Shown: positions 1 to 64,000 of the stretch, in pieces | Layout of the letters: each line of letters begins with the position of its first letter | How positions within the stretch are numbered: position 1 is the first letter of the stretch | Origin: Heliocidaris erythrogramma | Lineage: Eukaryota; Echinodermata; Echinoidea; Camarodonta; Echinometridae | Direction: 5' to 3' | DNA length: 64,000 nt | Assembly (NCBI GenBank): GCA_025617745.1 | Contig: CM046858.1 | Span: 53,422,545-53,486,544, forward strand | Notes under the pieces: model-generated | Databases searched by the model: none | The model's input: only the letters and a program-made list of their open reading frames with translations | Told to the model about the DNA's origin: nothing | Program-made: the position numbers and the translations under genes

Positions 1-235
1 TCGCCATGATAGAGATAAGAAGCACAGATGTCAATAGCTTCTTTCAGTGGCACGTTGGTAAATAGGCTAGAGATATCGAATGAACACATAACACAATTAC
101 TATTATCAAGGGGCAGATCGCAGACGAGTTTAGCAAACGTAAACGAATCTCTAACAGACAAACAATCTAACAGTATGAACCGTAAACCAGACAAAAGGCA
201 AAAGGAGTTCGTCCAAGCTTTGCGATTGTTCTGAA
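1..235 (-). pseudogene. Penelope-like element reverse transcriptase fragment
   Basis: The minus strand reads as a stretch containing SFDISSLFTNVPLKEAI. The FD-x-x-SLFTNVPL pattern is characteristic of Penelope-like element (PLE) reverse transcriptases, upstream of the YADD active site. Just before it comes VRDSFTFAK, which resembles the conserved block preceding that motif in PLEs. The rest of the RT and any GIY-YIG endonuclease would lie beyond the window start, so the fragment is incomplete. Upstream, near 235-340, related-looking peptide continues only in other frames, which suggests frameshifts. It is called as a decayed retroelement rather than a host gene. Telomerase-like RTs are the nearest alternative and are less likely given the SLFTNVPL motif. 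Confidence 0.6.
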
Positions 236-893
236 ATTACGGCGTCTAGGTTGCGTCCGGGTTCACCGAGTATAATATAGTTGATTTCAAGTAATTTGTT
301 ATATACCTGCGTGATAACCTGATGAGTGCAGGTCGAAAAGCTTCGTTATCATGTCTCTTTTTCGTGCCATATTGAAATTTTGCAGTACCAAGAAACACTT
401 ATTATTTTTTGTTTTAAATGATATTTTTATTTCCTTCCTCATAATACATGAAATCACAAAACACAAGTTTCGTAATACATATATAAATCAATAATATAAA
501 TTTAAATCATACAAAATACGTTTCTTTTAAAATTAAATCTTTACACATCTTTAGACAATTCATAATACTTATAAAGAACAGAGTCAAAGTGTAAACAGGT
601 CATATATAAACTTTTTGATAAACTGATGTTTAAGATTTAAAACTTCATAACTTAAATTGATATATGTTGTATTTTTATATATATTATTATATATCATTAG
701 TCATTAACATATTTGAAAAAAGAAAGAAAAAAAAATATGAGGAAGGTATTAAATTAAAAAAACAAAAAACAAAAAAAAAACAGTATCCAGCACACATCTG
801 CACCATTGACACCCCAAAACCCTTCTCATACCTCCCCCTCCTCCCCCCTCCCCCCTCCTCCCCCCTCCTCCTCCCCCCCCCTTCCCCCCAAAA

Positions 894-926
<33 letters not shown>

Positions 927-959
927 ACTAACAAACAAACAAAAACAAAAACACACTAA
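236..959. other. AT-rich non-coding stretch with polypurine/polypyrimidine tract
   Basis: No convincing gene is seen. From about 715 to 955 the sequence is low complexity: A-rich runs, then a long C/T block (about 820-890), then A-rich (CAAAA)n and (CAAA)n. Apparent open frames on both strands here are artefacts of composition. Read on the minus strand it directly follows the L1-like LINE coding end at 960, so part may be that element's 3' tail. Confidence 0.6.
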
Positions 960-3085
960 CTACGGAATGGATTTGGAGGCTGCCTGCTCAAAGTGTTCCC
1001 ATTTCCCCAGATGGATTGATAAGGTTCCCCTACCAATTGCCAGGTCTTTTTCTTCTTCTCTATTTTCAAATAATTTTTTTAAAATTTCAATTGGATTTGG
1101 AGGTACCCCTTTCTCTCTACCATGAAAAATCATAAATTTCATCAAAATTAGAATGTGATTCAATAATTGCTCCATTTTCATGTCAGTCCCGTTTATTCCA
1201 ATATGGATCTGTTTCCAAGATAGTTCCTTTAAAATCGGTAAATTAAGCATATCCGCACATTTTTCCCATAATCTTTTTATTATATTACATTCGAAAAATA
1301 AGTGCTGATATGTCTCATCCAAAATATTGCAATATGAACAAAGGTTATTCGTTCGAAATTTAAATTTATATAAATAATGATTTGTGTAAACTATTTTATA
1401 TAGTAACTTAAACTGAAACTCTCTCAATTTGCTATTTAATGTACACAGTCTTGGCTGCACAAAAATCTTTTCAACATCTTTAATTGTAATATTATAAAAT
1501 TCCATTAAGTTGTGACATGCTGAGCTAATCTCTATATTCTTCTTAATTAAAGTTCTATACACCATCTTAGAAGTTATTTCTAATAAGATGTTATTTCTAA
1601 ACTGAGACCGCAATGAATAGATTTCCTTATCGGCTGAGTGTTCTTTTTCCATTCATGAGGAATTATTGAATATATTTCATTAATTTTTGTAATTTCTTCT
1701 TTACCTAAACCGAGAGTGATAAAATGTGCCTCTTTCTTTAACAACCCTTGTTCATCACATATGTGGTGGAGTCGATATATATTTTTCAAAAAAAGGTTTT
1801 CTTCAAACAGAGTTCGGTCGTCTATCCGAATAAATTTATTATTGTACAAAATTTCATTTCCCCTATACCTCTCTTCTTTTTTAACATAACTTTCCATTTC
1901 CACCCATGTTTCCAGTAGGCTTCTATAAAAGTTAGGCAAAATAATGTCCACTGCATTCTCCCAATAATTACAATAAAAAATAAGAATACCACCAAACGGT
2001 CTCATTAGAAATTTAAAATATTGTTTCCATTTTATACCTGGTTTTCCTGTGACAAGCCTTTTTATCCACATTATTCTCTGTGCCTTAACAAAGACTTTGA
2101 AATCCATCATTTTGAGCCCGCCATTTGGATAGTCTAAATTTATTATACTCCTTTTTATTTTACTTCTACCTCTCCACAAAAAATCAAGAAATATCTCTTC
2201 GATTTCACTGTATACCCAATCTGGAACTGGCATTAATGATGATAGATATATCAACTTCGAATAGCCATATATTTTCATTAATTGAATTTTTCCCATTAAT
2301 GTTAAATCACGTTGTTTCCACCATGTAAATAATTTTTTTATCTTGCTCAGTGTTTCTTTGAAGCTCATTTTTTCTTTGATATCGTCATGTATTGAAAAAT
2401 AAATCCCCAATATTTTAACAACGTCAACTTCTTTACCAAACGGAAATGAATGTATGGATAGCACTGGACCTAACGGTAGAATAAATGTCTTGTCATTGTT
2501 CAACTTCAATCCTGAGATTTTAAAAAATCCTTCAAAAATATGCTCAATTTCCTTAAATGAATGAAAATCTCTAATAAAAAGCGTTATATCATCTGCATAC
2601 AGAACTTGTTTTATTTCTGTATTTCCAAAAGTAATTCCTTTAACCTGATGATTATTTCTTATCATATGAGCTAAAATTTCAATACACAAAACAAATAAAT
2701 AAGGAGAGAGGGGATCTCCCTGCCTTACTCCTCTTTCTACTTTAAAATAACCTGTTGATGTACATCCATTTATAACACAACTTTCTGTATTAGTGTAAAA
2801 GATCTTAACCCATTTACAAAACACTGGCCCAAAATTAAATGACTTTAATACTCTATGTAAAAATGAATGCGATACAGAATCAAATGCCTTTTCAAAATCA
2901 ATAGCTGTCAAAAAAGCGCTTTCTTTACAAAAAGAAGTATGAAAAATCATGTCATCTATTATTCGTAATGCTTCACCAATGTTCCTATCTTTAACATAAC
3001 CCAGCTGATCAAAGCCGACGATTTCCGGTAAAACTTCTTGTATCCTGTTTGAAAGTATCTTATTATTGAAAAAAAATCGTTTAAA
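960..3085 (-). pseudogene. L1/Tx1-like LINE ORF2: RT and C-terminal zinc-knuckle region, 5' truncated
   Basis: Two overlapping minus-strand frames (about 3085-1580 and 1652-960) together give an RT and C-terminal domain. RT landmarks in order: a finger block near 3060-2950 (NKILSNRIQEVLPEIV, then GYVKDRNIGEA), FEKAFDSVSHSF, RGVRQGDPLSPYLFVLCIE, and the catalytic VLYADDITLF. Near the C-terminus is CSYCNILDETYQHLFFEC, the CxxC...H...C feature typical of L1/Tx1-group LINEs. The frame change near 1580-1650 breaks the ORF. No endonuclease domain is found upstream of 3090, so the copy is 5' truncated, as is usual for target-primed reverse transcription. Confidence is high that it is a LINE, and moderate for the L1/Tx1 assignment. 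Confidence 0.85.
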
Positions 3086-3269
3086 TTGATATATCGTTAG
3101 GTGAGCTATCGTTATCGTTCGACTAGTCTTTGCTCAAGTCTAATTTATATTATTTTTTTTTTGTATTTTAATATCAAAAATCAATATCTCCTGTATTCTT
3201 TCACCGTTGAATGTTGTGTTAAGTTTTCTGGGGTTAATTTTGTGTAAGCTAACTATACACAAATTATTT

Positions 3270-4262
3270 CTTCAGGCCTCAGGTTCCCCTTAATTTTACC
3301 TTATCTGAATTATGGGATACTTGCTTGGGGCAATACCCAACAGACTCTATAAGATAGACTACTTTTATTACAAAATAAGTCTCTCCGTATTATCTGCAAT
3401 TCCGCTATACTCTCACACACAGACCTGTTATTTGTTGATAGCAGACTATTAAAAATAAATGATCTGTATCTATTTCATTTGGGACAATTTATGTATAACT
3501 ACAGTAGAAAGACCCTTCCACATATATTTGATGCCATATTCCCCCCCCCCAAAATCGGTCATTTCACGATTACCCAACTAGACGGTCTAACGAGTTTCAC
3601 CTACCACTTTTTAGAACTTTATTAGCGAAGAAGACATTTATGTATGATGGTCCTAGATTTTGGAACTTTTTAAGTGAAGATATCAAAATTAGTCCTTCCA
3701 TAAATTCTTTTAAGAAAAAAACTAAAAATATTTTTGCTCAAATCTTATAATAATATACAATAATAACCTAATAACAGCTCGTATCATTTTATTTTTCCAT
3801 TTGGGTCTTCATCATCTGCTCAATTTACTGAATTTCTATTTGGTCTTATGATCTTAACTTGCCAGAATCACCAACATAACTACCTCCTTTTTCGATCATG
3901 ATTTATCCTGCTTTCCCATTGTCCATTTTTCCTGTTCCTTTTTCTTTTCTTTGTTTTCCTTTTCCTGGTCGTTTCGTGTTTGTTTGTTGTTCTGTAACAC
4001 TGTTTTGTGTTTTCCAAGTCTTCGTAGGCACAATTTGTAACAATTTTATTTTCCCTGGGGGATCCTCCACATTTCCTCAGTAATTAAGAATTTCTATTAT
4101 TAATTCATTATAATAATTTATTTATATGTACAGTGTACTTCTACACTTATCAAGGTAAATTGAATTTGTACATATATTTTTCATATTTTCTGTGACAATA
4201 TCTGTAATAATGCCATTGTCTTTTCTTTCTGTTGGAAATGAAATAAATACGAATTTGAATGT
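3270..4262 (+). pseudogene. CR1-like LINE 3' fragment (RT thumb/C-terminus and 3' UTR)
   Basis: In the plus strand, 3290-3750 translates with breaks to LPYLNYGILAWGNTQQ, LLLQNKSLRIICNSA, HTDLLFVDSRLLKINDLY and GPRFWNFLSEDIK. These are the hallmarks of the region after the YADD motif in CR1/jockey-group LINEs. In-frame stops and a poly-C tract (3541-3550) show decay. The 3' UTR runs to a tail near 4235-4262 (GAAATGAAATAAATACGAAT), a typical CR1-like end. Everything before the thumb region is missing. Confidence 0.75.
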
Positions 4263-5402
4263 GAAATTTAATAGGTTCCTAGCCAATTTTTTACATGTTT
4301 TGCAAGTTTTGACTCCTTCTGCCACGTGAGGGCGCTGCTAGCACAAACAAATCTGGAAAGTTTGATGAAAATGACATGGACTTTGACATAATAATAATAG
4401 GGGTTTGTATTTGCCTTTTGGAATTCTAAAGCCTATTATGTTGCCAAAATCCTGCGATAACGTCATTCTACCTGACATCCAATCATGACAAAGTTCAGTG
4501 TCCCATAGGGAAAAAAAGTAAGAACATGGACCTAGATAATTTTCTATGCGTATTTGGGCTTCTGATGGACCAAAGTAACTGCATGCAAAGTTTGGTGAAA
4601 ATGACATGGATTTTACTTTAACTGTGGAACGTCCTTAAACCATGCTTTGAAATAAACCTATTTCATGAACTCGGGCCTAAGTTTATAAGTAATAGGCTTA
4701 TGTATGATGTCGCCTGTATGAAACGCCCTTTCAGTCCAAAGTCCACATGACATCTATGATTAGATACATGAGACGTTCTGTTATCAGGCTCTTTAATTTT
4801 TACGATTCAGACGTCAGTCACTGATTATATATCAACGAAAATTTTGCCAATCACAGCTGACTAATATATTTAGTTCATTAGAAGGTCTTTGACCAACGGC
4901 TGCTTCGTCACGAACCAGTTTGATTCCCACAGAACCAGAATTGGTCTGGACTTGATTGAGCAGGACAATTCATTAGCAGGCCGGAACTAAAAGAACTGGT
5001 AAGCACCAATCAATCATATATAAACTATGGATGAAGATTTTACAGGAATTGATTATATTTTGTAAAGAAGGAATTATATTCAAACGTCACAAATTCTGAC
5101 TGAAAATATTTCTCGGATAGCTGAGTTATTATATTTTATTATTTTATTTTGTATTAATAGAAAGCATGCTTTTATTTACCACCACAATGATGGTTATTTC
5201 CACCTTTCTTCATGTAGGATGTATTTCTTCAATAGACTTTCACAGTGGGCTGTGTTCAAAGTAAAATCCTAATAATTGTATTTCTATTTTGAAAGGGGTA
5301 TTTTCTCGTGCAATGACAAATAAAAGCTGCGTACCCACGGGGTAGAGTTGATGCCCCAATTATTTCGGAAAAGGGAAAGGTTCCTCTCCCGAGAAGTTCC
5401 CA
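4263..5402. other. Intergenic, no gene recognised
   Basis: AT-rich DNA with no supported coding region. A phrase around GTTTGATGAAAATGACATGGA near 4360 recurs in similar form near 4590, so the area may be an old diverged repeat. Confidence 0.5.
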
Positions 5403-6450
5403 TTGAAAGTGCAAAATGCTCTCCCGGGTTGAAATAGATATTCTCTGAAGTAAAGCACCCTTTCCCTTATATAATTAGCCCTTAAAGAGCCAAACAACAG
5501 TCCTAACATGTTGGATTTAGTGAAAACTGAAAAAAAAACCAATGTAACAAAATAGTGAAAGGTTAAACAAAGTCGGATTAATAATACGAAAGTTAAGATT
5601 GTTTACAAGCTTTAATTGCTAAATGTAAGTAAATATCAAATTGACGAATTTTAGAAAGTGACGTATTTGGGGACCACATCAAAACGTAATACATTTCAGT
5701 TCAGTTCAAAACCTTTTTTCTTTTGGGTTTTGACTGATATGTGTTTAAGATAGCAGGTGGGGGGGGGGGGGGGGGGGGGGTTGTCTGGGTTTGGGTATAG
5801 TCATTTTATTTTTATTAATTTGTAACTTGGTTTGACTGTAGTTTGCAAATTTGATTGATTTGTGTTTTTTTTTATTATTTTGTTTCTCTTTTTTTATTGT
5901 TTTTTTTATTATATAATTGTGTTATGATATAATTTTTAAAAATATATAATGCTATGTGGGACCCCAAGGAAGAACAGCGGCATTTTGTAAATACTGCTGA
6001 ATTTGGGTCATCCTCCGTTTATTAAGCTCATGTATACGTTGTAGTTTATGAAATGTATGTGGTTTTCTTAATACGGAAATAAATACAAACAAACAAACAA
6101 ACAAGGTCGCTCATAATAAAAAAAACAGGTTTCTACTCTGTCATAAACATTAACAAATCATATCTTAATCATTTTGAGTATTGGAACAAAATGGAAAGTT
6201 GTTTGGCTCTACATCACAGTGACATTACCGATTTGTCAATTTGAAATATCAATAATTATGATGTTCAGCGATTACATTTTTTTAGCAGTCATTTCTCAGT
6301 ATTCATGTTATTTATCCGATTTCCTCGAAACATGTCACTATTTTTTTTATTATTCTGTTTCCCTTCCAAGCAACTTGTTATAAAGGATCGATTGTCCTTT
6401 AGATTATACACTTCGTGACAAAATAGGTGCTCTAGCTTCGTTGAATACTT
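5403..6450. repeat. Tandem duplication, unit 1 (about 1,048 bp)
   Basis: This block starts TTGAAAGTGCAAAATGCTCT and recurs directly downstream at 6451 with about 97% similarity by eye. It contains a long G run (5757-5780), an AT-rich region, and a probable LINE 3' end ending in AAATAAATACAAACAAACAA (about 5790-6105). It also contains a diverged non-coding segment ending CTTCGTTGAATACTT. Short open frames inside are duplicated with it and show no family resemblance. Confidence 0.85.
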
Positions 6451-7495
6451 TTGAAAGTGGAAAATGCTCTCCCGCGTTGAAATAGATACCCTCTGAAGTA
6501 AAGCACCCTTTCCCTTATATAATTAGCCCTCAAAGAGCCAAACAACTGTCCTAACATGTTGGATTTAGTGAAAACTGAAAAAAGACCAATGTAACAAATT
6601 AGTGAAAGGTTAAACAAAGTCGGATTAATAATACGAAAGTTAAGATTGTTTACAAGTTTTGATTGCTAAATGTAAGTAAATATCAAATTGACGAATTTTA
6701 GAAAGTGACGTATTTGGGGACCACATCAAAGCGTAATACATTTCAGTTCAGTTCAAAACCTTTTTTCTTTTGGGTTTTTACTGATATGTGTTTAAGATAG
6801 CAGGTAAGTGGGGGGGGGGGGGGGGTTGTCTGGGTTTGGGTATAGTCATTTTATTTTTATTAATTTGTAACTTGGTTTGACTGTAGTTTGCAAATTTGAT
6901 TGATTTGTGTTTTTTTATTATTTTGTTTCTCTTTTTTTATTGTTTTTTTTATTATATAATTGTGTTATGATATAATTTTTAAAAATATATAATGCTATGT
7001 GGGACCCCAAGGAAGAACAGCGGCATTTTGTAAATACTGCTGAATTTGGGTCATCCTCCGTTTATTAAGCTCATGTATACGTTGTAGTTTATGAAATGTA
7101 TGTGGTTTTCTTAATACGGAAATAAATACAAACAAACAAACAAACAAGGTCGCTCATAATAAAAAAAACAAGTTTCTACTCTGTCATAAACATTAACAAA
7201 TCATATCTTAATCATTTTGAGTATTGGAACAAAATGGAAAGTTGTTTGGCTCTACATCACAGTGACATTACCGATTTGTCAATTTGAAATATCAATAATT
7301 ATGATGTTCAGCGATTACATTTTTTTAGCAGTCATTTCTCAGTATTCATGTTATTTATCCGATTTCCTTGAAACATGTCACTATTTTTTGTTTATTATTC
7401 TGTTTCCCTTCAAAGCAACTTGTTATAAAGGATCGATTGTCCTTTAGATTATACACTTCGTGACAAAATAGGTGCTCTAGCTTCGTTGAATACTT
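6451..7495. repeat. Tandem duplication, unit 2
   Basis: A head-to-tail copy of 5403-6450 with a few substitutions and a shorter G run (about 6809-6826). The high identity over a full kilobase of non-coding DNA implies a recent duplication or an assembly duplication. Confidence 0.85.
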
Positions 7496-9075
7496 TATAT
7501 CTTTATTTGCTTTTGGGCTCTCTGTTCCATGACAATTGTTTTTAACTCTAAAGAAATGCTTTGAACTTATATCCATTGTCCATTTTTGTGTCTCAAGAAG
7601 ATTGCAGAAAGCATACTTTCAGGTGGAAAATGGCCCTATAATAATACAAAGTGCACCTTGCAAATATCAGAATGCCGACCATTTAAAGAAAACTGCTTCT
7701 GGTGTGCAAGAAGTGAATATTAATTTCCACGACTACAGAAAACAGAGAAACTGATTGTTAACAGATCACGCAAGCTGGGGGTTATCATATCCATTTGGGA
7801 TGATATATCGTTTTTCCTAACGGGTTTTGTAAATGATTTTGCACCTATCCTAATGCACTTTTTGCTACCCCCTACTTTTGAAAATAAAGAAAAATAATTT
7901 CGCCGCCGTCCTCGCATCAATGTTGAGTGTAAAAAAAATGCATAGGTTGAAATCATCTTCTTATAGACAATTTTTTTTACAGTTTAGGCGCTATATTGAA
8001 AAAAAACCCCGAAACTCCAAAATGGGAATTAGATAATTGCCACGATGTGATATTTGTCTGCCTTTTGTGGTTTCCATGTAATACCTTTCGATTTGACAAA
8101 TCTGGAAGGTGTCCTTACTTTAATTTTTATGTAAACATCAACCTGCTGTCCAGTTTCACCTTCAATGAAATTGCACTTCTGATAAATGCAAAAATCGCTA
8201 TTTGTAATGATTGCAGGTACCATTTCAGAACAAAATATGCCCTTTCCTTACCCCACTACAGCCAAATTATCATAATCCCCCCATAATTAAAAGAAGCAAA
8301 TGAACAAATCTTCTTATTATATTTTAAAGTTTTCTGTTTCATTCGTGTCATGTTCCTATGTGATCCTTATCTTTTAACGGTTTTACCAAAAAGTGTCGCT
8401 AGGTTTTAACATGTTAATTTCAAAACGATGCGGCTCGGTACAACATGTACGGATAATTGCTGCAATGTATCATTTGAAAGAAGAATATTTTTACATTACT
8501 GAAAATAGCTCATTATAGTAATAGAGCATTATAGTTTGCTCCAAATAACCCTTAGAGTTTCCTTGTTGTTTTTTCTAGGTCGCACTGTACAATATACAAT
8601 GTTCATTAATATCTCCATTATAAAAATCGATAATATGCAACCTCATGTTGGGAATTTCCCACTATTTTATTATGGACTACCCCCATATCCTCCTGGGCTG
8701 CCATCCCAAATTACATTAAAATAATGATAGCAAATAATGGTATGATTGTATGACACATGCTCCGGCAGCAATTTATCCGCGTTCAATCTCTTGCCCGAGT
8801 CGAATTCCTGACTTCGTACCGACCCGACATTATTCCTAACCCAGAACCAACCCCAAACCTAACGCGAAACCTAATCGGAACCCAGCCCCTAACCCTACTA
8901 AAGGTAAATCTTTAATGCAATAAAGCCAGGAGCAACTTTTGCCATAGCTAATGTCAGATCACCATTCATCCAGGAAAACATACGATATAACGTTCTGAAT
9001 TCCTTAAATTGATATCTTTATCATTTTCTTTCTTGATTCAATTTAGGGTGCATCACATACCCTGAACATTAAAGA
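7496..9075. other. Upstream region of the TRIM-like gene
   Basis: No gene is recognised. Near 8840-8905 the sequence is a degenerate CCTAAC-like simple repeat (CCAAACCTAACG, AACCTAATCGGAACCC, CCCTAACCCTAC). At about 9027-9047 a pyrimidine-rich stretch ends in CAATTTAG, a plausible splice acceptor that would place a 5' UTR intron just upstream of the TRIM-like start codon. No convincing TATA box was identified. Confidence 0.4.
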
Positions 9076-10905
9076 ATGGCAACATCTCGTCTTCCTAGCT
9101 TAAACTGCTTAATTTGTAATGAACTACTAGACGACCAAAAGATTTTGGACTGTGGTCATACCTTTTGCGTAAAGTGTTTGACATCGACTTTAGCCGAAAA
9201 CAAAATTAAATGTCCACTCTGTAGACATGTAACTTTTGTGGAGGATGGAGATATATCGAAGCTTCGCACAAATGTAGTACTATCATCTGTAGTAGACGAT
9301 GTGAAAACCATTCACAAATGTGATGCAAAAGACGATCCCGACCATGAGGAAAACGCTGTTTTCTTTTGCTATGAATGCGATTCCTACTTTTGCGTCACTT
9401 GTTTTGAGATACACAATCAACTAAAGCCAAATAGACGTCACGAAACAATTAAAGCTGCAGAACATAAACAACAAATACTACTCATTCCAACCGTAACTAG
9501 CAAAGGGAATACTGAGAATAAACGTCGTGAATCACGAGTATGCGTTGATTGCAATAAATTTGTATCGTCGAATTCGGTAAAAGATCGCTTACATGCATTA
9601 CGAAATCACACTGTCATCACTGAATCGGAGTATGCTTCTAATACAATATTACGAGCGGAGCAGCTTCAGGCCAAAGTAACTGAAACACTCACAAAGATTC
9701 GAACCATCAACACTTCGTATACTAATCTTGAGGAGGAAGTCAGGGCGTTTTCGTATAATGTGATTTCTGAAATCAATGGAGCGTACTTGGCGAAAGAAAG
9801 ACAACTACAATACTGGAAATTGACCTTAATTAAACATTGTCAGACATTGCAAGAAAATGCTAGCCAACGATTCGATGAGATTGAGCGTAAAAGAGCATCA
9901 GATACACGGAAGTTAATGGACATTAGTAATCTTGTCGGTTCCAGTTTGGAAGACAGTCATAACATTACAGCATTTGCTGAATTATGTGATAACCTCTCTA
10001 GATTGTTGACAACAGTTAATGCCAAATCACGAGATGTCCCGTTAGAAGAGAAAATGAGAGTGGCAAGTAGCATGTCTTTTCATGATAACCAAGCAGAGCA
10101 CGGCGCATTAAAAACCTCTACCTGGCGAAAGTTTACCCATGTCCTCCAAGTCGGTAAGCATATGACGGCATTTGACATAAACAAAGAGGGGCGATTAGCA
10201 ATAGGCTACTTCGAGGGTGGTGTAGAGTTCCATGACGATGGGCAAGACACACCAAATTCAAGGATAGTCCTTGAAGATACGAGAGTCTCTGGTCTTGCAT
10301 TCTCTAGAGATGATGGTCTCGTACTTCTCGATATAAACAACACGATTCAACTCTTCAGTGCTGAGATGGAGCATAGGAATATTGCATATGGAACTCTCAC
10401 ACACGAGGAAGGTGGCGACGGTTGCTTAGCTGTTGACGGTGATGACAGTATATACATAGGCTACAGATCTGTCAACAAGATACACATCTTTTCGCGAAAA
10501 GGTGGCAGAGCTATTTATGACATAGACTGTTTACCTTATACACCACAACAAATAGCTGTCCTGTCAAAACAAAAAATGCTAGTGGTGGATGGATCTGTTA
10601 TAATAATGTTCACCATTGCAGGTCCTAGCAGTACTCAGATTATGTACCTAGGATGCCATGGTTACCCATGTGTGTCCAGCGATGGATCTGTATTGGTTGC
10701 ATGGGTAGACAAGGCAAATAATCTCCTCAGAATCGACAAATACACCAAAGATCTCACAGTGGTTAGGTGTGTGTATAGTAGTAATACTATTGATCTATCG
10801 GGGAGGGCGTGGTATTTCCTAAGGGAGTTCTCAAGTGGACATTTGGCCTTTTGCACTGATAAGAAATTGACAATCCTGAAAGAAGAGTTAGTGGACATTA
10901 AATAG
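9076..10905 (+). CDS. TRIM-type RING/B-box protein with C-terminal beta-propeller-like region, intronless
   Basis: The 609-residue ORF is uninterrupted. Residues 11-49 form a C3HC4 RING finger: C11, C14, C26, H28, C31, C34, C46, C49, with CGHTFC and CPLCR. Residues 82-122 form a B-box-like zinc site (C82, H90, C98, C101, C106, C109, H113, H122). A degenerate second Cys pair lies at C156/C159 with H173 and H178. Residues about 185-300 are charged and heptad-rich, as expected for the TRIM coiled coil. From about 340 to the end, repeated short beta-strand-like blocks (AFDINKEGRLAIGY, SGLAFSRDDGLVLLD, CLAVDGDDSIYIGY) suggest a beta-propeller of NHL/WD type. Proteins of this class are E3 ubiquitin ligases, often expanded and intronless in marine invertebrates. 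Function is inferred; partner and substrate are unknown. The ATG at 9076 precedes the RING by ten codons, which is normal. It is surrounded by repeats and has no obvious co-regulated neighbour. Confidence 0.92.
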   Translation: MATSRLPSLNCLICNELLDDQKILDCGHTFCVKCLTSTLAENKIKCPLCRHVTFVEDGDISKLRTNVVLSSVVDDVKTIHKCDAKDDPDHEENAVFFCYECDSYFCVTCFEIHNQLKPNRRHETIKAAEHKQQILLIPTVTSKGNTENKRRESRVCVDCNKFVSSNSVKDRLHALRNHTVITESEYASNTILRAEQLQAKVTETLTKIRTINTSYTNLEEEVRAFSYNVISEINGAYLAKERQLQYWKLTLIKHCQTLQENASQRFDEIERKRASDTRKLMDISNLVGSSLEDSHNITAFAELCDNLSRLLTTVNAKSRDVPLEEKMRVASSMSFHDNQAEHGALKTSTWRKFTHVLQVGKHMTAFDINKEGRLAIGYFEGGVEFHDDGQDTPNSRIVLEDTRVSGLAFSRDDGLVLLDINNTIQLFSAEMEHRNIAYGTLTHEEGGDGCLAVDGDDSIYIGYRSVNKIHIFSRKGGRAIYDIDCLPYTPQQIAVLSKQKMLVVDGSVIIMFTIAGPSSTQIMYLGCHGYPCVSSDGSVLVAWVDKANNLLRIDKYTKDLTVVRCVYSSNTIDLSGRAWYFLREFSSGHLAFCTDKKLTILKEELVDIK

Positions 10906-11020
10906 ACATTCATATCATCAGAGCATAACATATTGCCTTGTATGTCGCAGCTTTTTGTGTACCTTTGGAAATTAACTAAATATAAATACAGTATATACAT
11001 GAGCGTAGCAGTATTATGAA

Positions 11021-11066
<46 letters not shown>
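11021..11066. repeat. (TA)n microsatellite
   Basis: Alternating TA dinucleotides for about 45 bp in the 3' flank of the TRIM-like gene. Confidence 0.95.
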
Positions 11067-12878
11067 CTTATAATAATGTTTCACAGCACGTTTTGCCGAA
11101 ACCGTATTGGCTTGTCAGGTTTCATGTGGATTAAAACTGAGACAATGGATTCATAAAGATAATCCTTGTCGTCACTTCATCAACATTAAATGAAGTGAAT
11201 ATTGATTCGGGTCAACTTGCTACATGAAGGCAACGTCAGGCGTGAATACATGTAAATTTGTGCTGTATAATGATAGACGATTGTAGTATGTGTAAGGAAG
11301 AAATGGAGCAAAACTTGTTGTGCATTACTTTTTTTAAAGTCAATGTCGAGTCCAGATAATGAGCTTATGATCGGAACTCCACTTTGCTTAATATAACTAT
11401 AGACTATCAGCAGATCCACCCCTCCACGGCGAAACCCAATCTAGCATACGTTAAGCACGTTCAGTACACAGGATGTGCACTAAAAAGCTGTGTCATGCTG
11501 TACCCGAAATGAGAACAATGTACGAGCAACTTTCTACTTTACGTCATATTCTTTCCATTGAGTTGGATTTGATGTTACAATACTTCTTGTGAGACAATAA
11601 TTGAGTAAGGGGTTAGAGTTGGCCGCAGAATCGGGGGGGGGGGGGGGGGGGGTGTGATCTTTAACTCCCCAATTTTTGTAGAAAAAGGGTAGAAAATTGT
11701 CATTAATGAGTGAAATATACTAAGTTCCACCACTTTTAAAAACGCTCCGTGGTTCCTGTATTGTCTGTTTATTAAAAGCCGTCCTAATTAATGGATCATT
11801 TAAATACTGAAGTACTAGGCACAATGATTTCTACGCTAGCAACAATGATGTGTTTGAACTTACATTTAAAAGTTTAAGTTGTTTGAACTCGTAAAAACTG
11901 TAGATCGAATTAACATTGGTTTTAAAGGCTCAAAACCCAACGCTTCCTTAAATAAACACCCCCCCCCCAAAAAAAAGAAGAAAAAAGAAACAAGAAAATC
12001 ATTAAAAATCTATAGTCAGATTATAGTTCAAATTGATCATTTTTTTCTTATTATTCCGATATAAAGAAAGGAAATTGATTAAAACATCGATAATTTGCTT
12101 GAAATGGTTAACATGCTGGATTTGGCGACGTTTTATAATGAAACTCTTCATACATGTGTCATAGATATTTTGACCTTACATATATATATTCATATTTATT
12201 CATGTATTTATATACTCTTGTAGCAAATGTGTACCTCATAACAGGGTTGGCGGATTTAAATCACGTTGATTTAAATCGCGAGTTAAATCATAATTTGAAT
12301 CAATGTGATTTAAAAAAAAATCATTGATCTAAATCACTTCTTTTATAATGTACAAGTATTTGACAAAGTTTTTGTTGGCAGTTTTCATCCTTCAAAAGTT
12401 CTAATCAACTACTTCCATCAGAAGCAAATATAAGTATGTGATCAGCAGTGAACTCAGTTTTGGTTAAATGCATGTACATGTAGATTATGTACATGTATGT
12501 AAAGTTCTTCTTTTGAAATTTGAATTTATTGTCGGCTATCAGTGAAACAGGTTCCTTTTTTGGGGTAAAAATCCCAAAGATGTCTTTTATATTCCTCTCC
12601 AACACTGACAGATCATTTTGTGTTGAGTGCTTTGAATAATAACAGAAGTTTTGCATTCCTAGCAATGGAAGAGCTTTATCAATTATTTTGTAAAACTCAA
12701 AATAAACTAAAGATATTTAAATGTTACAAATACAGGTACTTTACTACAATAGTTACATTGCCCCCCAAAGACGCATTTCTGTCTTTTCAGCGTAACCGGG
12801 TGACCCCCCCCCCCCAAAAAAAACAAACAAACAAACAAACAACAACAACAACAACAATAAACAAACAACCCCCCCCCC

Positions 12879-12905
<27 letters not shown>

Positions 12906-12911
<6 letters not shown>

Positions 12912-12958
12912 TGGTCCATTTGCCATTCGATTTTTGAATGGCAAATGGACCACCTTTT
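12906..12958. repeat. Perfect 23-bp-stem hairpin
   Basis: The left arm 12906-12928 (starting AAAAGGTGGTCCATTTGCC) and right arm 12936-12958 are exact reverse complements around a 7-base loop GATTTTT. A further partial copy AAGGTGGTCCATT follows at 12959. It sits directly after a long poly-A tract, so it could be the end of an inserted element. Confidence 0.9.
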
Positions 12959-15208
12959 AAGGTGGTCCATTTTGAAAAGAAGACGGCCCCAGAGTCGTCG
13001 TTTTTGCAATGTAACCGGGGGCAAAGAAATTGCTGTTCAAATTATAATTAAGAGCAGTAATGTTAGGTTTAGGTTTAGGATTAACATGGCAAAGTTAGAC
13101 CGGGCAATTGTCACAGGAGCAAATGCCATGGAACCCAAAATTGTGCACTGGCACGCACTTCTGCATGATAACGTTATTGGCAGCATGCATGTAGAGATGA
13201 TGAGAGGGCCGGGGAGGGGGTGCGTCTTTTGTTGGCAATATAAACCGGGGAACGAAAATAGAATAGCGAAAACGTGCTTGATTAAGTGCGCACAAAAAGT
13301 TGTGGATTTCTCTACTTAATGGGAATTCCTTAGGGAGGTTTCCTATGTATGTATGTTGGAAAATTAATTCATTGAAATTAATGATTTATCAAATGGATTT
13401 TAATTTGTCGATTACTTGATATCTTTAATTGGGCTTAATTACAAAATATACTGTTAAGAACACTGTTAGGAGTAAAATTGAGGATACAATTAAGATTGAT
13501 GTTAATATTAGGGGAAAATTTCTTTGTAATTGAACATTATTTTCAATTAAATTTTTTTGAAAATAAAAAAATATTAAAAATAAAAGGTCAAAAAAAAAAA
13601 AATCGCCAATCCAGACCTGCTCATAATGTACCTCATACAACCTCCTCCAGGTATCTAGTGTAAATGTTCAGTGATAAATCAATGTTTATATCATATTCAG
13701 AAAGTGTTCAGTTTAATATTCTTCATAAGCCATATAATACTCACAATCATCCCATTATTTATATTATGTTAATAGGCATCTGTATTTATTACTCGATTCC
13801 TTGTTGTATGATATGAATTCAAATGTTGTCTTTACATCTCTAATAAATGGGAGTATTGATAACTTTATTTTCCTATGATAATGGGTTTTCCAGGTGAAAT
13901 TCGCAAAATCAGCTTTCAAATTCATTTTTAAACCCTCTTATTCAAGCGATTCGCTCATCCCGTTTACTCCTTTAGTTCAACTTAGTTTTCAGGCGTTCAC
14001 ATTCATTTTCTAGTGTCGAAAAATGTGCTTCGAACAGCAAAATTTATTTTGTTGTTCAAATTAAAGAGGCCAAAGCGTCATTCAAATTCATTTACGACGA
14101 CTTGTGTGCGGAATCTTGCTAGAGTTTTACTTACCTTTTTAAACAGTCAAATTAGCAGTGTGTTAATTGATTTTCAAACATGTACAAGGGGTACAGAAAA
14201 TAGCCGGGCTTTGCCCTTTTCATTGCAAATAACTTCCCCATTTTTCATCATTTAAGCATTATAATGCTTTCAAAATTAATGTGATTTGTTGATGCAATAT
14301 GATGAAGTCATCTAATGATAATGGTGTCAAAAAACGAACTATTGGTCTACTTTTTTATTTTTTATAATATTATTTTTTCAGGCGGCCATTCGTTTTGTTA
14401 TTCCTTATTTTTGTGTTTGATAATGACAGCCCCACCCCCACAAAAGGAGGGGTGCTATTCTCGAGCGACCCCACTTCATAGTCAGAAATCGTCGCGGGGT
14501 CTTGCGTTTGTTTAACGACATTGTTTTGTTTCAGGATTTTACATTTTTGTGGAAGAATATCATTTTCACCATTATCATTTAATGCTGGTTTATGGCACTG
14601 CAAGGACACGTTTTTACATAATTGTTTTTAAATCTTATTTTGTAAAAACAATTTGAAAATTCGAAGGGAATTAGTGCATTGTTAAATCCATTGCAAAAAT
14701 CGTGAACATGCTTGTCTGTTGATAAAACCGAATTCCCAAATGTTCGCGATCCTAAGCTCCCGTTAATTTGAATGCTCATTGAGTAAAATTCTAATTTGAA
14801 TTGAATTGAATTGAATTTATTTCCACATCTCCGTTAAAAAAACATTCATAAAATATGTCAAATATATGCACAAACAATGACATAATAAAAACAAGTATAC
14901 AAAGAATAAATGTAAATGTGGTGGGATCATAAAAAGTTTGGTAAAACACTTGTAAACATGATCCCATTTCACAAGAAATCAAAAAAATATACAAAAAAAG
15001 GTAAAGAAAAATACAATCGAAATAAAAACAGAATTTATCACAGAGAATTGTAAATTAATATTAAAAAAATCATAATATTCATAACAGTGTATTCTTTAGC
15101 AATAGATACTCTTTAAACTTGCGTTTGAATGAGAGATTTAGTGTCCTTGATATGTTGAGGTTATGTCATTCCATACAAGGGGTCCTTTGCATGTTATTAT
15201 TGATCTAC

Positions 15209-15472
15209 AAAAGGAAGTACAACCATAATCAACCCGATAGTCAAGTTTACCCCTAGTTTTATAATCGTGAAAATTGCTATTCTTGCTGAAAATTGAGTTG
15301 AATATTTTTGGTAAAAGTCTTTTATATGAGAAAATAAATGTTATGTTCTTGTATAATAAGAGACTTTTACCAAAAATATTCAACTCAATTTTCAGCAAGA
15401 ATAGCAATTTGCACGATTATAAAACTAGGGGTAAACTTGACCATCGGGTTGATTATGGTTGTACTTCCTTTT
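15209..15472. repeat. Long palindrome, two LINE segments head to head
   Basis: The left arm 15209-15320 and right arm 15361-15472 are reverse complements with few mismatches, around a core of about 40 bp that is itself partly inverted. Both arms encode the same LINE C-terminal peptide (LLPKIFNSIFSKNSN) on opposite strands, so this is an inverted duplication of LINE sequence, not a TIR transposon. Confidence 0.9.
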
Positions 15473-15626
15473 AATTATGAAGGTGATACACAGAAAGTAT
15501 TTTAAGTTTTTGAAACAGAGGCATAGAATGACTAAGGAAAGCAGAGTTTGTAATCATTCTAACTATTCATTTTGTAATAAGCTGTCAAGTATATATTTAT
15601 TACCATACAATTATACCATAATTTTA

Positions 15627-15793
15627 TATCATAATTGATAGGATTGAAGTAAATTGAATATATCATAAAGAAATGTGAGAAAATTACAATGCCCCGACCG
15701 GGATTCGAACCCGGGACCCTGGTCGGGGCATTGTAATTTTCTCACATTTCTTTATGATATATTCAATTTACTTCAATCCTATCAATTATGATA
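15627..15793. repeat. Palindrome with SINE-derived centre
   Basis: Arms of about 72 bp (starting TATCATAATTGATAGGATTG at 15627) are near-perfect reverse complements. The centre reads GGGATTCGAACCCGGGACC, the T-arm/B-box of the tRNA-derived SINE seen intact at 15956. The structure looks like an inverted duplication formed inside a SINE copy. Confidence 0.9.
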
Positions 15794-15955
15794 TTTAATT
15801 ACAAGTTCAAATTGTCCTCTATAGAAATTCGTTGGCATGGATTTGCCCGACTTTTGATATATATAGCGTACGCATGGAATTGGTATGGATGTACCCCCTA
15901 CGCTCGATGGAAAGAGAGGGGCTATATGTGAGATTGTTACTTTGCTTCGACGGGA

Positions 15956-16050
15956 GCCCGGATAGCTCAGTTGGTAGAGCACTGGTCATGTAATCCAGGG
16001 TCCCGGGTTCGAATCCCGGTCGGGGCATTGTAATTTTCTCACATTTCTTT
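15956..16050 (+). mobile_element. tRNA-Thr-derived SINE
   Basis: 15956-16027 folds like a tRNA. The acceptor stem GCCCGGA pairs with TCGGGGC with one mismatch. The D arm contains an A-box (TAGCTCAGTTGGTAGAGC), the anticodon arm is CTGGT-CATGTAA-TCCAG, and the T arm contains a perfect B-box (GGGTTCGAATCCC). The TGT at the anticodon position points to tRNA-Thr, but position 33 is A instead of the invariant U. The sequence continues without a break into a TTGTAATTTTCTCACATTTC tail that also occurs at 15665-15765. It is therefore a SINE, not a functional tRNA gene. Confidence 0.75.
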
Positions 16051-16390
16051 ACCAAAATTTTAGTGAGGCAATATCAGAGTATTATATAGCATAAGTAATA
16101 TCTTTTAAGGAACAAATTCTCTTAATTAATATTCCTAGAGATCTAATTTGATATTTTGTTTAACATGGCTTTTCCATTTCATATCATCATCTATGTTAAT
16201 ACCTAAAAATTTTACAGTTTTCTCTTGTTGTATGGGTTTATTATCAATATATAGTTTAACATCATTTATTCCAATGGATCTATTTCCAAAGATCATAAAA
16301 TGGGTTTTCTGTATATTCAAAACCAATGTTATAGCTATAAACCAATGATTAATTTTTCCTAATTCAACATTCATGATAGCAATTAATTTG

Positions 16391-18194
16391 TAGCGTTAAT
16401 GCATTTTATGTCAAATTTATTGCATTGTAATTTTATGCATTTATCATTAATGCCTCTGTTTATACAGCGTGTAGTACAAATCCAAAATGGGTGACACATT
16501 ATTTTTTTTTGTGCATTAAGGGACAGCTGGTGATATCCAGGCATTTCCCGGTTACCTAGGTCATGTGACACTTGACCATTGGAAATTATAATTTGTTTAT
16601 TCATGATCTGTCTACCCATTATCCAATCATGTGTCACATATTTCCCCAGTACTTTTCTGCAGAACCTCTGCAGTTGTGTATATATTTATATTTCCAGACA
16701 GGCCAGCTACATACTTGTGTTACATAACAATACACCTGTCTGGATCTTCCTGCACATGCCTACTTTCCATGACAGTAACCATTTCCATGCTCTTTTGTGT
16801 TTGTCATGTGAACATCCCATGCCCATCTTATGTCCTTAGTTTGCATTTACAGTACTTTTCCAACACATGTCTATATTAAGTGAAAGTCTGTCGTGCTTTT
16901 TTTCACTCCCGCATTTGTTTGTATTTTTTTTTGGATAACTTATAAGGATTTGATAAAACTTTGCACAGAGATTATAAACTCGATCAGTGTGATTTAATTG
17001 TCTTTTATAATGTAAGGTTTGGTGCAAATAGCCATAGTAGCTGAGGCACCATTAATCAAATAAAAGTTCAAAGTTCACTCCCGCATCAGTCACTGAAGTA
17101 AGCACACCTCTACTGTTATTTGAAGTTGATTTTCTAACCGGGTACGATCCCGTAGAATGTTTTCAGCAACCCGCTGACACCAGGCTTAGCAATTTTAGCC
17201 AGATTTTGAGAAGAGACTTTTTATTCCACGGCTTCGACGTAAAGCTACTTTATCTCTGCGACGCGAGATATTCTTCAAGGGAGCAGAATTTATAAGCGAC
17301 GATTTGGACACTTTCACTCCACCGAGTTTATGGTGCTGTGGTCATCCTTGCTCGTCTGAACTTCAGAAGACTCGGGCTCACCTCTGCACAACGTGACCGG
17401 ACTCTGGTGGTTCACCTGGGCGCACCGCGAAAGGCCTCCGTTCACCTGGAACTTTGCATCCCGCGGGCGACTTCGACCACGTGGCTTCGATGAACATTCT
17501 GACTTTTCTGATTCTGACTCTGTTGCCGTGGGTTTCAACCGAACATTCTCGCCACAGCTTCATCCTCACCAGGTACACATTACTTGGCAACCCGCAATTG
17601 AGGAAATTTTATTTCTCACCCATAATTGAACTAATAATTGTTTATTTGTTGTACCAAAAAGTGCTGAATTATTTTAGTGATATTTTTGAATTGGTCAACT
17701 GATTGAGTTGGCGTTTCATTGCCATCTTATGACCTACGGCATATCTTGCGTCGGAAACTGGGGCACATATTTTTAATAATGCTTCTACCAGAAGCATATA
17801 TTTTACATAACAAGTTAAGCTTTTAACGATTCGTTTTTTGTATTGTTTACTCGTATTTTGTGAGCCACAACTCAACCAGATGTAATTACCTTATGCTCAC
17901 ACTACTTTTACCATATTTTATGCATGTTTACAGCGGCGGCCTTTCGCTATAAAAACAGAGCCACCTGTACCATAACATAAGCATTTACCTTTACGGAAGT
18001 CTATTTTATTTATTGTATTTAATTGTTTTGGTGAATACAAACATTAAACCACCAGCAATTATTTGGATTTTGTTAGTGCACTCATTCTTGTGAGATCAAG
18101 TGAAGTAAAAAGTGGAGGTTTTTGAACACGTACATGTTTTAAATTTTGGAATTTGATTGGTACTCACCATGACTGATTCGTTTAGATAGGTCTA
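16391..18194. other. Intergenic, with a GC-richer exon-like segment
   Basis: No gene is recognised. Between about 17140 and 17570 the base composition is clearly more GC-rich than the surroundings, and the segment ends in CTCACCAG followed by GTACAC, a possible splice donor. Near 17940 a CTATAAAAAC TATA-like motif occurs. These could be an untranslated exon and a promoter, or remains of a retroelement LTR. No protein family is evident in any frame. Confidence 0.4.
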
Positions 18195-21100
18195 TTATTA
18201 GTTTGAATTGTATGAAACGCACTTGGTATACCATCCCCACAAATTCATCAACTTTTTTATGTTTGAGAAATATATTTGTATCATCTGCGAATAATATAAG
18301 CTTAAAATATTAGAACAAGATTGCAAATAATTTATATATATTAAAAAAGGAGCGGGCCTAATATTGACCCTTGAGGTACCCCGCATGTTACTTTTTTTCA
18401 TTTTTTATGTTTTTGAATTAAACACTGTTAACTAGTTGCGATCACTTAAATAACTTTGCATCGATTTCAAAGGGGTTCCTCAAATACCATAAAACTGAAG
18501 TTTCACAGCAAGTATGCTGTGACTGATACAATCAAACGCCTTTTTAAGGTCTAAAAATACGCCTGTAGCAGTTTCCTTTTGTTCAATAGCTTCATTAATA
18601 TTAAATAAAAATTGAATTAATGCATGAGTGGTAGAATGTTTCTCTCGAAAGCCAAACTGCTTGTCATGGAGAATATCATTATTGTCTAGGTAACTAAGAA
18701 ATCTTACATAAGCACTTTTCCAGTATTTTTGTGAAACAAGTTAAAAAAGAAATAGGTCTAATTGGAAAAATATCTTTTGAACCATTTTTATATACTGGTA
18801 TAACTTTCGAAATCTTACAACCCTTGGTATGACACCTCTATTTAGACATATATTAAATATATAACACAAAGGTTTTACATAAAATATAAATGGATCTTAC
18901 AATTACAATATTATCTATTAAATCATAACCAGGTGCTTTTCCATTTTTCATGGATAAGACAATATCTATAATTTTCTGTAATTGGTTTTAAAAACATAGA
19001 GTGTGAGAATGAACCTCTTAGAAAGGAAGAATAATCATAAGCATCATTACATGTCATGCTATTAGCAAGATCTTGACCAATATTTACAAAGTGTTCATTA
19101 AAGGTGTCAGCAATAATATCCGGATCTTTAAGTGTGCCATTTTCTTAAATTTTGTGACATTTTCAGATCTAGATTTATAATTTCTATTGATAATGTTATT
19201 TATAGGTTGCGAGGTTTTATTATTATTTCCTCTTACATTGTTAAATTTAATAGAGAAAAACTTCTTTTTCGTATATCTAATTGCATTGACATATCTATTC
19301 TTAAATGATTTGTATACTGAACGCCGATGATCTGTTGGATTTTGGATATATCTCCTGTATAACTTATTTTTCTTTCTATACATCTTCTTCAAGTCATGAT
19401 CAAACCATGGATTTTTATTAAACTGCACTTTTGATTTTGTAAATGGAAAACAAGCTTCATACAGACTCATTATACTACTGATAAACTTATCATATTTGGG
19501 TCATATTCGAAGTCACAGTGATCACTCTCGAAATCAAAAACACTCTCAGCTACTCTCGTAACGAATACATTGATATTTTTATCATTGATTTGCCTTTTAT
19601 CAATGTACAGATTATTCCAGTCGCGGCTCTACACTGCGATTAACTTCCCAAAAGCTTTCGCTTCTTCCTGCTTAATTTGCATAAAATAAACAAGTTGTTT
19701 ACGTAAAACCGCTACCGAAGAGTCTCAGCTAAATTGTCAAATCTCGCCTAGAAACAACCAAATGAAATGAACTAAACGTCAAATTCCAGAATAAGAGTTG
19801 CTCTAACCCATAATTAGTATCACTCGTAGTCAATTCATTTTTTAATTTGTGAAAATGAGGAGCCATATTTTTTTTAAAGTCTGAAAATGTAGCATTATTT
19901 TTCACATTTGCTCTCATTGCGCAAGATCAAAACTTTCACATATGAAAAATCAAAGTATATTGAGGGGATCCTCGAAATATCTTTTCATAATCATCCGTCG
20001 AACGGTTATGTCGGGGAAAAAAATCGAAGGCAATGCATTCATGAAACCTCTACCGTTCTTCGCGTACCGTCCCACGTATAGCGGTGCATGCAAGATGGTT
20101 TCAACTAGAGTGTACGCTAAACAGGGGGCGTGTCTTGTCAGTGATTGTTACCGACAAATTTGTTCTCAGCCAATCAGATTGCAAGGATTTCAGTATTTTT
20201 CACGTTAAGTCTTCGATTTTTGATGGCAGTTTTACACAAAACTACTAACTGCGCAAACTTGAAACTGCCCAGGGAGTGAGACTGGAGTTTAAAGTTTAGC
20301 AATATGTTATTTGTTTGCATATTCATTTCGTCCCAGACTTGTGTCGGGGAAAAAAACAAAACCTCATTTCTCGGCCCTCTGAAACAGACAAATACTCGTA
20401 TCTTAAAAAGTACTTATCCGTTTTCAGTGAAAATTAAGATGAAGCATAATATCCTCATTTCCTATCTACTCTGGAATTTTCATGATATTTAAGGCCCGAA
20501 TGAGGGAGATACGAGAATGTGAATTTTCGAGGATTTCTGCTCCTCGCTCAGCGGAGGGCTTCGATAGCCGTTAGGAATTCAAAAGCTTTGACGACTTTAC
20601 AAAGACGTTAATTGGGGTGTAGAGCCGCGCCTGATTCCTATAATGTTCAAAAGAGAAATAAAAAAGAGAAAATATTGGAAAATGATCTGATATATCAGAT
20701 ATGATTGAGCCTGATAGTATTTTCATGCAAGAATTGGAAAATATATTATCAATCAAAGTCGCTGTAGTCTGAGTAATTCTGGTAGGATGATTAATTAAGA
20801 GATAAAACGAGAATGATGACATATCATAAAAAAATATTTACATAACTAAATACATTAAATTTATTGATCAATGTTGAAATCTCCTAACAATATAACTTGC
20901 GTTCTCTATTTATCAATTCTAATATTTGTCTTAAGACTGAATTGAACTCATTTGGCGATTGGTCAGGTGGTCTATACAATACGCCTATTATTAAGTTATT
21001 CAGAGGTTTGGGTATTTCTATGAAAAAGCTTTCACAATGATTATCAAACATTCAAATCCGGCCTTAGTTCATATTCAATACCTTTATGAATACAAAATCC

Positions 21101-21330
21101 AACACCGCCACCTCTTTTATGACTTCTAAAAACATTTTTCGGAGTAGATTCATTATTCAACGACGTTTCAGATAATGCAATGACATTAAAAATGCAATGA
21201 ACTGAATTTAACAAAAGTTGAATTTCAGCATAATTTCTAAAAAAGCTTCTAGAGTTCAAATGAAACTAAGTCTTGGAAGTCTTGGAAATATGAATGTAGC
21301 TTGTTTAAACGATCTATAGTAAAATTTAAA
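18195..21330 (-). pseudogene. CR1-like LINE (endonuclease and partial RT), 3' truncated, split by an insertion
   Basis: Read on the minus strand from 21330. Endonuclease: IALSETSLN, then GGGVGFCIHKGIEYE (21259-21044), then NHPTRITQTTATLIDNIF and SDISDHFPIF (20822-20640). The linker domain lies at 19470-19084 (NKNPWFDHDLKKMYRKKNKL). RT follows with breaks at 18960-18198 (DKQFGFREKHSTTHAL, FLDLKKAFDCISHSIL). The copy ends before the YADD block, so the 3' end is missing. Multiple frameshifts show it is dead. 19622-20630 is a separate inserted element. Confidence 0.75.
19622..20630. mobile_element. TIR element inserted in a LINE
   Basis: The left end CGCGGCTCTACACTGCGATT and the reverse complement of the right end CGCGGCTCTACACCCCAATT match over about 23 bp with three differences. 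The interval interrupts the LINE between its endonuclease and linker regions, which shows a single insertion of about 1.0 kb. Inside, one 62-codon minus frame (19917-19729) is open but resembles nothing I recognise. No transposase motif is visible. Target-site duplications could not be resolved. Confidence 0.6.
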
Positions 21331-22754
21331 TCTTCAACCGCCATTATTATTTGCAGAGTAGCTTTGACAAGTATGAATTGTTATAAAATCGTATAAATAG
21401 CCATAATTATGTACATGCATATAGTGTTTGTGAATTACTTAATGAAAAACATTTGTTATTCTGTCATGGGGGTGATGGATGGGATTGCATAATGTTGGTG
21501 GTCTATTTCATTAAATGTAGAGATTGGAAAAAAATACAATAAGAGATCATTATTGTGTCCTCATTTCTATTGGAGTAATTAACGGTTGTAAGAGAGAATA
21601 AGAGAATAAGAGACTATGAGAAAATGAAAGCCTGTGAGAGGGGAGGGAAGGAAGAGAGAGAGACAAAGAGAGCTTGGGCGGGCAAGACAGAATATGACTG
21701 GTAATACATGAATTATATCACCAGCTGCTGTTGTTGGTTACTAGTTAATTCAATTCAAAGTACAGAGGTCGCTTATTCCCTTTTCATCATTATTGGTAGC
21801 CATTAGTCCCTATTACGCTGGTTAGGGCTTCGGAGGAAGCCCCTACACTGTTTTCTTCGCCCGCCGTCTCAAACTGCAGCAGAATATTACAAATAACTCA
21901 CCGTCAGTTATTCATATTGGTGGCGTATCCAGGAGAGCAGGGTGGGGGGGGGGGGGGGGGGCTCACGCCTGACGAACAAAAAAAAAATCATCAGATGCCT
22001 TCTATTCTGAGATTTCGGACAAGCAAGGGGAAAAGAATTGTCACATATTTCATGTTCCTTGTGCCAGGGGGTGGGGGGGGGGGGGGGCACGTGCATTCGT
22101 GGATAAACCACCAATAAAAGTACGAGAATCTTGGATACGCCACTCTATATAAGGAACTCCTCGCCGCAATCTCATTTTAATAAAGCCTTCTCTGTTTTGA
22201 CTTTTAACGGAATAAGGCCAATAGATTTATATTATAGGTCTATAATCCTTTTAATTTGCAATTATCACTGATATCAAATGAAATATTCTGATTTAGAAAA
22301 ATAAAGATATCATTTTACTATCATTATTTTTTATTTTTATTTACATTCCTGTCAGATATATCGCAGTGTTTGCTCATATAAGGCTTAACATCATGTTTAG
22401 ACCACGCCCCCATCCCCATCACATTATATTTCACAGCGAATAACTTTAACAAAAATGCAAACATCTCTCTTGGCTCCCTCTCCTCCCTGGTGCAGTTACA
22501 GTTGATTCCTATCTGTTTTGGGACATAAGTTTGTATTTGAAGGGACATCAAGATTATGCCCTTTACGGCTTTACAAATTAAGCGATGTACAGAAAAAAAT
22601 GAACAAATAAAGAAAATAAAAAATACAAATATCTTGATAAAGACTATAACCTTTCCCTCTGGGCCGATCGACATGCATAGCACATATACCGCAATATATA
22701 CGTGTGCTTTATTTCGGGACTGAGCACTCTTCGTATTTAAACTATTTGGTATAG
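21331..22754. other. Intergenic, contains a small MITE
   Basis: No gene is recognised. It holds a GA-rich patch near 21600-21675, the small TIR element at 21919-22143, and AT-rich DNA. Open frames across the G runs are compositional. Confidence 0.5.
21919..22143. mobile_element. Small hAT-like MITE with internal G runs
   Basis: The left end reads GTGGCGTATCCAGGA, and the right end reads CTTGGATACGCCAC, its reverse complement over about 12 bp. Two G runs (about 21943-21960 and 22073-22087) lie inside. The TGGCGTATC(C/T)A terminus recurs at 47505, 56805 and 57335 in the window, so this is a dispersed non-autonomous family. The hAT assignment is by terminal style only. Confidence 0.55.
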
Positions 22755-23625
22755 ATAATAATAATAATAATAATAATGTGATTTATATAGCGCCAAATCC
22801 ACTCTGTGGAGTGCTCAAGGCGCATTCAAGAAGAAAAGTAGCTAAGAAGAGAATAGCAAAGTTTTTAGAAGTTTTTTAAAGGACAATGAGGTCGAACAAC
22901 TTTTTATGTCTTCAGGTAGGCTATTCCAAAAGGTCGGGCTTGTGTATGAATATGATCGTTCCCCCCAGGTTTTAGATACTTTGGGTATATTGAGAAGGCC
23001 AGAAGAGGAAGAACGAAGTGATCTTGTTGGGGTGTAGCGCTTAATAAGTGAAATATTGTATTGAGGAGCAGTGCCATGAATACAATGAAAGGTAAGCAGC
23101 AGAATCTTAAAGGTGATGCGGTCCTTCACAGGTAGCCAATGTAAGGAGCGTAAAATTGGAGTAATGTGAGTGCGTTTGGAGGATAACGACACAATGCGTG
23201 CTGCAGCATTTTGCAGTTTCTGGAGCTTGGATAGTAAAGTCTGGGGTAAATTGACAAGAAGGGCATTTCCACAATCCAACCGGGATGAAATCAAGGCATG
23301 AACTAACTTTTCGGTTGCCGACTTAGACAAATATTTCCTAATAAAACCTATGTTACGCAACTGGTATCTAATTGATCTGCACATGTGTGAAATTTGATTA
23401 GACATTGTCATGTGTGAATCAAACATAAAACCGAGATTGCGGCAAGAATCAGATAAATTGATGGTATGATTGGAAAATGAGATCGAGTTGATGGAAATTT
23501 TGCTACGTTGTGCTTTGGAACCAAATATAAGGAATTCACACTTATCAGTATTTAGTTTGAGAGAGTGTGAAAACATCCATTTTTGGATGTCAGCCGTACA
23601 TGACTTGAGGCGGTTCATCGCGCTT
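22755..23625 (-). pseudogene. L2/CR1-like LINE 3' end with TAA-type microsatellite tail
   Basis: A single open minus frame of 258 codons (23618-22842) covers the region just after the RT active site to the ORF2 end. It includes LNTDKCEFLIFGSKA, NLGFMFDSHMTM, LVHALISSRLDCGNALL, LQKLQNAAARIV, LHWLPVKDRITFKILLLTF and FWNSLPEDIK. This block order is typical of L2-like LINEs. The short 3' UTR includes TTATATAGCGCC in the plus-strand reading and ends in (TAA)n at 22757-22779. It is 5' truncated but otherwise undamaged, so it is a fairly young insertion. Confidence 0.88.
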
Positions 23626-23829
23626 TCAGCAGCAGGTTGATTGCTCTTGAAGGAAAGATATGTACAGCTTGTTCAACTTCGCTGCATTGCTATCGAAACG
23701 CATCACAACAATGTAAAAATTTAGATAATTACGGAGGATATTGAAGAACAGAAACCCAGAAACCCGTTGTTCAAGCTTTATTTTATGCAAGCTAAATTGC
23801 AGAAGTGGCGAAAAACACATAAAATAGTA
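23626..23829. other. Left flank of the giant foldback element
   Basis: About 200 bp of unique-looking sequence separating the LINE from the foldback terminus. Its last bases, ATAAAATAGTA, resemble the first bases beyond the right terminus (ATAAAAATAGTG), a candidate imperfect target-site duplication. Confidence 0.5.
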
Positions 23830-23945
23830 GGTCTGTGAAGTTGTTTTGATATTCGTTATTCGATATTCGATATTCATTTGATATTCATTTGATATTCATT
23901 TGATATTCAAAATTGCCTAAAGTCGGATTTTTTTTGACGTATACC

Positions 23946-26247
23946 TGGCGCCCACGGTCCCCGATCTAATGCCATGATGACCTTGACCTTGACCCCTCAA
24001 GGTCACGGTCAAAAATGGCGCCAAATATGAATACTAGCTTTTTGACGAACTGAAAGTGGCCCAAAATCCAAAATTTTTTCACCCCTGCCTGGCTCCCACG
24101 GTCCCCGATCTAATGCCATGATGACCTTGACCTTGACCCCTCAAGGTCACGGTCAAAAATGGCGCCAAAAATGAATACTAGCTTTTTGACGAACTGAAAG
24201 TGGCCCAAAATCCAAAATTTTTTCACCCCTGCCTGGCACCCACGGTCCCCGATCTAATGCCATGATGACCTTGACCCCTCAAGGTTACGGTCAAAAATGG
24301 CGCCAAAAATGAATACTAGCTTTTTGACGAACTGAAAGTGGCCCAAAATCCAAATTTTTTTCACCCCTGCCTGGCGCCCACGGTCCCCGATCTAATGACA
24401 TGATGACCTTGACCTTGACCCCTCAAGGTCACGGTCAAAAATGGCGCCAAAAATGAATACTAGCTTTTTGACGAACTGAAAGTGGCCCAAAATCCAAAAT
24501 TTTTTCGCCCCTGCCTGGCGCCCACGGTCCCCGATCTAATGCCATGATGACCTTGACCTTGACCCCTCAAGGTCACGGTCAAAAATGGCGCCAAAAATGA
24601 ATACTAGCTTTTTGACGAACTGAAAGTGGCCCAAAATCCAAAATCTTTTCACCCCTGCCTGGCGCCCACGGTCCCCGATCTAATGCCATGATGACCTTGA
24701 CCTTGACCCCTCAAGGTCACGGTCAAAAATGGCGCCAAATATGAATACTAGCTTTTTGACGAACTGAAAGTGGCCCAAAATCCAAAATTTTTTCACCCCT
24801 GCCTGGCGCCCACGGTCCCCGATCTAATGCCATGATGACCTTGACCTTGACCCCTCAAGGTCACGGTCAAAAATGGCGCCAAAAATGAATACTAGCTTTT
24901 TGACGAACTGAAAGTGGCCCAAAATCCAAATTTTTTTCACCCCTGCCTGGCGCCCACGGTCCCCGATCTAATGCCATGATGACCTTGACCTTGACCCCTC
25001 AAGGTCACGGTCAAAAATGGCGCCAAAAATGAATACTAGCTTTTTGACGAACTGAAAGTGGCCCTAAATCCAAAATTTTTTCACCCCTGCCTGGCGCCCA
25101 CGGTCCCCGATCTAATGACATGATGACCTTGATCTTGACCCCTCAAGGTCACGGTCAAAAATGGCGCCAAAAATGAATACTAGCTTTTTGACGAACTGAA
25201 AGTGGCCCTAAATCCAAAATTTTTTCACCCCTGCCTGGCGCCCACGGTCCCCGATCTAATGCCATGATGACGTTGACCTTGACCCCTCAAGGTCACGGTC
25301 AAAAATGGCGCCAAAAATGAATACTAGCTTTTTGACGAACTGAAAGTGGCCCTAAATCCAAAATTTTTTCACCCCTGCCTGGCGCCCACGGTCCCCGATC
25401 TAATGACATGATGACCTTGACCTTGACCCCTCAAGATCACGGTCAAAAATGGCGCCAAAAAAGAATACTAGCTTTTTGACGAACTGAAAGTGGCCCAAAA
25501 TCCAAAATTTTTTCACCCCTGCCTGGCGCCCACGGTCCCCGATCTAATGACATGATGACCTTGACCTTGACCCTCAAGGTCACGGTCAAAACTGGCGCCA
25601 AAAATGAATACTAGCTTTTTGACGAACTGAAAGTGGCCCAAAATCCAAATTTTTTTCACCCCTGCCTGGCGCCCACGGTCCCCCGATCTAATGACATGAT
25701 GACCTTGACCTTGACCCCTCAAGGTCACGGTCAAAAATGGCGCCAAAAATGAATACTAGCTTTTTGACGAACTGAAAGTGGCCCTAAATCCAAAATTTTT
25801 TCACCCCTGCCTGGCGCCCACGGTCCCCGATCTAATGCCATGATGACCTTGACCTTGACCCCTCAAGGTCACGGTCAAAAATGGCGCCAAAAATGAATAC
25901 TAGCTTTTTGACGAACTGAAAGTGGCCCTAAATCCAAAATTTTTTCACCCCTGCCTGGCGCCCACGGTCCCCGATCTAATGCCATGATGACCTTGACCTT
26001 GACCCCTCAAGGTCACGGTCAAAAATGGCGCCAAAAATGAATACTAGCTTTTTGACGAACTGAAAGTGGCCCTAAATCCAAAATTTTTTCACCCCTCCCT
26101 GGCGCCCACGGTCCCCGATCTAATGACATGATGACCTTGACCTTGACCCCTCAAGGTCACGGTCAAAAATGGCGCCAAAAATGAATACTAGCTTTTTGAC
26201 GAACTGAAAGTGGCCCAAAATCCAAAAAAAATTTCACCCCTGCCAAT
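23946..26247 (+). repeat. Left arm: about 16 tandem 144-bp units
   Basis: Units begin CTGGCGCCCACGGTCCCCGA and recur at a spacing of 144-145 bp (one unit is 138 bp through loss of a 6 bp CCTTGA repeat). Each unit contains TGACCTTGA twice with overlap, then TCAAGGTCA, then ATGGCGCCAAAAATGAATAC and GACGAACTGAAAGTGGCCC. Variation between units is limited to a few positions (GCCATG/GACATG, CCCAAAATCC/CCCTAAATCC). Frames open across the array are not genes. Confidence 0.97.
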
Positions 26248-27149
26248 ATCATCAGATTTAACATCAAATGTCAGATTATTGCAAAAATATTGTAGTTTTC
26301 TTAATACATGAAAACTTACGATCTGAAGTCAGTGTATATGGGGTTACATTCAAATTTAGTGTGAAAAGATGATTTCTTGGTAGAAAGTCAGGTCTCGGAG
26401 GCATAATGTACTACGATAACTTTCTTGAGCTTGCGATTGAGATTATACAGCCAGCCTCCGTACTTTGCGCTAATTGATATCGAATTCAACCCCACTCACA
26501 TATAATGTCACACATGTATGTACCGCTGTGACGTCCTTCAACCTTCTCGGGCCGCTCCCATGATATGCGATTTTCACTAACCGCACCTCGATTGGCTTGC
26601 GACTCGCTCCCTAGATATGAATATCAGAAAACAATGCGCACAGCCCATTGTCCGGGAACGGTCGCTCCCTAGCCTCCTAGGCCAGCGCAGAGGGGGAGCT
26701 GGGCGGCTTAGTGCCCCCAAGTGCTAAGCGGCGGCTCAGCGAGATCAATCTGCATGCGACATCAAGAGGTCGGTGCATGTACCGTGTTAAAAACATGTAC
26801 AGTGTACAGTGTTAAAAGCTGGCTCAGCTCAGCTCAGCTCAGCTAAAATTAGCTCTGCCCATGAGCCCTTTCGCTCCTTAGACCCTCAAAAAAGAGCTTC
26901 CTCGATTAACCATTTAGCTCCTTACCCCCCCCCCCCCCGGTTTTGAGATTGGCAGCGGCACACCTACATCCTAAAACAGGTTGAGTGCCCCCCGGGCTCC
27001 AACCATTACCAGAAAACAACCGTGAAAGGTATAATGACGGAGATGAAGCACGGCAACTATCATGACTATACCATGATCCAGGCGCGGATCCAGGATTTCT
27101 TAGGGGGGGGGGGGGGGGGGGCCCAAATTTTAAATCATGTGAGCTACAT
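26248..27149. other. Left interior of the giant foldback element
   Basis: No gene is recognised. It includes a GC-richer segment (26520-26760), a short GCTCA repeat (about 26820-26845), a C run (about 26925-26938), and CAGGCGCGGATCCAGGATTT at 27079 followed by a long G run. That motif is a terminal motif shared with the MITE at 30974. Confidence 0.5.
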
Positions 27150-28325
27150 CCCTGATAGCAGAGAGTGGTAAAAGTGACGTGATATTGACGTGATATTTAC
27201 GTCGTGGTTTACGTCTTTTTTACGTCCTGTAATTACGTCAATAAGACGACAACTTGCACCAACGCAAGACATCATGAGGACGTCTTATTTTGACGTCATC
27301 TTTACGTCTTCCAGGTCAGTGAATGACAACTTCATGACGTCTTGCAAATCACCAAATGATGACTTTTTGACGTCTTTTGGACGTCTTGCTGGTCACTAAA
27401 TGACCATTTTATGACGTCTTTTAGAGGTCTTGCGGGTGGTAAAAAATGACGTGATATTTAAGTCATAGTTTACGTCTTTTTTACGTCCTGTAATTACGTA
27501 AATAAGACGACAACTTGCACCAACGCAAGACGTCATGAGGACGTCTTATTTTTACGTCATATTTACGTCTTGCAGGTCAGTTAATGACAACTTCATGACG
27601 TCTTGCAAATCACCAAATGACTACTTTTGGACGTCTTTTTGACGTCTTGCAGGTCATTAAATGACCACTTTATGACGTTTTTAGACGTCTTGCGGGTGGT
27701 AAAAAATGACGTGGTATTTACGTCGTGGTTTACGTCTTTTTTACGTCCTGTAATTACGTCAATAAGACGACAACTTGCACCAACGCAAGACATCATGAGG
27801 ACGTCTTATTTTGACGTCATCTTTACGTCTTGCAGGTCAGTGAATGACAGCTTCATGACGTCTTTTAGAGGTCTTGAGTGTGGTAACAAATGACGTGATA
27901 TGCTAGACCCCCAAAAGACGTCAAAGAATCGTCATTTGGTGAACTGCAAGATGTCCAAAAGACGTAATAAAGTCGTCATTTAGTGACCTGCAAGACGTAA
28001 AGATGACCTCATGACGTCTTGCGTTGGTGCAAGTTGTCGACTTATTGACGTAATTACAAGACATAAAAAAGACGTAAATCACGACTTAAATATCACGTCA
28101 TATTTTACCACCCGCAAGACGTCCAAAAGAGGTCCAAAAGTCGTCATTTGGTGATTTGCAAAGTCATCATTTAGTGACCTGCAAAACGTAAAGATGACCT
28201 CAAAATAAGACGTCCTCATGACGTCTTGCGTTGGTGCAAGTTTTAGACTTATTGACATAATTACAGGACGTAAAAAAGCCTTAAATCACGACTTAAATAT
28301 TACGTCATATTTTACCATCTGAACC
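27150..28325. repeat. Left GACGTC array of the nested element
   Basis: Direct repeats of about 261 bp (the ATTTA[CA]GTC..GGTTTACGTC phrase at about 27191, 27452 and 27713) are followed from about 27905 to 28320 by partial copies in the opposite orientation. The arm is thus itself a foldback. Conserved words include TTACGTCCTGTAATTACGTC and ACTTGCACCAACGCAAGAC. Confidence 0.9.
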
Positions 28326-30485
28326 ACTAATTACAATCTGTTTAAGTGTAATGACGACCTGTCAAAAGCATTCATGAGCACATGGATACCAAAATTCAAA
28401 GTACATACATGTACAATCACTGAAAAATAAGTTATGCATAATATACAAGGCAGACATAAAATCAGTTTCACATTTTTAATGCCACTGGTATGAAAATCAG
28501 CTGCAAACATTCATAAAACATACATAACAATGATAATCAAAACTGATGTGTGAGTAATTATATACAGGTATATGTTAACAGGTGGATTATTAAATCACAC
28601 AGTGGGAAACACAAGCTACCCTAATGAAAAGAGTTGTGAAAATGAATGGATTTTTGGCACGAAGTAAAAAAAGGGTAAGAAAATACATTAAGTATTTGAA
28701 CATTTACCAAAAAAACAGCATCACTGACAAAATTGGAGGGGAAAGTACCTGATTTCTATGGTCTCAAAAATGTTAATGTTGAATGTACATGAATTACTAA
28801 TTCATGAAATAGCTTGAGTATAAGATTTTGTTAAGAATGTTTTGCCTCATTTGCATAAAGTAGATACTCAAAATGCTGAATTATTTGCAAAGCATTTTTT
28901 TTTTCAATTTGGGTTTGAATCTAGATCTTGCACCAGAACAATGTTTTATACAAGAACAAGGAAAAATAAAGAAAGTTAATTATGGAACGAAATGCTAGGA
29001 ATCTATGTAAGACAACAAACCAAATGGTGGAACTGTAATCAGAATAAGTTGGTTAAAAATAATGCAAGTTGATTTACCCTTGAATTTCTTTGACAAATAT
29101 ATTTTTCACAAGGAAAAATGCCTGAATGAAGCATATTAATTGTACGTAGCATTTCAGTCCAGTTCATAAGAAATAAATACGCACAACTTGGTGACTATGA
29201 AAAGTCCATTATCAACATAAACTTCATAGTGGCTCTTTGAATAATTGATGTACATGTATAACTAATGAATTCTCTGTCCTGTGGATTGGCAGACGAATAT
29301 AGTCTTAGGAACAATAAAATAAAAGATTTTGAGTTATGAAAACTGCAACTCTCAATCATTGCAAGATATGGCATATTGACAAAATCTATCAAGCTCTTCT
29401 CCTAAAGAAAATGCGCTATTGGTAAAAATACCCTTTTACATCTACCAATATATTCTACAAAAAGTATGAAAGTGCTGAAAATTACATACACAGTTTCAAT
29501 TCAGTTCAATTTTATTTTAGTTTCTAATATTTTATATCAAATAAAACTTTGTCATATGTTTAAAGGTTATCAGGAGTACTTGCAGTGTGATTTCAGTTTG
29601 ACACTAACTTTACTTTTGAATTGCTTGTCAATTGCCATGTTTTAACTTCAAATTCTACAAATATTTAGGACATTTTAGGTGCTTTATTTTCATGGAATGT
29701 ATTCATAAAATGCTTTTAGGTTGGATACAAATGGATGGGAACTCTCTCCATTTTCTTCCATACATTACCAATACTCCAGATGACATTTAAATGTACATTT
29801 ATGGACAGAACTAACTGCAGTTTAGTATAAGTTTAAGTTTCATGTCATGCAATCATGAAACAAGTAGAACATTTACATTTTATGTGAATAAAACATTTAG
29901 CGCTCCTTATGGAGATAGAGGCACCGAAATTGTATATGAAATACATGCAAGCATCTGTGGAATTCTTAAGAGCATCCTAAAAAACAGATAGTTGTTTGAA
30001 ATATAAAATATTTCATTTCAAAATTTCATTTTTATTTTCTTGACCAGTCCTTGCAAATATTTAAATGGGCGAGTAGATGTCATCACCTCATAATTTTTTT
30101 CAAATACACTGTATATGGATTTCTCGAGCTCACACTCGTAACACATATCCCCATAGCAAAATGTATTATTTCTCCTTTATTTCGGGCGGTGATAAGACAA
30201 GTTTTAGATTCTCATAGCTGAAATATGAAACTTTTGTCATTTCTGTATATGAAAAGGATAGCAAATTGTGAGGCAATGATATCATCACCTCGCTCATTAA
30301 AACACTAAGGACTGGTCAAAAAGTGTTTTTCCCCAAAAATATGAACTTTCATAATGTCATAACTTCCTTATTTCTTATCCAATATCTTTTAGCATTGTTT
30401 CATATTTAATTTGTTTCTGTATGTTTTAAACCTGTATATAGAGAGGATTCTTTCTTTAATTATTGCCAGTTGTAACTACAGCTTT
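28326..30485. other. Interior of the nested element, non-coding
   Basis: AT-rich sequence without a recognisable gene. The segment around 30030-30450 has the style of a diverged MITE (GACCAGTCCTTGCAA near 30041 and an inverted ACTAAGGACTGGTC near 30305). It lies immediately 3' of the last DUF4806-like exon on the minus strand and may include its 3' UTR. Confidence 0.45.
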
Positions 30486-30973
30486 TTACTGATTATTTGA
30501 GTATTCCTCTGTGTCCATTGGCAAGGCTTCTTCTTCCTCCTGCAGTTCTGGAGTTACAGGCCTCCGAAGCTCCAGATCATTCTTTGGTACGTTTCGATAA
30601 ATGTACTTCAAGTAGTATTGAATGCCACTTTCCACCTCGTCAAGCGGAGCAGATCTTGTCCGTTAGTTGCCCCTCACAGTCGCTGGAAAAGAAATAGAAT
30701 GTGAAAGGAAAAAATAATTAAAAATTTAAATATTACCTCTCAGATCCGAAGGATACTGTATTGCTTCACTTCTTTTATGTCTCACATTTAGCAAATACCT
30801 GAAATACATGGCCTGAAAATAAACTGCAATGGCCTGAATTCAGGCTTTTGCCTGGAAACTGGCATCTTTGTACACATATACTGACCACTAAAATTGTTTT
30901 GTAGACCTTTCTTTTTTTTTCTTTTTGTACCACGGGAGATGGCGAGTTCACTTCTAGGAAACTTTGGCAGTAA

Positions 30974-31150
30974 CAGGCGCGGATCCAGAGGGGGGCGCAA
31001 GGGGCGTGCGCCCCCCGCCCGTTTTGTCTGACAAAGTATGCCCCCGGACCCCCTAGATGGCCGTTTGGCTTCGTCAAGCGGAGGGTTCCTCAGTGTGCGC
31101 CCCCTTTCTGAAATGCGCCCCCCTTTCTGAAAATCCTGTATCCGCCCCTG
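30974..31150. mobile_element. 177-bp MITE with GGCGGATCCAG-type ends
   Basis: It begins CAGGCGCGGATCCAG and ends CTGTATCCGCCCCTG, imperfect inverted repeats of about 15 bp. The flanking AGTAA at 30969-30973 and 31151-31155 is a direct repeat, a candidate 5 bp target-site duplication. It lies in the intron between exons C and B of the DUF4806-like gene. Similar ends occur at 27079 and 36032. Confidence 0.65.
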
Positions 31151-31401
31151 AGTAAAGCTGTTTTTCAATTAAAAACAGAATGCTAGAAGCATAACGAACT
31201 TCAAAAGGCACCAGTTCAAACACTGTAATGAAGCTAACAGCCCTTAGAGGTAAAAACATCTCTGAAGATCTTTATCTTAATTTCTGCCTAATGATGCAAA
31301 CAACAGTCCTTCTGGATTAGAGCATTATGGCAGTTAAGCAGGGGAAGGCAGAAAGAGTTAAGCATACAAACATACCTATTTGACAATATTTTGAAACACT
31401 G

Positions 31402-31449
<48 letters not shown>
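31402..31449. repeat. (TA)n microsatellite
   Basis: Alternating AT dinucleotides for nearly 50 bp inside the intron between exons B and C of the DUF4806-like gene. Confidence 0.95.
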
Positions 31450-31451
<2 letters not shown>

Positions 31452-32611
31452 AAGTTATATATATCCAAGTTACTTTGTGATAAATAATGTGGGGTCCAAA
31501 AAATAATTTAAATGTAATCTTCTAGATGTCTGCAACTATCTGCTTATGATTCAAGAAGAAAAGAAAATCAACAGACTCTTCTGAAGATGAGAAAAATGTA
31601 TATACATCTAATTACCAAAGATAACATCTATCATCGCCTTATATCCCGAAAACTTGTGCTTCTGCCGCGTTGTCCCATCCAACTGAATTGCACAGACAAC
31701 TGAGGGTCCATCATTGTGTCCAGCACACGCCTTACTGATTCTTTGGTGGCCCCTCCACATCTCTTTAAGTATGACATCTGGAAAAATGAAAGGGAATAGC
31801 AGTAAACATGTATTATTCTCACTTTCATGCATCTTCCTATCTGATTTAAACATGCATAAGATCTCACAATTGAAACCGATACTGATTTCAAAAGTTCTTT
31901 CAAACTTAATTATTCCAAGCAGAGGTCAATTTCATTATAGGCATGCAAACTCTGGAAGACCTACAAGGTGGATGCAAAGCATTGTTTTTCCTCCTGCAAG
32001 CTCTGCAAACAACCTGAAATTGATAACTATATTGCAAAGAAAATGCATTTAGCAGCAGCTTTGCAAGCAAGACAAAAACAAACTTGCTGGCTGTTTGAAG
32101 TCATGACATAGCTGCAGAACAATTAATTGACCTCTCCTGTATGTAATAATGGAAATATAATATTCTCCAAAAATAATTGTCAATTTCAATTCTGGAATGA
32201 ACATGCATGTCACAAACAGTATATTTAATCCAACTTTCTACAATCATGACAATAAACAAATATGCTGTTGAAATTCTGATAGTTAATTTTCCCAATTAAG
32301 TTGAATGTTTGCATAAATAATTGAGTATAAAGTGCAGAAGAAAGTTAATGAATCAACTGTATAACACTATTATAAGCAGATAAAGACACTCACAAATTGT
32401 TTTTTTTTTGCAAGATCCTCCTGAAGGATCGTGTTGACCTCACATAAGTCTTGAACGTTATTAAGTGGAAGAGAGGGTATTCCTTCCGGTATATCAGCAA
32501 TTTCAGCCACTCTGCCCTTCTCCATTTTGGCACGGATTGCCCCAAGAAGTTTCCGGTTTTCCCTCACCTCCGACATGACTTCCTCCATCTTATTATGCAA
32601 TCGTCTCAATT

Positions 32612-34544
32612 CTGAAATTAAATTGAAATATGAGAGCATTTATTTGTGTTTCTTTTTGTATTTTTTCCTTATTCAATTGTAAATATTGTACATTCCAATC
32701 CAATCAGGGTATTTATATAGCACCAATGTCTAGTTGCCTAATCAAAGGCGATGTTGAGACTGAAAAAAATACCAAAATGTCTCTTTTGATTTCTGCCTGA
32801 CACCATACAATTTTAGGCAAATTATTTATTTCCCCTAATTTTCTACCTTCAATTTCATGACATTTTTAATTTAGAAACACATTTGATGTGACATTTGGGA
32901 GTAAATTTCATGACCTTTGAACTGGGCCATATTTATTTATTATTATATTATTATTTATTTATCTAATCGGCTCATTTCGTGTCATGCACTGCCGGTTTCC
33001 CTGAGCCAAATAGGAACAACATTCATCCAAGGGTTCTCTTGATATTGTGTAGGTGCGATTTTGTTCAGGCAGATGGATGGACCGACAACCTGAAAACATA
33101 ATGCACCTACAAGCCCTAACATGAGTATAGGCAATAAAAGACAATCATAGAATATGTTTGGTTTGTTTAGAAATTTCGAATTTTTCACTCTTTTTTCTGA
33201 AATGTACGTATGAACAGATCGAGGTGCCATCATGAATGCCCCCCCCCCCCAGAAAAGAATAAGTGACATAAACTAATAAATAAATCAAATGAAGGAATAA
33301 ATTCATCAGAGACTTGCCTGATGGTGCCTTATATTTAAAAGCACTTCACTCTAACTCTAACAGTTTAATATTACAGTAACGTTAGTAACAATATTATTGG
33401 ACCAAAAACATAGACTATAGGGTACACTGCCTAACAGTTAGTATTTAGACTACTTATTTCGATGTTTACTTCAACGTAAGTAGACTTAACTCTGGCAGTA
33501 TTTAAATGATCACTAAATGATAATTTGTAATTGTATATATAATTTAATGTCCCAATGACAGTGAAAAAATACAGCACTCAGCAGATGCATAATTTCGACT
33601 GTAATGTATAATAACGGTCACTTGACAAATGTGATTGATAGTATACTGACAGTTCTACAAACAGTGTGACTAATAATAACACACGTTGTCTCACTATGAA
33701 CATGGCAAATAAAGAAGCGGACAAAATATACAGCTCCTCATTGTACCTTCCACACTTGCTCTGGTAGACAAAAGAATATCCCTTCATTGCTATTATGTAA
33801 GATTATGTAGAGCAGGTGTCACATGCATATTCACCTGTTCTACTTATCTTACATAATAGCAATGAAGGGATGTTCTTTTGTCTACCAGAACAATTGTGGA
33901 GGGTATAATGAGGATCTGTAAATTTTTTCTCCGCTCTCTTTTGTCATTGCATGCATCGTGTTCCTAGTGTCTATATGTTACTGTCTTAGCTACACATAAT
34001 GCACAGTGTGGTGTGAATACCTAACTTACTTGCCACGAAACCTGAACTTAAACTTTGATGGAAGGTCTTTAGAAGATCAACGAAGACGAGTTCGTATGCA
34101 TAAGAAGTTAGAGTAACCTGTTCCACTGCTATTTTTTCACATGCACACACTCCACGCTGAGTCGAGCAGCGCGGCAATGCACGCACGTGAAACGACGGAC
34201 GAGTAAAACGATCACGTTAAAAAACACAAAACACAAAAAACAAACAAAACAACAAAAAAAAACCATTATGTCAGCAAGACAATTGTATACATTGCGTACC
34301 GGCAAAAGGCACCGGCCGTGCATGCCTAGCCTACCAGGCTAGCCGTGTATCAATATCACGCGCTAGTTGAGTGGCTCGATGACGTAGCCTGCAGTCAATA
34401 CTGTATCATTTAATTGTATTAATTATCCTTTTTTCTTCTTTCCCTTATGTTTGCAATAGCAAAAAATTATTTAGCTTTTATATCCAAAGTCTAGCGAATG
34501 CACGTTCTGATATCCTTTTTTTCTAGGGCACATATCGAACCATA
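32612..34544. other. Nested-element interior upstream of the DUF4806-like exons
   Basis: No certain gene. On the minus strand a good splice acceptor (TATGTTTTCAG) occurs at about 33090, followed by an open stretch reading VVGPSICLNKIAPTQYQENP, but no clear donor follows, so an additional upstream exon is only possible. A TTTATATAGCACC phrase near 32710 resembles the 3' ends of LINE/SINE copies elsewhere in the window. The hairpin at 33731-33918 is listed separately. Confidence 0.4.
33731..33918. repeat. 188-bp imperfect palindrome
   Basis: The left arm from 33731 (CAGCTCCTCATTGTACCTTC) and right arm ending 33918 are reverse complements over about 85 bp with scattered mismatches, around a short loop near TCACATGCATATTCA. 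It could form a long hairpin. It could be a solo foldback MITE or a miRNA-like precursor, but nothing favours transcription. Confidence 0.85.
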
Positions 34545-35714
34545 AGTTGTATATTGACGTCATAATCACGTCATGAACTAGTCATTAAAAAAATATAGAC
34601 ATTGTCTAATTAACCCAAACCGTTCCCATGTTTAGATTTAAACTGAATAATCGTTCATAAGTGGTAAATAAAATTACGTCATGAACTAGTCATTCGGAGC
34701 TGGCCGTCAGTGGCAATTAAGTCACGCAATAATTAGGTTTTTTTTTGGTCTTGAATAATTGTTCATATAAGTGGTAAATAATTGACGTCAAAATCACGTC
34801 ATGAACTAGTCATTCTTAGCTGGTCGTGAGTTGGAATGGAAGTCACGTAATATTAACGTCGAATTTTGGTCTTGAATAATCGTTAAACAAGTGGTAAATA
34901 CTTGACGTCAAAGTCACGTCGTTATAAACTAGTCATTCGTAGCTGGTCGTGAGTTGGCATTGAAGTGACGTAATAATTACGTCGTTTTTTGGTCTTGAAT
35001 AATCGTTCATATAAGTGGTAAATAATTGACGTCAAAATCACGTCATGAAATAGTAATGGATAGTGCGATTCTTAATTGGTCGTGAGTTGGCAATGAAGTA
35101 ACGTAATAATTACGTCGTCTTTTGGTCTTGAATAATCGTTCAAATAAGTGGTAAATAATTGACGTCAAAATCACGTCATGAACTAGTCATGGATAGTGCA
35201 ATTCTTAACTGGTCGTGAGTTGGCAATGAAGTGACCTGATAATTACGTCTTTTTGGGGGTCTTGAATAATCGTTTATAAGTGGTAAATAATTGACGTCAA
35301 AATCACGTCAAGAAATGGTCGTGGATGATGCAAGTCGTAACTGGTCGTGAGCTGGCAATGAAGTGACGTAATAATTACGTCGTTTTTGGTCTTGAAAAAT
35401 CCTTCATATAAGTGGTAAATACTTGACGTCAAAATCACGTCATTAACTAGTCATGATTGTAGCTGGTCGCGAGTGGTCAATGCAGTGACGTAATAATTAC
35501 GTCGTTTTTTGGTCTTGAATAATCAATCATATAAGTGGTAAATAATTGACGTCAAAATCACGTCATAAACTAGTCATCCAAATAAGACAATACATACTCG
35601 TCTTAGAAAGTCGTCACGAAGACGTCGTGATAACGTCGTTCATACGACGTATGACCAGTTGACCAGAATACGACCAATATACGACGTCTTTAAGACGTCC
35701 GTCTGCTATCAGGG
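34545..35714. repeat. Right GACGTC array of the nested element
   Basis: About nine copies of a unit of roughly 115-125 bp containing AATTGACGTCAAAATCACGT, GAACTAGTCAT, GCTGGTCGTGAGTTGGCA, AGTGACGTAATAATTACGTC and TTGGTCTTGAATAATCGTTC. Perfect TGACGTCA words recur in most units. The last 130 bp before the terminus change to CGTCTTAGAAAGTCGTC-type sequence that is closer to the left arm. Confidence 0.9.
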
Positions 35715-36512
35715 ATATTGCAACAATAATGGTGACAAATGGCGTATCTGACGATCTCGGGGGGGGGGGGGGGGGGGGGGGAGTGCAAAAGCATAATTAT
35801 AAAGGGCTTTCACTCCCGCCGGAAGAAAATTCTGAAATTTTTAAAGTCCATACATATTATAATGACTAAAGTTTCTAAATTCCGAAAGAAAATATTTACA
35901 ATTTGACACCTATGATTTCGAGGGGCTACTTATTCATCTTTTGTTCGGTAATAACTAACGTCTGTTTCTGATGGTGTCATTATGGTCATGTACGCTAACT
36001 TCCTCGAAATCCGCCCTAAACACTGAGCAGGGGCGGATCTAGCTTTTTTCCAAGGGGGGGGGGGGGGGTTGACTCAACGACGGAGCATCGTCTACAAGCC
36101 GCGTAGCGGCGAGCCAATTTTTTTTTGCTATTTTGAACCCCCGTATTGATGTTTTCCTGGCATCTACTAACGCAATGGAGACCATAAAAAGGCGCGGAGT
36201 GGTGATGTTCGCGAGCCGCGTAGCGGCGAGCCAATTTTTTGGCTATTTTGAACCCCCGTAAGTGATGTTTTCCTGGCATCTACTAACGCAATGGAGACCA
36301 TAAAAAGGCGCGGAGTGGCGATGTCCATTACTGTGGCAAATCATTACTCCTCGGCTACAGTCGGCGAAGATATCAAACAGTTATGTATCTGAAAAGACTG
36401 AAATGGCATATTCTGTAAATCAAATTTCAAAAGGAACAGCACTAATATTTTTTGTGCAAACCAGTCATTAATTGTCGCACGAGATAATAGAGACAATATC
36501 GGACACGGTAAT
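35715..36512. other. Right interior of the giant element, with duplicated 120-bp segment
   Basis: Contains a G run (about 35759-35781), a GGGGCGGATCTAG MITE-type end at 36030 with a G run, and two tandem copies (about 36098-36210 and 36211-36325) of a segment. That segment reads GCCGCGTAGCGGCGAGCCAA through CCCCCGTA and ends GGCGCGGAGTGG. No gene is recognised. Confidence 0.55.
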
Positions 36513-36948
36513 CAGTCAGACCCAACTCCGTAATACCGAGCACAGGTATATACTCCGAAAACGGCGTATAGAACAAGATGAATATAGAGCCCTCATCGTT
36601 CAGTATGAGACAGTGTGTACAAAAGGCATGTGGAAAATCTTGCAAAGTCAACCTGCCAACGGTATACATATTCTTAAAAATAATGCTGCGTGTCAATTAT
36701 CTTCAAAATCCTTGAATGATTCGTCATGTGAAGTGAATTTCAAATGACAAACATTTGAAATAAATATATCCGCAGCATTATTTTTGAAAAATATATTATC
36801 AACAGCAGTTCGACACTGCACGATTTTCCCCATGCCTTTTGTACACACTGCCTCGCACTGAACGATGAGGGCTCTATATTCATCTTGTTCTATACGCCGT
36901 TTTCGGAGTATATACCTGTGCTCGGTATTACGGAGTTGGGTCTGACTG
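36513..36948. mobile_element. 436-bp foldback MITE with 5-bp target-site duplication
   Basis: The left end CAGTCAGACCCAACTCCGTA at 36513 is matched by its reverse complement ending at 36948. The arms extend about 190 bp with moderate divergence. GTAAT flanks both sides (36508-36512 and 36949-36953). It has no coding capacity of its own. Short open frames on opposite strands encode the same peptide because the element is palindromic. Confidence 0.85.
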
Positions 36949-37130
36949 GTAATGGTATGATTAAAAAAATAGACTTTATTGATATGCTCTATATGCATGA
37001 TATCTATTAAGGAAATCGCACCTGAAATTGCATTATGTTAGCCCTCGCAAGTTGCAAAAGAGCCCCCATACATTGCTATTAGGTTCAATACAAAATGGAA
37101 TTTGGAATGAAAAGAAAAGATCCCTTTCCC

Positions 37131-37161
<31 letters not shown>

Positions 37162-37775
37162 GTTTTGGTGGGGGGGGGGGGGGGATGCCCGATTTTTTTC
37201 CCCTTATAGAAATATCTTTATTAAATATTGCTTTTGACTTTGCAATACTTTATAAACACATTAATAACAAAATACTGCACATAATAGAATTAACAAACAA
37301 ATCATTTTAATTATACAGCACATATAGCAAAACTAGTTTACAGCAAAATTATGTTCACCCATCTGTTATCAAATGAGATGAAATTGTTATTCTTAAATTT
37401 TAACATATAGATATTCAGGATGGTAATGCCTTTGATGAGCATTTAAATTACTTTATTAATAGTAAGCTTTTTTTTTTCATTTCCAGGAAACTTACATCCC
37501 TTCTGTTCTTTTCTTTTCTTATTCCTCCGCGTTTTCTTTCCCTTTATATCCTCTTTTCTTTCCCTTTCACCGTTCTGTTTTTTCTTGGGAGATGAGAACG
37601 TGGGAGCACCCTTTCGGCCTTCGCGCCTCCGGCCTCCTTCCCCCTTCCCCCTTTTCCTTTTTCTTCCTCATTTTTCCCCTTTCTCTCATCTATCCCTTTT
37701 CCTTCCTTCTCCCTTTTTTATGGAGGTGGGGGGGGGGGGTGGAACCGTGGAAGGCCCTTTTGGTGGAAAATTTTT
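36949..37775. other. Low-complexity stretch before the right arm
   Basis: No gene. It holds a (CT)n tract (about 37131-37158) with a G run (37168-37182), AT-rich DNA, a long C/T-rich tract (37500-37715) and a G run (about 37728-37738) just before the first 144-bp unit. Confidence 0.6.
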
Positions 37776-40206
37776 GGATTTTGGGCCACTTTCAGTTCGT
37801 CAAAAAGCTAGTATTCATTTTTGGCGCCATTTTTGACCGTGACCTTGAGGGGTCAAGGTGAAGGTCATCATGTCATTAGATCGGGGACCGTGGGCGCCAG
37901 GCAGGGGTGAAAAAATTTTGGATTTTGGGCCACTTTCAGTTCGTCAAAAAGCTAGTATTCATTTTTGGCGCCATTTTTGACCGTGACCTTGAGGGGTCAA
38001 GGTCAAGGTCATCATGTCATTAGATCGGGGACCGTGGGCGCCAGGCAGGGGTGAACATTTTTTGGATTTTGGGCCACTTTCAGTTCGTCAAAAAGCTAGT
38101 ATTCATTTTTGGCGCCATTTTTGACCGTGACCTTGAGGGGTCAAGGTCAAGGTCATCATGGCATTAGATCGGGGACCGTGGGCGCCAGGCAGGGGTGAAC
38201 AAATTTTGGATTTAGGGCCACTTTCAGTTCGTCAAAAAGCTAGTATTCATTTTTGGCGCCATTTTTGACCGTGACCTTGAGGGGTCAAGGTCAAGGTCAT
38301 CATGGCATTAGATCGGGGACCGTGGGCGCCAGGCAGGGGTGAAAATTTTTTGGATTTTGGGCCACTTTCAGTTCGTCAAAAAGCTAGTATTCATTTTTGG
38401 CGCCATTTTTGACCGTGACCTTGAGGGGTCAAGGTCAAGGTCATCATGGCATTAGATCGGGGACCGTGGGCGCCAGGCAAGGGTGAAAAAATTTTGGATT
38501 TTGGGCCACTTTCAGTTCGTCAAAAAGCTAGTATTCATTTTTGGCGCCATTTTTGACCGTGACCTTGAGGGGTCAAGGTGAAGGTCATCATGTCATTAGA
38601 TCGGGGACCGTGGGCGCCAGGCAGGGGTGAAAAAATTTTGGATTTTGGGCCACTTTCAGTTCGTCAAAAAGCTAGTATTCATTTTTGGCGCCATTTTTGA
38701 CCGTGACCTTGAGGGGTCAAGGTCAAGGTCATCATGTCATTAGATCGGGGACCGTGGGCGCCAGGCAGGGGTGAACATTTTTTGGATTTTGGGCCACTTT
38801 CAGTTCGTCAAAAAGCTAGTATTCATTTTTGGCGCCATTTTTGACCGTGACCTTGAGGGGTCAAGGTCAAGGTCATCATGGCATTAGATCGGGGACCGTG
38901 GGCGCCAGGCAGGGGTGAACAAATTTTGGATTTAGGGCCACTTTCAGTTCGTCAAAAAGCTAGTATTCATTTTTGGCGCCATTTTTGACCGTGACCTTGA
39001 AGGGTCAAGGTCAAGGTCATCATGGCATTAGATCGGGGACCGTGGGCGCCAGGCAGGGGTGAAAATTTTTTGGATTTTGGGCCACTTTCAGTTCGTCAAA
39101 AAGCTAGTATTCATTTTTGGCGCCATTTTTGACCGTGACCTTGAGGGGTCAAGGTCAAAGTCATCATGGCATTAGATCGGGGACCGTGGGCGCCAGGCAG
39201 GGGTGAAAAAATTTTGGATTTTGGGCCACTTTCAGTTCGTCAAAAAGCTAGTATTCATTTTTGGCGCCATTTTTGACCGTGACCTTGAGGGGTCAAGGTC
39301 AAGGTCATCATGGCATTAGATCGGGGACCGTGGGCGCCAGGCAGGGGTGAACAAATTTTGGATTTTGGGCCACTTTCAGTTCGTCAAAAAGCTAGTATTC
39401 ATTTTTGGCGCCATTTTTGACCGTGACCTTGAGGGGTCAAGGGCAAGGTCATCATGTCATTAGATCGGGGACCGTGGGCGCCAGGCAGGGGTGAAAATTT
39501 TTTGGATTTTGGGCCACTTTCAGTTCGTCAAAAAGCTAGTATTCATTTTTGGCGCCATTTTTGACCGTGACCTTGAGGGGTCAAGGTCAAGTTCATCATG
39601 GCATTAGATCGGGGACCGTGGGCGCCAGGCAGGGGTGAAAAAATTTTGGATTTTGGGCCACTTTCAGTTCGTCAAAAAGCTAGTATTCATTTTTGGCGCC
39701 ATTTTTGACCGTGACCTTGAGGGGTCAAGGTCAAGGTCATCATGGCATTAGATCGGGGACCGTGGGCGCCAGGCAGGGGTGAAAAATTTTTGGATTTTGG
39801 GCCACTTTCAGTTCGTCAAAAAGCTAGTATTCATTTTTGGCGCCATTTTTGACCGTGACCTTGAGGGGTCAAGGTCAAGGTCATCATGGCATTAGATCGG
39901 GAACCGTGGGCGCCAGGCAGGGGTGAACAAATTTTGGATTTTGGGCCACTTTCAGTTCGTCAAAAAGCTAGTATTCATTTTTGGCGCCATTTTTGACCGT
40001 GACCTTGAGGGGTCAAGGTCAAGGTCATCATGTCATTAGATCGGGGACCGTGGGCGCCAGGCAGGGGTGAAAATTTTTTGGATTTTGGGCCACTTTCAGT
40101 TCGTCAAAAAGCTAGTATTCATTTTTGGCGCCATTTTTGACCGTGACCTTGAGGGGTCAAGGTCAAGTTCATCATGGCATTAGATCGGGGACCGTGGGCG
40201 CCAGGT
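37776..40206 (-). repeat. Right arm: about 17 tandem 144-bp units with higher-order structure
   Basis: The same 144 bp unit as the left arm, reverse complemented. Variant units are arranged in blocks. Five consecutive units (about 37776-38495) repeat almost base for base at an offset of exactly 720 bp, and later units show a 576 bp (four-unit) periodicity, for example the GTTCATCATGG variant at 39591 and 40167. This indicates multi-unit unequal exchange or conversion within the arm. Confidence 0.95.
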
Positions 40207-40559
40207 ATACGTCAAAAAAAAATCCGACTTTAGGCAATTTTGAATATCAAATGAATATCAAATGAATATCAAATGAATATCAAATGAATATCAAATGAAT
40301 ATCGAATATCGAATAACGAATATCAAAACAACTTCACAGACCATAAAAATAGTGTAAATGCGAAGTTTACGAGCAATGTATTTTGTCGCAGAAGCACATT
40401 CACGACTACTGCGTGAATGCTAATGAATATGCAGTAGAGTTCAGTGTATCCATGCGGCGACGTGTTAGATAAACTAGAGTGGTCATTTGTATTTAAAAAT
40501 TAAGTACAAATCCTCCGTATCCTCCGTCTTCCAAGAAGCAGCCCCGTCAGATCATATGC

Positions 40560-43500
40560 AGAAGTCGTTTCTGGACCGTCAGCAGGAGATTATTTGGATT
40601 TCAGCCCAGTCCTTCAGCGGTCCCGACTGAAACCAACATCCGAATCATCCAAGACAGACATGAAGGACTGGGAGAGATATCTCCACTTTATAAGAAGGGT
40701 AATGAATTAAATGAAAGACTTACAAAAACTAACGGACGGAAATATAGGTATCCTTGTGGCAACTGTGATAAGCCAGTAAAATTTAATCAATGTGGTCTCC
40801 TTTGTTCAGATTGTAAAAGATGGTTTCATATTCATGGCCAAGGTGTAAGTTTAATAGAGTATAAAAGGTATTATGAATGCCCTGATGAAATATGGAATTG
40901 TCTTACATGTTGTTTGCCATCCTTTTGTGATTCATTGTTCACTGATAATTGTCTAATGAAAGAATACCGAATTAAGGATAAACTAAAAGAAAAATATTTT
41001 AAAGAAACTCAAACTAAATCTGAAATACAAACGATGGCAAAAGCAATTCGACCAACCCTCACAGATGATATTTCTCTTTAATCAGGAATTTGAAGAAAAG
41101 TTCAACGTTAAAGGTCTCCATTTCATACACCTTAATGTGATGTCTAATCTGAACAAAATATCGGAAATTAGACTTCTCTTTAAAAGAAAAAGGTTGGCTA
41201 TTATTATTTTCACTGAAACATGGCTAAATAATTCTATAAATGATAAGGAAATTGAAATTGGTGGCTACAAAATCATACGCCGTGATCGATCCTTCGCCGC
41301 TCTGGAGGTGGTGTATGTTTCTATATTCGAAATGATATTGTATTCAATATTATTGACGACTTAAGCACTGGGGATTCTGAATCCCTGTGGATTAATTTGC
41401 TTCTTCCGAGATCTAAACCGATCGTTTGGGCGTCCTATATAGGCCTCGTAAAAGTAATTTGTTTATTGAGAAAATGGCAAATTTTATTGATATGTTGAAG
41501 AAAGACGATGATATTACAATTTTAGGTGATATGAATATTTGTCTCTTTCATAAATCGCCAATGGCTAAAAAATATATTGACTTGTTAAAACTTCATGGAT
41601 TTAGCCAACTCATCAAAGAGGCAACTGGCGTCACACCAACTTGTTCTTCTTTATTGGATCATGTTATCTGTAACATAAGTAAAATAAGTCAAAGTGGTGT
41701 TATTCATCTTTGTATTAGCGACTATTCTTTTATTTTCTGTACAAGGAAAATTATTAGACTGGTTATAGGTCACCACAGAACCATTGATATCAGATCGATG
41801 AAAAATTATAACGAGGAGGCTTTCAATCGAAATCTGTCTGCCGTCGATTGGTCAAGATTAACTAACTGCACTGATGTGAATGAGGCTTGGTCAATATTTC
41901 AAAATATTTTTATCACAAATTTGAATTTGGTAGCACCACAGAAACGAACGAGAGTAAAACAAAGATCCGAAACTTGGATGACTAAAAAATTAATATTCTT
42001 TTGCTCATTCAAGAAAGAAATATAGCGTACAAAAAATGAAGAAAAAATAAAAAGCAGAGGATTATGAGATACTCTTTAAAAGATTTCACAAAATAAGAAA
42101 TATGGTCCAAAGGGAGGTACAAAAAGCCAATCTAGAATTTTTGCAAAAAAAGATTCTAAGAGGCTTTGGAAGAATCTAAAAAGCTTAGGATTAAAAGGAA
42201 AGAAGGGAAAAGACCAAGATTTTATCATTTCAATCGGTGGAGAATTATGTCATGATAAGGTGACCATTGCCAACGAATTCAATTCTCATTTTACTAGTGT
42301 GACTGCTAAATTGGTAGAAAAACTCCCTTCTTGCAAACACTTTTTCAGTGCAGACAGTGAGATCATTCGTGAGCTTTATGAAAGAAAAGGGGTAAGCCAA
42401 GGCAGATTCGAGTTATTACCAGTCAGTGAAAAATTTGTTTTCAATGAGTTGCGAAAATTGAATGTATCAAAAAGCACTGGTTTAGACTTGATTCCGGCTA
42501 AATTTCTGAAAGATGATGCGACGATGCTATACAAAGTTTAACCCTTAACTTTCTAGATTAACTTATCTATCTTGACTAATACTTTTCAAAAGGAAATGAA
42601 AATAGCTAAAGTTACTCCACTTCATAAAAAGAAAGATAAAACTGATGTTGGAACTTATAGACCCATCAGTGTTTTAAGTATAGTATGTAAACTTCTAGAA
42701 AAGTCGGTATGTGTTAAGATTTAAAAATATTCTAAAGAAAATGATATAATTTATGAATTTCAATCTGGTTTTCGACATGACTATTCAACCGAGACATGTC
42801 TTATTCACTTGACTGATTATCTGAAAACACAAATTTCCCAGGGACAATTCGTTGGTATGGTACTCCTGGATCTTCAGAAAACTTTTGATACAGTTAATCA
42901 TGACATTTTATTTAAAAAAATACAAAGAAGGGGTTTTAACGAAGCTACTTTAGAATGGTTCAAATCCTACTTGTCTAATCGACATCAGGTAGTGGCTATT
43001 AATGTTATTCGTTCCAATGTTATGCCTATAACATGTGGTGTTCCTCAGGGAAGCATCCTTGGACCAATCCTTTTGTCAGCTTATATCAATGACATGTGTG
43101 TTTGTATAAAAGCTGAGTGCAAGCTGCTATTGTACGCTGATGACAGCGTACTACTTTGCTCAAATCCAAATCCAAAATTTGTCGAAGAAAAACTAAGCGA
43201 CCAGCTGTCTACAGGTGTCGATTGGATGACTGATAATAGGTTTACACTTGGGCAAAACAGAAAGCATTTTGTTTTGTCCAAAAGGTAGTTTTAAAAAGTC
43301 ATTTGAATTTCAGGTGACATGCAATAATCAGGTAATCCAGAGAAAATAATCTGCGAAGTATTTAGGCATTCAGCTGGCCAGCTCAGTATCCTTTTCAACT
43401 TTAATAGAATCAGTTGTAAAGAGAGCGAATTCTCGCTTGAAATTTTTGTACAGATATCAAAATTGTATGGATCAAAAGGCAAGACGTATACTCTGTTTTG

Positions 43501-44462
43501 CTCTTATTCAATGTTTATTTAATTATGCTAACCCTGCTTGGTATAGTAGCTTAAACAATCTGATCAAAAGAAGTTGAAAATTATTCAGAACAAAATGGTG
43601 AGATTCATCAACTACTCTGGTACCAGAACTCACGTTGGCTACAATGAGCTCTCTGAAGCTGGTTTTCTTGAAGTCAACCAAAGATCTAAAGAACTGATTT
43701 TGCACCATGTGCATAAGATATATCATACTAGGTCGAATCATTATATTTGATCAAAATCTTGTTAACAACTTACATAGTCATCATACAAGAAACAGCCGTT
43801 TCAAATTTAACTTCCCAGAAAGAGTAGGCGGTGTTGGTAATTCGTTTTATTATACTGCCATATTAAAACCATTGGAATTATCTGCCTAATGACAAAAAAG
43901 GAATAGATAACTTTGTTCATTTTAAGAGGAAATTGAAAGAATATCTTTCACTAGAGAGTCAGAGAGAAGAAGCAAATGATTATGTTACATCTAGGTAAAA
44001 TATCCTGAATACGGACCATCTTCTTTTCACATGCAGGTTAATATGCTGTTTATTGTATATAATATTTATAGTTTTAACATGATGAAAGATTTAACGCAGT
44101 TTTTTTTTATTCTCATCTTCGTTTCTCTCTCTCTCTCTCCATTTCTTCCTCCTCTTCTAACTTCGTCTTCTCCTCCTTTTCCTTCTTTTTTCTTCTTCCT
44201 TTTCTCTTTCTTTTTCTCTCATTCTAACTTTGTATATTTATCACTATTATTTTTATGATTTACTTTTCCTTATTTATTCCTCAACGTGTATTTATATATA
44301 TGAATATGTTCTAACCCAATGATTATTTTATTCATACAAGAGGACCGACTGGAAATAAGCTTTCGAGCTTTCGTGGGTTATCCTGTTCAAGCTTGCTAAT
44401 TTGTTATTCTACTATGTACAAATTTATTATGTTCTGAATTCTTGGCAAATAAAATCAATCAA
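40560..44462 (+). pseudogene. Nearly complete CR1-like LINE with PHD-finger ORF1, endonuclease and RT (decayed)
   Basis: ORF1-like sequence at about 40650-41080 contains a C4HC3 PHD-like finger: CGNCDKPVKFNQC, LLCSDCKRWFHIHG, CPDEIWNCLTCC. The endonuclease follows: HFIHLNVMSNLNKISEIRLL, ETWLNNSINDKEIEIGGYKI (41110-41290), LGDMNICLF (about 41520). RT landmarks: VSKSTGLDLIPAKFLK (42465), LLDLQKTFDTVNHDIL (42865), GVPQGSILGPIL (43039), LLYADDSVLL (43127). Thumb and C-terminal remnants run to about 44000. The 3' UTR includes a CT-rich tract (44110-44220) and ends AAATAAAATCAATCAATT near 44462. At least five frameshifts or stops separate the frames. PHD fingers in ORF1 are known from CR1-type elements. 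It starts just 0.2 kb beyond the giant foldback terminus. Confidence 0.88.
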
Positions 44463-44630
44463 TTAAGATTTTACGATATTTCAATTTCGGCATTGACTGG
44501 GATTAGAGTTTTATATGAATATGCATGTACATGCGTGATAATCAATGGTTATACCTCAGAATATTTTAAAGTTAGATACAGTTTAAGGCAAGGTTGTCCA
44601 TTATTTTAAAAAGTCCACTCCTCTTGATCA
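44463..44630 (+). pseudogene. Short RT remnant
   Basis: One frame gives GIRVLYEYACTCVIINGYTS, then FKVRYSLRQGCPLF before a stop. The NG-x-x-S...F.V..SLRQGCPL pattern is the motif just before the YADD block of L1-type RTs. It is separate in frame and type from the preceding CR1-like copy. Only about 50 codons survive. Confidence 0.5.
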
Positions 44631-46689
44631 TAGATGAAATATTTGAGTCTCAAAATATTTAGTCTCACAATTAGAACGGACCCCATCATTCAGTTTCAGT
44701 TTCAGTTTCAGCTTAATGTTTCATATTTCACATTTACAGTGCTTTTACAGTATAAATGTAGAAACAAGATAAATGATACAAATGAACATGAATATTTTCT
44801 GAGAAAATAAAAGAATCTGAGTACCTCATATTATATATACGTTTGCATGCAGTATTAATTGAAAAGACTTGGCTAGAATAAAAGTGAAATAAAGATAAAC
44901 AACACAGAAATTAAAGTTAATGCTATGCATATGATATGATTATGTATTGAAGGCCGTAATGATCATTTCAGGGTTTTAGACATTATAGCAGGAGTTAAGT
45001 ATATCTCTGTCTTAGCATTAGACAAAACAATAATCCAAGTTGCTAATGTTTGGTTGATATACAGCTCAGCCAAGGGACATTACTTCATCAGGTTTAACGT
45101 TCAACACGGTTGTAACAAACTTTTGGGGTGTACAATTTTTGAATTGAACTCTTCATCCAAACTACATAATATTAAAAATATCCTCTGTACGTGGTCACTG
45201 AGATACTTAACTCCCATTGCAAGACTGATGTAGTAAAATAAGTCGAGTCCGCTCGCTAATTCATAAGGACCGCTATTCACTGAAACCCGCTATTCATTAA
45301 ACACGCGTTATGAATAGCGGTCCAGGAGCCAGGGGATCAACCTAGCTGGAAAGGAAACCAATTTTCATGTGCATGAATATAAAGATTGTATAGTCCTATA
45401 TAAAGAAGTGACCGTCTGGCATGTTCTATGTGGTGGGTGTGGCCAGGGGGAAGGTCACAAAGTGGTCAAAAATTGAGCTAGATCAGCTGGAAAGGAACCC
45501 TAAGTAACCTATATCAAAAGATTCGCCATAGTCCCAGGGTACATGAATAGGCAATGCCAGACGATTTAAGTGGTGGAGAGTGCCTGCCAGACGCCCTATG
45601 GTAATCCACCCACCATTATTGAGCTAGATCAGCTAGAAAGGAAACCTTATGAAACCTGTGGGAAATTACTCGCCAGATGGTTTGTTGTGATTTTTAATAA
45701 TTATAGTATGTTATATAATTGACATTAGTTCTTGACTGCAATGGAAAAAACTCCGTTAGGCCAAGTATTGTCGTTGCAAATATATAATTTATGATAGACT
45801 CTTCCCAATATGAGAATGGAAGATGCCGATGACATGTTAAACAGATTAAGAGAACGGAATAACAATACACTAGAACCTATTCTCAGGATACACAATTCTT
45901 ATTTTTCTCTCTCTCGTTCGCTCGCTTTGCTCGCTCATACAATCAAGAAACTAGGCCTAGATTGTTTCTTGCAGCAAGCACCTCTTACGTCCTGCAGCAA
46001 CAAGAAGCCCGAATATCTTAATATTCGGGAAGTAAGGTATCCGACTATTCTCGAATTCCCCCCCCCAAAAAAAAAAAAAAAAAAAAAAAAAATGGTATAA
46101 TTTACCCGACAGAGTCCACAGACTAAAATTTGCCACAGGGTAGTATAATGGGTGTAGTCGGTGAACATTCCAAAAAGGATAAAAGCTGACATCATAGCTG
46201 GTAGGAAAATATCACCTGACAACCCTAAAAAAAAATGGAAACGCCCCCCTCCCAAGAAGGTGGTAGGGCCTAATTGAAACAATTTCATTTTTATCGGTCA
46301 GAATCTTTTGTTGTCAGAATCTTATCTTTTGTTACTTTTAATGAAAATTCAACTATAAAGTGTGCACCCCATAAGATTTCTTTGTTTAAAAAATAACACT
46401 TGTGTTAGAAGGGGACGCCCTTTCCTCAGCTTGCTCCACTAGAAAAAAATGCTTCGGGCATGATGGGCCTCGGGGCTTTAGTGTGCATCTATACTTAGAT
46501 TTCCATGTTTCAAAAAATGGTCAGCGTTCCCCATTGCCAATAAATCGGTTTAGTGGCAAAATTAACTGGAGGGGGGGGGGGGGGGGGGGGCTGAGCTGCA
46601 TGGGTGTACCCATGCAGATAACAGATAACGCATTACCCTTTTCCTTTTATGAGATAAAAATTTATTGTATCCACTTTTTTTACCTTTTT
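44631..46689. other. Intergenic with small repeats
   Basis: No gene is supported. It holds a (TTTCAG)n-like tract (about 44692-44712), a hairpin 45267-45323 (GGACCGCTATTCA with its reverse complement), and diverged direct repeats with GAGCTAGATCAGCT and GGAAAGGAA near 45345, 45475 and 45620. It also holds a C/A run (46059-46092) and a G run (about 46571-46590). Confidence 0.5.
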
Positions 46690-46985
46690 ACGTTATTGTC
46701 GGTCTATCGGACCTTCTAACTATCGGACCCCTACTGAACCTTCAGACTATCGGACCCTTTTGCCGATTCGGTCTATCGAACCTTCTATCTATCGGACCTT
46801 CTGACTATCGGACCCCGTTGGACATTCGATCTATAGAACCTTCGGACTATCGGACCCTCCGCCGATTCGGTCTATAGAACCGTCTGTCTATTGGACCCTC
46901 TCGTACATTCGGTCTATCGAACCTTCTATCTATTGGGTGTCGGTCTATCGGACCCGCTAACTATCGGACCTTCTAGCTATAGGGC
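46690..46985. repeat. Degenerate minisatellite of CTATCGGACC units
   Basis: About 300 bp of irregular repeats built on CTATCGGACCTTCTA and GGTCTATCGAACC. GGTCTATCGGACC has GGTC/GACC arms, so each unit can form a small hairpin. An open frame across it is a by-product of the periodicity. Confidence 0.9.
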
Positions 46986-47002
46986 TGTAACCAGGGTAGT
47001 AA

Positions 47003-47376
47003 AGTACAGCATAATGCTGGGTTTAAAAATATGGAAGAATCATCCGGTAAATTTTTTAAATTCTTTTTGAGAGTTCGAACATGGGTGTCGATCCCGGGGG
47101 GGGGGGGGGGGGGGGGGGGTGATGAGGGTGATCGAAGAAAATTCATTCGCTCGCATTGTTATTCTCAATTAAGGGGTTCCTTCTTTTGGGTTGGGTAGGA
47201 ATGTACAGCATAATGCTGGGTTTAAAAATAGGGAGGAATCATCCGGTAAATTACTTTTTGAGAGTTCGAACATGGGTGTCGATCCCGGGGGGGGGGGGGG
47301 GGGGGTGATGGGGGTGATCGAAGAAAATTCATTCGCTCGCATTGTTATTCTCAATTAAGGGGTTCCTTCTTTTGAT
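47003..47376. repeat. Tandem duplication, about 190 bp x 2
   Basis: Two direct copies start GTACAGCATAATGCTGGGTT (47003 and 47200), contain GAACATGGGTGTCGATCCC followed by G runs of different length, and end AAGGGGTTCCTTCTTTTG. They differ by a small deletion (TTTTTTAAATTC) and G-run length. Confidence 0.9.
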
Positions 47377-47502
47377 TAAAGACCATTTTTGGATGCCCTA
47401 AAATGCAAGTTTTATAGACAGATTTCTTTAAAATGTCCCTGGTGTGGGAGGGGGATACCCCCTACCACAACCTCCCCGGCTCGGTCGCTTCGCTCAGTGG
47501 CG

Positions 47503-47766
47503 TATCTAGGGGGCAGGGCGGCACTGGGAGGGGCGCAAAAAAAAAGCAAAGGAGAGAAAGAAATTATGCGCCCCAAATTTTTCAAAAGCTCAGTTGCTTT
47601 GCTCCCTTGCATAATTATTAGCTTTATTTTGCGCCCCGTATATAGTTCTCAAACAGCTTAAAGGGTTCAAAATTTGAAAAAAATAAAGATGTAATTGTCG
47701 TTGTTTTGCTCGCTATCATGTAATAAGTTTCATCTGAATCTTGCAAGAAATATTGCGCCCGCAATA
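47503..47766. mobile_element. hAT-like non-autonomous element, one end visible
   Basis: Begins CAGTGGCGTATCTAGGGGG and continues with a sequence (GTATATAGTTCTCAAACAGC through GCTCGCTAT to AATATTGCGCCC) that recurs at about 56829-56945. The terminus matches the family at 21919. No coding sequence. Confidence 0.55.
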
Positions 47767-47867
47767 TATAATTATAATTCAATTCAAGGTTTATTAAAAC
47801 ATATCTTTGCAGCTGGCTGGCTGAATTGAGATAGCTTTACAAATAAAAAACATGCAAAATTACAATA

Positions 47868-48534
47868 TGTGACCCTCCACCACAAAACGACCAATAAGTA
47901 GCAATGGGAGTTTTAGAGTAAACAGCTGAAAAAGGTGGTTTGGGGTGGAAATTTTTATCTTTTTTTTTTTTTGGATTTTCTGAAAGTTCATTTATTAATC
48001 TACCATCTGACAAAATTTCAGGTTAAAATACCTTGTTGAAATATGTTTTTACTCTCATTCAAAATGGCCATGTTTTCCTGGACATTCAAACTCTGTGTGT
48101 CAACTTGCTGGGATTATACTTCACATCGCTTTTCTGGTATAGCTTAAAAACTATGCACTGTCTGATATTCAAAATCTAAATAAACATAGAAATATATCTA
48201 TTCTGAAGGTATAGAAAGTTTTAATCCAATCCGATTAGTACTTCACAGTGTACGCTAGGGAGTTTTGACTCAACCGTTTGTGCGACAAACAATAGGACAC
48301 AGATTAGGCGCTCTTAAATGGTCACTCTTTTTTAGAGCCCGTTTTCTCTATTGTTATGGTCATTAGCCTGTCTGACACGTTGACATTCTCATTGTAATTT
48401 ACAAGGGTTTGCTTAGTCCATATAAGACAAATTATATATCATTTCAAAGCTTAGAATCTAAGCCTTCATACTGTGTTGAAATTTTAAAAACTCAAATTTC
48501 CGACTTATTGGTCGTTTTGTGGTGGAGGGTCACA
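47868..48534. mobile_element. 667-bp TIR element with TA target duplication
   Basis: The left terminus TGTGACCCTCCACCACAAAA and the right terminus, its exact reverse complement, share at least 31 bp. TA flanks both ends (47866-47867 and 48535-48536). The interior is AT-rich and non-coding. It splits a sequence that looks like a LINE 3' end on the minus strand (TTCAATTCAAGGTTTATTAA at 47778). A Tc1/mariner-type or other TA-targeting transposase could mobilise it. Confidence 0.85.
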
Positions 48535-49079
48535 TATATGAATTTACAATTTCATTGAATATACGTGAGTTTAACCAAAAACGAAAAAAAAACAAAAATT
48601 AGCACAACAATAATCTTAACCTTGCATTATGAATGTGCTTCTGTAGTCTTTTTCAAAAACGCATTACCCTAAATTTACATTTTAGTAAGAGTGCAGGAAG
48701 AAAAGCAGAACAAGGTTGCTCAATAAAAAATACCCATCCAGAACATTCAAAAGCCTTCAAAATTTATTTTGAATGCCTAATTACAACTGATATGACACAT
48801 GATAGAGTAGTGTATATTGAAGGAATATCTTTGACTTGGAATTAAATTAATAACAAATTATAATCGAAATTCCAAATTGAATTTAAAAAGTTACGACATA
48901 GCCATTTATCAGAAGCACTCAAAAATCATACAATATATTATACTACAAATCATAGATATATTATACTACAAATTAAATTTCTTTTCTCATCAATAGTAAC
49001 TGGTACAATAGTTGGTACAATGACAATTTCAATCAGCAAATGTTGTTTGATCTATGAAAGATCAATATTAGAGTTCAAT
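48535..49079. other. AT-rich stretch, no gene
   Basis: Probably the continuation of LINE or other repeat DNA split by the TIR element to its left. No reliable coding motif was found. Confidence 0.4.
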
Positions 49080-50617
49080 AATCGGACAATGTAGGGTATT
49101 GCACTTTTCCGGTAGCGTTCTGTAGCGTTCTATCACTAGTGTCACTGTTCCTGAGTTGGCGACGAGATGACCTCGTTGGTGGGAGCCAGTTTTTGAACAA
49201 CTGAGCGGCAAACTTGCTGCACAATTGATCTCGGCGAGACTGTAATGAAACCATCACATCTGAGTAATGCTTGATCGTACGAATCATACTGATCACCAAG
49301 TATCATCGTCAGTGCTCTCTTCTGGATAGTTTCAATCGCTGCGGTTTGTTGTTGGGTTAACGAAGAGTGCCAAACAACACAGCAGTATTCCAATATCTGA
49401 CGAATGTAAGACGTTTAAAACGGTGATAAGGTCAGATATTGGCATTCCAAAACTTTTGAGCAACCGTATTAGGTACAATTTCATGGAAGCGTTGGAGGTG
49501 ATATGATCAACGTGGTCATTCCACTTGAGGTCACTAGTTTTACCTGTTGGCAATCTGGGATCACCTGCCTTCCAAGTTCAATCTGTGCTGGAGGTAGTTG
49601 ACGACGTGTGAAAGCGACCCGTAGTACCTTGCACTTGAGTGGGTTTAACCGCATTTAGGAATCTTTACACCACTGCTCGAATTCATAAAGGCTAGCTTGC
49701 AAAGTACTTCTTGCATCTCACTGGCGGCTTTGGGCAAGAGTTAGATCATCTACGTACTTCCATCTTCTGACATCAGATGATCTAAGGACTTCATGTACAA
49801 CGCCTAAGAAGATCAATGGACCTAGGCGTGTGCCTTGAGGTACGCCAGCTCTGGTAGTAAGTAAAGACGAACGCTGACCCCGGTAGCGCACCTGCTGAGT
49901 GGGTTCAGCGAGAAAGGAGCACAACCACTGGATAAGAGAAGGTCTAGCTCCCATGACATACAAGTTATTGATGGCAACATTGTGGTCCACTAGGTCAAAT
50001 GCCTTTGAAAAGTCTGTATTATCGAGGTAACTGTGTTGGGCTTATCAGCATTTGACTGCAGGTAATCCATGAGGCTCAGTAGATAATGACTCGTAGACAT
50101 TCCACGGCGGTCGCCAAATTGCTGAGGGTCAATATTTTTGCCAATATCTTCTATAAACCACAAACAGTTTGAGGAACATTGCAAAGTGGTCCGTCAAAGC
50201 AATCGGGCGTAGCTTTTCAAGCAAATGTGGTGATTCTTTAGGAAGTGGCACAATGATTGATTTCTTCCAAGGACTTGGCACTACACCCTGTTCAAATGAG
50301 GCATTCATGATGTTGCACAACGGAGAGCTAAGCTCTAAAGCAAACTCACGGATCAGTCGGGAAGAAATGCCATCCGGCCCACCACTTTTTCCAACTTTCG
50401 TCTTTGTCAGTTCTCTGTAAACGGTCCATGGCTGAACAGAGGGAACCGTATTTGCTGGGAAGGGTCTGAATGCTGGTAGATGAACTGGATCTATTAGGCG
50501 TGAGGTATGCGATATACCAACAAAGTGTGAGTTGATAGCATTAGCTATAGCTCCAAGATCACTTGCATCAACTTCTGGAATTGGAAGAGACATCTCCTGT
50601 TGTACGTTGGAAGTCAT
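49080..50617 (-). pseudogene. Non-LTR RT (jockey/CR1 or Rex-like group), YVDD active site, decayed
   Basis: Minus-strand frames in order: GKSGGPDGISSRLIREFALE, GVVPSPWKKSIIVPLPKESP, LRPIALTDHF (50617-50170); DPQQFGDRRGMSTSHYLLSL (50150-50080); DHNVAINNLYVMGARPSLIQ, RAGVPQGTRLGPLIFL, WKYVDDLTLAQ (49990-49718); then the C-terminal block SDIGILLCC and AIETIQKRALTMILG (49430-49142). The catalytic motif is YVDD rather than the more common YADD. Frames are broken at least four times. No endonuclease is present, so the copy is 5' truncated at about 50617, where an unrelated LINE begins in the opposite orientation. Confidence 0.8.
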
Positions 50618-50619
50618 TA

Positions 50620-51880
50620 GCTTTATGTACTTAGCCCTTGATACACTTGATCACTCAATTCTTCTTTCTAAATTGGAGCACTATGGAATAAGAGGTATTG
50701 CGTTAGAGTGGTTTTCAAATTATTTTTCTATGAGAAGCCAATATACCCATTGCAATTGTACAAATTCAGATGTTACTTTTTTTAAATGTGGCGTCCCCAA
50801 GGATCTATTCTAGGCCCGCTATTATTTCTCATCTACAGTAATGATATTTGTGATGTTTCCGCAGATTTGCATTATACCTTATTTGGGGATGATAGAAGTG
50901 TCTTCTTGTCACATTGTAATATCCAAACGCTTGAACAAAAACTGAACTCAGAACTTCCAAAGTTGGCATTATGGTTCAGGAGTAACCTGCTCTCTCTAAA
51001 TATAGGAAAAAACAATGTTATTCATTTTCAGGGAAGGAAATCTACTGGCAACAAACAAATAAATATTAAGGTGGATGGTATAGAGTTAGAGCGATAGGCA
51101 AGTACAAAGTTCCTTGGTGTGTATATTAATCAGAAGCTTCATTGGCGTGACCATGTGGCCCACATTGTTACCCCAATTTCTCGAAACATAGGTGTATTGT
51201 ACAGGGTTAAATGCTTTGTTATTGATAACATTTTATTGATATTATACAATACTCTTATACTACCATACATTTCATATTGCAATGTACTTTGGGCTACATC
51301 CAAGATATCAACTAACAATATCCTTCTCCCGCATATGTAGTTGGTCTGGTCCCCGAGACCACACAAAGCCTTTATTTGTTAAGTTGAAGTGCTTGAGGGT
51401 CGATGATATAAATTACTGCAAACCACCTTATTCATGTTTCGTTTTAATGCCAAACTTTTGCCTGACTCATTTTCTTCTATGTTTCAGCATAACAGCACCA
51501 TTCACTCATATCTCACCAGGCAGGCATCAAACATACATTTAGTCAATCCTCGCACCGCGTTAGCACATAAATCAATCAGACATAGCGGTCCAGATATTTG
51601 GAATTTCCGTAATTTGCAACCACCACATTCCCTTAAAATTGCCGTAAAGCAAATTCTTCATTTAAAGATGCATGAATTCCAAGGTACATAACTCAAAGGA
51701 TGCTTTTATTTATGTTTACATTGTAATGGATATTCTATGTATTTTACTTTATTTACTATTACTTACTCATCGAAGACTTGATATATTGTTCTGTCACATT
51801 AGGGCACCCCTTCATCTTTCTGATTCCAATTTTCTGTTTCTGTTTCCCTTGTAAATAAACTCTCTTTCTGTCTCTCTCTC
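50620..51880 (+). pseudogene. CR1-like LINE, RT second half, decayed
   Basis: Plus-strand landmarks: LDTLDHSILLSKLEHYGIRG (50635), GVPQGSILGPLLFL after a one-base shift (about 50790), LFGDDRSVFLSH at the active-site position (about 50880), LLSLNIGKNNVIHF, TKFLGVYINQKLHWRDHV (about 51105), and C-terminal remnants to 51690. The catalytic tetrad reads FGDD instead of FADD/YADD. The 3' end near 51855-51880 reads TTGTAAATAAACTCTCTTTC followed by (TC)n. An in-frame stop and frameshifts make it inactive. Confidence 0.8.
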
Positions 51881-52140
51881 TCTTTTCTATTCATATATTT
51901 GTGTTGGTTTTTTATTCTAGTGTAACCAGGCGTCTGGTTGCAAGACTAATGAGTCTATTTCATGTTTTTGTGCCACGTGAAATGCTGTATTTCACCCAAC
52001 GCTATTTATGCAAATATCTTTAACACGTGACCCCACTACCCGGTTAAGTTAAGACTACAAATTATGTAAATACACTTGCTTTATTCCACCCTATATAATA
52101 TGCAAATAACCTTGAAGTCGTGAAACCCGTTCGGCTTCTC
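51881..52140 (+). promoter_or_regulatory. Candidate promoter with TATA box upstream of a first exon-like sequence
   Basis: CTATATAATA at 52091-52100 is a good TATA box, preceded by TATGCAAAT-like octamer words near 51997 and 52100. It lies about 48 bp upstream of an exon-like segment (52141-52199) that is reproduced, apparently spliced, at 55142. The interval could be the U3 part of an LTR or the promoter of a non-coding gene. Activity is inferred. Confidence 0.4.
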
Positions 52141-52199
52141 GCAGTCCGTCTCACGAATTCAGCCTATAAGCATCTTCTTCTCTGCGTCCTGTTTTACAG
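52141..52199 (+). other. Exon-like segment followed by a splice donor
   Basis: 59 bp from GCAGTCCGTCTCACG to CTGTTTTACAG, followed immediately by GTAAATTATC. The same 59 bp occurs at 55142-55200 with about four substitutions but there continues into unrelated sequence, as if an intron beginning at 52200 had been removed. Confidence 0.5.
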
Positions 52200-53640
52200 G
52201 TAAATTATCATATTTTATATCATATTTCTTTTGAACCATATACTATGTTCTTTTATATAACTTTGTGCGGTGGTAACGAAGTATGTATGAATGTGTTATG
52301 ATTAGTGATTTTTCTGTACTTTAAAGGAAGAAATCAAAGTCGAGAAAGTAACTTTCTTATAACTCACGGAGGGGCTATACCGTGTACCGGTGAAGGGGGC
52401 TCGAATATAGTTTTCATTCGTCATTTTCAACTTTGGGGGCAATTTTAGAATAACCATCATAAACCACATTTGTCAGCCGTTCTAGTTGATATATATGGAT
52501 ATATCAGTACTTTCTCATTCTGGAGGTAATACGTAACTTATATATTGTTTTAGTCTATCTTGTATTTTGGAGAATATAAGTACGAGTGATGTGAGAAACT
52601 TTTAGGCGAATCCATCTCGGAAGGAGACGATCTCCGAACATACAATGAACCCGTTGATACGGCTAGTCTGTCATAACGTACTGTGCGTACACGATGTCTC
52701 TAATTATTATACATATTATTCTTGTACGATGTCATATCAACATTTCATGATACTGCCCTTACCATCAGTAATTATGATGTACCATATGTTAGTGTGAAAT
52801 TGATTTATAACTGTGTAGTCATTGACCCAATGTGTATAAAGGGTCTGCGTATTTAGACTACGTGCGCCCGCACTGGGCGAGGGAAGTGTCCCATCCCGTG
52901 AGCATGAGGAAAGGAATTTTGTTTATACATGTACTTATGAGTTCGCCGCGAAGACGGTGGTCAATGGATGTGGTCATTTGATTTATGTATATGAGCTATG
53001 TTCGAGGACTTGGTCCTATCGGTTGGAACGATTAGGCATTAGCCATCATTATATAATATACCTGTTTGCATGTTATATCAAGGATGTACCTCCTTGGTTG
53101 TACCGAATACCGAATACAATGCTCTTCGAATGCTCTTGTACATAATTGTATATATAGTTAGTATACTACTCGGGTTAGCCCGTTATGGCATGATGGTCAG
53201 TGTATGAATTAGAGTAAATGGTAGAGAGGTACTAAATGATAGTGTATTGATTTCTAAAAGTACATGCATTTTCTTTGACAATATATATATTATAAAACGG
53301 GTTCAAAAATGTAGCCATCCTGATTGGTCAAATAACACCACGTGACTGTGAAAAAAAAGTGATAACATACAGCAAAAGGGAACTGTTGCACATGTAAACA
53401 TGTAAACATGTAAACATAAACATGTAAACATTTATGTAGCGCAGACGATACGACTCGATTTTGCTATATGTTTTTACACGCTATACCGTATACGCTATCG
53501 ATATCGCGATATCGATCGTCGCGCTAATGTCAACAAATCAACAAAATTACAGCTGTAGCGCTACCGCGGTCGGATCGTTGCAATTCAGTACCGAAAATGA
53601 AAGTTTAAGTTTAATTTTTGACGATAGAAGCGTGTAAAAA
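52200..53640. other. Non-coding stretch between the exon-like segment and the DUF3504-like exon
   Basis: No gene is recognised over 1.4 kb. TGGTAACGAAG at 52272 resembles a tRNA primer-binding site style but no LTR boundary could be confirmed. A CATGTAAA minisatellite lies at 53391-53432. TATAAAACGGGT occurs at about 53292 and inverted at about 54342. Confidence 0.4.
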
Positions 53641-54172
53641 ATGGCTGTATCTTCGAATCTCAGTTTTGCACTTCTCACGGAGGAAGAACTCGACGATCTA
53701 CTGAATGGGAAGGATTCCAACAGTACGAAAAGAGCAGTGAAATTTGGATTTTCAAAGCTTGAATGTTTCGCTAAACTCAGTCGCACGGACCTATCCACCA
53801 TCACGCAAGGTGAGTAAGATACGCTGTTAATGTTGAGCCATTTCTATGCAGGCATATCAGAAAAGCGGATGGAACGGACTACACAAAGAACACAACTGTG
53901 CCAAGTGATTCCTACTCCGAGTCCTATCCGAGTGCTAGTGCTAGTACTAGTCCTGTTCCTACTAGTGCTAGTACTGGTACTAGTCCTACTCTTAGTCTTA
54001 GTGCCATTGGTGGTACCTTGTCTTCATCTTCAGGCTTCAATATAAGCTCAAATTCGAACATGCTCAGCCAAGCTCAAGGAAGTGAAAATACATCGGTGAA
54101 CCAGATTCAATACCACTTCCATTACACATTACTAACAAATAGGTCTAAGACGAGGCCTAAACATTGTAAATA
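53641..54172 (+). pseudogene. Crypton/DUF3504-type gene fragment, two exon-like parts
   Basis: 53641-53809 begins ATGG and reads FALLTEEELDDLLNGKDSNS, TKRAVKFGFSKLECFAK, ending at a GTGAGT donor. 53850-54172 reads IRKADGTDYTKNT, then a serine/threonine-rich segment and a stop at 54173. The LTEE-L..Ll..KDs..TK.a....f opening and the IRK.DGt.Y pattern are typical of DUF3504/Crypton-related tyrosine-recombinase proteins. The catalytic R...HxxR...Y part is absent. FYAGI and IRKADG lie one base out of frame, so either an acceptor falls between them (TTTCTATGCAG at 53852) or there is a frameshift. It is likely a truncated copy. Confidence 0.45.
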
Positions 54173-54354
54173 AACATGTGCAGGCCTATATACGTTCGCA
54201 ACGGTCTAGACTAGGCTAGGCCTAAACATTGTAAATAAACATTGTATACGTAACATACGTTTGCAACACTAGTCTACAGGATTCACGCATGGGACATGCC
54301 ATGACAGTTTGAGGTAAAGTGAAAGCACTAAGATTGTAGACCCGTTTTATAAAA

Positions 54355-54521
54355 CTGTTAATACATGGTTGTGAGGTCGTGCATTAGTGTGATCCGCCAA
54401 CACGCAGGTTTTTATCGTGGTGTCTAACACACTCGGCTACGCCTCGTGCGTTAGGTACACCACGATAAAAACCTTTGTGTTGCCGGATCTCACTAACACA
54501 CTCCCAACCATGTATTAACAG
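54355..54521. repeat. 167-bp palindrome
   Basis: Arms starting CTGTTAATACATGGTTG at 54355 are matched by the reverse complement ending at 54521. GGTTTTTATCGTGGTGT and its complement lie near the centre, and the centre (TAACACACTCGGCTACG) is itself nearly palindromic. A dyad of this size may be a foldback MITE. Confidence 0.85.
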
Positions 54522-54539
54522 TATAATAGTAGACACAAT

Positions 54540-54670
54540 AAGCATAATATTATTGTTAATAATAATAATAATAATTATAATTATAACAATAATGATCATA
54601 ATAATAATTACAGTTATAATGTTAATAATAATAACAATAATAATAACAATAATAATAACAAAAAGGATAA
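54540..54670. repeat. (TAA)n-type degenerate microsatellite
   Basis: About 130 bp of TAA/TAT/AAC triplets. Open frames encoding poly-isoleucine on both strands are artefacts. Confidence 0.95.
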
Positions 54671-54921
54671 TCAACTTAATAATGATGATAACCAGGATTG
54701 ATCCAAGTAAATAGCATTTCTTCAGGAAATTAATAATTATATTCCCTCTTCATTTCTGTGTGTACATAGGTATACCGTATAATAATTTTTTGCTTAGATA
54801 ATGGTCAGGACTTGTTAGTAGTATATAGCAAGGAATGGGCGAGTTGTTGGTATTATTTGCATTAGTTGTGTTTGACGGTTAGGATCAAGACATGCTGTTT
54901 TGTATTATAGATTTAAAAGGC

Positions 54922-55079
54922 GCATGTAATAATAATAATAATATAATTTCTTATATAGTGCTATATCTAATTACAAACTACTCAGATATATACTGAAATA
55001 CTATTATTACCCTGGCTTTAGCCCAGCAGCCTAATAGGCGCTGAAAGCATTCAAGGAATATTATTATTATTATAATAAT
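54922..55079. mobile_element. SINE/LINE tail fragment between TAA microsatellites
   Basis: An (AAT)n tract, then TTATATAGTGCTATATC, then TTATTACCCTGGCTTTAGCC, bounded by another (ATT)n. The last motif is shared with the SINE at 62573, and the first resembles the LINE end at 22780. Confidence 0.55.
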
Positions 55080-55141
55080 GTGTTTGTAATGTATCTTGTT
55101 TATATGTGAATGTTATTTGTAGTATTTGTTTGTTAATAAAG

Positions 55142-55297
55142 GCAGTCCGTCTCACGATTTCAACCCATAAACATCTTCTTCTCTGCGTCCTGTTTTACAG
55201 ACTCTGCTCCAGGCACAATTATACCTTGATAGCTTACACCTTCACGTTCTTTACGAGGGCTACACTGTGTTATTTTGTAAATAAAGTTTGTTGTTAG
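55142..55297 (+). other. Spliced-looking copy of the 52141 exon, ending near AATAAA
   Basis: 55142-55200 duplicates the 59 bp exon-like segment of 52141-52199 and then continues with ACTCTGCTCCAGGCACAATT instead of the intron-like GTAAATT. A polyadenylation signal AATAAA is at 55279-55284. No coding sequence is evident. It may be a processed retrocopy of a two-exon non-coding transcript, or an LTR fragment. Confidence 0.45.
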
Positions 55298-55544
55298 TTT
55301 CATTAGCTATTTTCCATTTATATGTATTATTTACAAAATGGAAAGGTATTGCAATGCTTCAAGCTTTAGCTTATATTGCCATACCTCTGCATGCTACTAC
55401 ATTGTATCTGTATTATGATCATATTTGCCTTTTATTCTGTTATTGAGTTAATAATACTTATTGTAATTTTTTTTTGGTCATAATGATCATACTATGCAAT
55501 GCCATGCACCATGCAGAAAAAAAATAAAAAAATAAATAAATAAA
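55298..55544. other. Intergenic
   Basis: AT-rich sequence with a final AAATAAATAAATAAATG simple repeat; no gene. Confidence 0.5.
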
Positions 55545-55745
55545 TGTACTTGTACCATGAACGTGGATTTTCTCGCTTCAGGTTTGGATACGATCGTGGT
55601 AAAATGTCTTCTTGGCTCGCTTTATTTGTCTCTGAACCTTGTTGCGCAGCTCATGCCTAGTTTTGCTGGAATGCTGTCTGTCGTTGTTTTATCAGTGCCT
55701 TCACCCTCGGTGTTATCCCTGCCTTGTCAGAGACATGTATTCTGA
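55545..55745 (-). pseudogene. LINE linker-domain fragment
   Basis: On the minus strand, TPRVKALIKQRQTAFQQN is followed after a frame change by RNKVQRQIKRAKKTFYHDRI. This pairing (K.LI..RQ.AF, then RNKV.R.IK.AKK.FY) is the conserved segment between endonuclease and RT in CR1/RTE-type LINEs. The flanking RT and endonuclease were not found, so only about 65 codons survive. Confidence 0.55.
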
Positions 55746-56509
55746 TGCATTTACTAGGGATTTAATAGCAGAGTTCAATTCTGAGTAAAAGAGCTCACAC
55801 TTTTTTCGACTGCTTTTCATACTGATACTTCAGAAGTACTTCTCTTGAGTATTTCATTCTCGATTGTTTCAGAGAATCACAAGGCAATTATATTTGGCTA
55901 TTGTCTGGGCCTGGGTTAGGTTAAATGTCCCCACTTACAAGGAGTTGAATATTGAAATAAGCACAGATATTACTATAGTATGGGATGCTGGCTTTCAAAA
56001 CCCCTTTGTGATGAAGTCCAGTAACCCTATTAGGTGGGTATCTAGATGATTGCAGTAGTATTCTTGTTGGATAGACTCATTCCAGCAAGATTGCACTCCA
56101 ATTATAAGGACACAAAGGAGGAAACAATGCCACTCCATTCTTAAGTAACTCATAGCTATGATGACACAGTAGACTTGAATAGCTTTTGTTAAGCAGGGAG
56201 GCTTCAGTGAACATCTCCAGCCAAGAATATGAGCACTATCATGGCAGCCAATGTAGAATCAGATACAGTACTTACTGAGAAAAAAGTTGCCAAATATATC
56301 TTGTTCTTCCAATCCATTCAAACTTGTCCTACTAGTTCATTACAATACAACTGTAGTGTGGTTCTAAACTATCATCTAATGATTGCTATAAACATGAAAA
56401 ATACTGGAAATTAAGCAGAGCGAAAATAAGATGCTGGCGACCTGTTAGGCGCACAATGTATTTACAACATTTGCAACATTTGAATGAAATCCCAACTTTC
56501 GGTCGCCTT
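55746..56509. other. Intergenic, no gene recognised
   Basis: Short open frames exist on the plus strand (for example 55864-56049), but no family resemblance, splice structure or codon bias supports them. Confidence 0.4.
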
Positions 56510-57355
56510 GCTAAATTTCTCGACTACTTCTCAAGGGTTTTCGTTAATTTTGCTCCCAATTTTAGAAGTGAGTAAATAGAAATACGTTTATCAATGTACA
56601 AAATTCGAACTTCTCGATTGCTCAATAGCAGTAGTCAGTTGCAAAATTTCCTAGGGTAAAATGCACAGGGAATTACGTTTTTCAGGGTTAAAAATGGAAA
56701 AATTGCCGCTCGGTCGCCTTGCTTCCTCACTTCTACAATAACTTCAATAACTTTGAGGACTCGGGGGTGGGGGGCGCAACTACATTGTTTGCCCCGGGCG
56801 CCATAATCCCTAGATACGCCACTGCCCAGTATATAGTTCTTAAATAGCTTAAAAGGGTTCAAAATTAGAAGAAATAAAAAATGTAATTGCTTTGCTCGCT
56901 ATATCATGTAAGTTTTATATGAGTCCTGCTAAATATTGCGCCCCCAATAAAGGATAAACTGTATAAAACAGCATTGTTCAACTTTTGAAAGGAATCTGAA
57001 CTTCAGGTAGCCTTGCTGATTTTCTCGACTCTTTCTCAAGCCTATAGGCTAGGGTTTTTGTTACTTTTGCTCCCGATATAGAAGTGAGTGAAAAGAAAAC
57101 CGTTTATCAATGTATACAATTTGAGCTTCTCTACCGCTCAATTACGGTGGTCAATTGCAAAATTTCCTGGGTAAAATGCAGAAGAAATTGCGTTGTTTAC
57201 GGTTAAAAATTGAAAAAATTTCCGCTCGGTCGCTTTGCTTCCTCGCTTGTACAATAACTTAGGTAAGTTTAGGCACTCGGGGGGGGGGGGGGGGGGTGCG
57301 TAACATCATTGTTTGCCCCGGGCCTCATAATGCCTATATAGATACGCCACTGACT
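56510..57355. repeat. Two direct copies of a hAT-like non-autonomous element
   Basis: 56510-56825 and about 57025-57354 are diverged direct copies. Both have TTTCTCGACT near the start, CGTTTATCAATGTA, GCAAAATTTCCT, CGCTCGGTCGC and TTTGCCCCGGGC, and end AGATACGCCACTG. The second carries a long G run (about 57279-57296). Between them lies a segment related to 47636-47760. No coding sequence. Confidence 0.75.
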
Positions 57356-58427
57356 TCACTTCCCTCGCCGGCCGGTCATCCCCCAATCATGAACACGGAT
57401 CGACACCCCCTGAGTTCGTATATATAAATGTTCAAAGATTGAAATATGAAATATAGATTTTTTTAATTTCTGCAGATTGCATAATTAGGAAGCTGTCATT
57501 GAATTGTGTATAGGTTGCAACAATGGCAATTACACATGTTCAGCGAGGAATCAAACCTTGTTTCACATTATAACAAGGAAAAATTAAAATATTTCGTATT
57601 TCATGTAATGAAATACAAAAGAAATAGTGAGTGGGTGACGTCACTGGTTCCCTCATTTGCATACTGAGCAGGATGTGCATACAACTGTTTTGCGAAATTA
57701 AGCGAAACTTTAAAATACCATAACTTTCTTATTTTACATCCGATTTTGATGAAATTTTCAGTGTTATGCTTGTTGGATTTTTCTCTATTTATTCAAATCA
57801 ACTTTTTGTTAGGGCGGACTTGGCCTTTAAAAGCAAATTCTCTGTTCAAAGTCCGAAATTCAGAATTATGATAAATCCTAGTGAAATTATGCTAGATTTG
57901 GCCAAATTATGCGAAGAATAATGCTAGAGGGTCATAATTATGCTAGTTGTGGCAACCTTGCTTCTGACAAAGGTATATTTACATTATCCGACCTTCTTGA
58001 CAAAAATGACAATATTTTATCTACTTTGACTTATTCCATGAAAACAGCTATTCTCATTAAAGAAATATCCCCAAATGCGAGAGGTGAATATAAAGAAAAT
58101 TATTAAAAATATAATGAAGGTGACGGGGGGTCGGTCTTTATTCATATATAAAGTGTTAATGAATCCCACAAAGCAGTAGGTAAATGGAATTCTCTGCTGA
58201 ATATTCTAAACCTGTTGCTATACATTTTATTTTAGCACTGTGTCCTGTATAAACACTTTCATTTTTATGTTGATTCTGTTGCTTTTATTATGTACATGTA
58301 CATGTTTTGTTACATCTTTTTGTATATATTGAAATGTCAGAAGGAATACAAAAAAAAAAAAAAGAAAGAAGGGGGGGGGGGAGAAGATAATTTCAGTTTT
58401 AGCATTTTTATTTTGAATTTAAAGGGG
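57356..58427. other. Intergenic with half of a MITE
   Basis: 57660-57835 contains ATTTTGATGAAATTTTCAGTG, which ends in CGGACTTGGCCTTTAA. It is a diverged relative of the right arm of the MITE at 58428-59020. The rest is AT-rich, with a G run at about 58371-58380. No gene is recognised. Confidence 0.5.
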
Positions 58428-59020
58428 TACTCCGGCCTGAAATTAATATGAATTGAATAAATAGAGTAAAATTAAAGAAACAAATCACTGAAAATTTCAT
58501 CGAAATCGGATGAAAAATAATGAAGTTATGGAATTTTAAAGTTTTGCATTATTTTGGTAAAACAGTGATATACACGTCATCATGAATATGCAGTGAGTGA
58601 GCTGATGATGTCATATGCCCACTTTTTCTTTTGTATTTTATTATATGAAATTGCAATTATTCAAATTTTCTGCTCCAAGCCTATAACTAAAAGGACTGAC
58701 TCCTTATTTAATGTGTAAGTTTATCATTGCTGTAACTTATTTTGTTACAAGGGAGATATTTTTTATAGACATATATGAAAAAATGAAATAATGAAGATTT
58801 CATGTAAAATAGTTTAAAAAGGAAAGTGGGGACGTGACATCATCAGCTCACTCATTACATATTCATGATGACATGCATAGAACTGTTTCCCAAAATAATC
58901 CAAAACCTAAAAATTCAATAACTTCGTTATTTTTTATCGGATTTCGATGAAATTTTCAGTGTTTTGCTTGTTTAATTTTACTCTATTCATTCAATTAATA
59001 TTATTTTTAGGCCGGAGTTC
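58428..59020. mobile_element. 593-bp foldback MITE (CTCCGGCCT ends)
   Basis: The left end TACTCCGGCCTGAAATTAAT and the reverse complement of the right end (GAACTCCGGCCTAAAAATAA) begin arms of about 200 bp. Both contain AAAATTTCATCGAAAT and AATAGAGTAAAATTAA in inverted orientation. There is no coding capacity. Its right arm is included in the threefold tandem block. Confidence 0.8.
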
Positions 59021-59074
59021 ATTCACCAACAAAACCATCTGCCGGCAAAGGCAGGTTGAAATGTACAGGGGAGA

Positions 59075-59106
<32 letters not shown>

Positions 59107-59321
59107 TCAAGATAGATCAAAATAGTTCAGAACAAGAAGAACGGAAAAAACGCAAATTGATAGTGTGATGATAATGTGTTTAGGGTGTCATACAAGACAT
59201 CATACAATGCAATGAATGAAGTGACAGAAGAAAGTAATATTATAATTTAGATTGAAATGAGCAGCTAACGTTAGAAAGTGTCTGTGAGAGAGAGAGAGAG
59301 AGGGGGGGGGGGGGAGATATA

Positions 59322-60208
59322 TACTGAACTACAAAAGAAACGTCGCACATGTATGTGTTTGAAACTGTTTTATTTACAATGAAACACATTCTTTATTCAA
59401 GAGTGGAAACTGAGAAAATGTTTTGCTTTGTTTTGATTAACAAGTACAGATGTGCAATAACGACTTTCGTCGTTGATAGCGCCAGTTCTGACGTTGTTGG
59501 GCCCACAGGAGACGTTCCCGACGATGTCGAACGGTGAGGATAGGGCCCCGAGCAGGACGCCGACAAGACAAGTTGAAGCTTCTCAGCCGACGACGAACAG
59601 TTGCTGCAGAAATTGGTCTGTTGTGTGTGCCAATAGTCTGTAGAGCCGATTCTGTTGCTCTGCGGAAGCGATCCTGCAAGTGGTCCGGTGCAGATGGCGA
59701 TCTTGACGTGCTGTTGTCACCCTGGGACGACCACTGCGCTGACGATCGTTGGTGCTGTTGGTTGCATTGTATCGCTCCCGCAGTCTCTCTACTGTCCGAA
59801 CGCTGCATTGAAGTCGTTGGCAATGACTCTATGACGTTGGCCAGCATGAAGACGTCCGATGGCTTGTTCCCTCTGGTTTCGAGTCAGACGTGGCATGGTG
59901 ACAGCGCTCAGGAAACGAATGACAGGATGAAGGTTTCGGGTCCCTTTTAAACCCACTGGATAGAGGATGTGCATGTGCCTCATGCTTTTCAAAAAGCTGC
60001 GCTCGAGTGCACTACCATGTTCACGGAAAGGATATGAGTTTTAATCCTACACAGAAATCACATTTTGTTATGATGATGTGTTATGGACGGTCAATGCCAT
60101 ATCTGTGATGTTAAAAAAGCATAAAATGTGATTTTACGTATCAAATTCCAATATCATGTGTAAAAGATATCAATTTGAAAAGTGCGACATTTCTTTTGTA
60201 GTTCAATA
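59322..60208 (-). mobile_element. Tc1/mariner-like element with truncated transposase
   Basis: Ends TACTGAACTACAAAAGAAAC and the reverse complement of the right end (TATTGAACTACAAAAGAAAT) form TIRs of at least 27 bp flanked by TA. The minus strand encodes a Tc1-like transposase N-terminal half in three frames: MPRLTRNQREQAIGRLHAGQ (from 59896), then SVRTVERLRERYNATNS and SGRPRVTTARQDRH, then HNRPISAATVRRRLRSF and GPILTVRHRRERLLWAQ. These are the paired-like helix-turn-helix domains. The DDE catalytic domain is missing and at least two frameshifts occur, so it is dead. Confidence 0.85.
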
Positions 60209-60299
60209 TAGATTCAGCGTAAAAAAAATCTTGTTGAAAAAATTATATTCAGCTGGTTACAGTAATTACGTACAAAGAAAAACATTCCTCCATGAACTG

Positions 60300-60402
60300 A
60301 CGACAATTTAAAAATTTATTTACTGAACGAAATAGGAAAGTAAAAAAGACGAAAACCAAGACGTAAATATCACGTAATTTTTAACACGTTCTGCTATCAG
60401 GG
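60300..60402. mobile_element. GACGTC-element right end (unit 1)
   Basis: Contains AAGACGTAAATATCACGTAA and ends TCTGCTATCAGGG at 60402, the same terminus as the nested element at 35714. Repeated at 61477 and 62550 through the tandem block. The left boundary is uncertain. Confidence 0.7.
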
Positions 60403-60900
60403 TATGCGCTTCCAAAGGTTTTTGGATATTATTACCCTGGCTTTAGCTCCGGCAGCCGTAATCACCGCACAGTGCATTTCAAGGAATAAATCCTGCCAGG
60501 TACCCCATTTACTACACCTGGGTGGAGAGTGGCAAATGTGGATTAATGTCTTGCCAAAAGACGCTAGTGCCAGGCTGAGATTCGAACCCTCAACCCTTGG
60601 ATTGAAAAAATGAAATAATGAAGATTTCATGTAACATAGTTTAAAAAGGAAAGTGGGGACGTGACATCATCAGCTCACTCATTACATATTCATGATGACA
60701 TGCATAGAACTGTTTCCCAAAATAATCCAAAACCTAAAAATTCAATAACTTCGTTATTTTTATCGGATTTCGATGAAATTTTCAGTGTTTTGCTTGTTTA
60801 ATTTTACTCTATTCATTCAATTAATATTATTTTTAGGCCGGAGTTCATTCACCAACAAAACCATCTGCCGGCAAAGGCAGGTTGAAATGTACAGGGGAGA

Positions 60901-60936
<36 letters not shown>

Positions 60937-61150
60937 AAGATAGATCAAAATAGTTCAGAACAAGAAGAACGGAAAAAACGCAAATTGATAGTGTGATGAT
61001 AATGTGTTTAGGGTGTCATACAAGACATCATACAATGCAATGAATGAAGTGACAGAAGAAAGTAATATTATAATTTAGATTGAAATGAGCAGCTAACGTT
61101 AGAAAGTGTCTGTGAGAGAGAGAGAGAGAGGGGGGGGGGGGGGAGATATA

Positions 61151-61283
61151 TACTGAACTACAAAAGAAACGTCGCACATGTATGTGTTTGAAACTGTAAA
61201 ATGTGATTTTACGTATCAAATTCCAATATCATGTGTAAAAGATATCAATTTGAAAAGTGCGACGTTTCTTTTGTAGTTCAATA
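61151..61283. mobile_element. 133-bp deletion derivative of the Tc1-like element (unit 2)
   Basis: It keeps both TIRs and about 70 bp between them. Compared with 59322-60208 it lacks about 752 bp from GTTTGAAACTG onward, rejoining at AAAATGTGATTTTACG. Confidence 0.9.
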
Positions 61284-61975
61284 TAGATTCAGCGTAAAAA
61301 AAATCTTGTTGAAAAAATTATATTCAGCTGGTTACAGTAATTACGTACAAAGAAAAACATTCCTCCATGAACTGACGACAATTTAAAAATTTATTTACTG
61401 AACGAAATAGGAAAGTAAAAAAGACGAAAACCAAGACGTAAATATCACGTAATTTTTAACACGTTCTGCTATCAGGGTATGCGCTTCCAAAGGTTTTTGG
61501 ATATTATTACCCTGGCTTTAGCTCCGGCAGCCGTAATCACCGCACAGTGCATTTCAAGGAATAAATCCTGCCAGGTACCCCATTTACTACACCTGGGTGG
61601 AGAGTGGCAAATGTGGATTAATGTCTTGCCAAAAGACGCTAGTGCCAGGCTGAGATTCGAACCCTCAACCCTTGGATTGAAAAAATGAAATAATGAAGAT
61701 TTCATGTAACATAGTTTAAAAAGGAAAGTGGGGACGTGACATCATCAGCTCACTCATTACATATTCATGATGACATGCATAGAACTGTTTCCCAAAATAA
61801 TCCAAAACCTAAAAATTCAATAACTTCGTTATTTTTATCGGATTTCGATGAAATTTTCAGTGTTTTGCTTGTTTAATTTTACTCTATTCATTCAATTAAT
61901 ATTATTTTTAGGCCGGAGTTCATTCACCAACAAAACCATCTGCCGGCAAAGGCAGGTTGAAATGTACAGGGGAGA

Positions 61976-62011
<36 letters not shown>

Positions 62012-62223
62012 AAGATAGATCAAAATAGTTCAGAACAAGAAGAACGGAAAAAACGCAAATTGATAGTGTGATGATAATGTGTTTAGGGTGTCATACAAGA
62101 CATCATACAATGCAATGAATGAAGTGACAGAAGAAAGTAATATTATAATTTAGATTGAAATGAGCAGCTAACGTTAGAAAGTGTCTGTGAGAGAGAGAGA
62201 GAGAGGGGGGGGGGGGAGATATA

Positions 62224-62356
62224 TACTGAACTACAAAAGAAACGTCGCACATGTATGTGTTTGAAACTGTAAAATGTGATTTTACGTATCAAATTCCAAT
62301 ATCATGTGTAAAAGATATCAATTTGAAAAGTGCGACGTTTCTTTTGTAGTTCAATA
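62224..62356. mobile_element. 133-bp deletion derivative of the Tc1-like element (unit 3)
   Basis: Identical in structure to the derivative at 61151, with the same deletion junction, so the deletion predates the duplication of units 2 and 3. Confidence 0.9.
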
Positions 62357-62572
62357 TAGATTCAGCGTAAAAAAAATCTTGTTGAAAAAATTATATTCAG
62401 CTGGTTACAGTAATTACGTACAAAGAAAAACATTCCTCCATGAACTGACGACAATTTAAAAATTTATTTACTGAACGAAATAGGAAAGTAAAAAAGACGA
62501 AAACCAAGACGTAAATATCACGTAATTTTTAACACGTTCTGCTATCAGGGTATGCGCTTCCAAAGGTTTTTG

Positions 62573-62790
62573 GATATTATTACCCTGGCTTTAGCTCCGG
62601 CAGCCGTAATCACCGCACAGTGCATTTCAAGGAATAAATCCTGCCAGGTACCCCATTTACTACACCTGGGTGGAGAGTGGCAAATGTGGATTAATGTCTT
62701 GCCAAAAGACGCTAGTGCCAGGCTGAGATTCGAACCCTCAACCCTTGGATTGAGAGTCAAGTGAATGAACCACTATACCACGACACCTCC
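62573..62790 (-). mobile_element. tRNA-derived SINE, full-length copy
   Basis: The minus strand from 62788 reads GGTGTCGTGGTATAGTGGTT (A-box) and, about 40 bp on, GAGGGTTCGAATCTC (B-box). CTCTCAA stands at the anticodon loop, so it resembles tRNA-Glu(CTC). A non-tRNA body follows, ending near CCAGGGTAATAA. Truncated copies lacking the tRNA 5' half lie at 60426-60602 and 61500-61677. Confidence 0.7.
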
Positions 62791-63496
62791 ACAACACATT
62801 GTATTGTTGGATATTCTATCTATCTATGTATAAGTTATCTCAAAACATACTCATGGTTAGATGAGTTTCCATGGTGAGTGAGTATTGACAATTGAAGGCT
62901 TTCGGTAACACCATGTGGGAGGCTCTGTAAAAAGGCTGTTGATATATTCTTTCGTGAAAAATATCCCACTTATGGGGCATTTAGAGGAATTTAAGAAAAG
63001 TGAAAGGAAAGGAAAGAGATGGAAATGAAATGAAATTAAATTGAACACTTACACAAGACTATTTTGAGTTTTTTCTTTCGGTGTTTGTACACCAAAAATG
63101 AAGTGAAATGGAAAGAGGAAAGAAGAAAAAAGAGTGATTCAGATCAGGAAAGTTCTGAGCAGGTCACAAAAGTTTGGAGAGAGTAATTCTGAAAAGAACT
63201 GTTTGTATTTCTCTGTAGAGTAGCTCTGAAAGAGAGTTTCCGAACTACGGCAATCTTTAGGTAAAGGAATATATCTGTCTCGACGCGTTTCAAATAGTGT
63301 ATTCTGTTCAACGTCAGGAGGTTAACTCGAGGAAAACTGCAGTGCTGTGAGTATTTAAGCAGTTGTCATGGTTGTGCGGACCGGGGTACTGTTACTGTGC
63401 GAGCCTGATTTCGTCATTCCAGGCCTCTGATTGGTCCATTAGCGGAAGTGGGCTAGTGGTTGCGTGGTCTAAATGTGTGTCGCGCAAATGTCTATT
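62791..63496. other. Intergenic, no gene recognised
   Basis: AT-rich and then purine-rich sequence; no coding motif, tRNA or repeat boundary was identified apart from a short TATC repeat near 62815. Confidence 0.5.
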
Positions 63497-63645
63497 CCCT
63501 GATAGCAGATAGTGGTAAAAATTACGTGATATTTACGTCGTGGTTTTCGTCTTTTTTACGTCCTGTAATTACGTCAATAAGACGACAACTTGCACCAACG
63601 CAAGACGTCAAGAGGACGTCTTATTTTGACGCCATCTGTACACTG
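63497..63645. mobile_element. GACGTC-element left end
   Basis: Begins CCCTGATAGCAGA and continues with ATTACGTGATATTTACGTCG, GACAACTTGCACCAACGCAA and GAGGACGTCTTATTTTGACG, matching the left arm at 27150-27310 closely. It then breaks off into unrelated sequence near 63645, so it is a truncated copy. Confidence 0.85.
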
Positions 63646-63800
63646 TAAAAACCGAAGTGCTGTATATAGCACTTTTTGAGGGCATGCGTAGGGACTGCAC
63701 TCAGAGTGCTATTGAATGCACACAGCGTGCTATTTCAGCACTTTCGCGGGAGCTGGACAGGCTCCTTAAACTGCTAAACATTCATTAAAAAAAATGATTT
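63642..63800. other. Short AGCACTTT-rich segment
   Basis: CACTGTAAAAACCGAAGTGC is followed by AGCACTTT, AGTGCTATT and GTGCTATTTCAGCAC in both orientations. It has the look of a foldback MITE terminus abutting the SINE, but no second end is visible before the window edge. Confidence 0.35.
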
Positions 63801-63866
63801 GGGCGAGCTTCGAACCAGGGTCCGCTGATCGAGAATTGCTGGCATTACCGCTAGACTAACTCACAT
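63801..63866 (-). mobile_element. tRNA-like SINE fragment
   Basis: The minus strand reads GTGAGTTAGTCTAGCGGTAA (A-box-like), then CCCTGGTTCGAAGCTC (B-box). Spacing fits a tRNA-derived promoter. The stems are imperfect, so a functional tRNA gene is unlikely. Confidence 0.5.
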
Positions 63867-64000
63867 TGTACGATTTAGAGCAGATCGTATTGTTACATAG
63901 TGAATTTACGACACCACATAGTTCATGTTATCTACTTGACTCCCATGACTAAACTGGATTGCAAGAAGCATTTGTTAGTCCATCGGTAACGTCAGCGCCT

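Follow-up and report, generated by a model that had tools for sequence, protein, structure and literature searches.

A foldback transposon with satellite arms

The structure at positions 23829 to 40343 of the window, the 64,000-nucleotide stretch of Heliocidaris erythrogramma DNA analysed in this study, is a transposon. With good confidence we regard it as a non-autonomous Foldback-type DNA transposon with its transposase in trans and exchangeable interiors, the window copy having later been hit by a second element. The features of this copy, and a related empty site elsewhere in the window, are as follows.

23820..23828, forward: left target-site duplication TAAAATAGT, 9 bp
23829..40343, no strand assigned: whole foldback element, type A, nested insertion included
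23829..23943, forward: left terminal domain, beginning AGGTCTGTGAAGTTG (116-bp probe and exact 26-mer matches)
23876..23908, forward: three 11-bp minirepeats, ATTTGATATTC
23944..26244, forward: left arm, 16 units of 144-bp satellite (TRF)
26245..27149, forward: left part of the type A interior, common to sister copies
27150..35714, no strand assigned: nested second element, not foldback sequence (site uninterrupted in copies L011, L018 and L026)
35715..37761, forward: right part of the type A interior (probe 37200-37540)
37762..40205, reverse: right arm, 17 units of 144-bp satellite (TRF), five of them (720 bp) duplicated recently
40206..40343, reverse: right terminal domain, final base A against the family's T
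40242..40296, reverse: five minirepeats in inverse orientation
40344..40353, forward: right target duplication TAAAAATAGT, with one additional A
47880..48411, forward: related empty site for sister copy L028 (86% alignment across the junction)

The inverted termini, the 3 versus 5 minirepeats and the opposed 144-bp arrays described in an earlier note on this DNA are all present by TRF and alignment: TRF gives 16.0 and 17.0 copies of the unit with 97% matches, and the left arm aligns with the inverted right arm at 96.5% identity over 2,445 columns. The family ends are AGGTCTGTG...CACAGACCT, the last T being replaced by A in the window copy. The same note was right about the inverted ends, but each lies one base further out, at 23829 and 40343; the slightly mutated target duplication that it suspected does exist, but is 9 bp long, its right copy carrying the extra A.

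The proposal that the whole 16.5 kb moved as one unit goes too far; such a movement is unnecessary because about half of it is a later nested element. This insertion of 8,565 bp has no counterpart in the sister copies L011, L018 and L026, and the foldback proper measures about 7.9 kb once it is subtracted. It carries the terminal inverted repeat CCCTGATAGCAGA, a 2-bp AT duplication and tandem repeats rich in ACGTC, and it is the later of the two insertions. A DUF4806-like gene within it was considered and set aside: three pieces, each scanned separately, produced no Pfam hit up to an E-value of 1.

A dispersed family with 9-bp target duplications

The exact 26-bp end occurs at 278 places in the genome (reversed control, 0), and the 116-bp terminal probe gave 40 full-length matches at 96-100% identity, the window included, and one partial match (40 scored of 447 candidates). 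A probe from the type A interior, 37200-37540, had 294 candidates, and the 40 scored were every one 96-100% identical. Among the first 100 of the 278 places listed, neighbouring ends less than 25 kb apart were arranged +/- in 14 cases, ++ in 9 and -- in 9, and never -/+. No matches to the 25-bp end were found in IMG/VR.

A search with the terminal block, which had been suggested together with a look for consistent target duplications and for empty sites, did yield paired ends at other loci. The target duplication is 9 bp, perfect in 12 of the 17 paired copies read and matching at 8 of 9 positions in two; L017 and L030 have no matching duplication, and the window copy, with its inserted A, matches at only 5 of 9 positions in an ungapped comparison. 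Of the 17 own pairs, not one matched perfectly when duplications of 4 to 8 or 10 to 12 bp were assumed, and none of the 272 control cross pairings was perfect at 9 bp. When 14 copies were compared for empty sites with the sequence read, a related site was recovered for L028 (86% identity over 550 columns, with a single target near 48173-48181) and none for the window copy. The family shares with Foldback-type elements its scattered copies whose ends pair, a target duplication of constant length, a site that lacks the element, and long inverted ends that consist mostly of tandem repeats and differ in length between arms and copies.

The arms vary little with what lies between them. Interiors may be non-coding (type A, as in the window), nearly absent, or a gypsy gag-pol (type B), and the mean identity of satellite units is 0.955 among type A, 0.957 among type B and 0.956 between A and B (at most 16 units per copy, from eight type A and five type B copies); within the window the values are 0.963 and 0.970 within arms and 0.964 between arms. 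Four of six exactly shared units are present in both types, and the unit comparisons indicate that the arms are one common pool regardless of interior type. Arm length reaches 34 units in the left array of the type B copy C21. A satellite search of the genome, by a method that skips common words, returned 14 candidates and is no measure of the satellite's abundance. The family is a well-sampled case of satellite DNA serving as transposon arms, and since arm units are alike across copies while interiors are swapped, the connection of transposons with the birth of satellites can be tested in a single genome.

Relation to known elements

TU elements are sea urchin foldback elements, and the window family is likened to them by description, not sequence. 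Sea urchin is mentioned in connection with foldback elements in the available text of PMC4079207. The satellite arms had been thought unusual, but the accessible parts of two papers hold precedents. Tetris of Drosophila virilis, a non-autonomous foldback like the window family, has a flanking domain, tandem repeats of about 220 bp within its inverted ends and a variable middle; it makes 8-10 bp duplications and its arms seed satellite arrays (PMC4079207). Its sequence units and host are different, and the text available describes no gag-pol cargo for it. In Rehavkus-1_TC of Tribolium, an element of 9.5 kb, the inverted ends contain the 164-bp satellite TCsat23, mostly as five and eight monomers (PMC10218199). 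Rehavkus elements are Mutator-related, with 9-bp duplications (Table 1 of PMC6446971), inverted ends of 26-400 bp and an encoded PHD-finger transposase, and MULE target duplications span 8-11 bp, according to the portions of PMC6446971 available. They share with the window family the 9-bp duplications and the satellite repeats in the inverted ends, whereas the foldback arms are longer (16 and 17 units here; 34 in C21), no PHD-finger transposase was found in the foldback, and the Rehavkus hosts listed in these portions are arthropods and annelids.

Tm1, a Phantom-like element of root-knot nematodes, also has foldback ends in which the number of tandem units varies, along with 9-bp duplications and several element classes; unlike in the window family, its units are 8-21 bp, its outer motifs are asymmetric and a copy encoding a putative transposase is known, as far as the text seen of PMC3169594 describes it. 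Pack-TIR and Pack-MULE elements resemble the family in that inverted ends multiply captured sequence, and the multicopy ones among them likely spread through transposition (PMC8277862, in the part available); the cargo of type B, however, is a retrotransposon gag-pol and not a host gene. As judged from the literature, Repbase not included, the foldback family itself may be undescribed.

The transposase

The interior had been described earlier as lacking a recognisable transposase, and a six-frame scan of the type A sister interior L011 agreed, with no convincing Pfam domain for one. The two weak hits (E 0.024 and 0.054) were to non-transposase families and were judged to be chance. The genome does contain an intact gene with MULE and PHD domains, an 861-aa ORF present in three full copies (MULE 40.6 bits, above the cut-off; PHD 23.6 bits, just below its cut-off of 24 bits). 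Copies of it lie on C5, one in the region of 7594300 to 7609000 and another at 35.05 Mb. One copy has at least 41 units of 40 bp on one side and a single inverted unit opposite. On C1-C6 there are 11 PF10551 hits, and not one of them lay within 60 kb of an exact 26-mer in a comparison with the first 100 listed places (C1 to part of C6), 20 other hits falling outside it. Two MULE families (L044/L045 and L046/L047) are devoid of the foldback terminus and satellite in the sequence read, which stops short of the MULE+PHD element's own ends; a 16-bp match of L044/L045 to the terminal domain (E 0.001-0.003) was found, other matches being shorter or imperfect and at chance level.

The 9-bp duplication and the satellite repeats at the ends are both features of Rehavkus and Mutator elements. 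No MULE transposase was found between the family's ends, in six frames of L011 and among the minority of the 278 ends read, and for this reason we leave the family out of the Rehavkus/Mutator superfamily; the grounds for assigning a transposase are thus the length of the duplication and the architecture, for which a Mutator-type, Rehavkus-like enzyme acting in trans would be the best fit. Merlin- or P/Galileo-like transposases also leave duplications of about 9 bp, and the same kind of element could have been mobilised by a non-MULE enzyme of this sort. We think this unlikely, although no MULE is linked to the foldback ends and Galileo, a P-superfamily element, has inverted ends that are long and internally repetitive (PMC3688188, PMC3573991, in the text available): the duplications are exactly 9 bp wherever perfect, never 7 or 8, and it is Mutator/Rehavkus-type elements that the accessible literature documents with satellite or tandem-repeat arms and 9-bp duplications (PMC3169594, PMC6446971, PMC10218199).

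On the favoured reading of a foldback mobilised in trans, the transposase, probably a Mutator-superfamily enzyme of Rehavkus/Phantom type, would bind the ends, possibly together with repeat sites along the arms, and would cut and paste the whole unit. The arms would grow and shrink by unequal exchange, and interiors would be captured between two arms in a Pack-TIR-like manner. In the window, a type A element of about 7.9 kb inserted first, and the 8.6-kb second element struck afterwards.

A gypsy gag-pol between the arms

The type B interior is a decayed Ty3/gypsy gag-pol that begins at the start codon of gag and breaks off two codons short of the pol stop. Inverted satellite arms here enclose a retrotransposon coding region with limits very close to those of its reading frame, and at least 15 loci carry it. 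Matches cross the satellite-gag junction at 15 loci, and downstream of pol the satellite is reached in 11 of the 13 loci read. Four of the five paired type B copies have 9-bp duplications (L013, L019, L021 and C21; not L030). LTR retrotransposons of the Ty3/gypsy type make 4-6 bp target duplications and have direct LTRs, for which the junctions read leave no space, the coding region adjoining the inverted satellite arms. No description of a gypsy gag-pol between foldback arms was found in the literature searched, as far as its accessible text goes.

It strikes us as a long shot that the satellite arms act as a shipping frame through which the gypsy coding region has become cargo of a DNA transposon, its gag start lying at an arm's edge and its pol stop falling within the opposite arm. 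If type B were both transcribed and translated, the foldback would disseminate retroelement proteins with no LTRs involved and, as a functional class I/class II hybrid, could provide other elements with capsids or reverse transcriptase. Less credible still is that the gag-pol is the family's own engine, moving such a hybrid through its integrase or a reverse-transcription step. The direct joining of arms to gag-pol speaks for it, as does the isolation of the sequence: save for second pieces of the same loci, relatives are absent between 90% and 56% identity for the integrase and between 93% and 54% for PR-RT-RH. For the integrase, the six non-independent pairs of four copies add up to 61 non-synonymous and 30 synonymous changes, small counts that lie slightly below neutral and leave room for mild constraint; the likewise small counts in PR-RT-RH (89 to 26, over ten non-independent pairs of five copies) look near neutral, which argues against an engine. 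So do type A and nearly empty copies, which moved without gag-pol, the four loci where the gag match starts at the ATG without satellite (C4:942024, C1:48234654, C14:28669863 and C5:616065), and the native pol stop retained in the C4 copy. The gypsy-like integrases of Ginger and TDD-4/5 leave 4 and 5 bp, respectively, and Ginger has TGT-type ends (PMC2836005, in the part available), against 9 bp and AGGTCTGTG ends here. That there is no transposon but an inverted satellite duplication or an assembly chimera is barely worth entertaining, since, although long near-identical inverted arrays are a classic misassembly risk and the flanks of L017 and L030 do not match, independent 9-bp duplications occur at unlinked loci and a related empty site exists.

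Origin of the satellite

The sequence after the C4 gypsy pol was considered as a satellite ancestor and set aside, the alignment being unconvincing (on one strand 13 of 1000 shuffles did as well, on the other 235). An origin from a gypsy LTR stays a weak lead, because, when the satellite and the terminal domain were aligned to the L041 and L042 LTRs, between 16 and 197 of 200 shuffles did as well; equalled too were three of four primer-site-like strings from these elements, by 375, 150 and 729 of 5000, while the remaining string matches the satellite at 11 of 13 positions, equalled by 3 of 5000 shuffles.

Structure and insertion of the foldback element

The window lies at C6:53422545-53486544 of an assembly of 1.064 Gb in 26 contigs. 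In the mitochondrial COX1 of this assembly, AAA codons stand at expected Asn positions, ATA at Ile positions and AGA at Ser positions, cox1 is followed by tRNA-Arg, and tRNA-Lys comes later; such codon use and gene order suggest an echinoderm, most likely a sea urchin. The inverted arms of the 16.5-kb foldback element described in the earlier note are present, each with a terminal domain, 11-bp minirepeats (three left, five right) and an array of 144-bp satellite units (16 copies left, 17 right); its inverted termini are real, but the element extends one base further out (A...T), to 23829-40343. In inverted alignment the left and right arms agree at 96.5% over 2,445 columns, satellite units from opposite arms resemble one another as closely as units from the same arm do, and a 5-unit duplication is present on the right. 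The 9-mer TCAAGGTCA, presumably a nuclear-receptor half-site of the FTZ-F1/SF-1/ERR type, was counted 85 times over both strands of the window arms (23944-26244 and 37762-40205, 4.7 kb) and not once in the 59 kb formed by the element interior and the window outside the element.

The foldback inserts as a unit with a 9-bp duplication. The genome search suggested by the earlier note, with the 116-bp end as query, found one partial and 40 full-length matches, the latter at 96-100% (40 of 447 candidates scored), and the 26-bp end occurs exactly at 278 places genome-wide, its reversed control at none. Paired ends were found at other loci as well, and 17 paired copies were compared. The target duplication that had been suspected at 9-12 bp is consistent among copies, its exact length being 9 bp: it is perfect in 12 of the 17, matches at 8/9 in L010 and L025, differs by an extra A in the window copy and is absent in L017 and L030. 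The copy on C21 has two right ends, of which the outer was used. When the left flank of one copy was paired with the right flank of another, 0/272 were perfect at 9 bp, and none of the 17 own flank pairs was perfect at another length from 4 to 12 bp. Left out of this count were L009, L014, L015, L016, L018, L020, L023 and the single-end loci from the 116-bp probe, where only one end lay within the stretch read or the pairing was ambiguous. A related empty site was also recovered: L028 is inserted in a repeat that has an uninterrupted relative at window 47880-48411 (86% over 550 columns). Among the 14 copies tried, weaker spanning matches were obtained for L012 (75%, located in L010) and L019 (72%, inside its own stretch), and none for the window copy.

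Among 100 places listed, exact ends less than 25 kb apart were oriented +/- in 14 cases, -/+ in 0, ++ in 9 and -- in 9, and the readings of L014 and L018 show some same-strand neighbours to be duplications of the end or tandem blocks of end and satellite. Four co-directional ends lie in L018 (187-3891), where end-plus-satellite blocks stand in tandem 1.0-1.4 kb apart, and four at C4:4383430-4388740 with 1.7-1.8 kb spacing, by the positions of exact ends; the L018 series is a higher-order repeat built from the transposon end, and the C4 series is probably another. Two foldbacks on different chromosomes, L005 (C18:38.93 Mb) and L008/L022 (C6:42.28 Mb), have the right flank in common, reflecting either a single insertion that was duplicated with its surroundings or separate insertions into the same repeat.

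Interchangeable interiors

Compared with the copies L011, L018 and L026, the window copy has 8,565 bp extra at 27150-35714, with 13-bp inverted ends (TIR CCCTGATAGCAGA) and a 2-bp AT duplication; this is a second element that arrived after the foldback. Inside it are ACGTC-rich tandem repeats (261 and 133 bp), and exon-like frames without a Pfam match lie near 30.5-32.6 kb on the minus strand; related fragments lie near window 60.3-63.6 kb. The remaining interior (905 + 2,047 bp) is the non-coding type A, common to L011, L012, L017, L018, L022, L026 and L027 at ~80-98% in long blocks, and the six frames of the L011 interior gave no convincing domain. With a 341-bp type A probe, all 40 scored of 294 candidates matched at 96-100%. 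L022 also has ~4.1 kb of LINE-like frames, judged by eye, and in L006 and L010 the arms meet with almost no interior.

In type B the interior is a gypsy-type pol, found in L013, L019, L021, C21:42832867-42847383 and C1:72418554-72428422 (L030). Pfam matches in L030 comprise a weak zinc knuckle, a weak aspartyl protease, RT, RNase H and an integrase core, and in L019 the integrase zinc-binding domain. The gag start was read in the C21 and L030 copies and is missing in L013, L019 and L021 through internal deletion. At the C21 left junction the satellite ...CTAATGCCATGATG passes directly into gag, with one change within this string in L030. On the right, pol breaks off two codons short of the stop in the C4 copy (L034) and gives way to inverted satellite at CAAGGTCAAGGTCATC; the position is identical in 10 of the 11 junctions read, L033 having a short deletion.

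An integrase search (150 of 2,496 candidates scored) found 16 loci at 90-100% and nothing else above 56% except a second piece of one such locus. Satellite is present in 11 of the 13 loci read downstream and not in L034 and L037 (C2), the latter lacking the pol end entirely and having the satellite-gag junction on its 5' side; the remaining three loci have an exact end at most 2.3 kb away. The PR-RT-RH search (77 of 5,870 scored) gave 11 loci at 93-100%, the next being at 54%, aside from a second piece of L019. With the gag junction as query (39 of 233 scored), 15 loci match on both sides of the junction, another 4 on the gag side alone, from query 71-75 onward (71 = ATG), and 5 further loci match inner gag only. 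The same gag-pol therefore occurs inside and outside foldback arms, with the break at the start codon. In the C4 copy pol terminates in its own RS-stop, and a high-copy repeat starts less than 60 bp later. Most simply, the arms would have captured gag-pol; transfer in the opposite direction may also explain the pattern. Type B copies differ by near-neutral changes, as expected for cargo or dead copies.

Satellite unit likeness is 0.955 within type A, 0.957 within type B and 0.956 between types, with at most 16 units taken from each copy; of the 6 units shared exactly, 4 were found in both types. This likeness across types and arms fits frequent exchange among arms. Foldbacks with satellite arms are already known, the published descriptions including Tetris (PMC4079207) and Rehavkus-1_TC (PMC10218199); the H. 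erythrogramma foldback differs from these in arm length, in its interchangeable interiors and in carrying gag-pol cargo cut nearly to its reading frame.

Candidate transposase

The foldback would be moved by a transposase supplied in trans. According to PMC6446971, Rehavkus leaves 9-bp duplications and has inverted ends of 26-400 bp, a minisatellite and a PHD finger; duplications of ~9 bp are also described for Tm1 (PMC3169594) and Tetris (PMC4079207). The genome has 31 MULE matches (from 82 candidates), and an 861-aa ORF combines MULE with a PHD match just under the cut-off:

C5:7594300-7609000 (stretches L048, L044, L049), MULE + PHD gene, apparently intact

This copy has an array of 41 or more 40-bp units on one side and a single such unit, inverted, on the other. 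At the protein level the genome has three full copies, matching at 100% after rounding, and the gene has therefore probably been mobile recently. Given the shared 9-bp duplications and the MULE/PHD ORF beside a 40-bp array, a Rehavkus-like enzyme is a plausible mover of the foldback. We do not claim the foldback as a Rehavkus member, since the best likeness of the MULE + PHD element to the foldback terminus is a 16-bp match (the element's flanks were read short of its ends) and none of the MULEs was found to lie between AGGTCTGTG ends.

Other features of the window

A single 610-aa frame at 9073-10905 is TRIM-like: it has a RING finger, and its B-box match falls just short of the cut-off. A frame of similar appearance is seen in L023. 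The window also contains:

5403-7496, tandem duplication, ~1.05-kb units, 97.6%
15956-16027, tRNA-Thr (tgt), adjoining and partly inside inverted repeats (15619-16051)
60122-62753, tandem duplication, ~1.08-kb units, 99.8%
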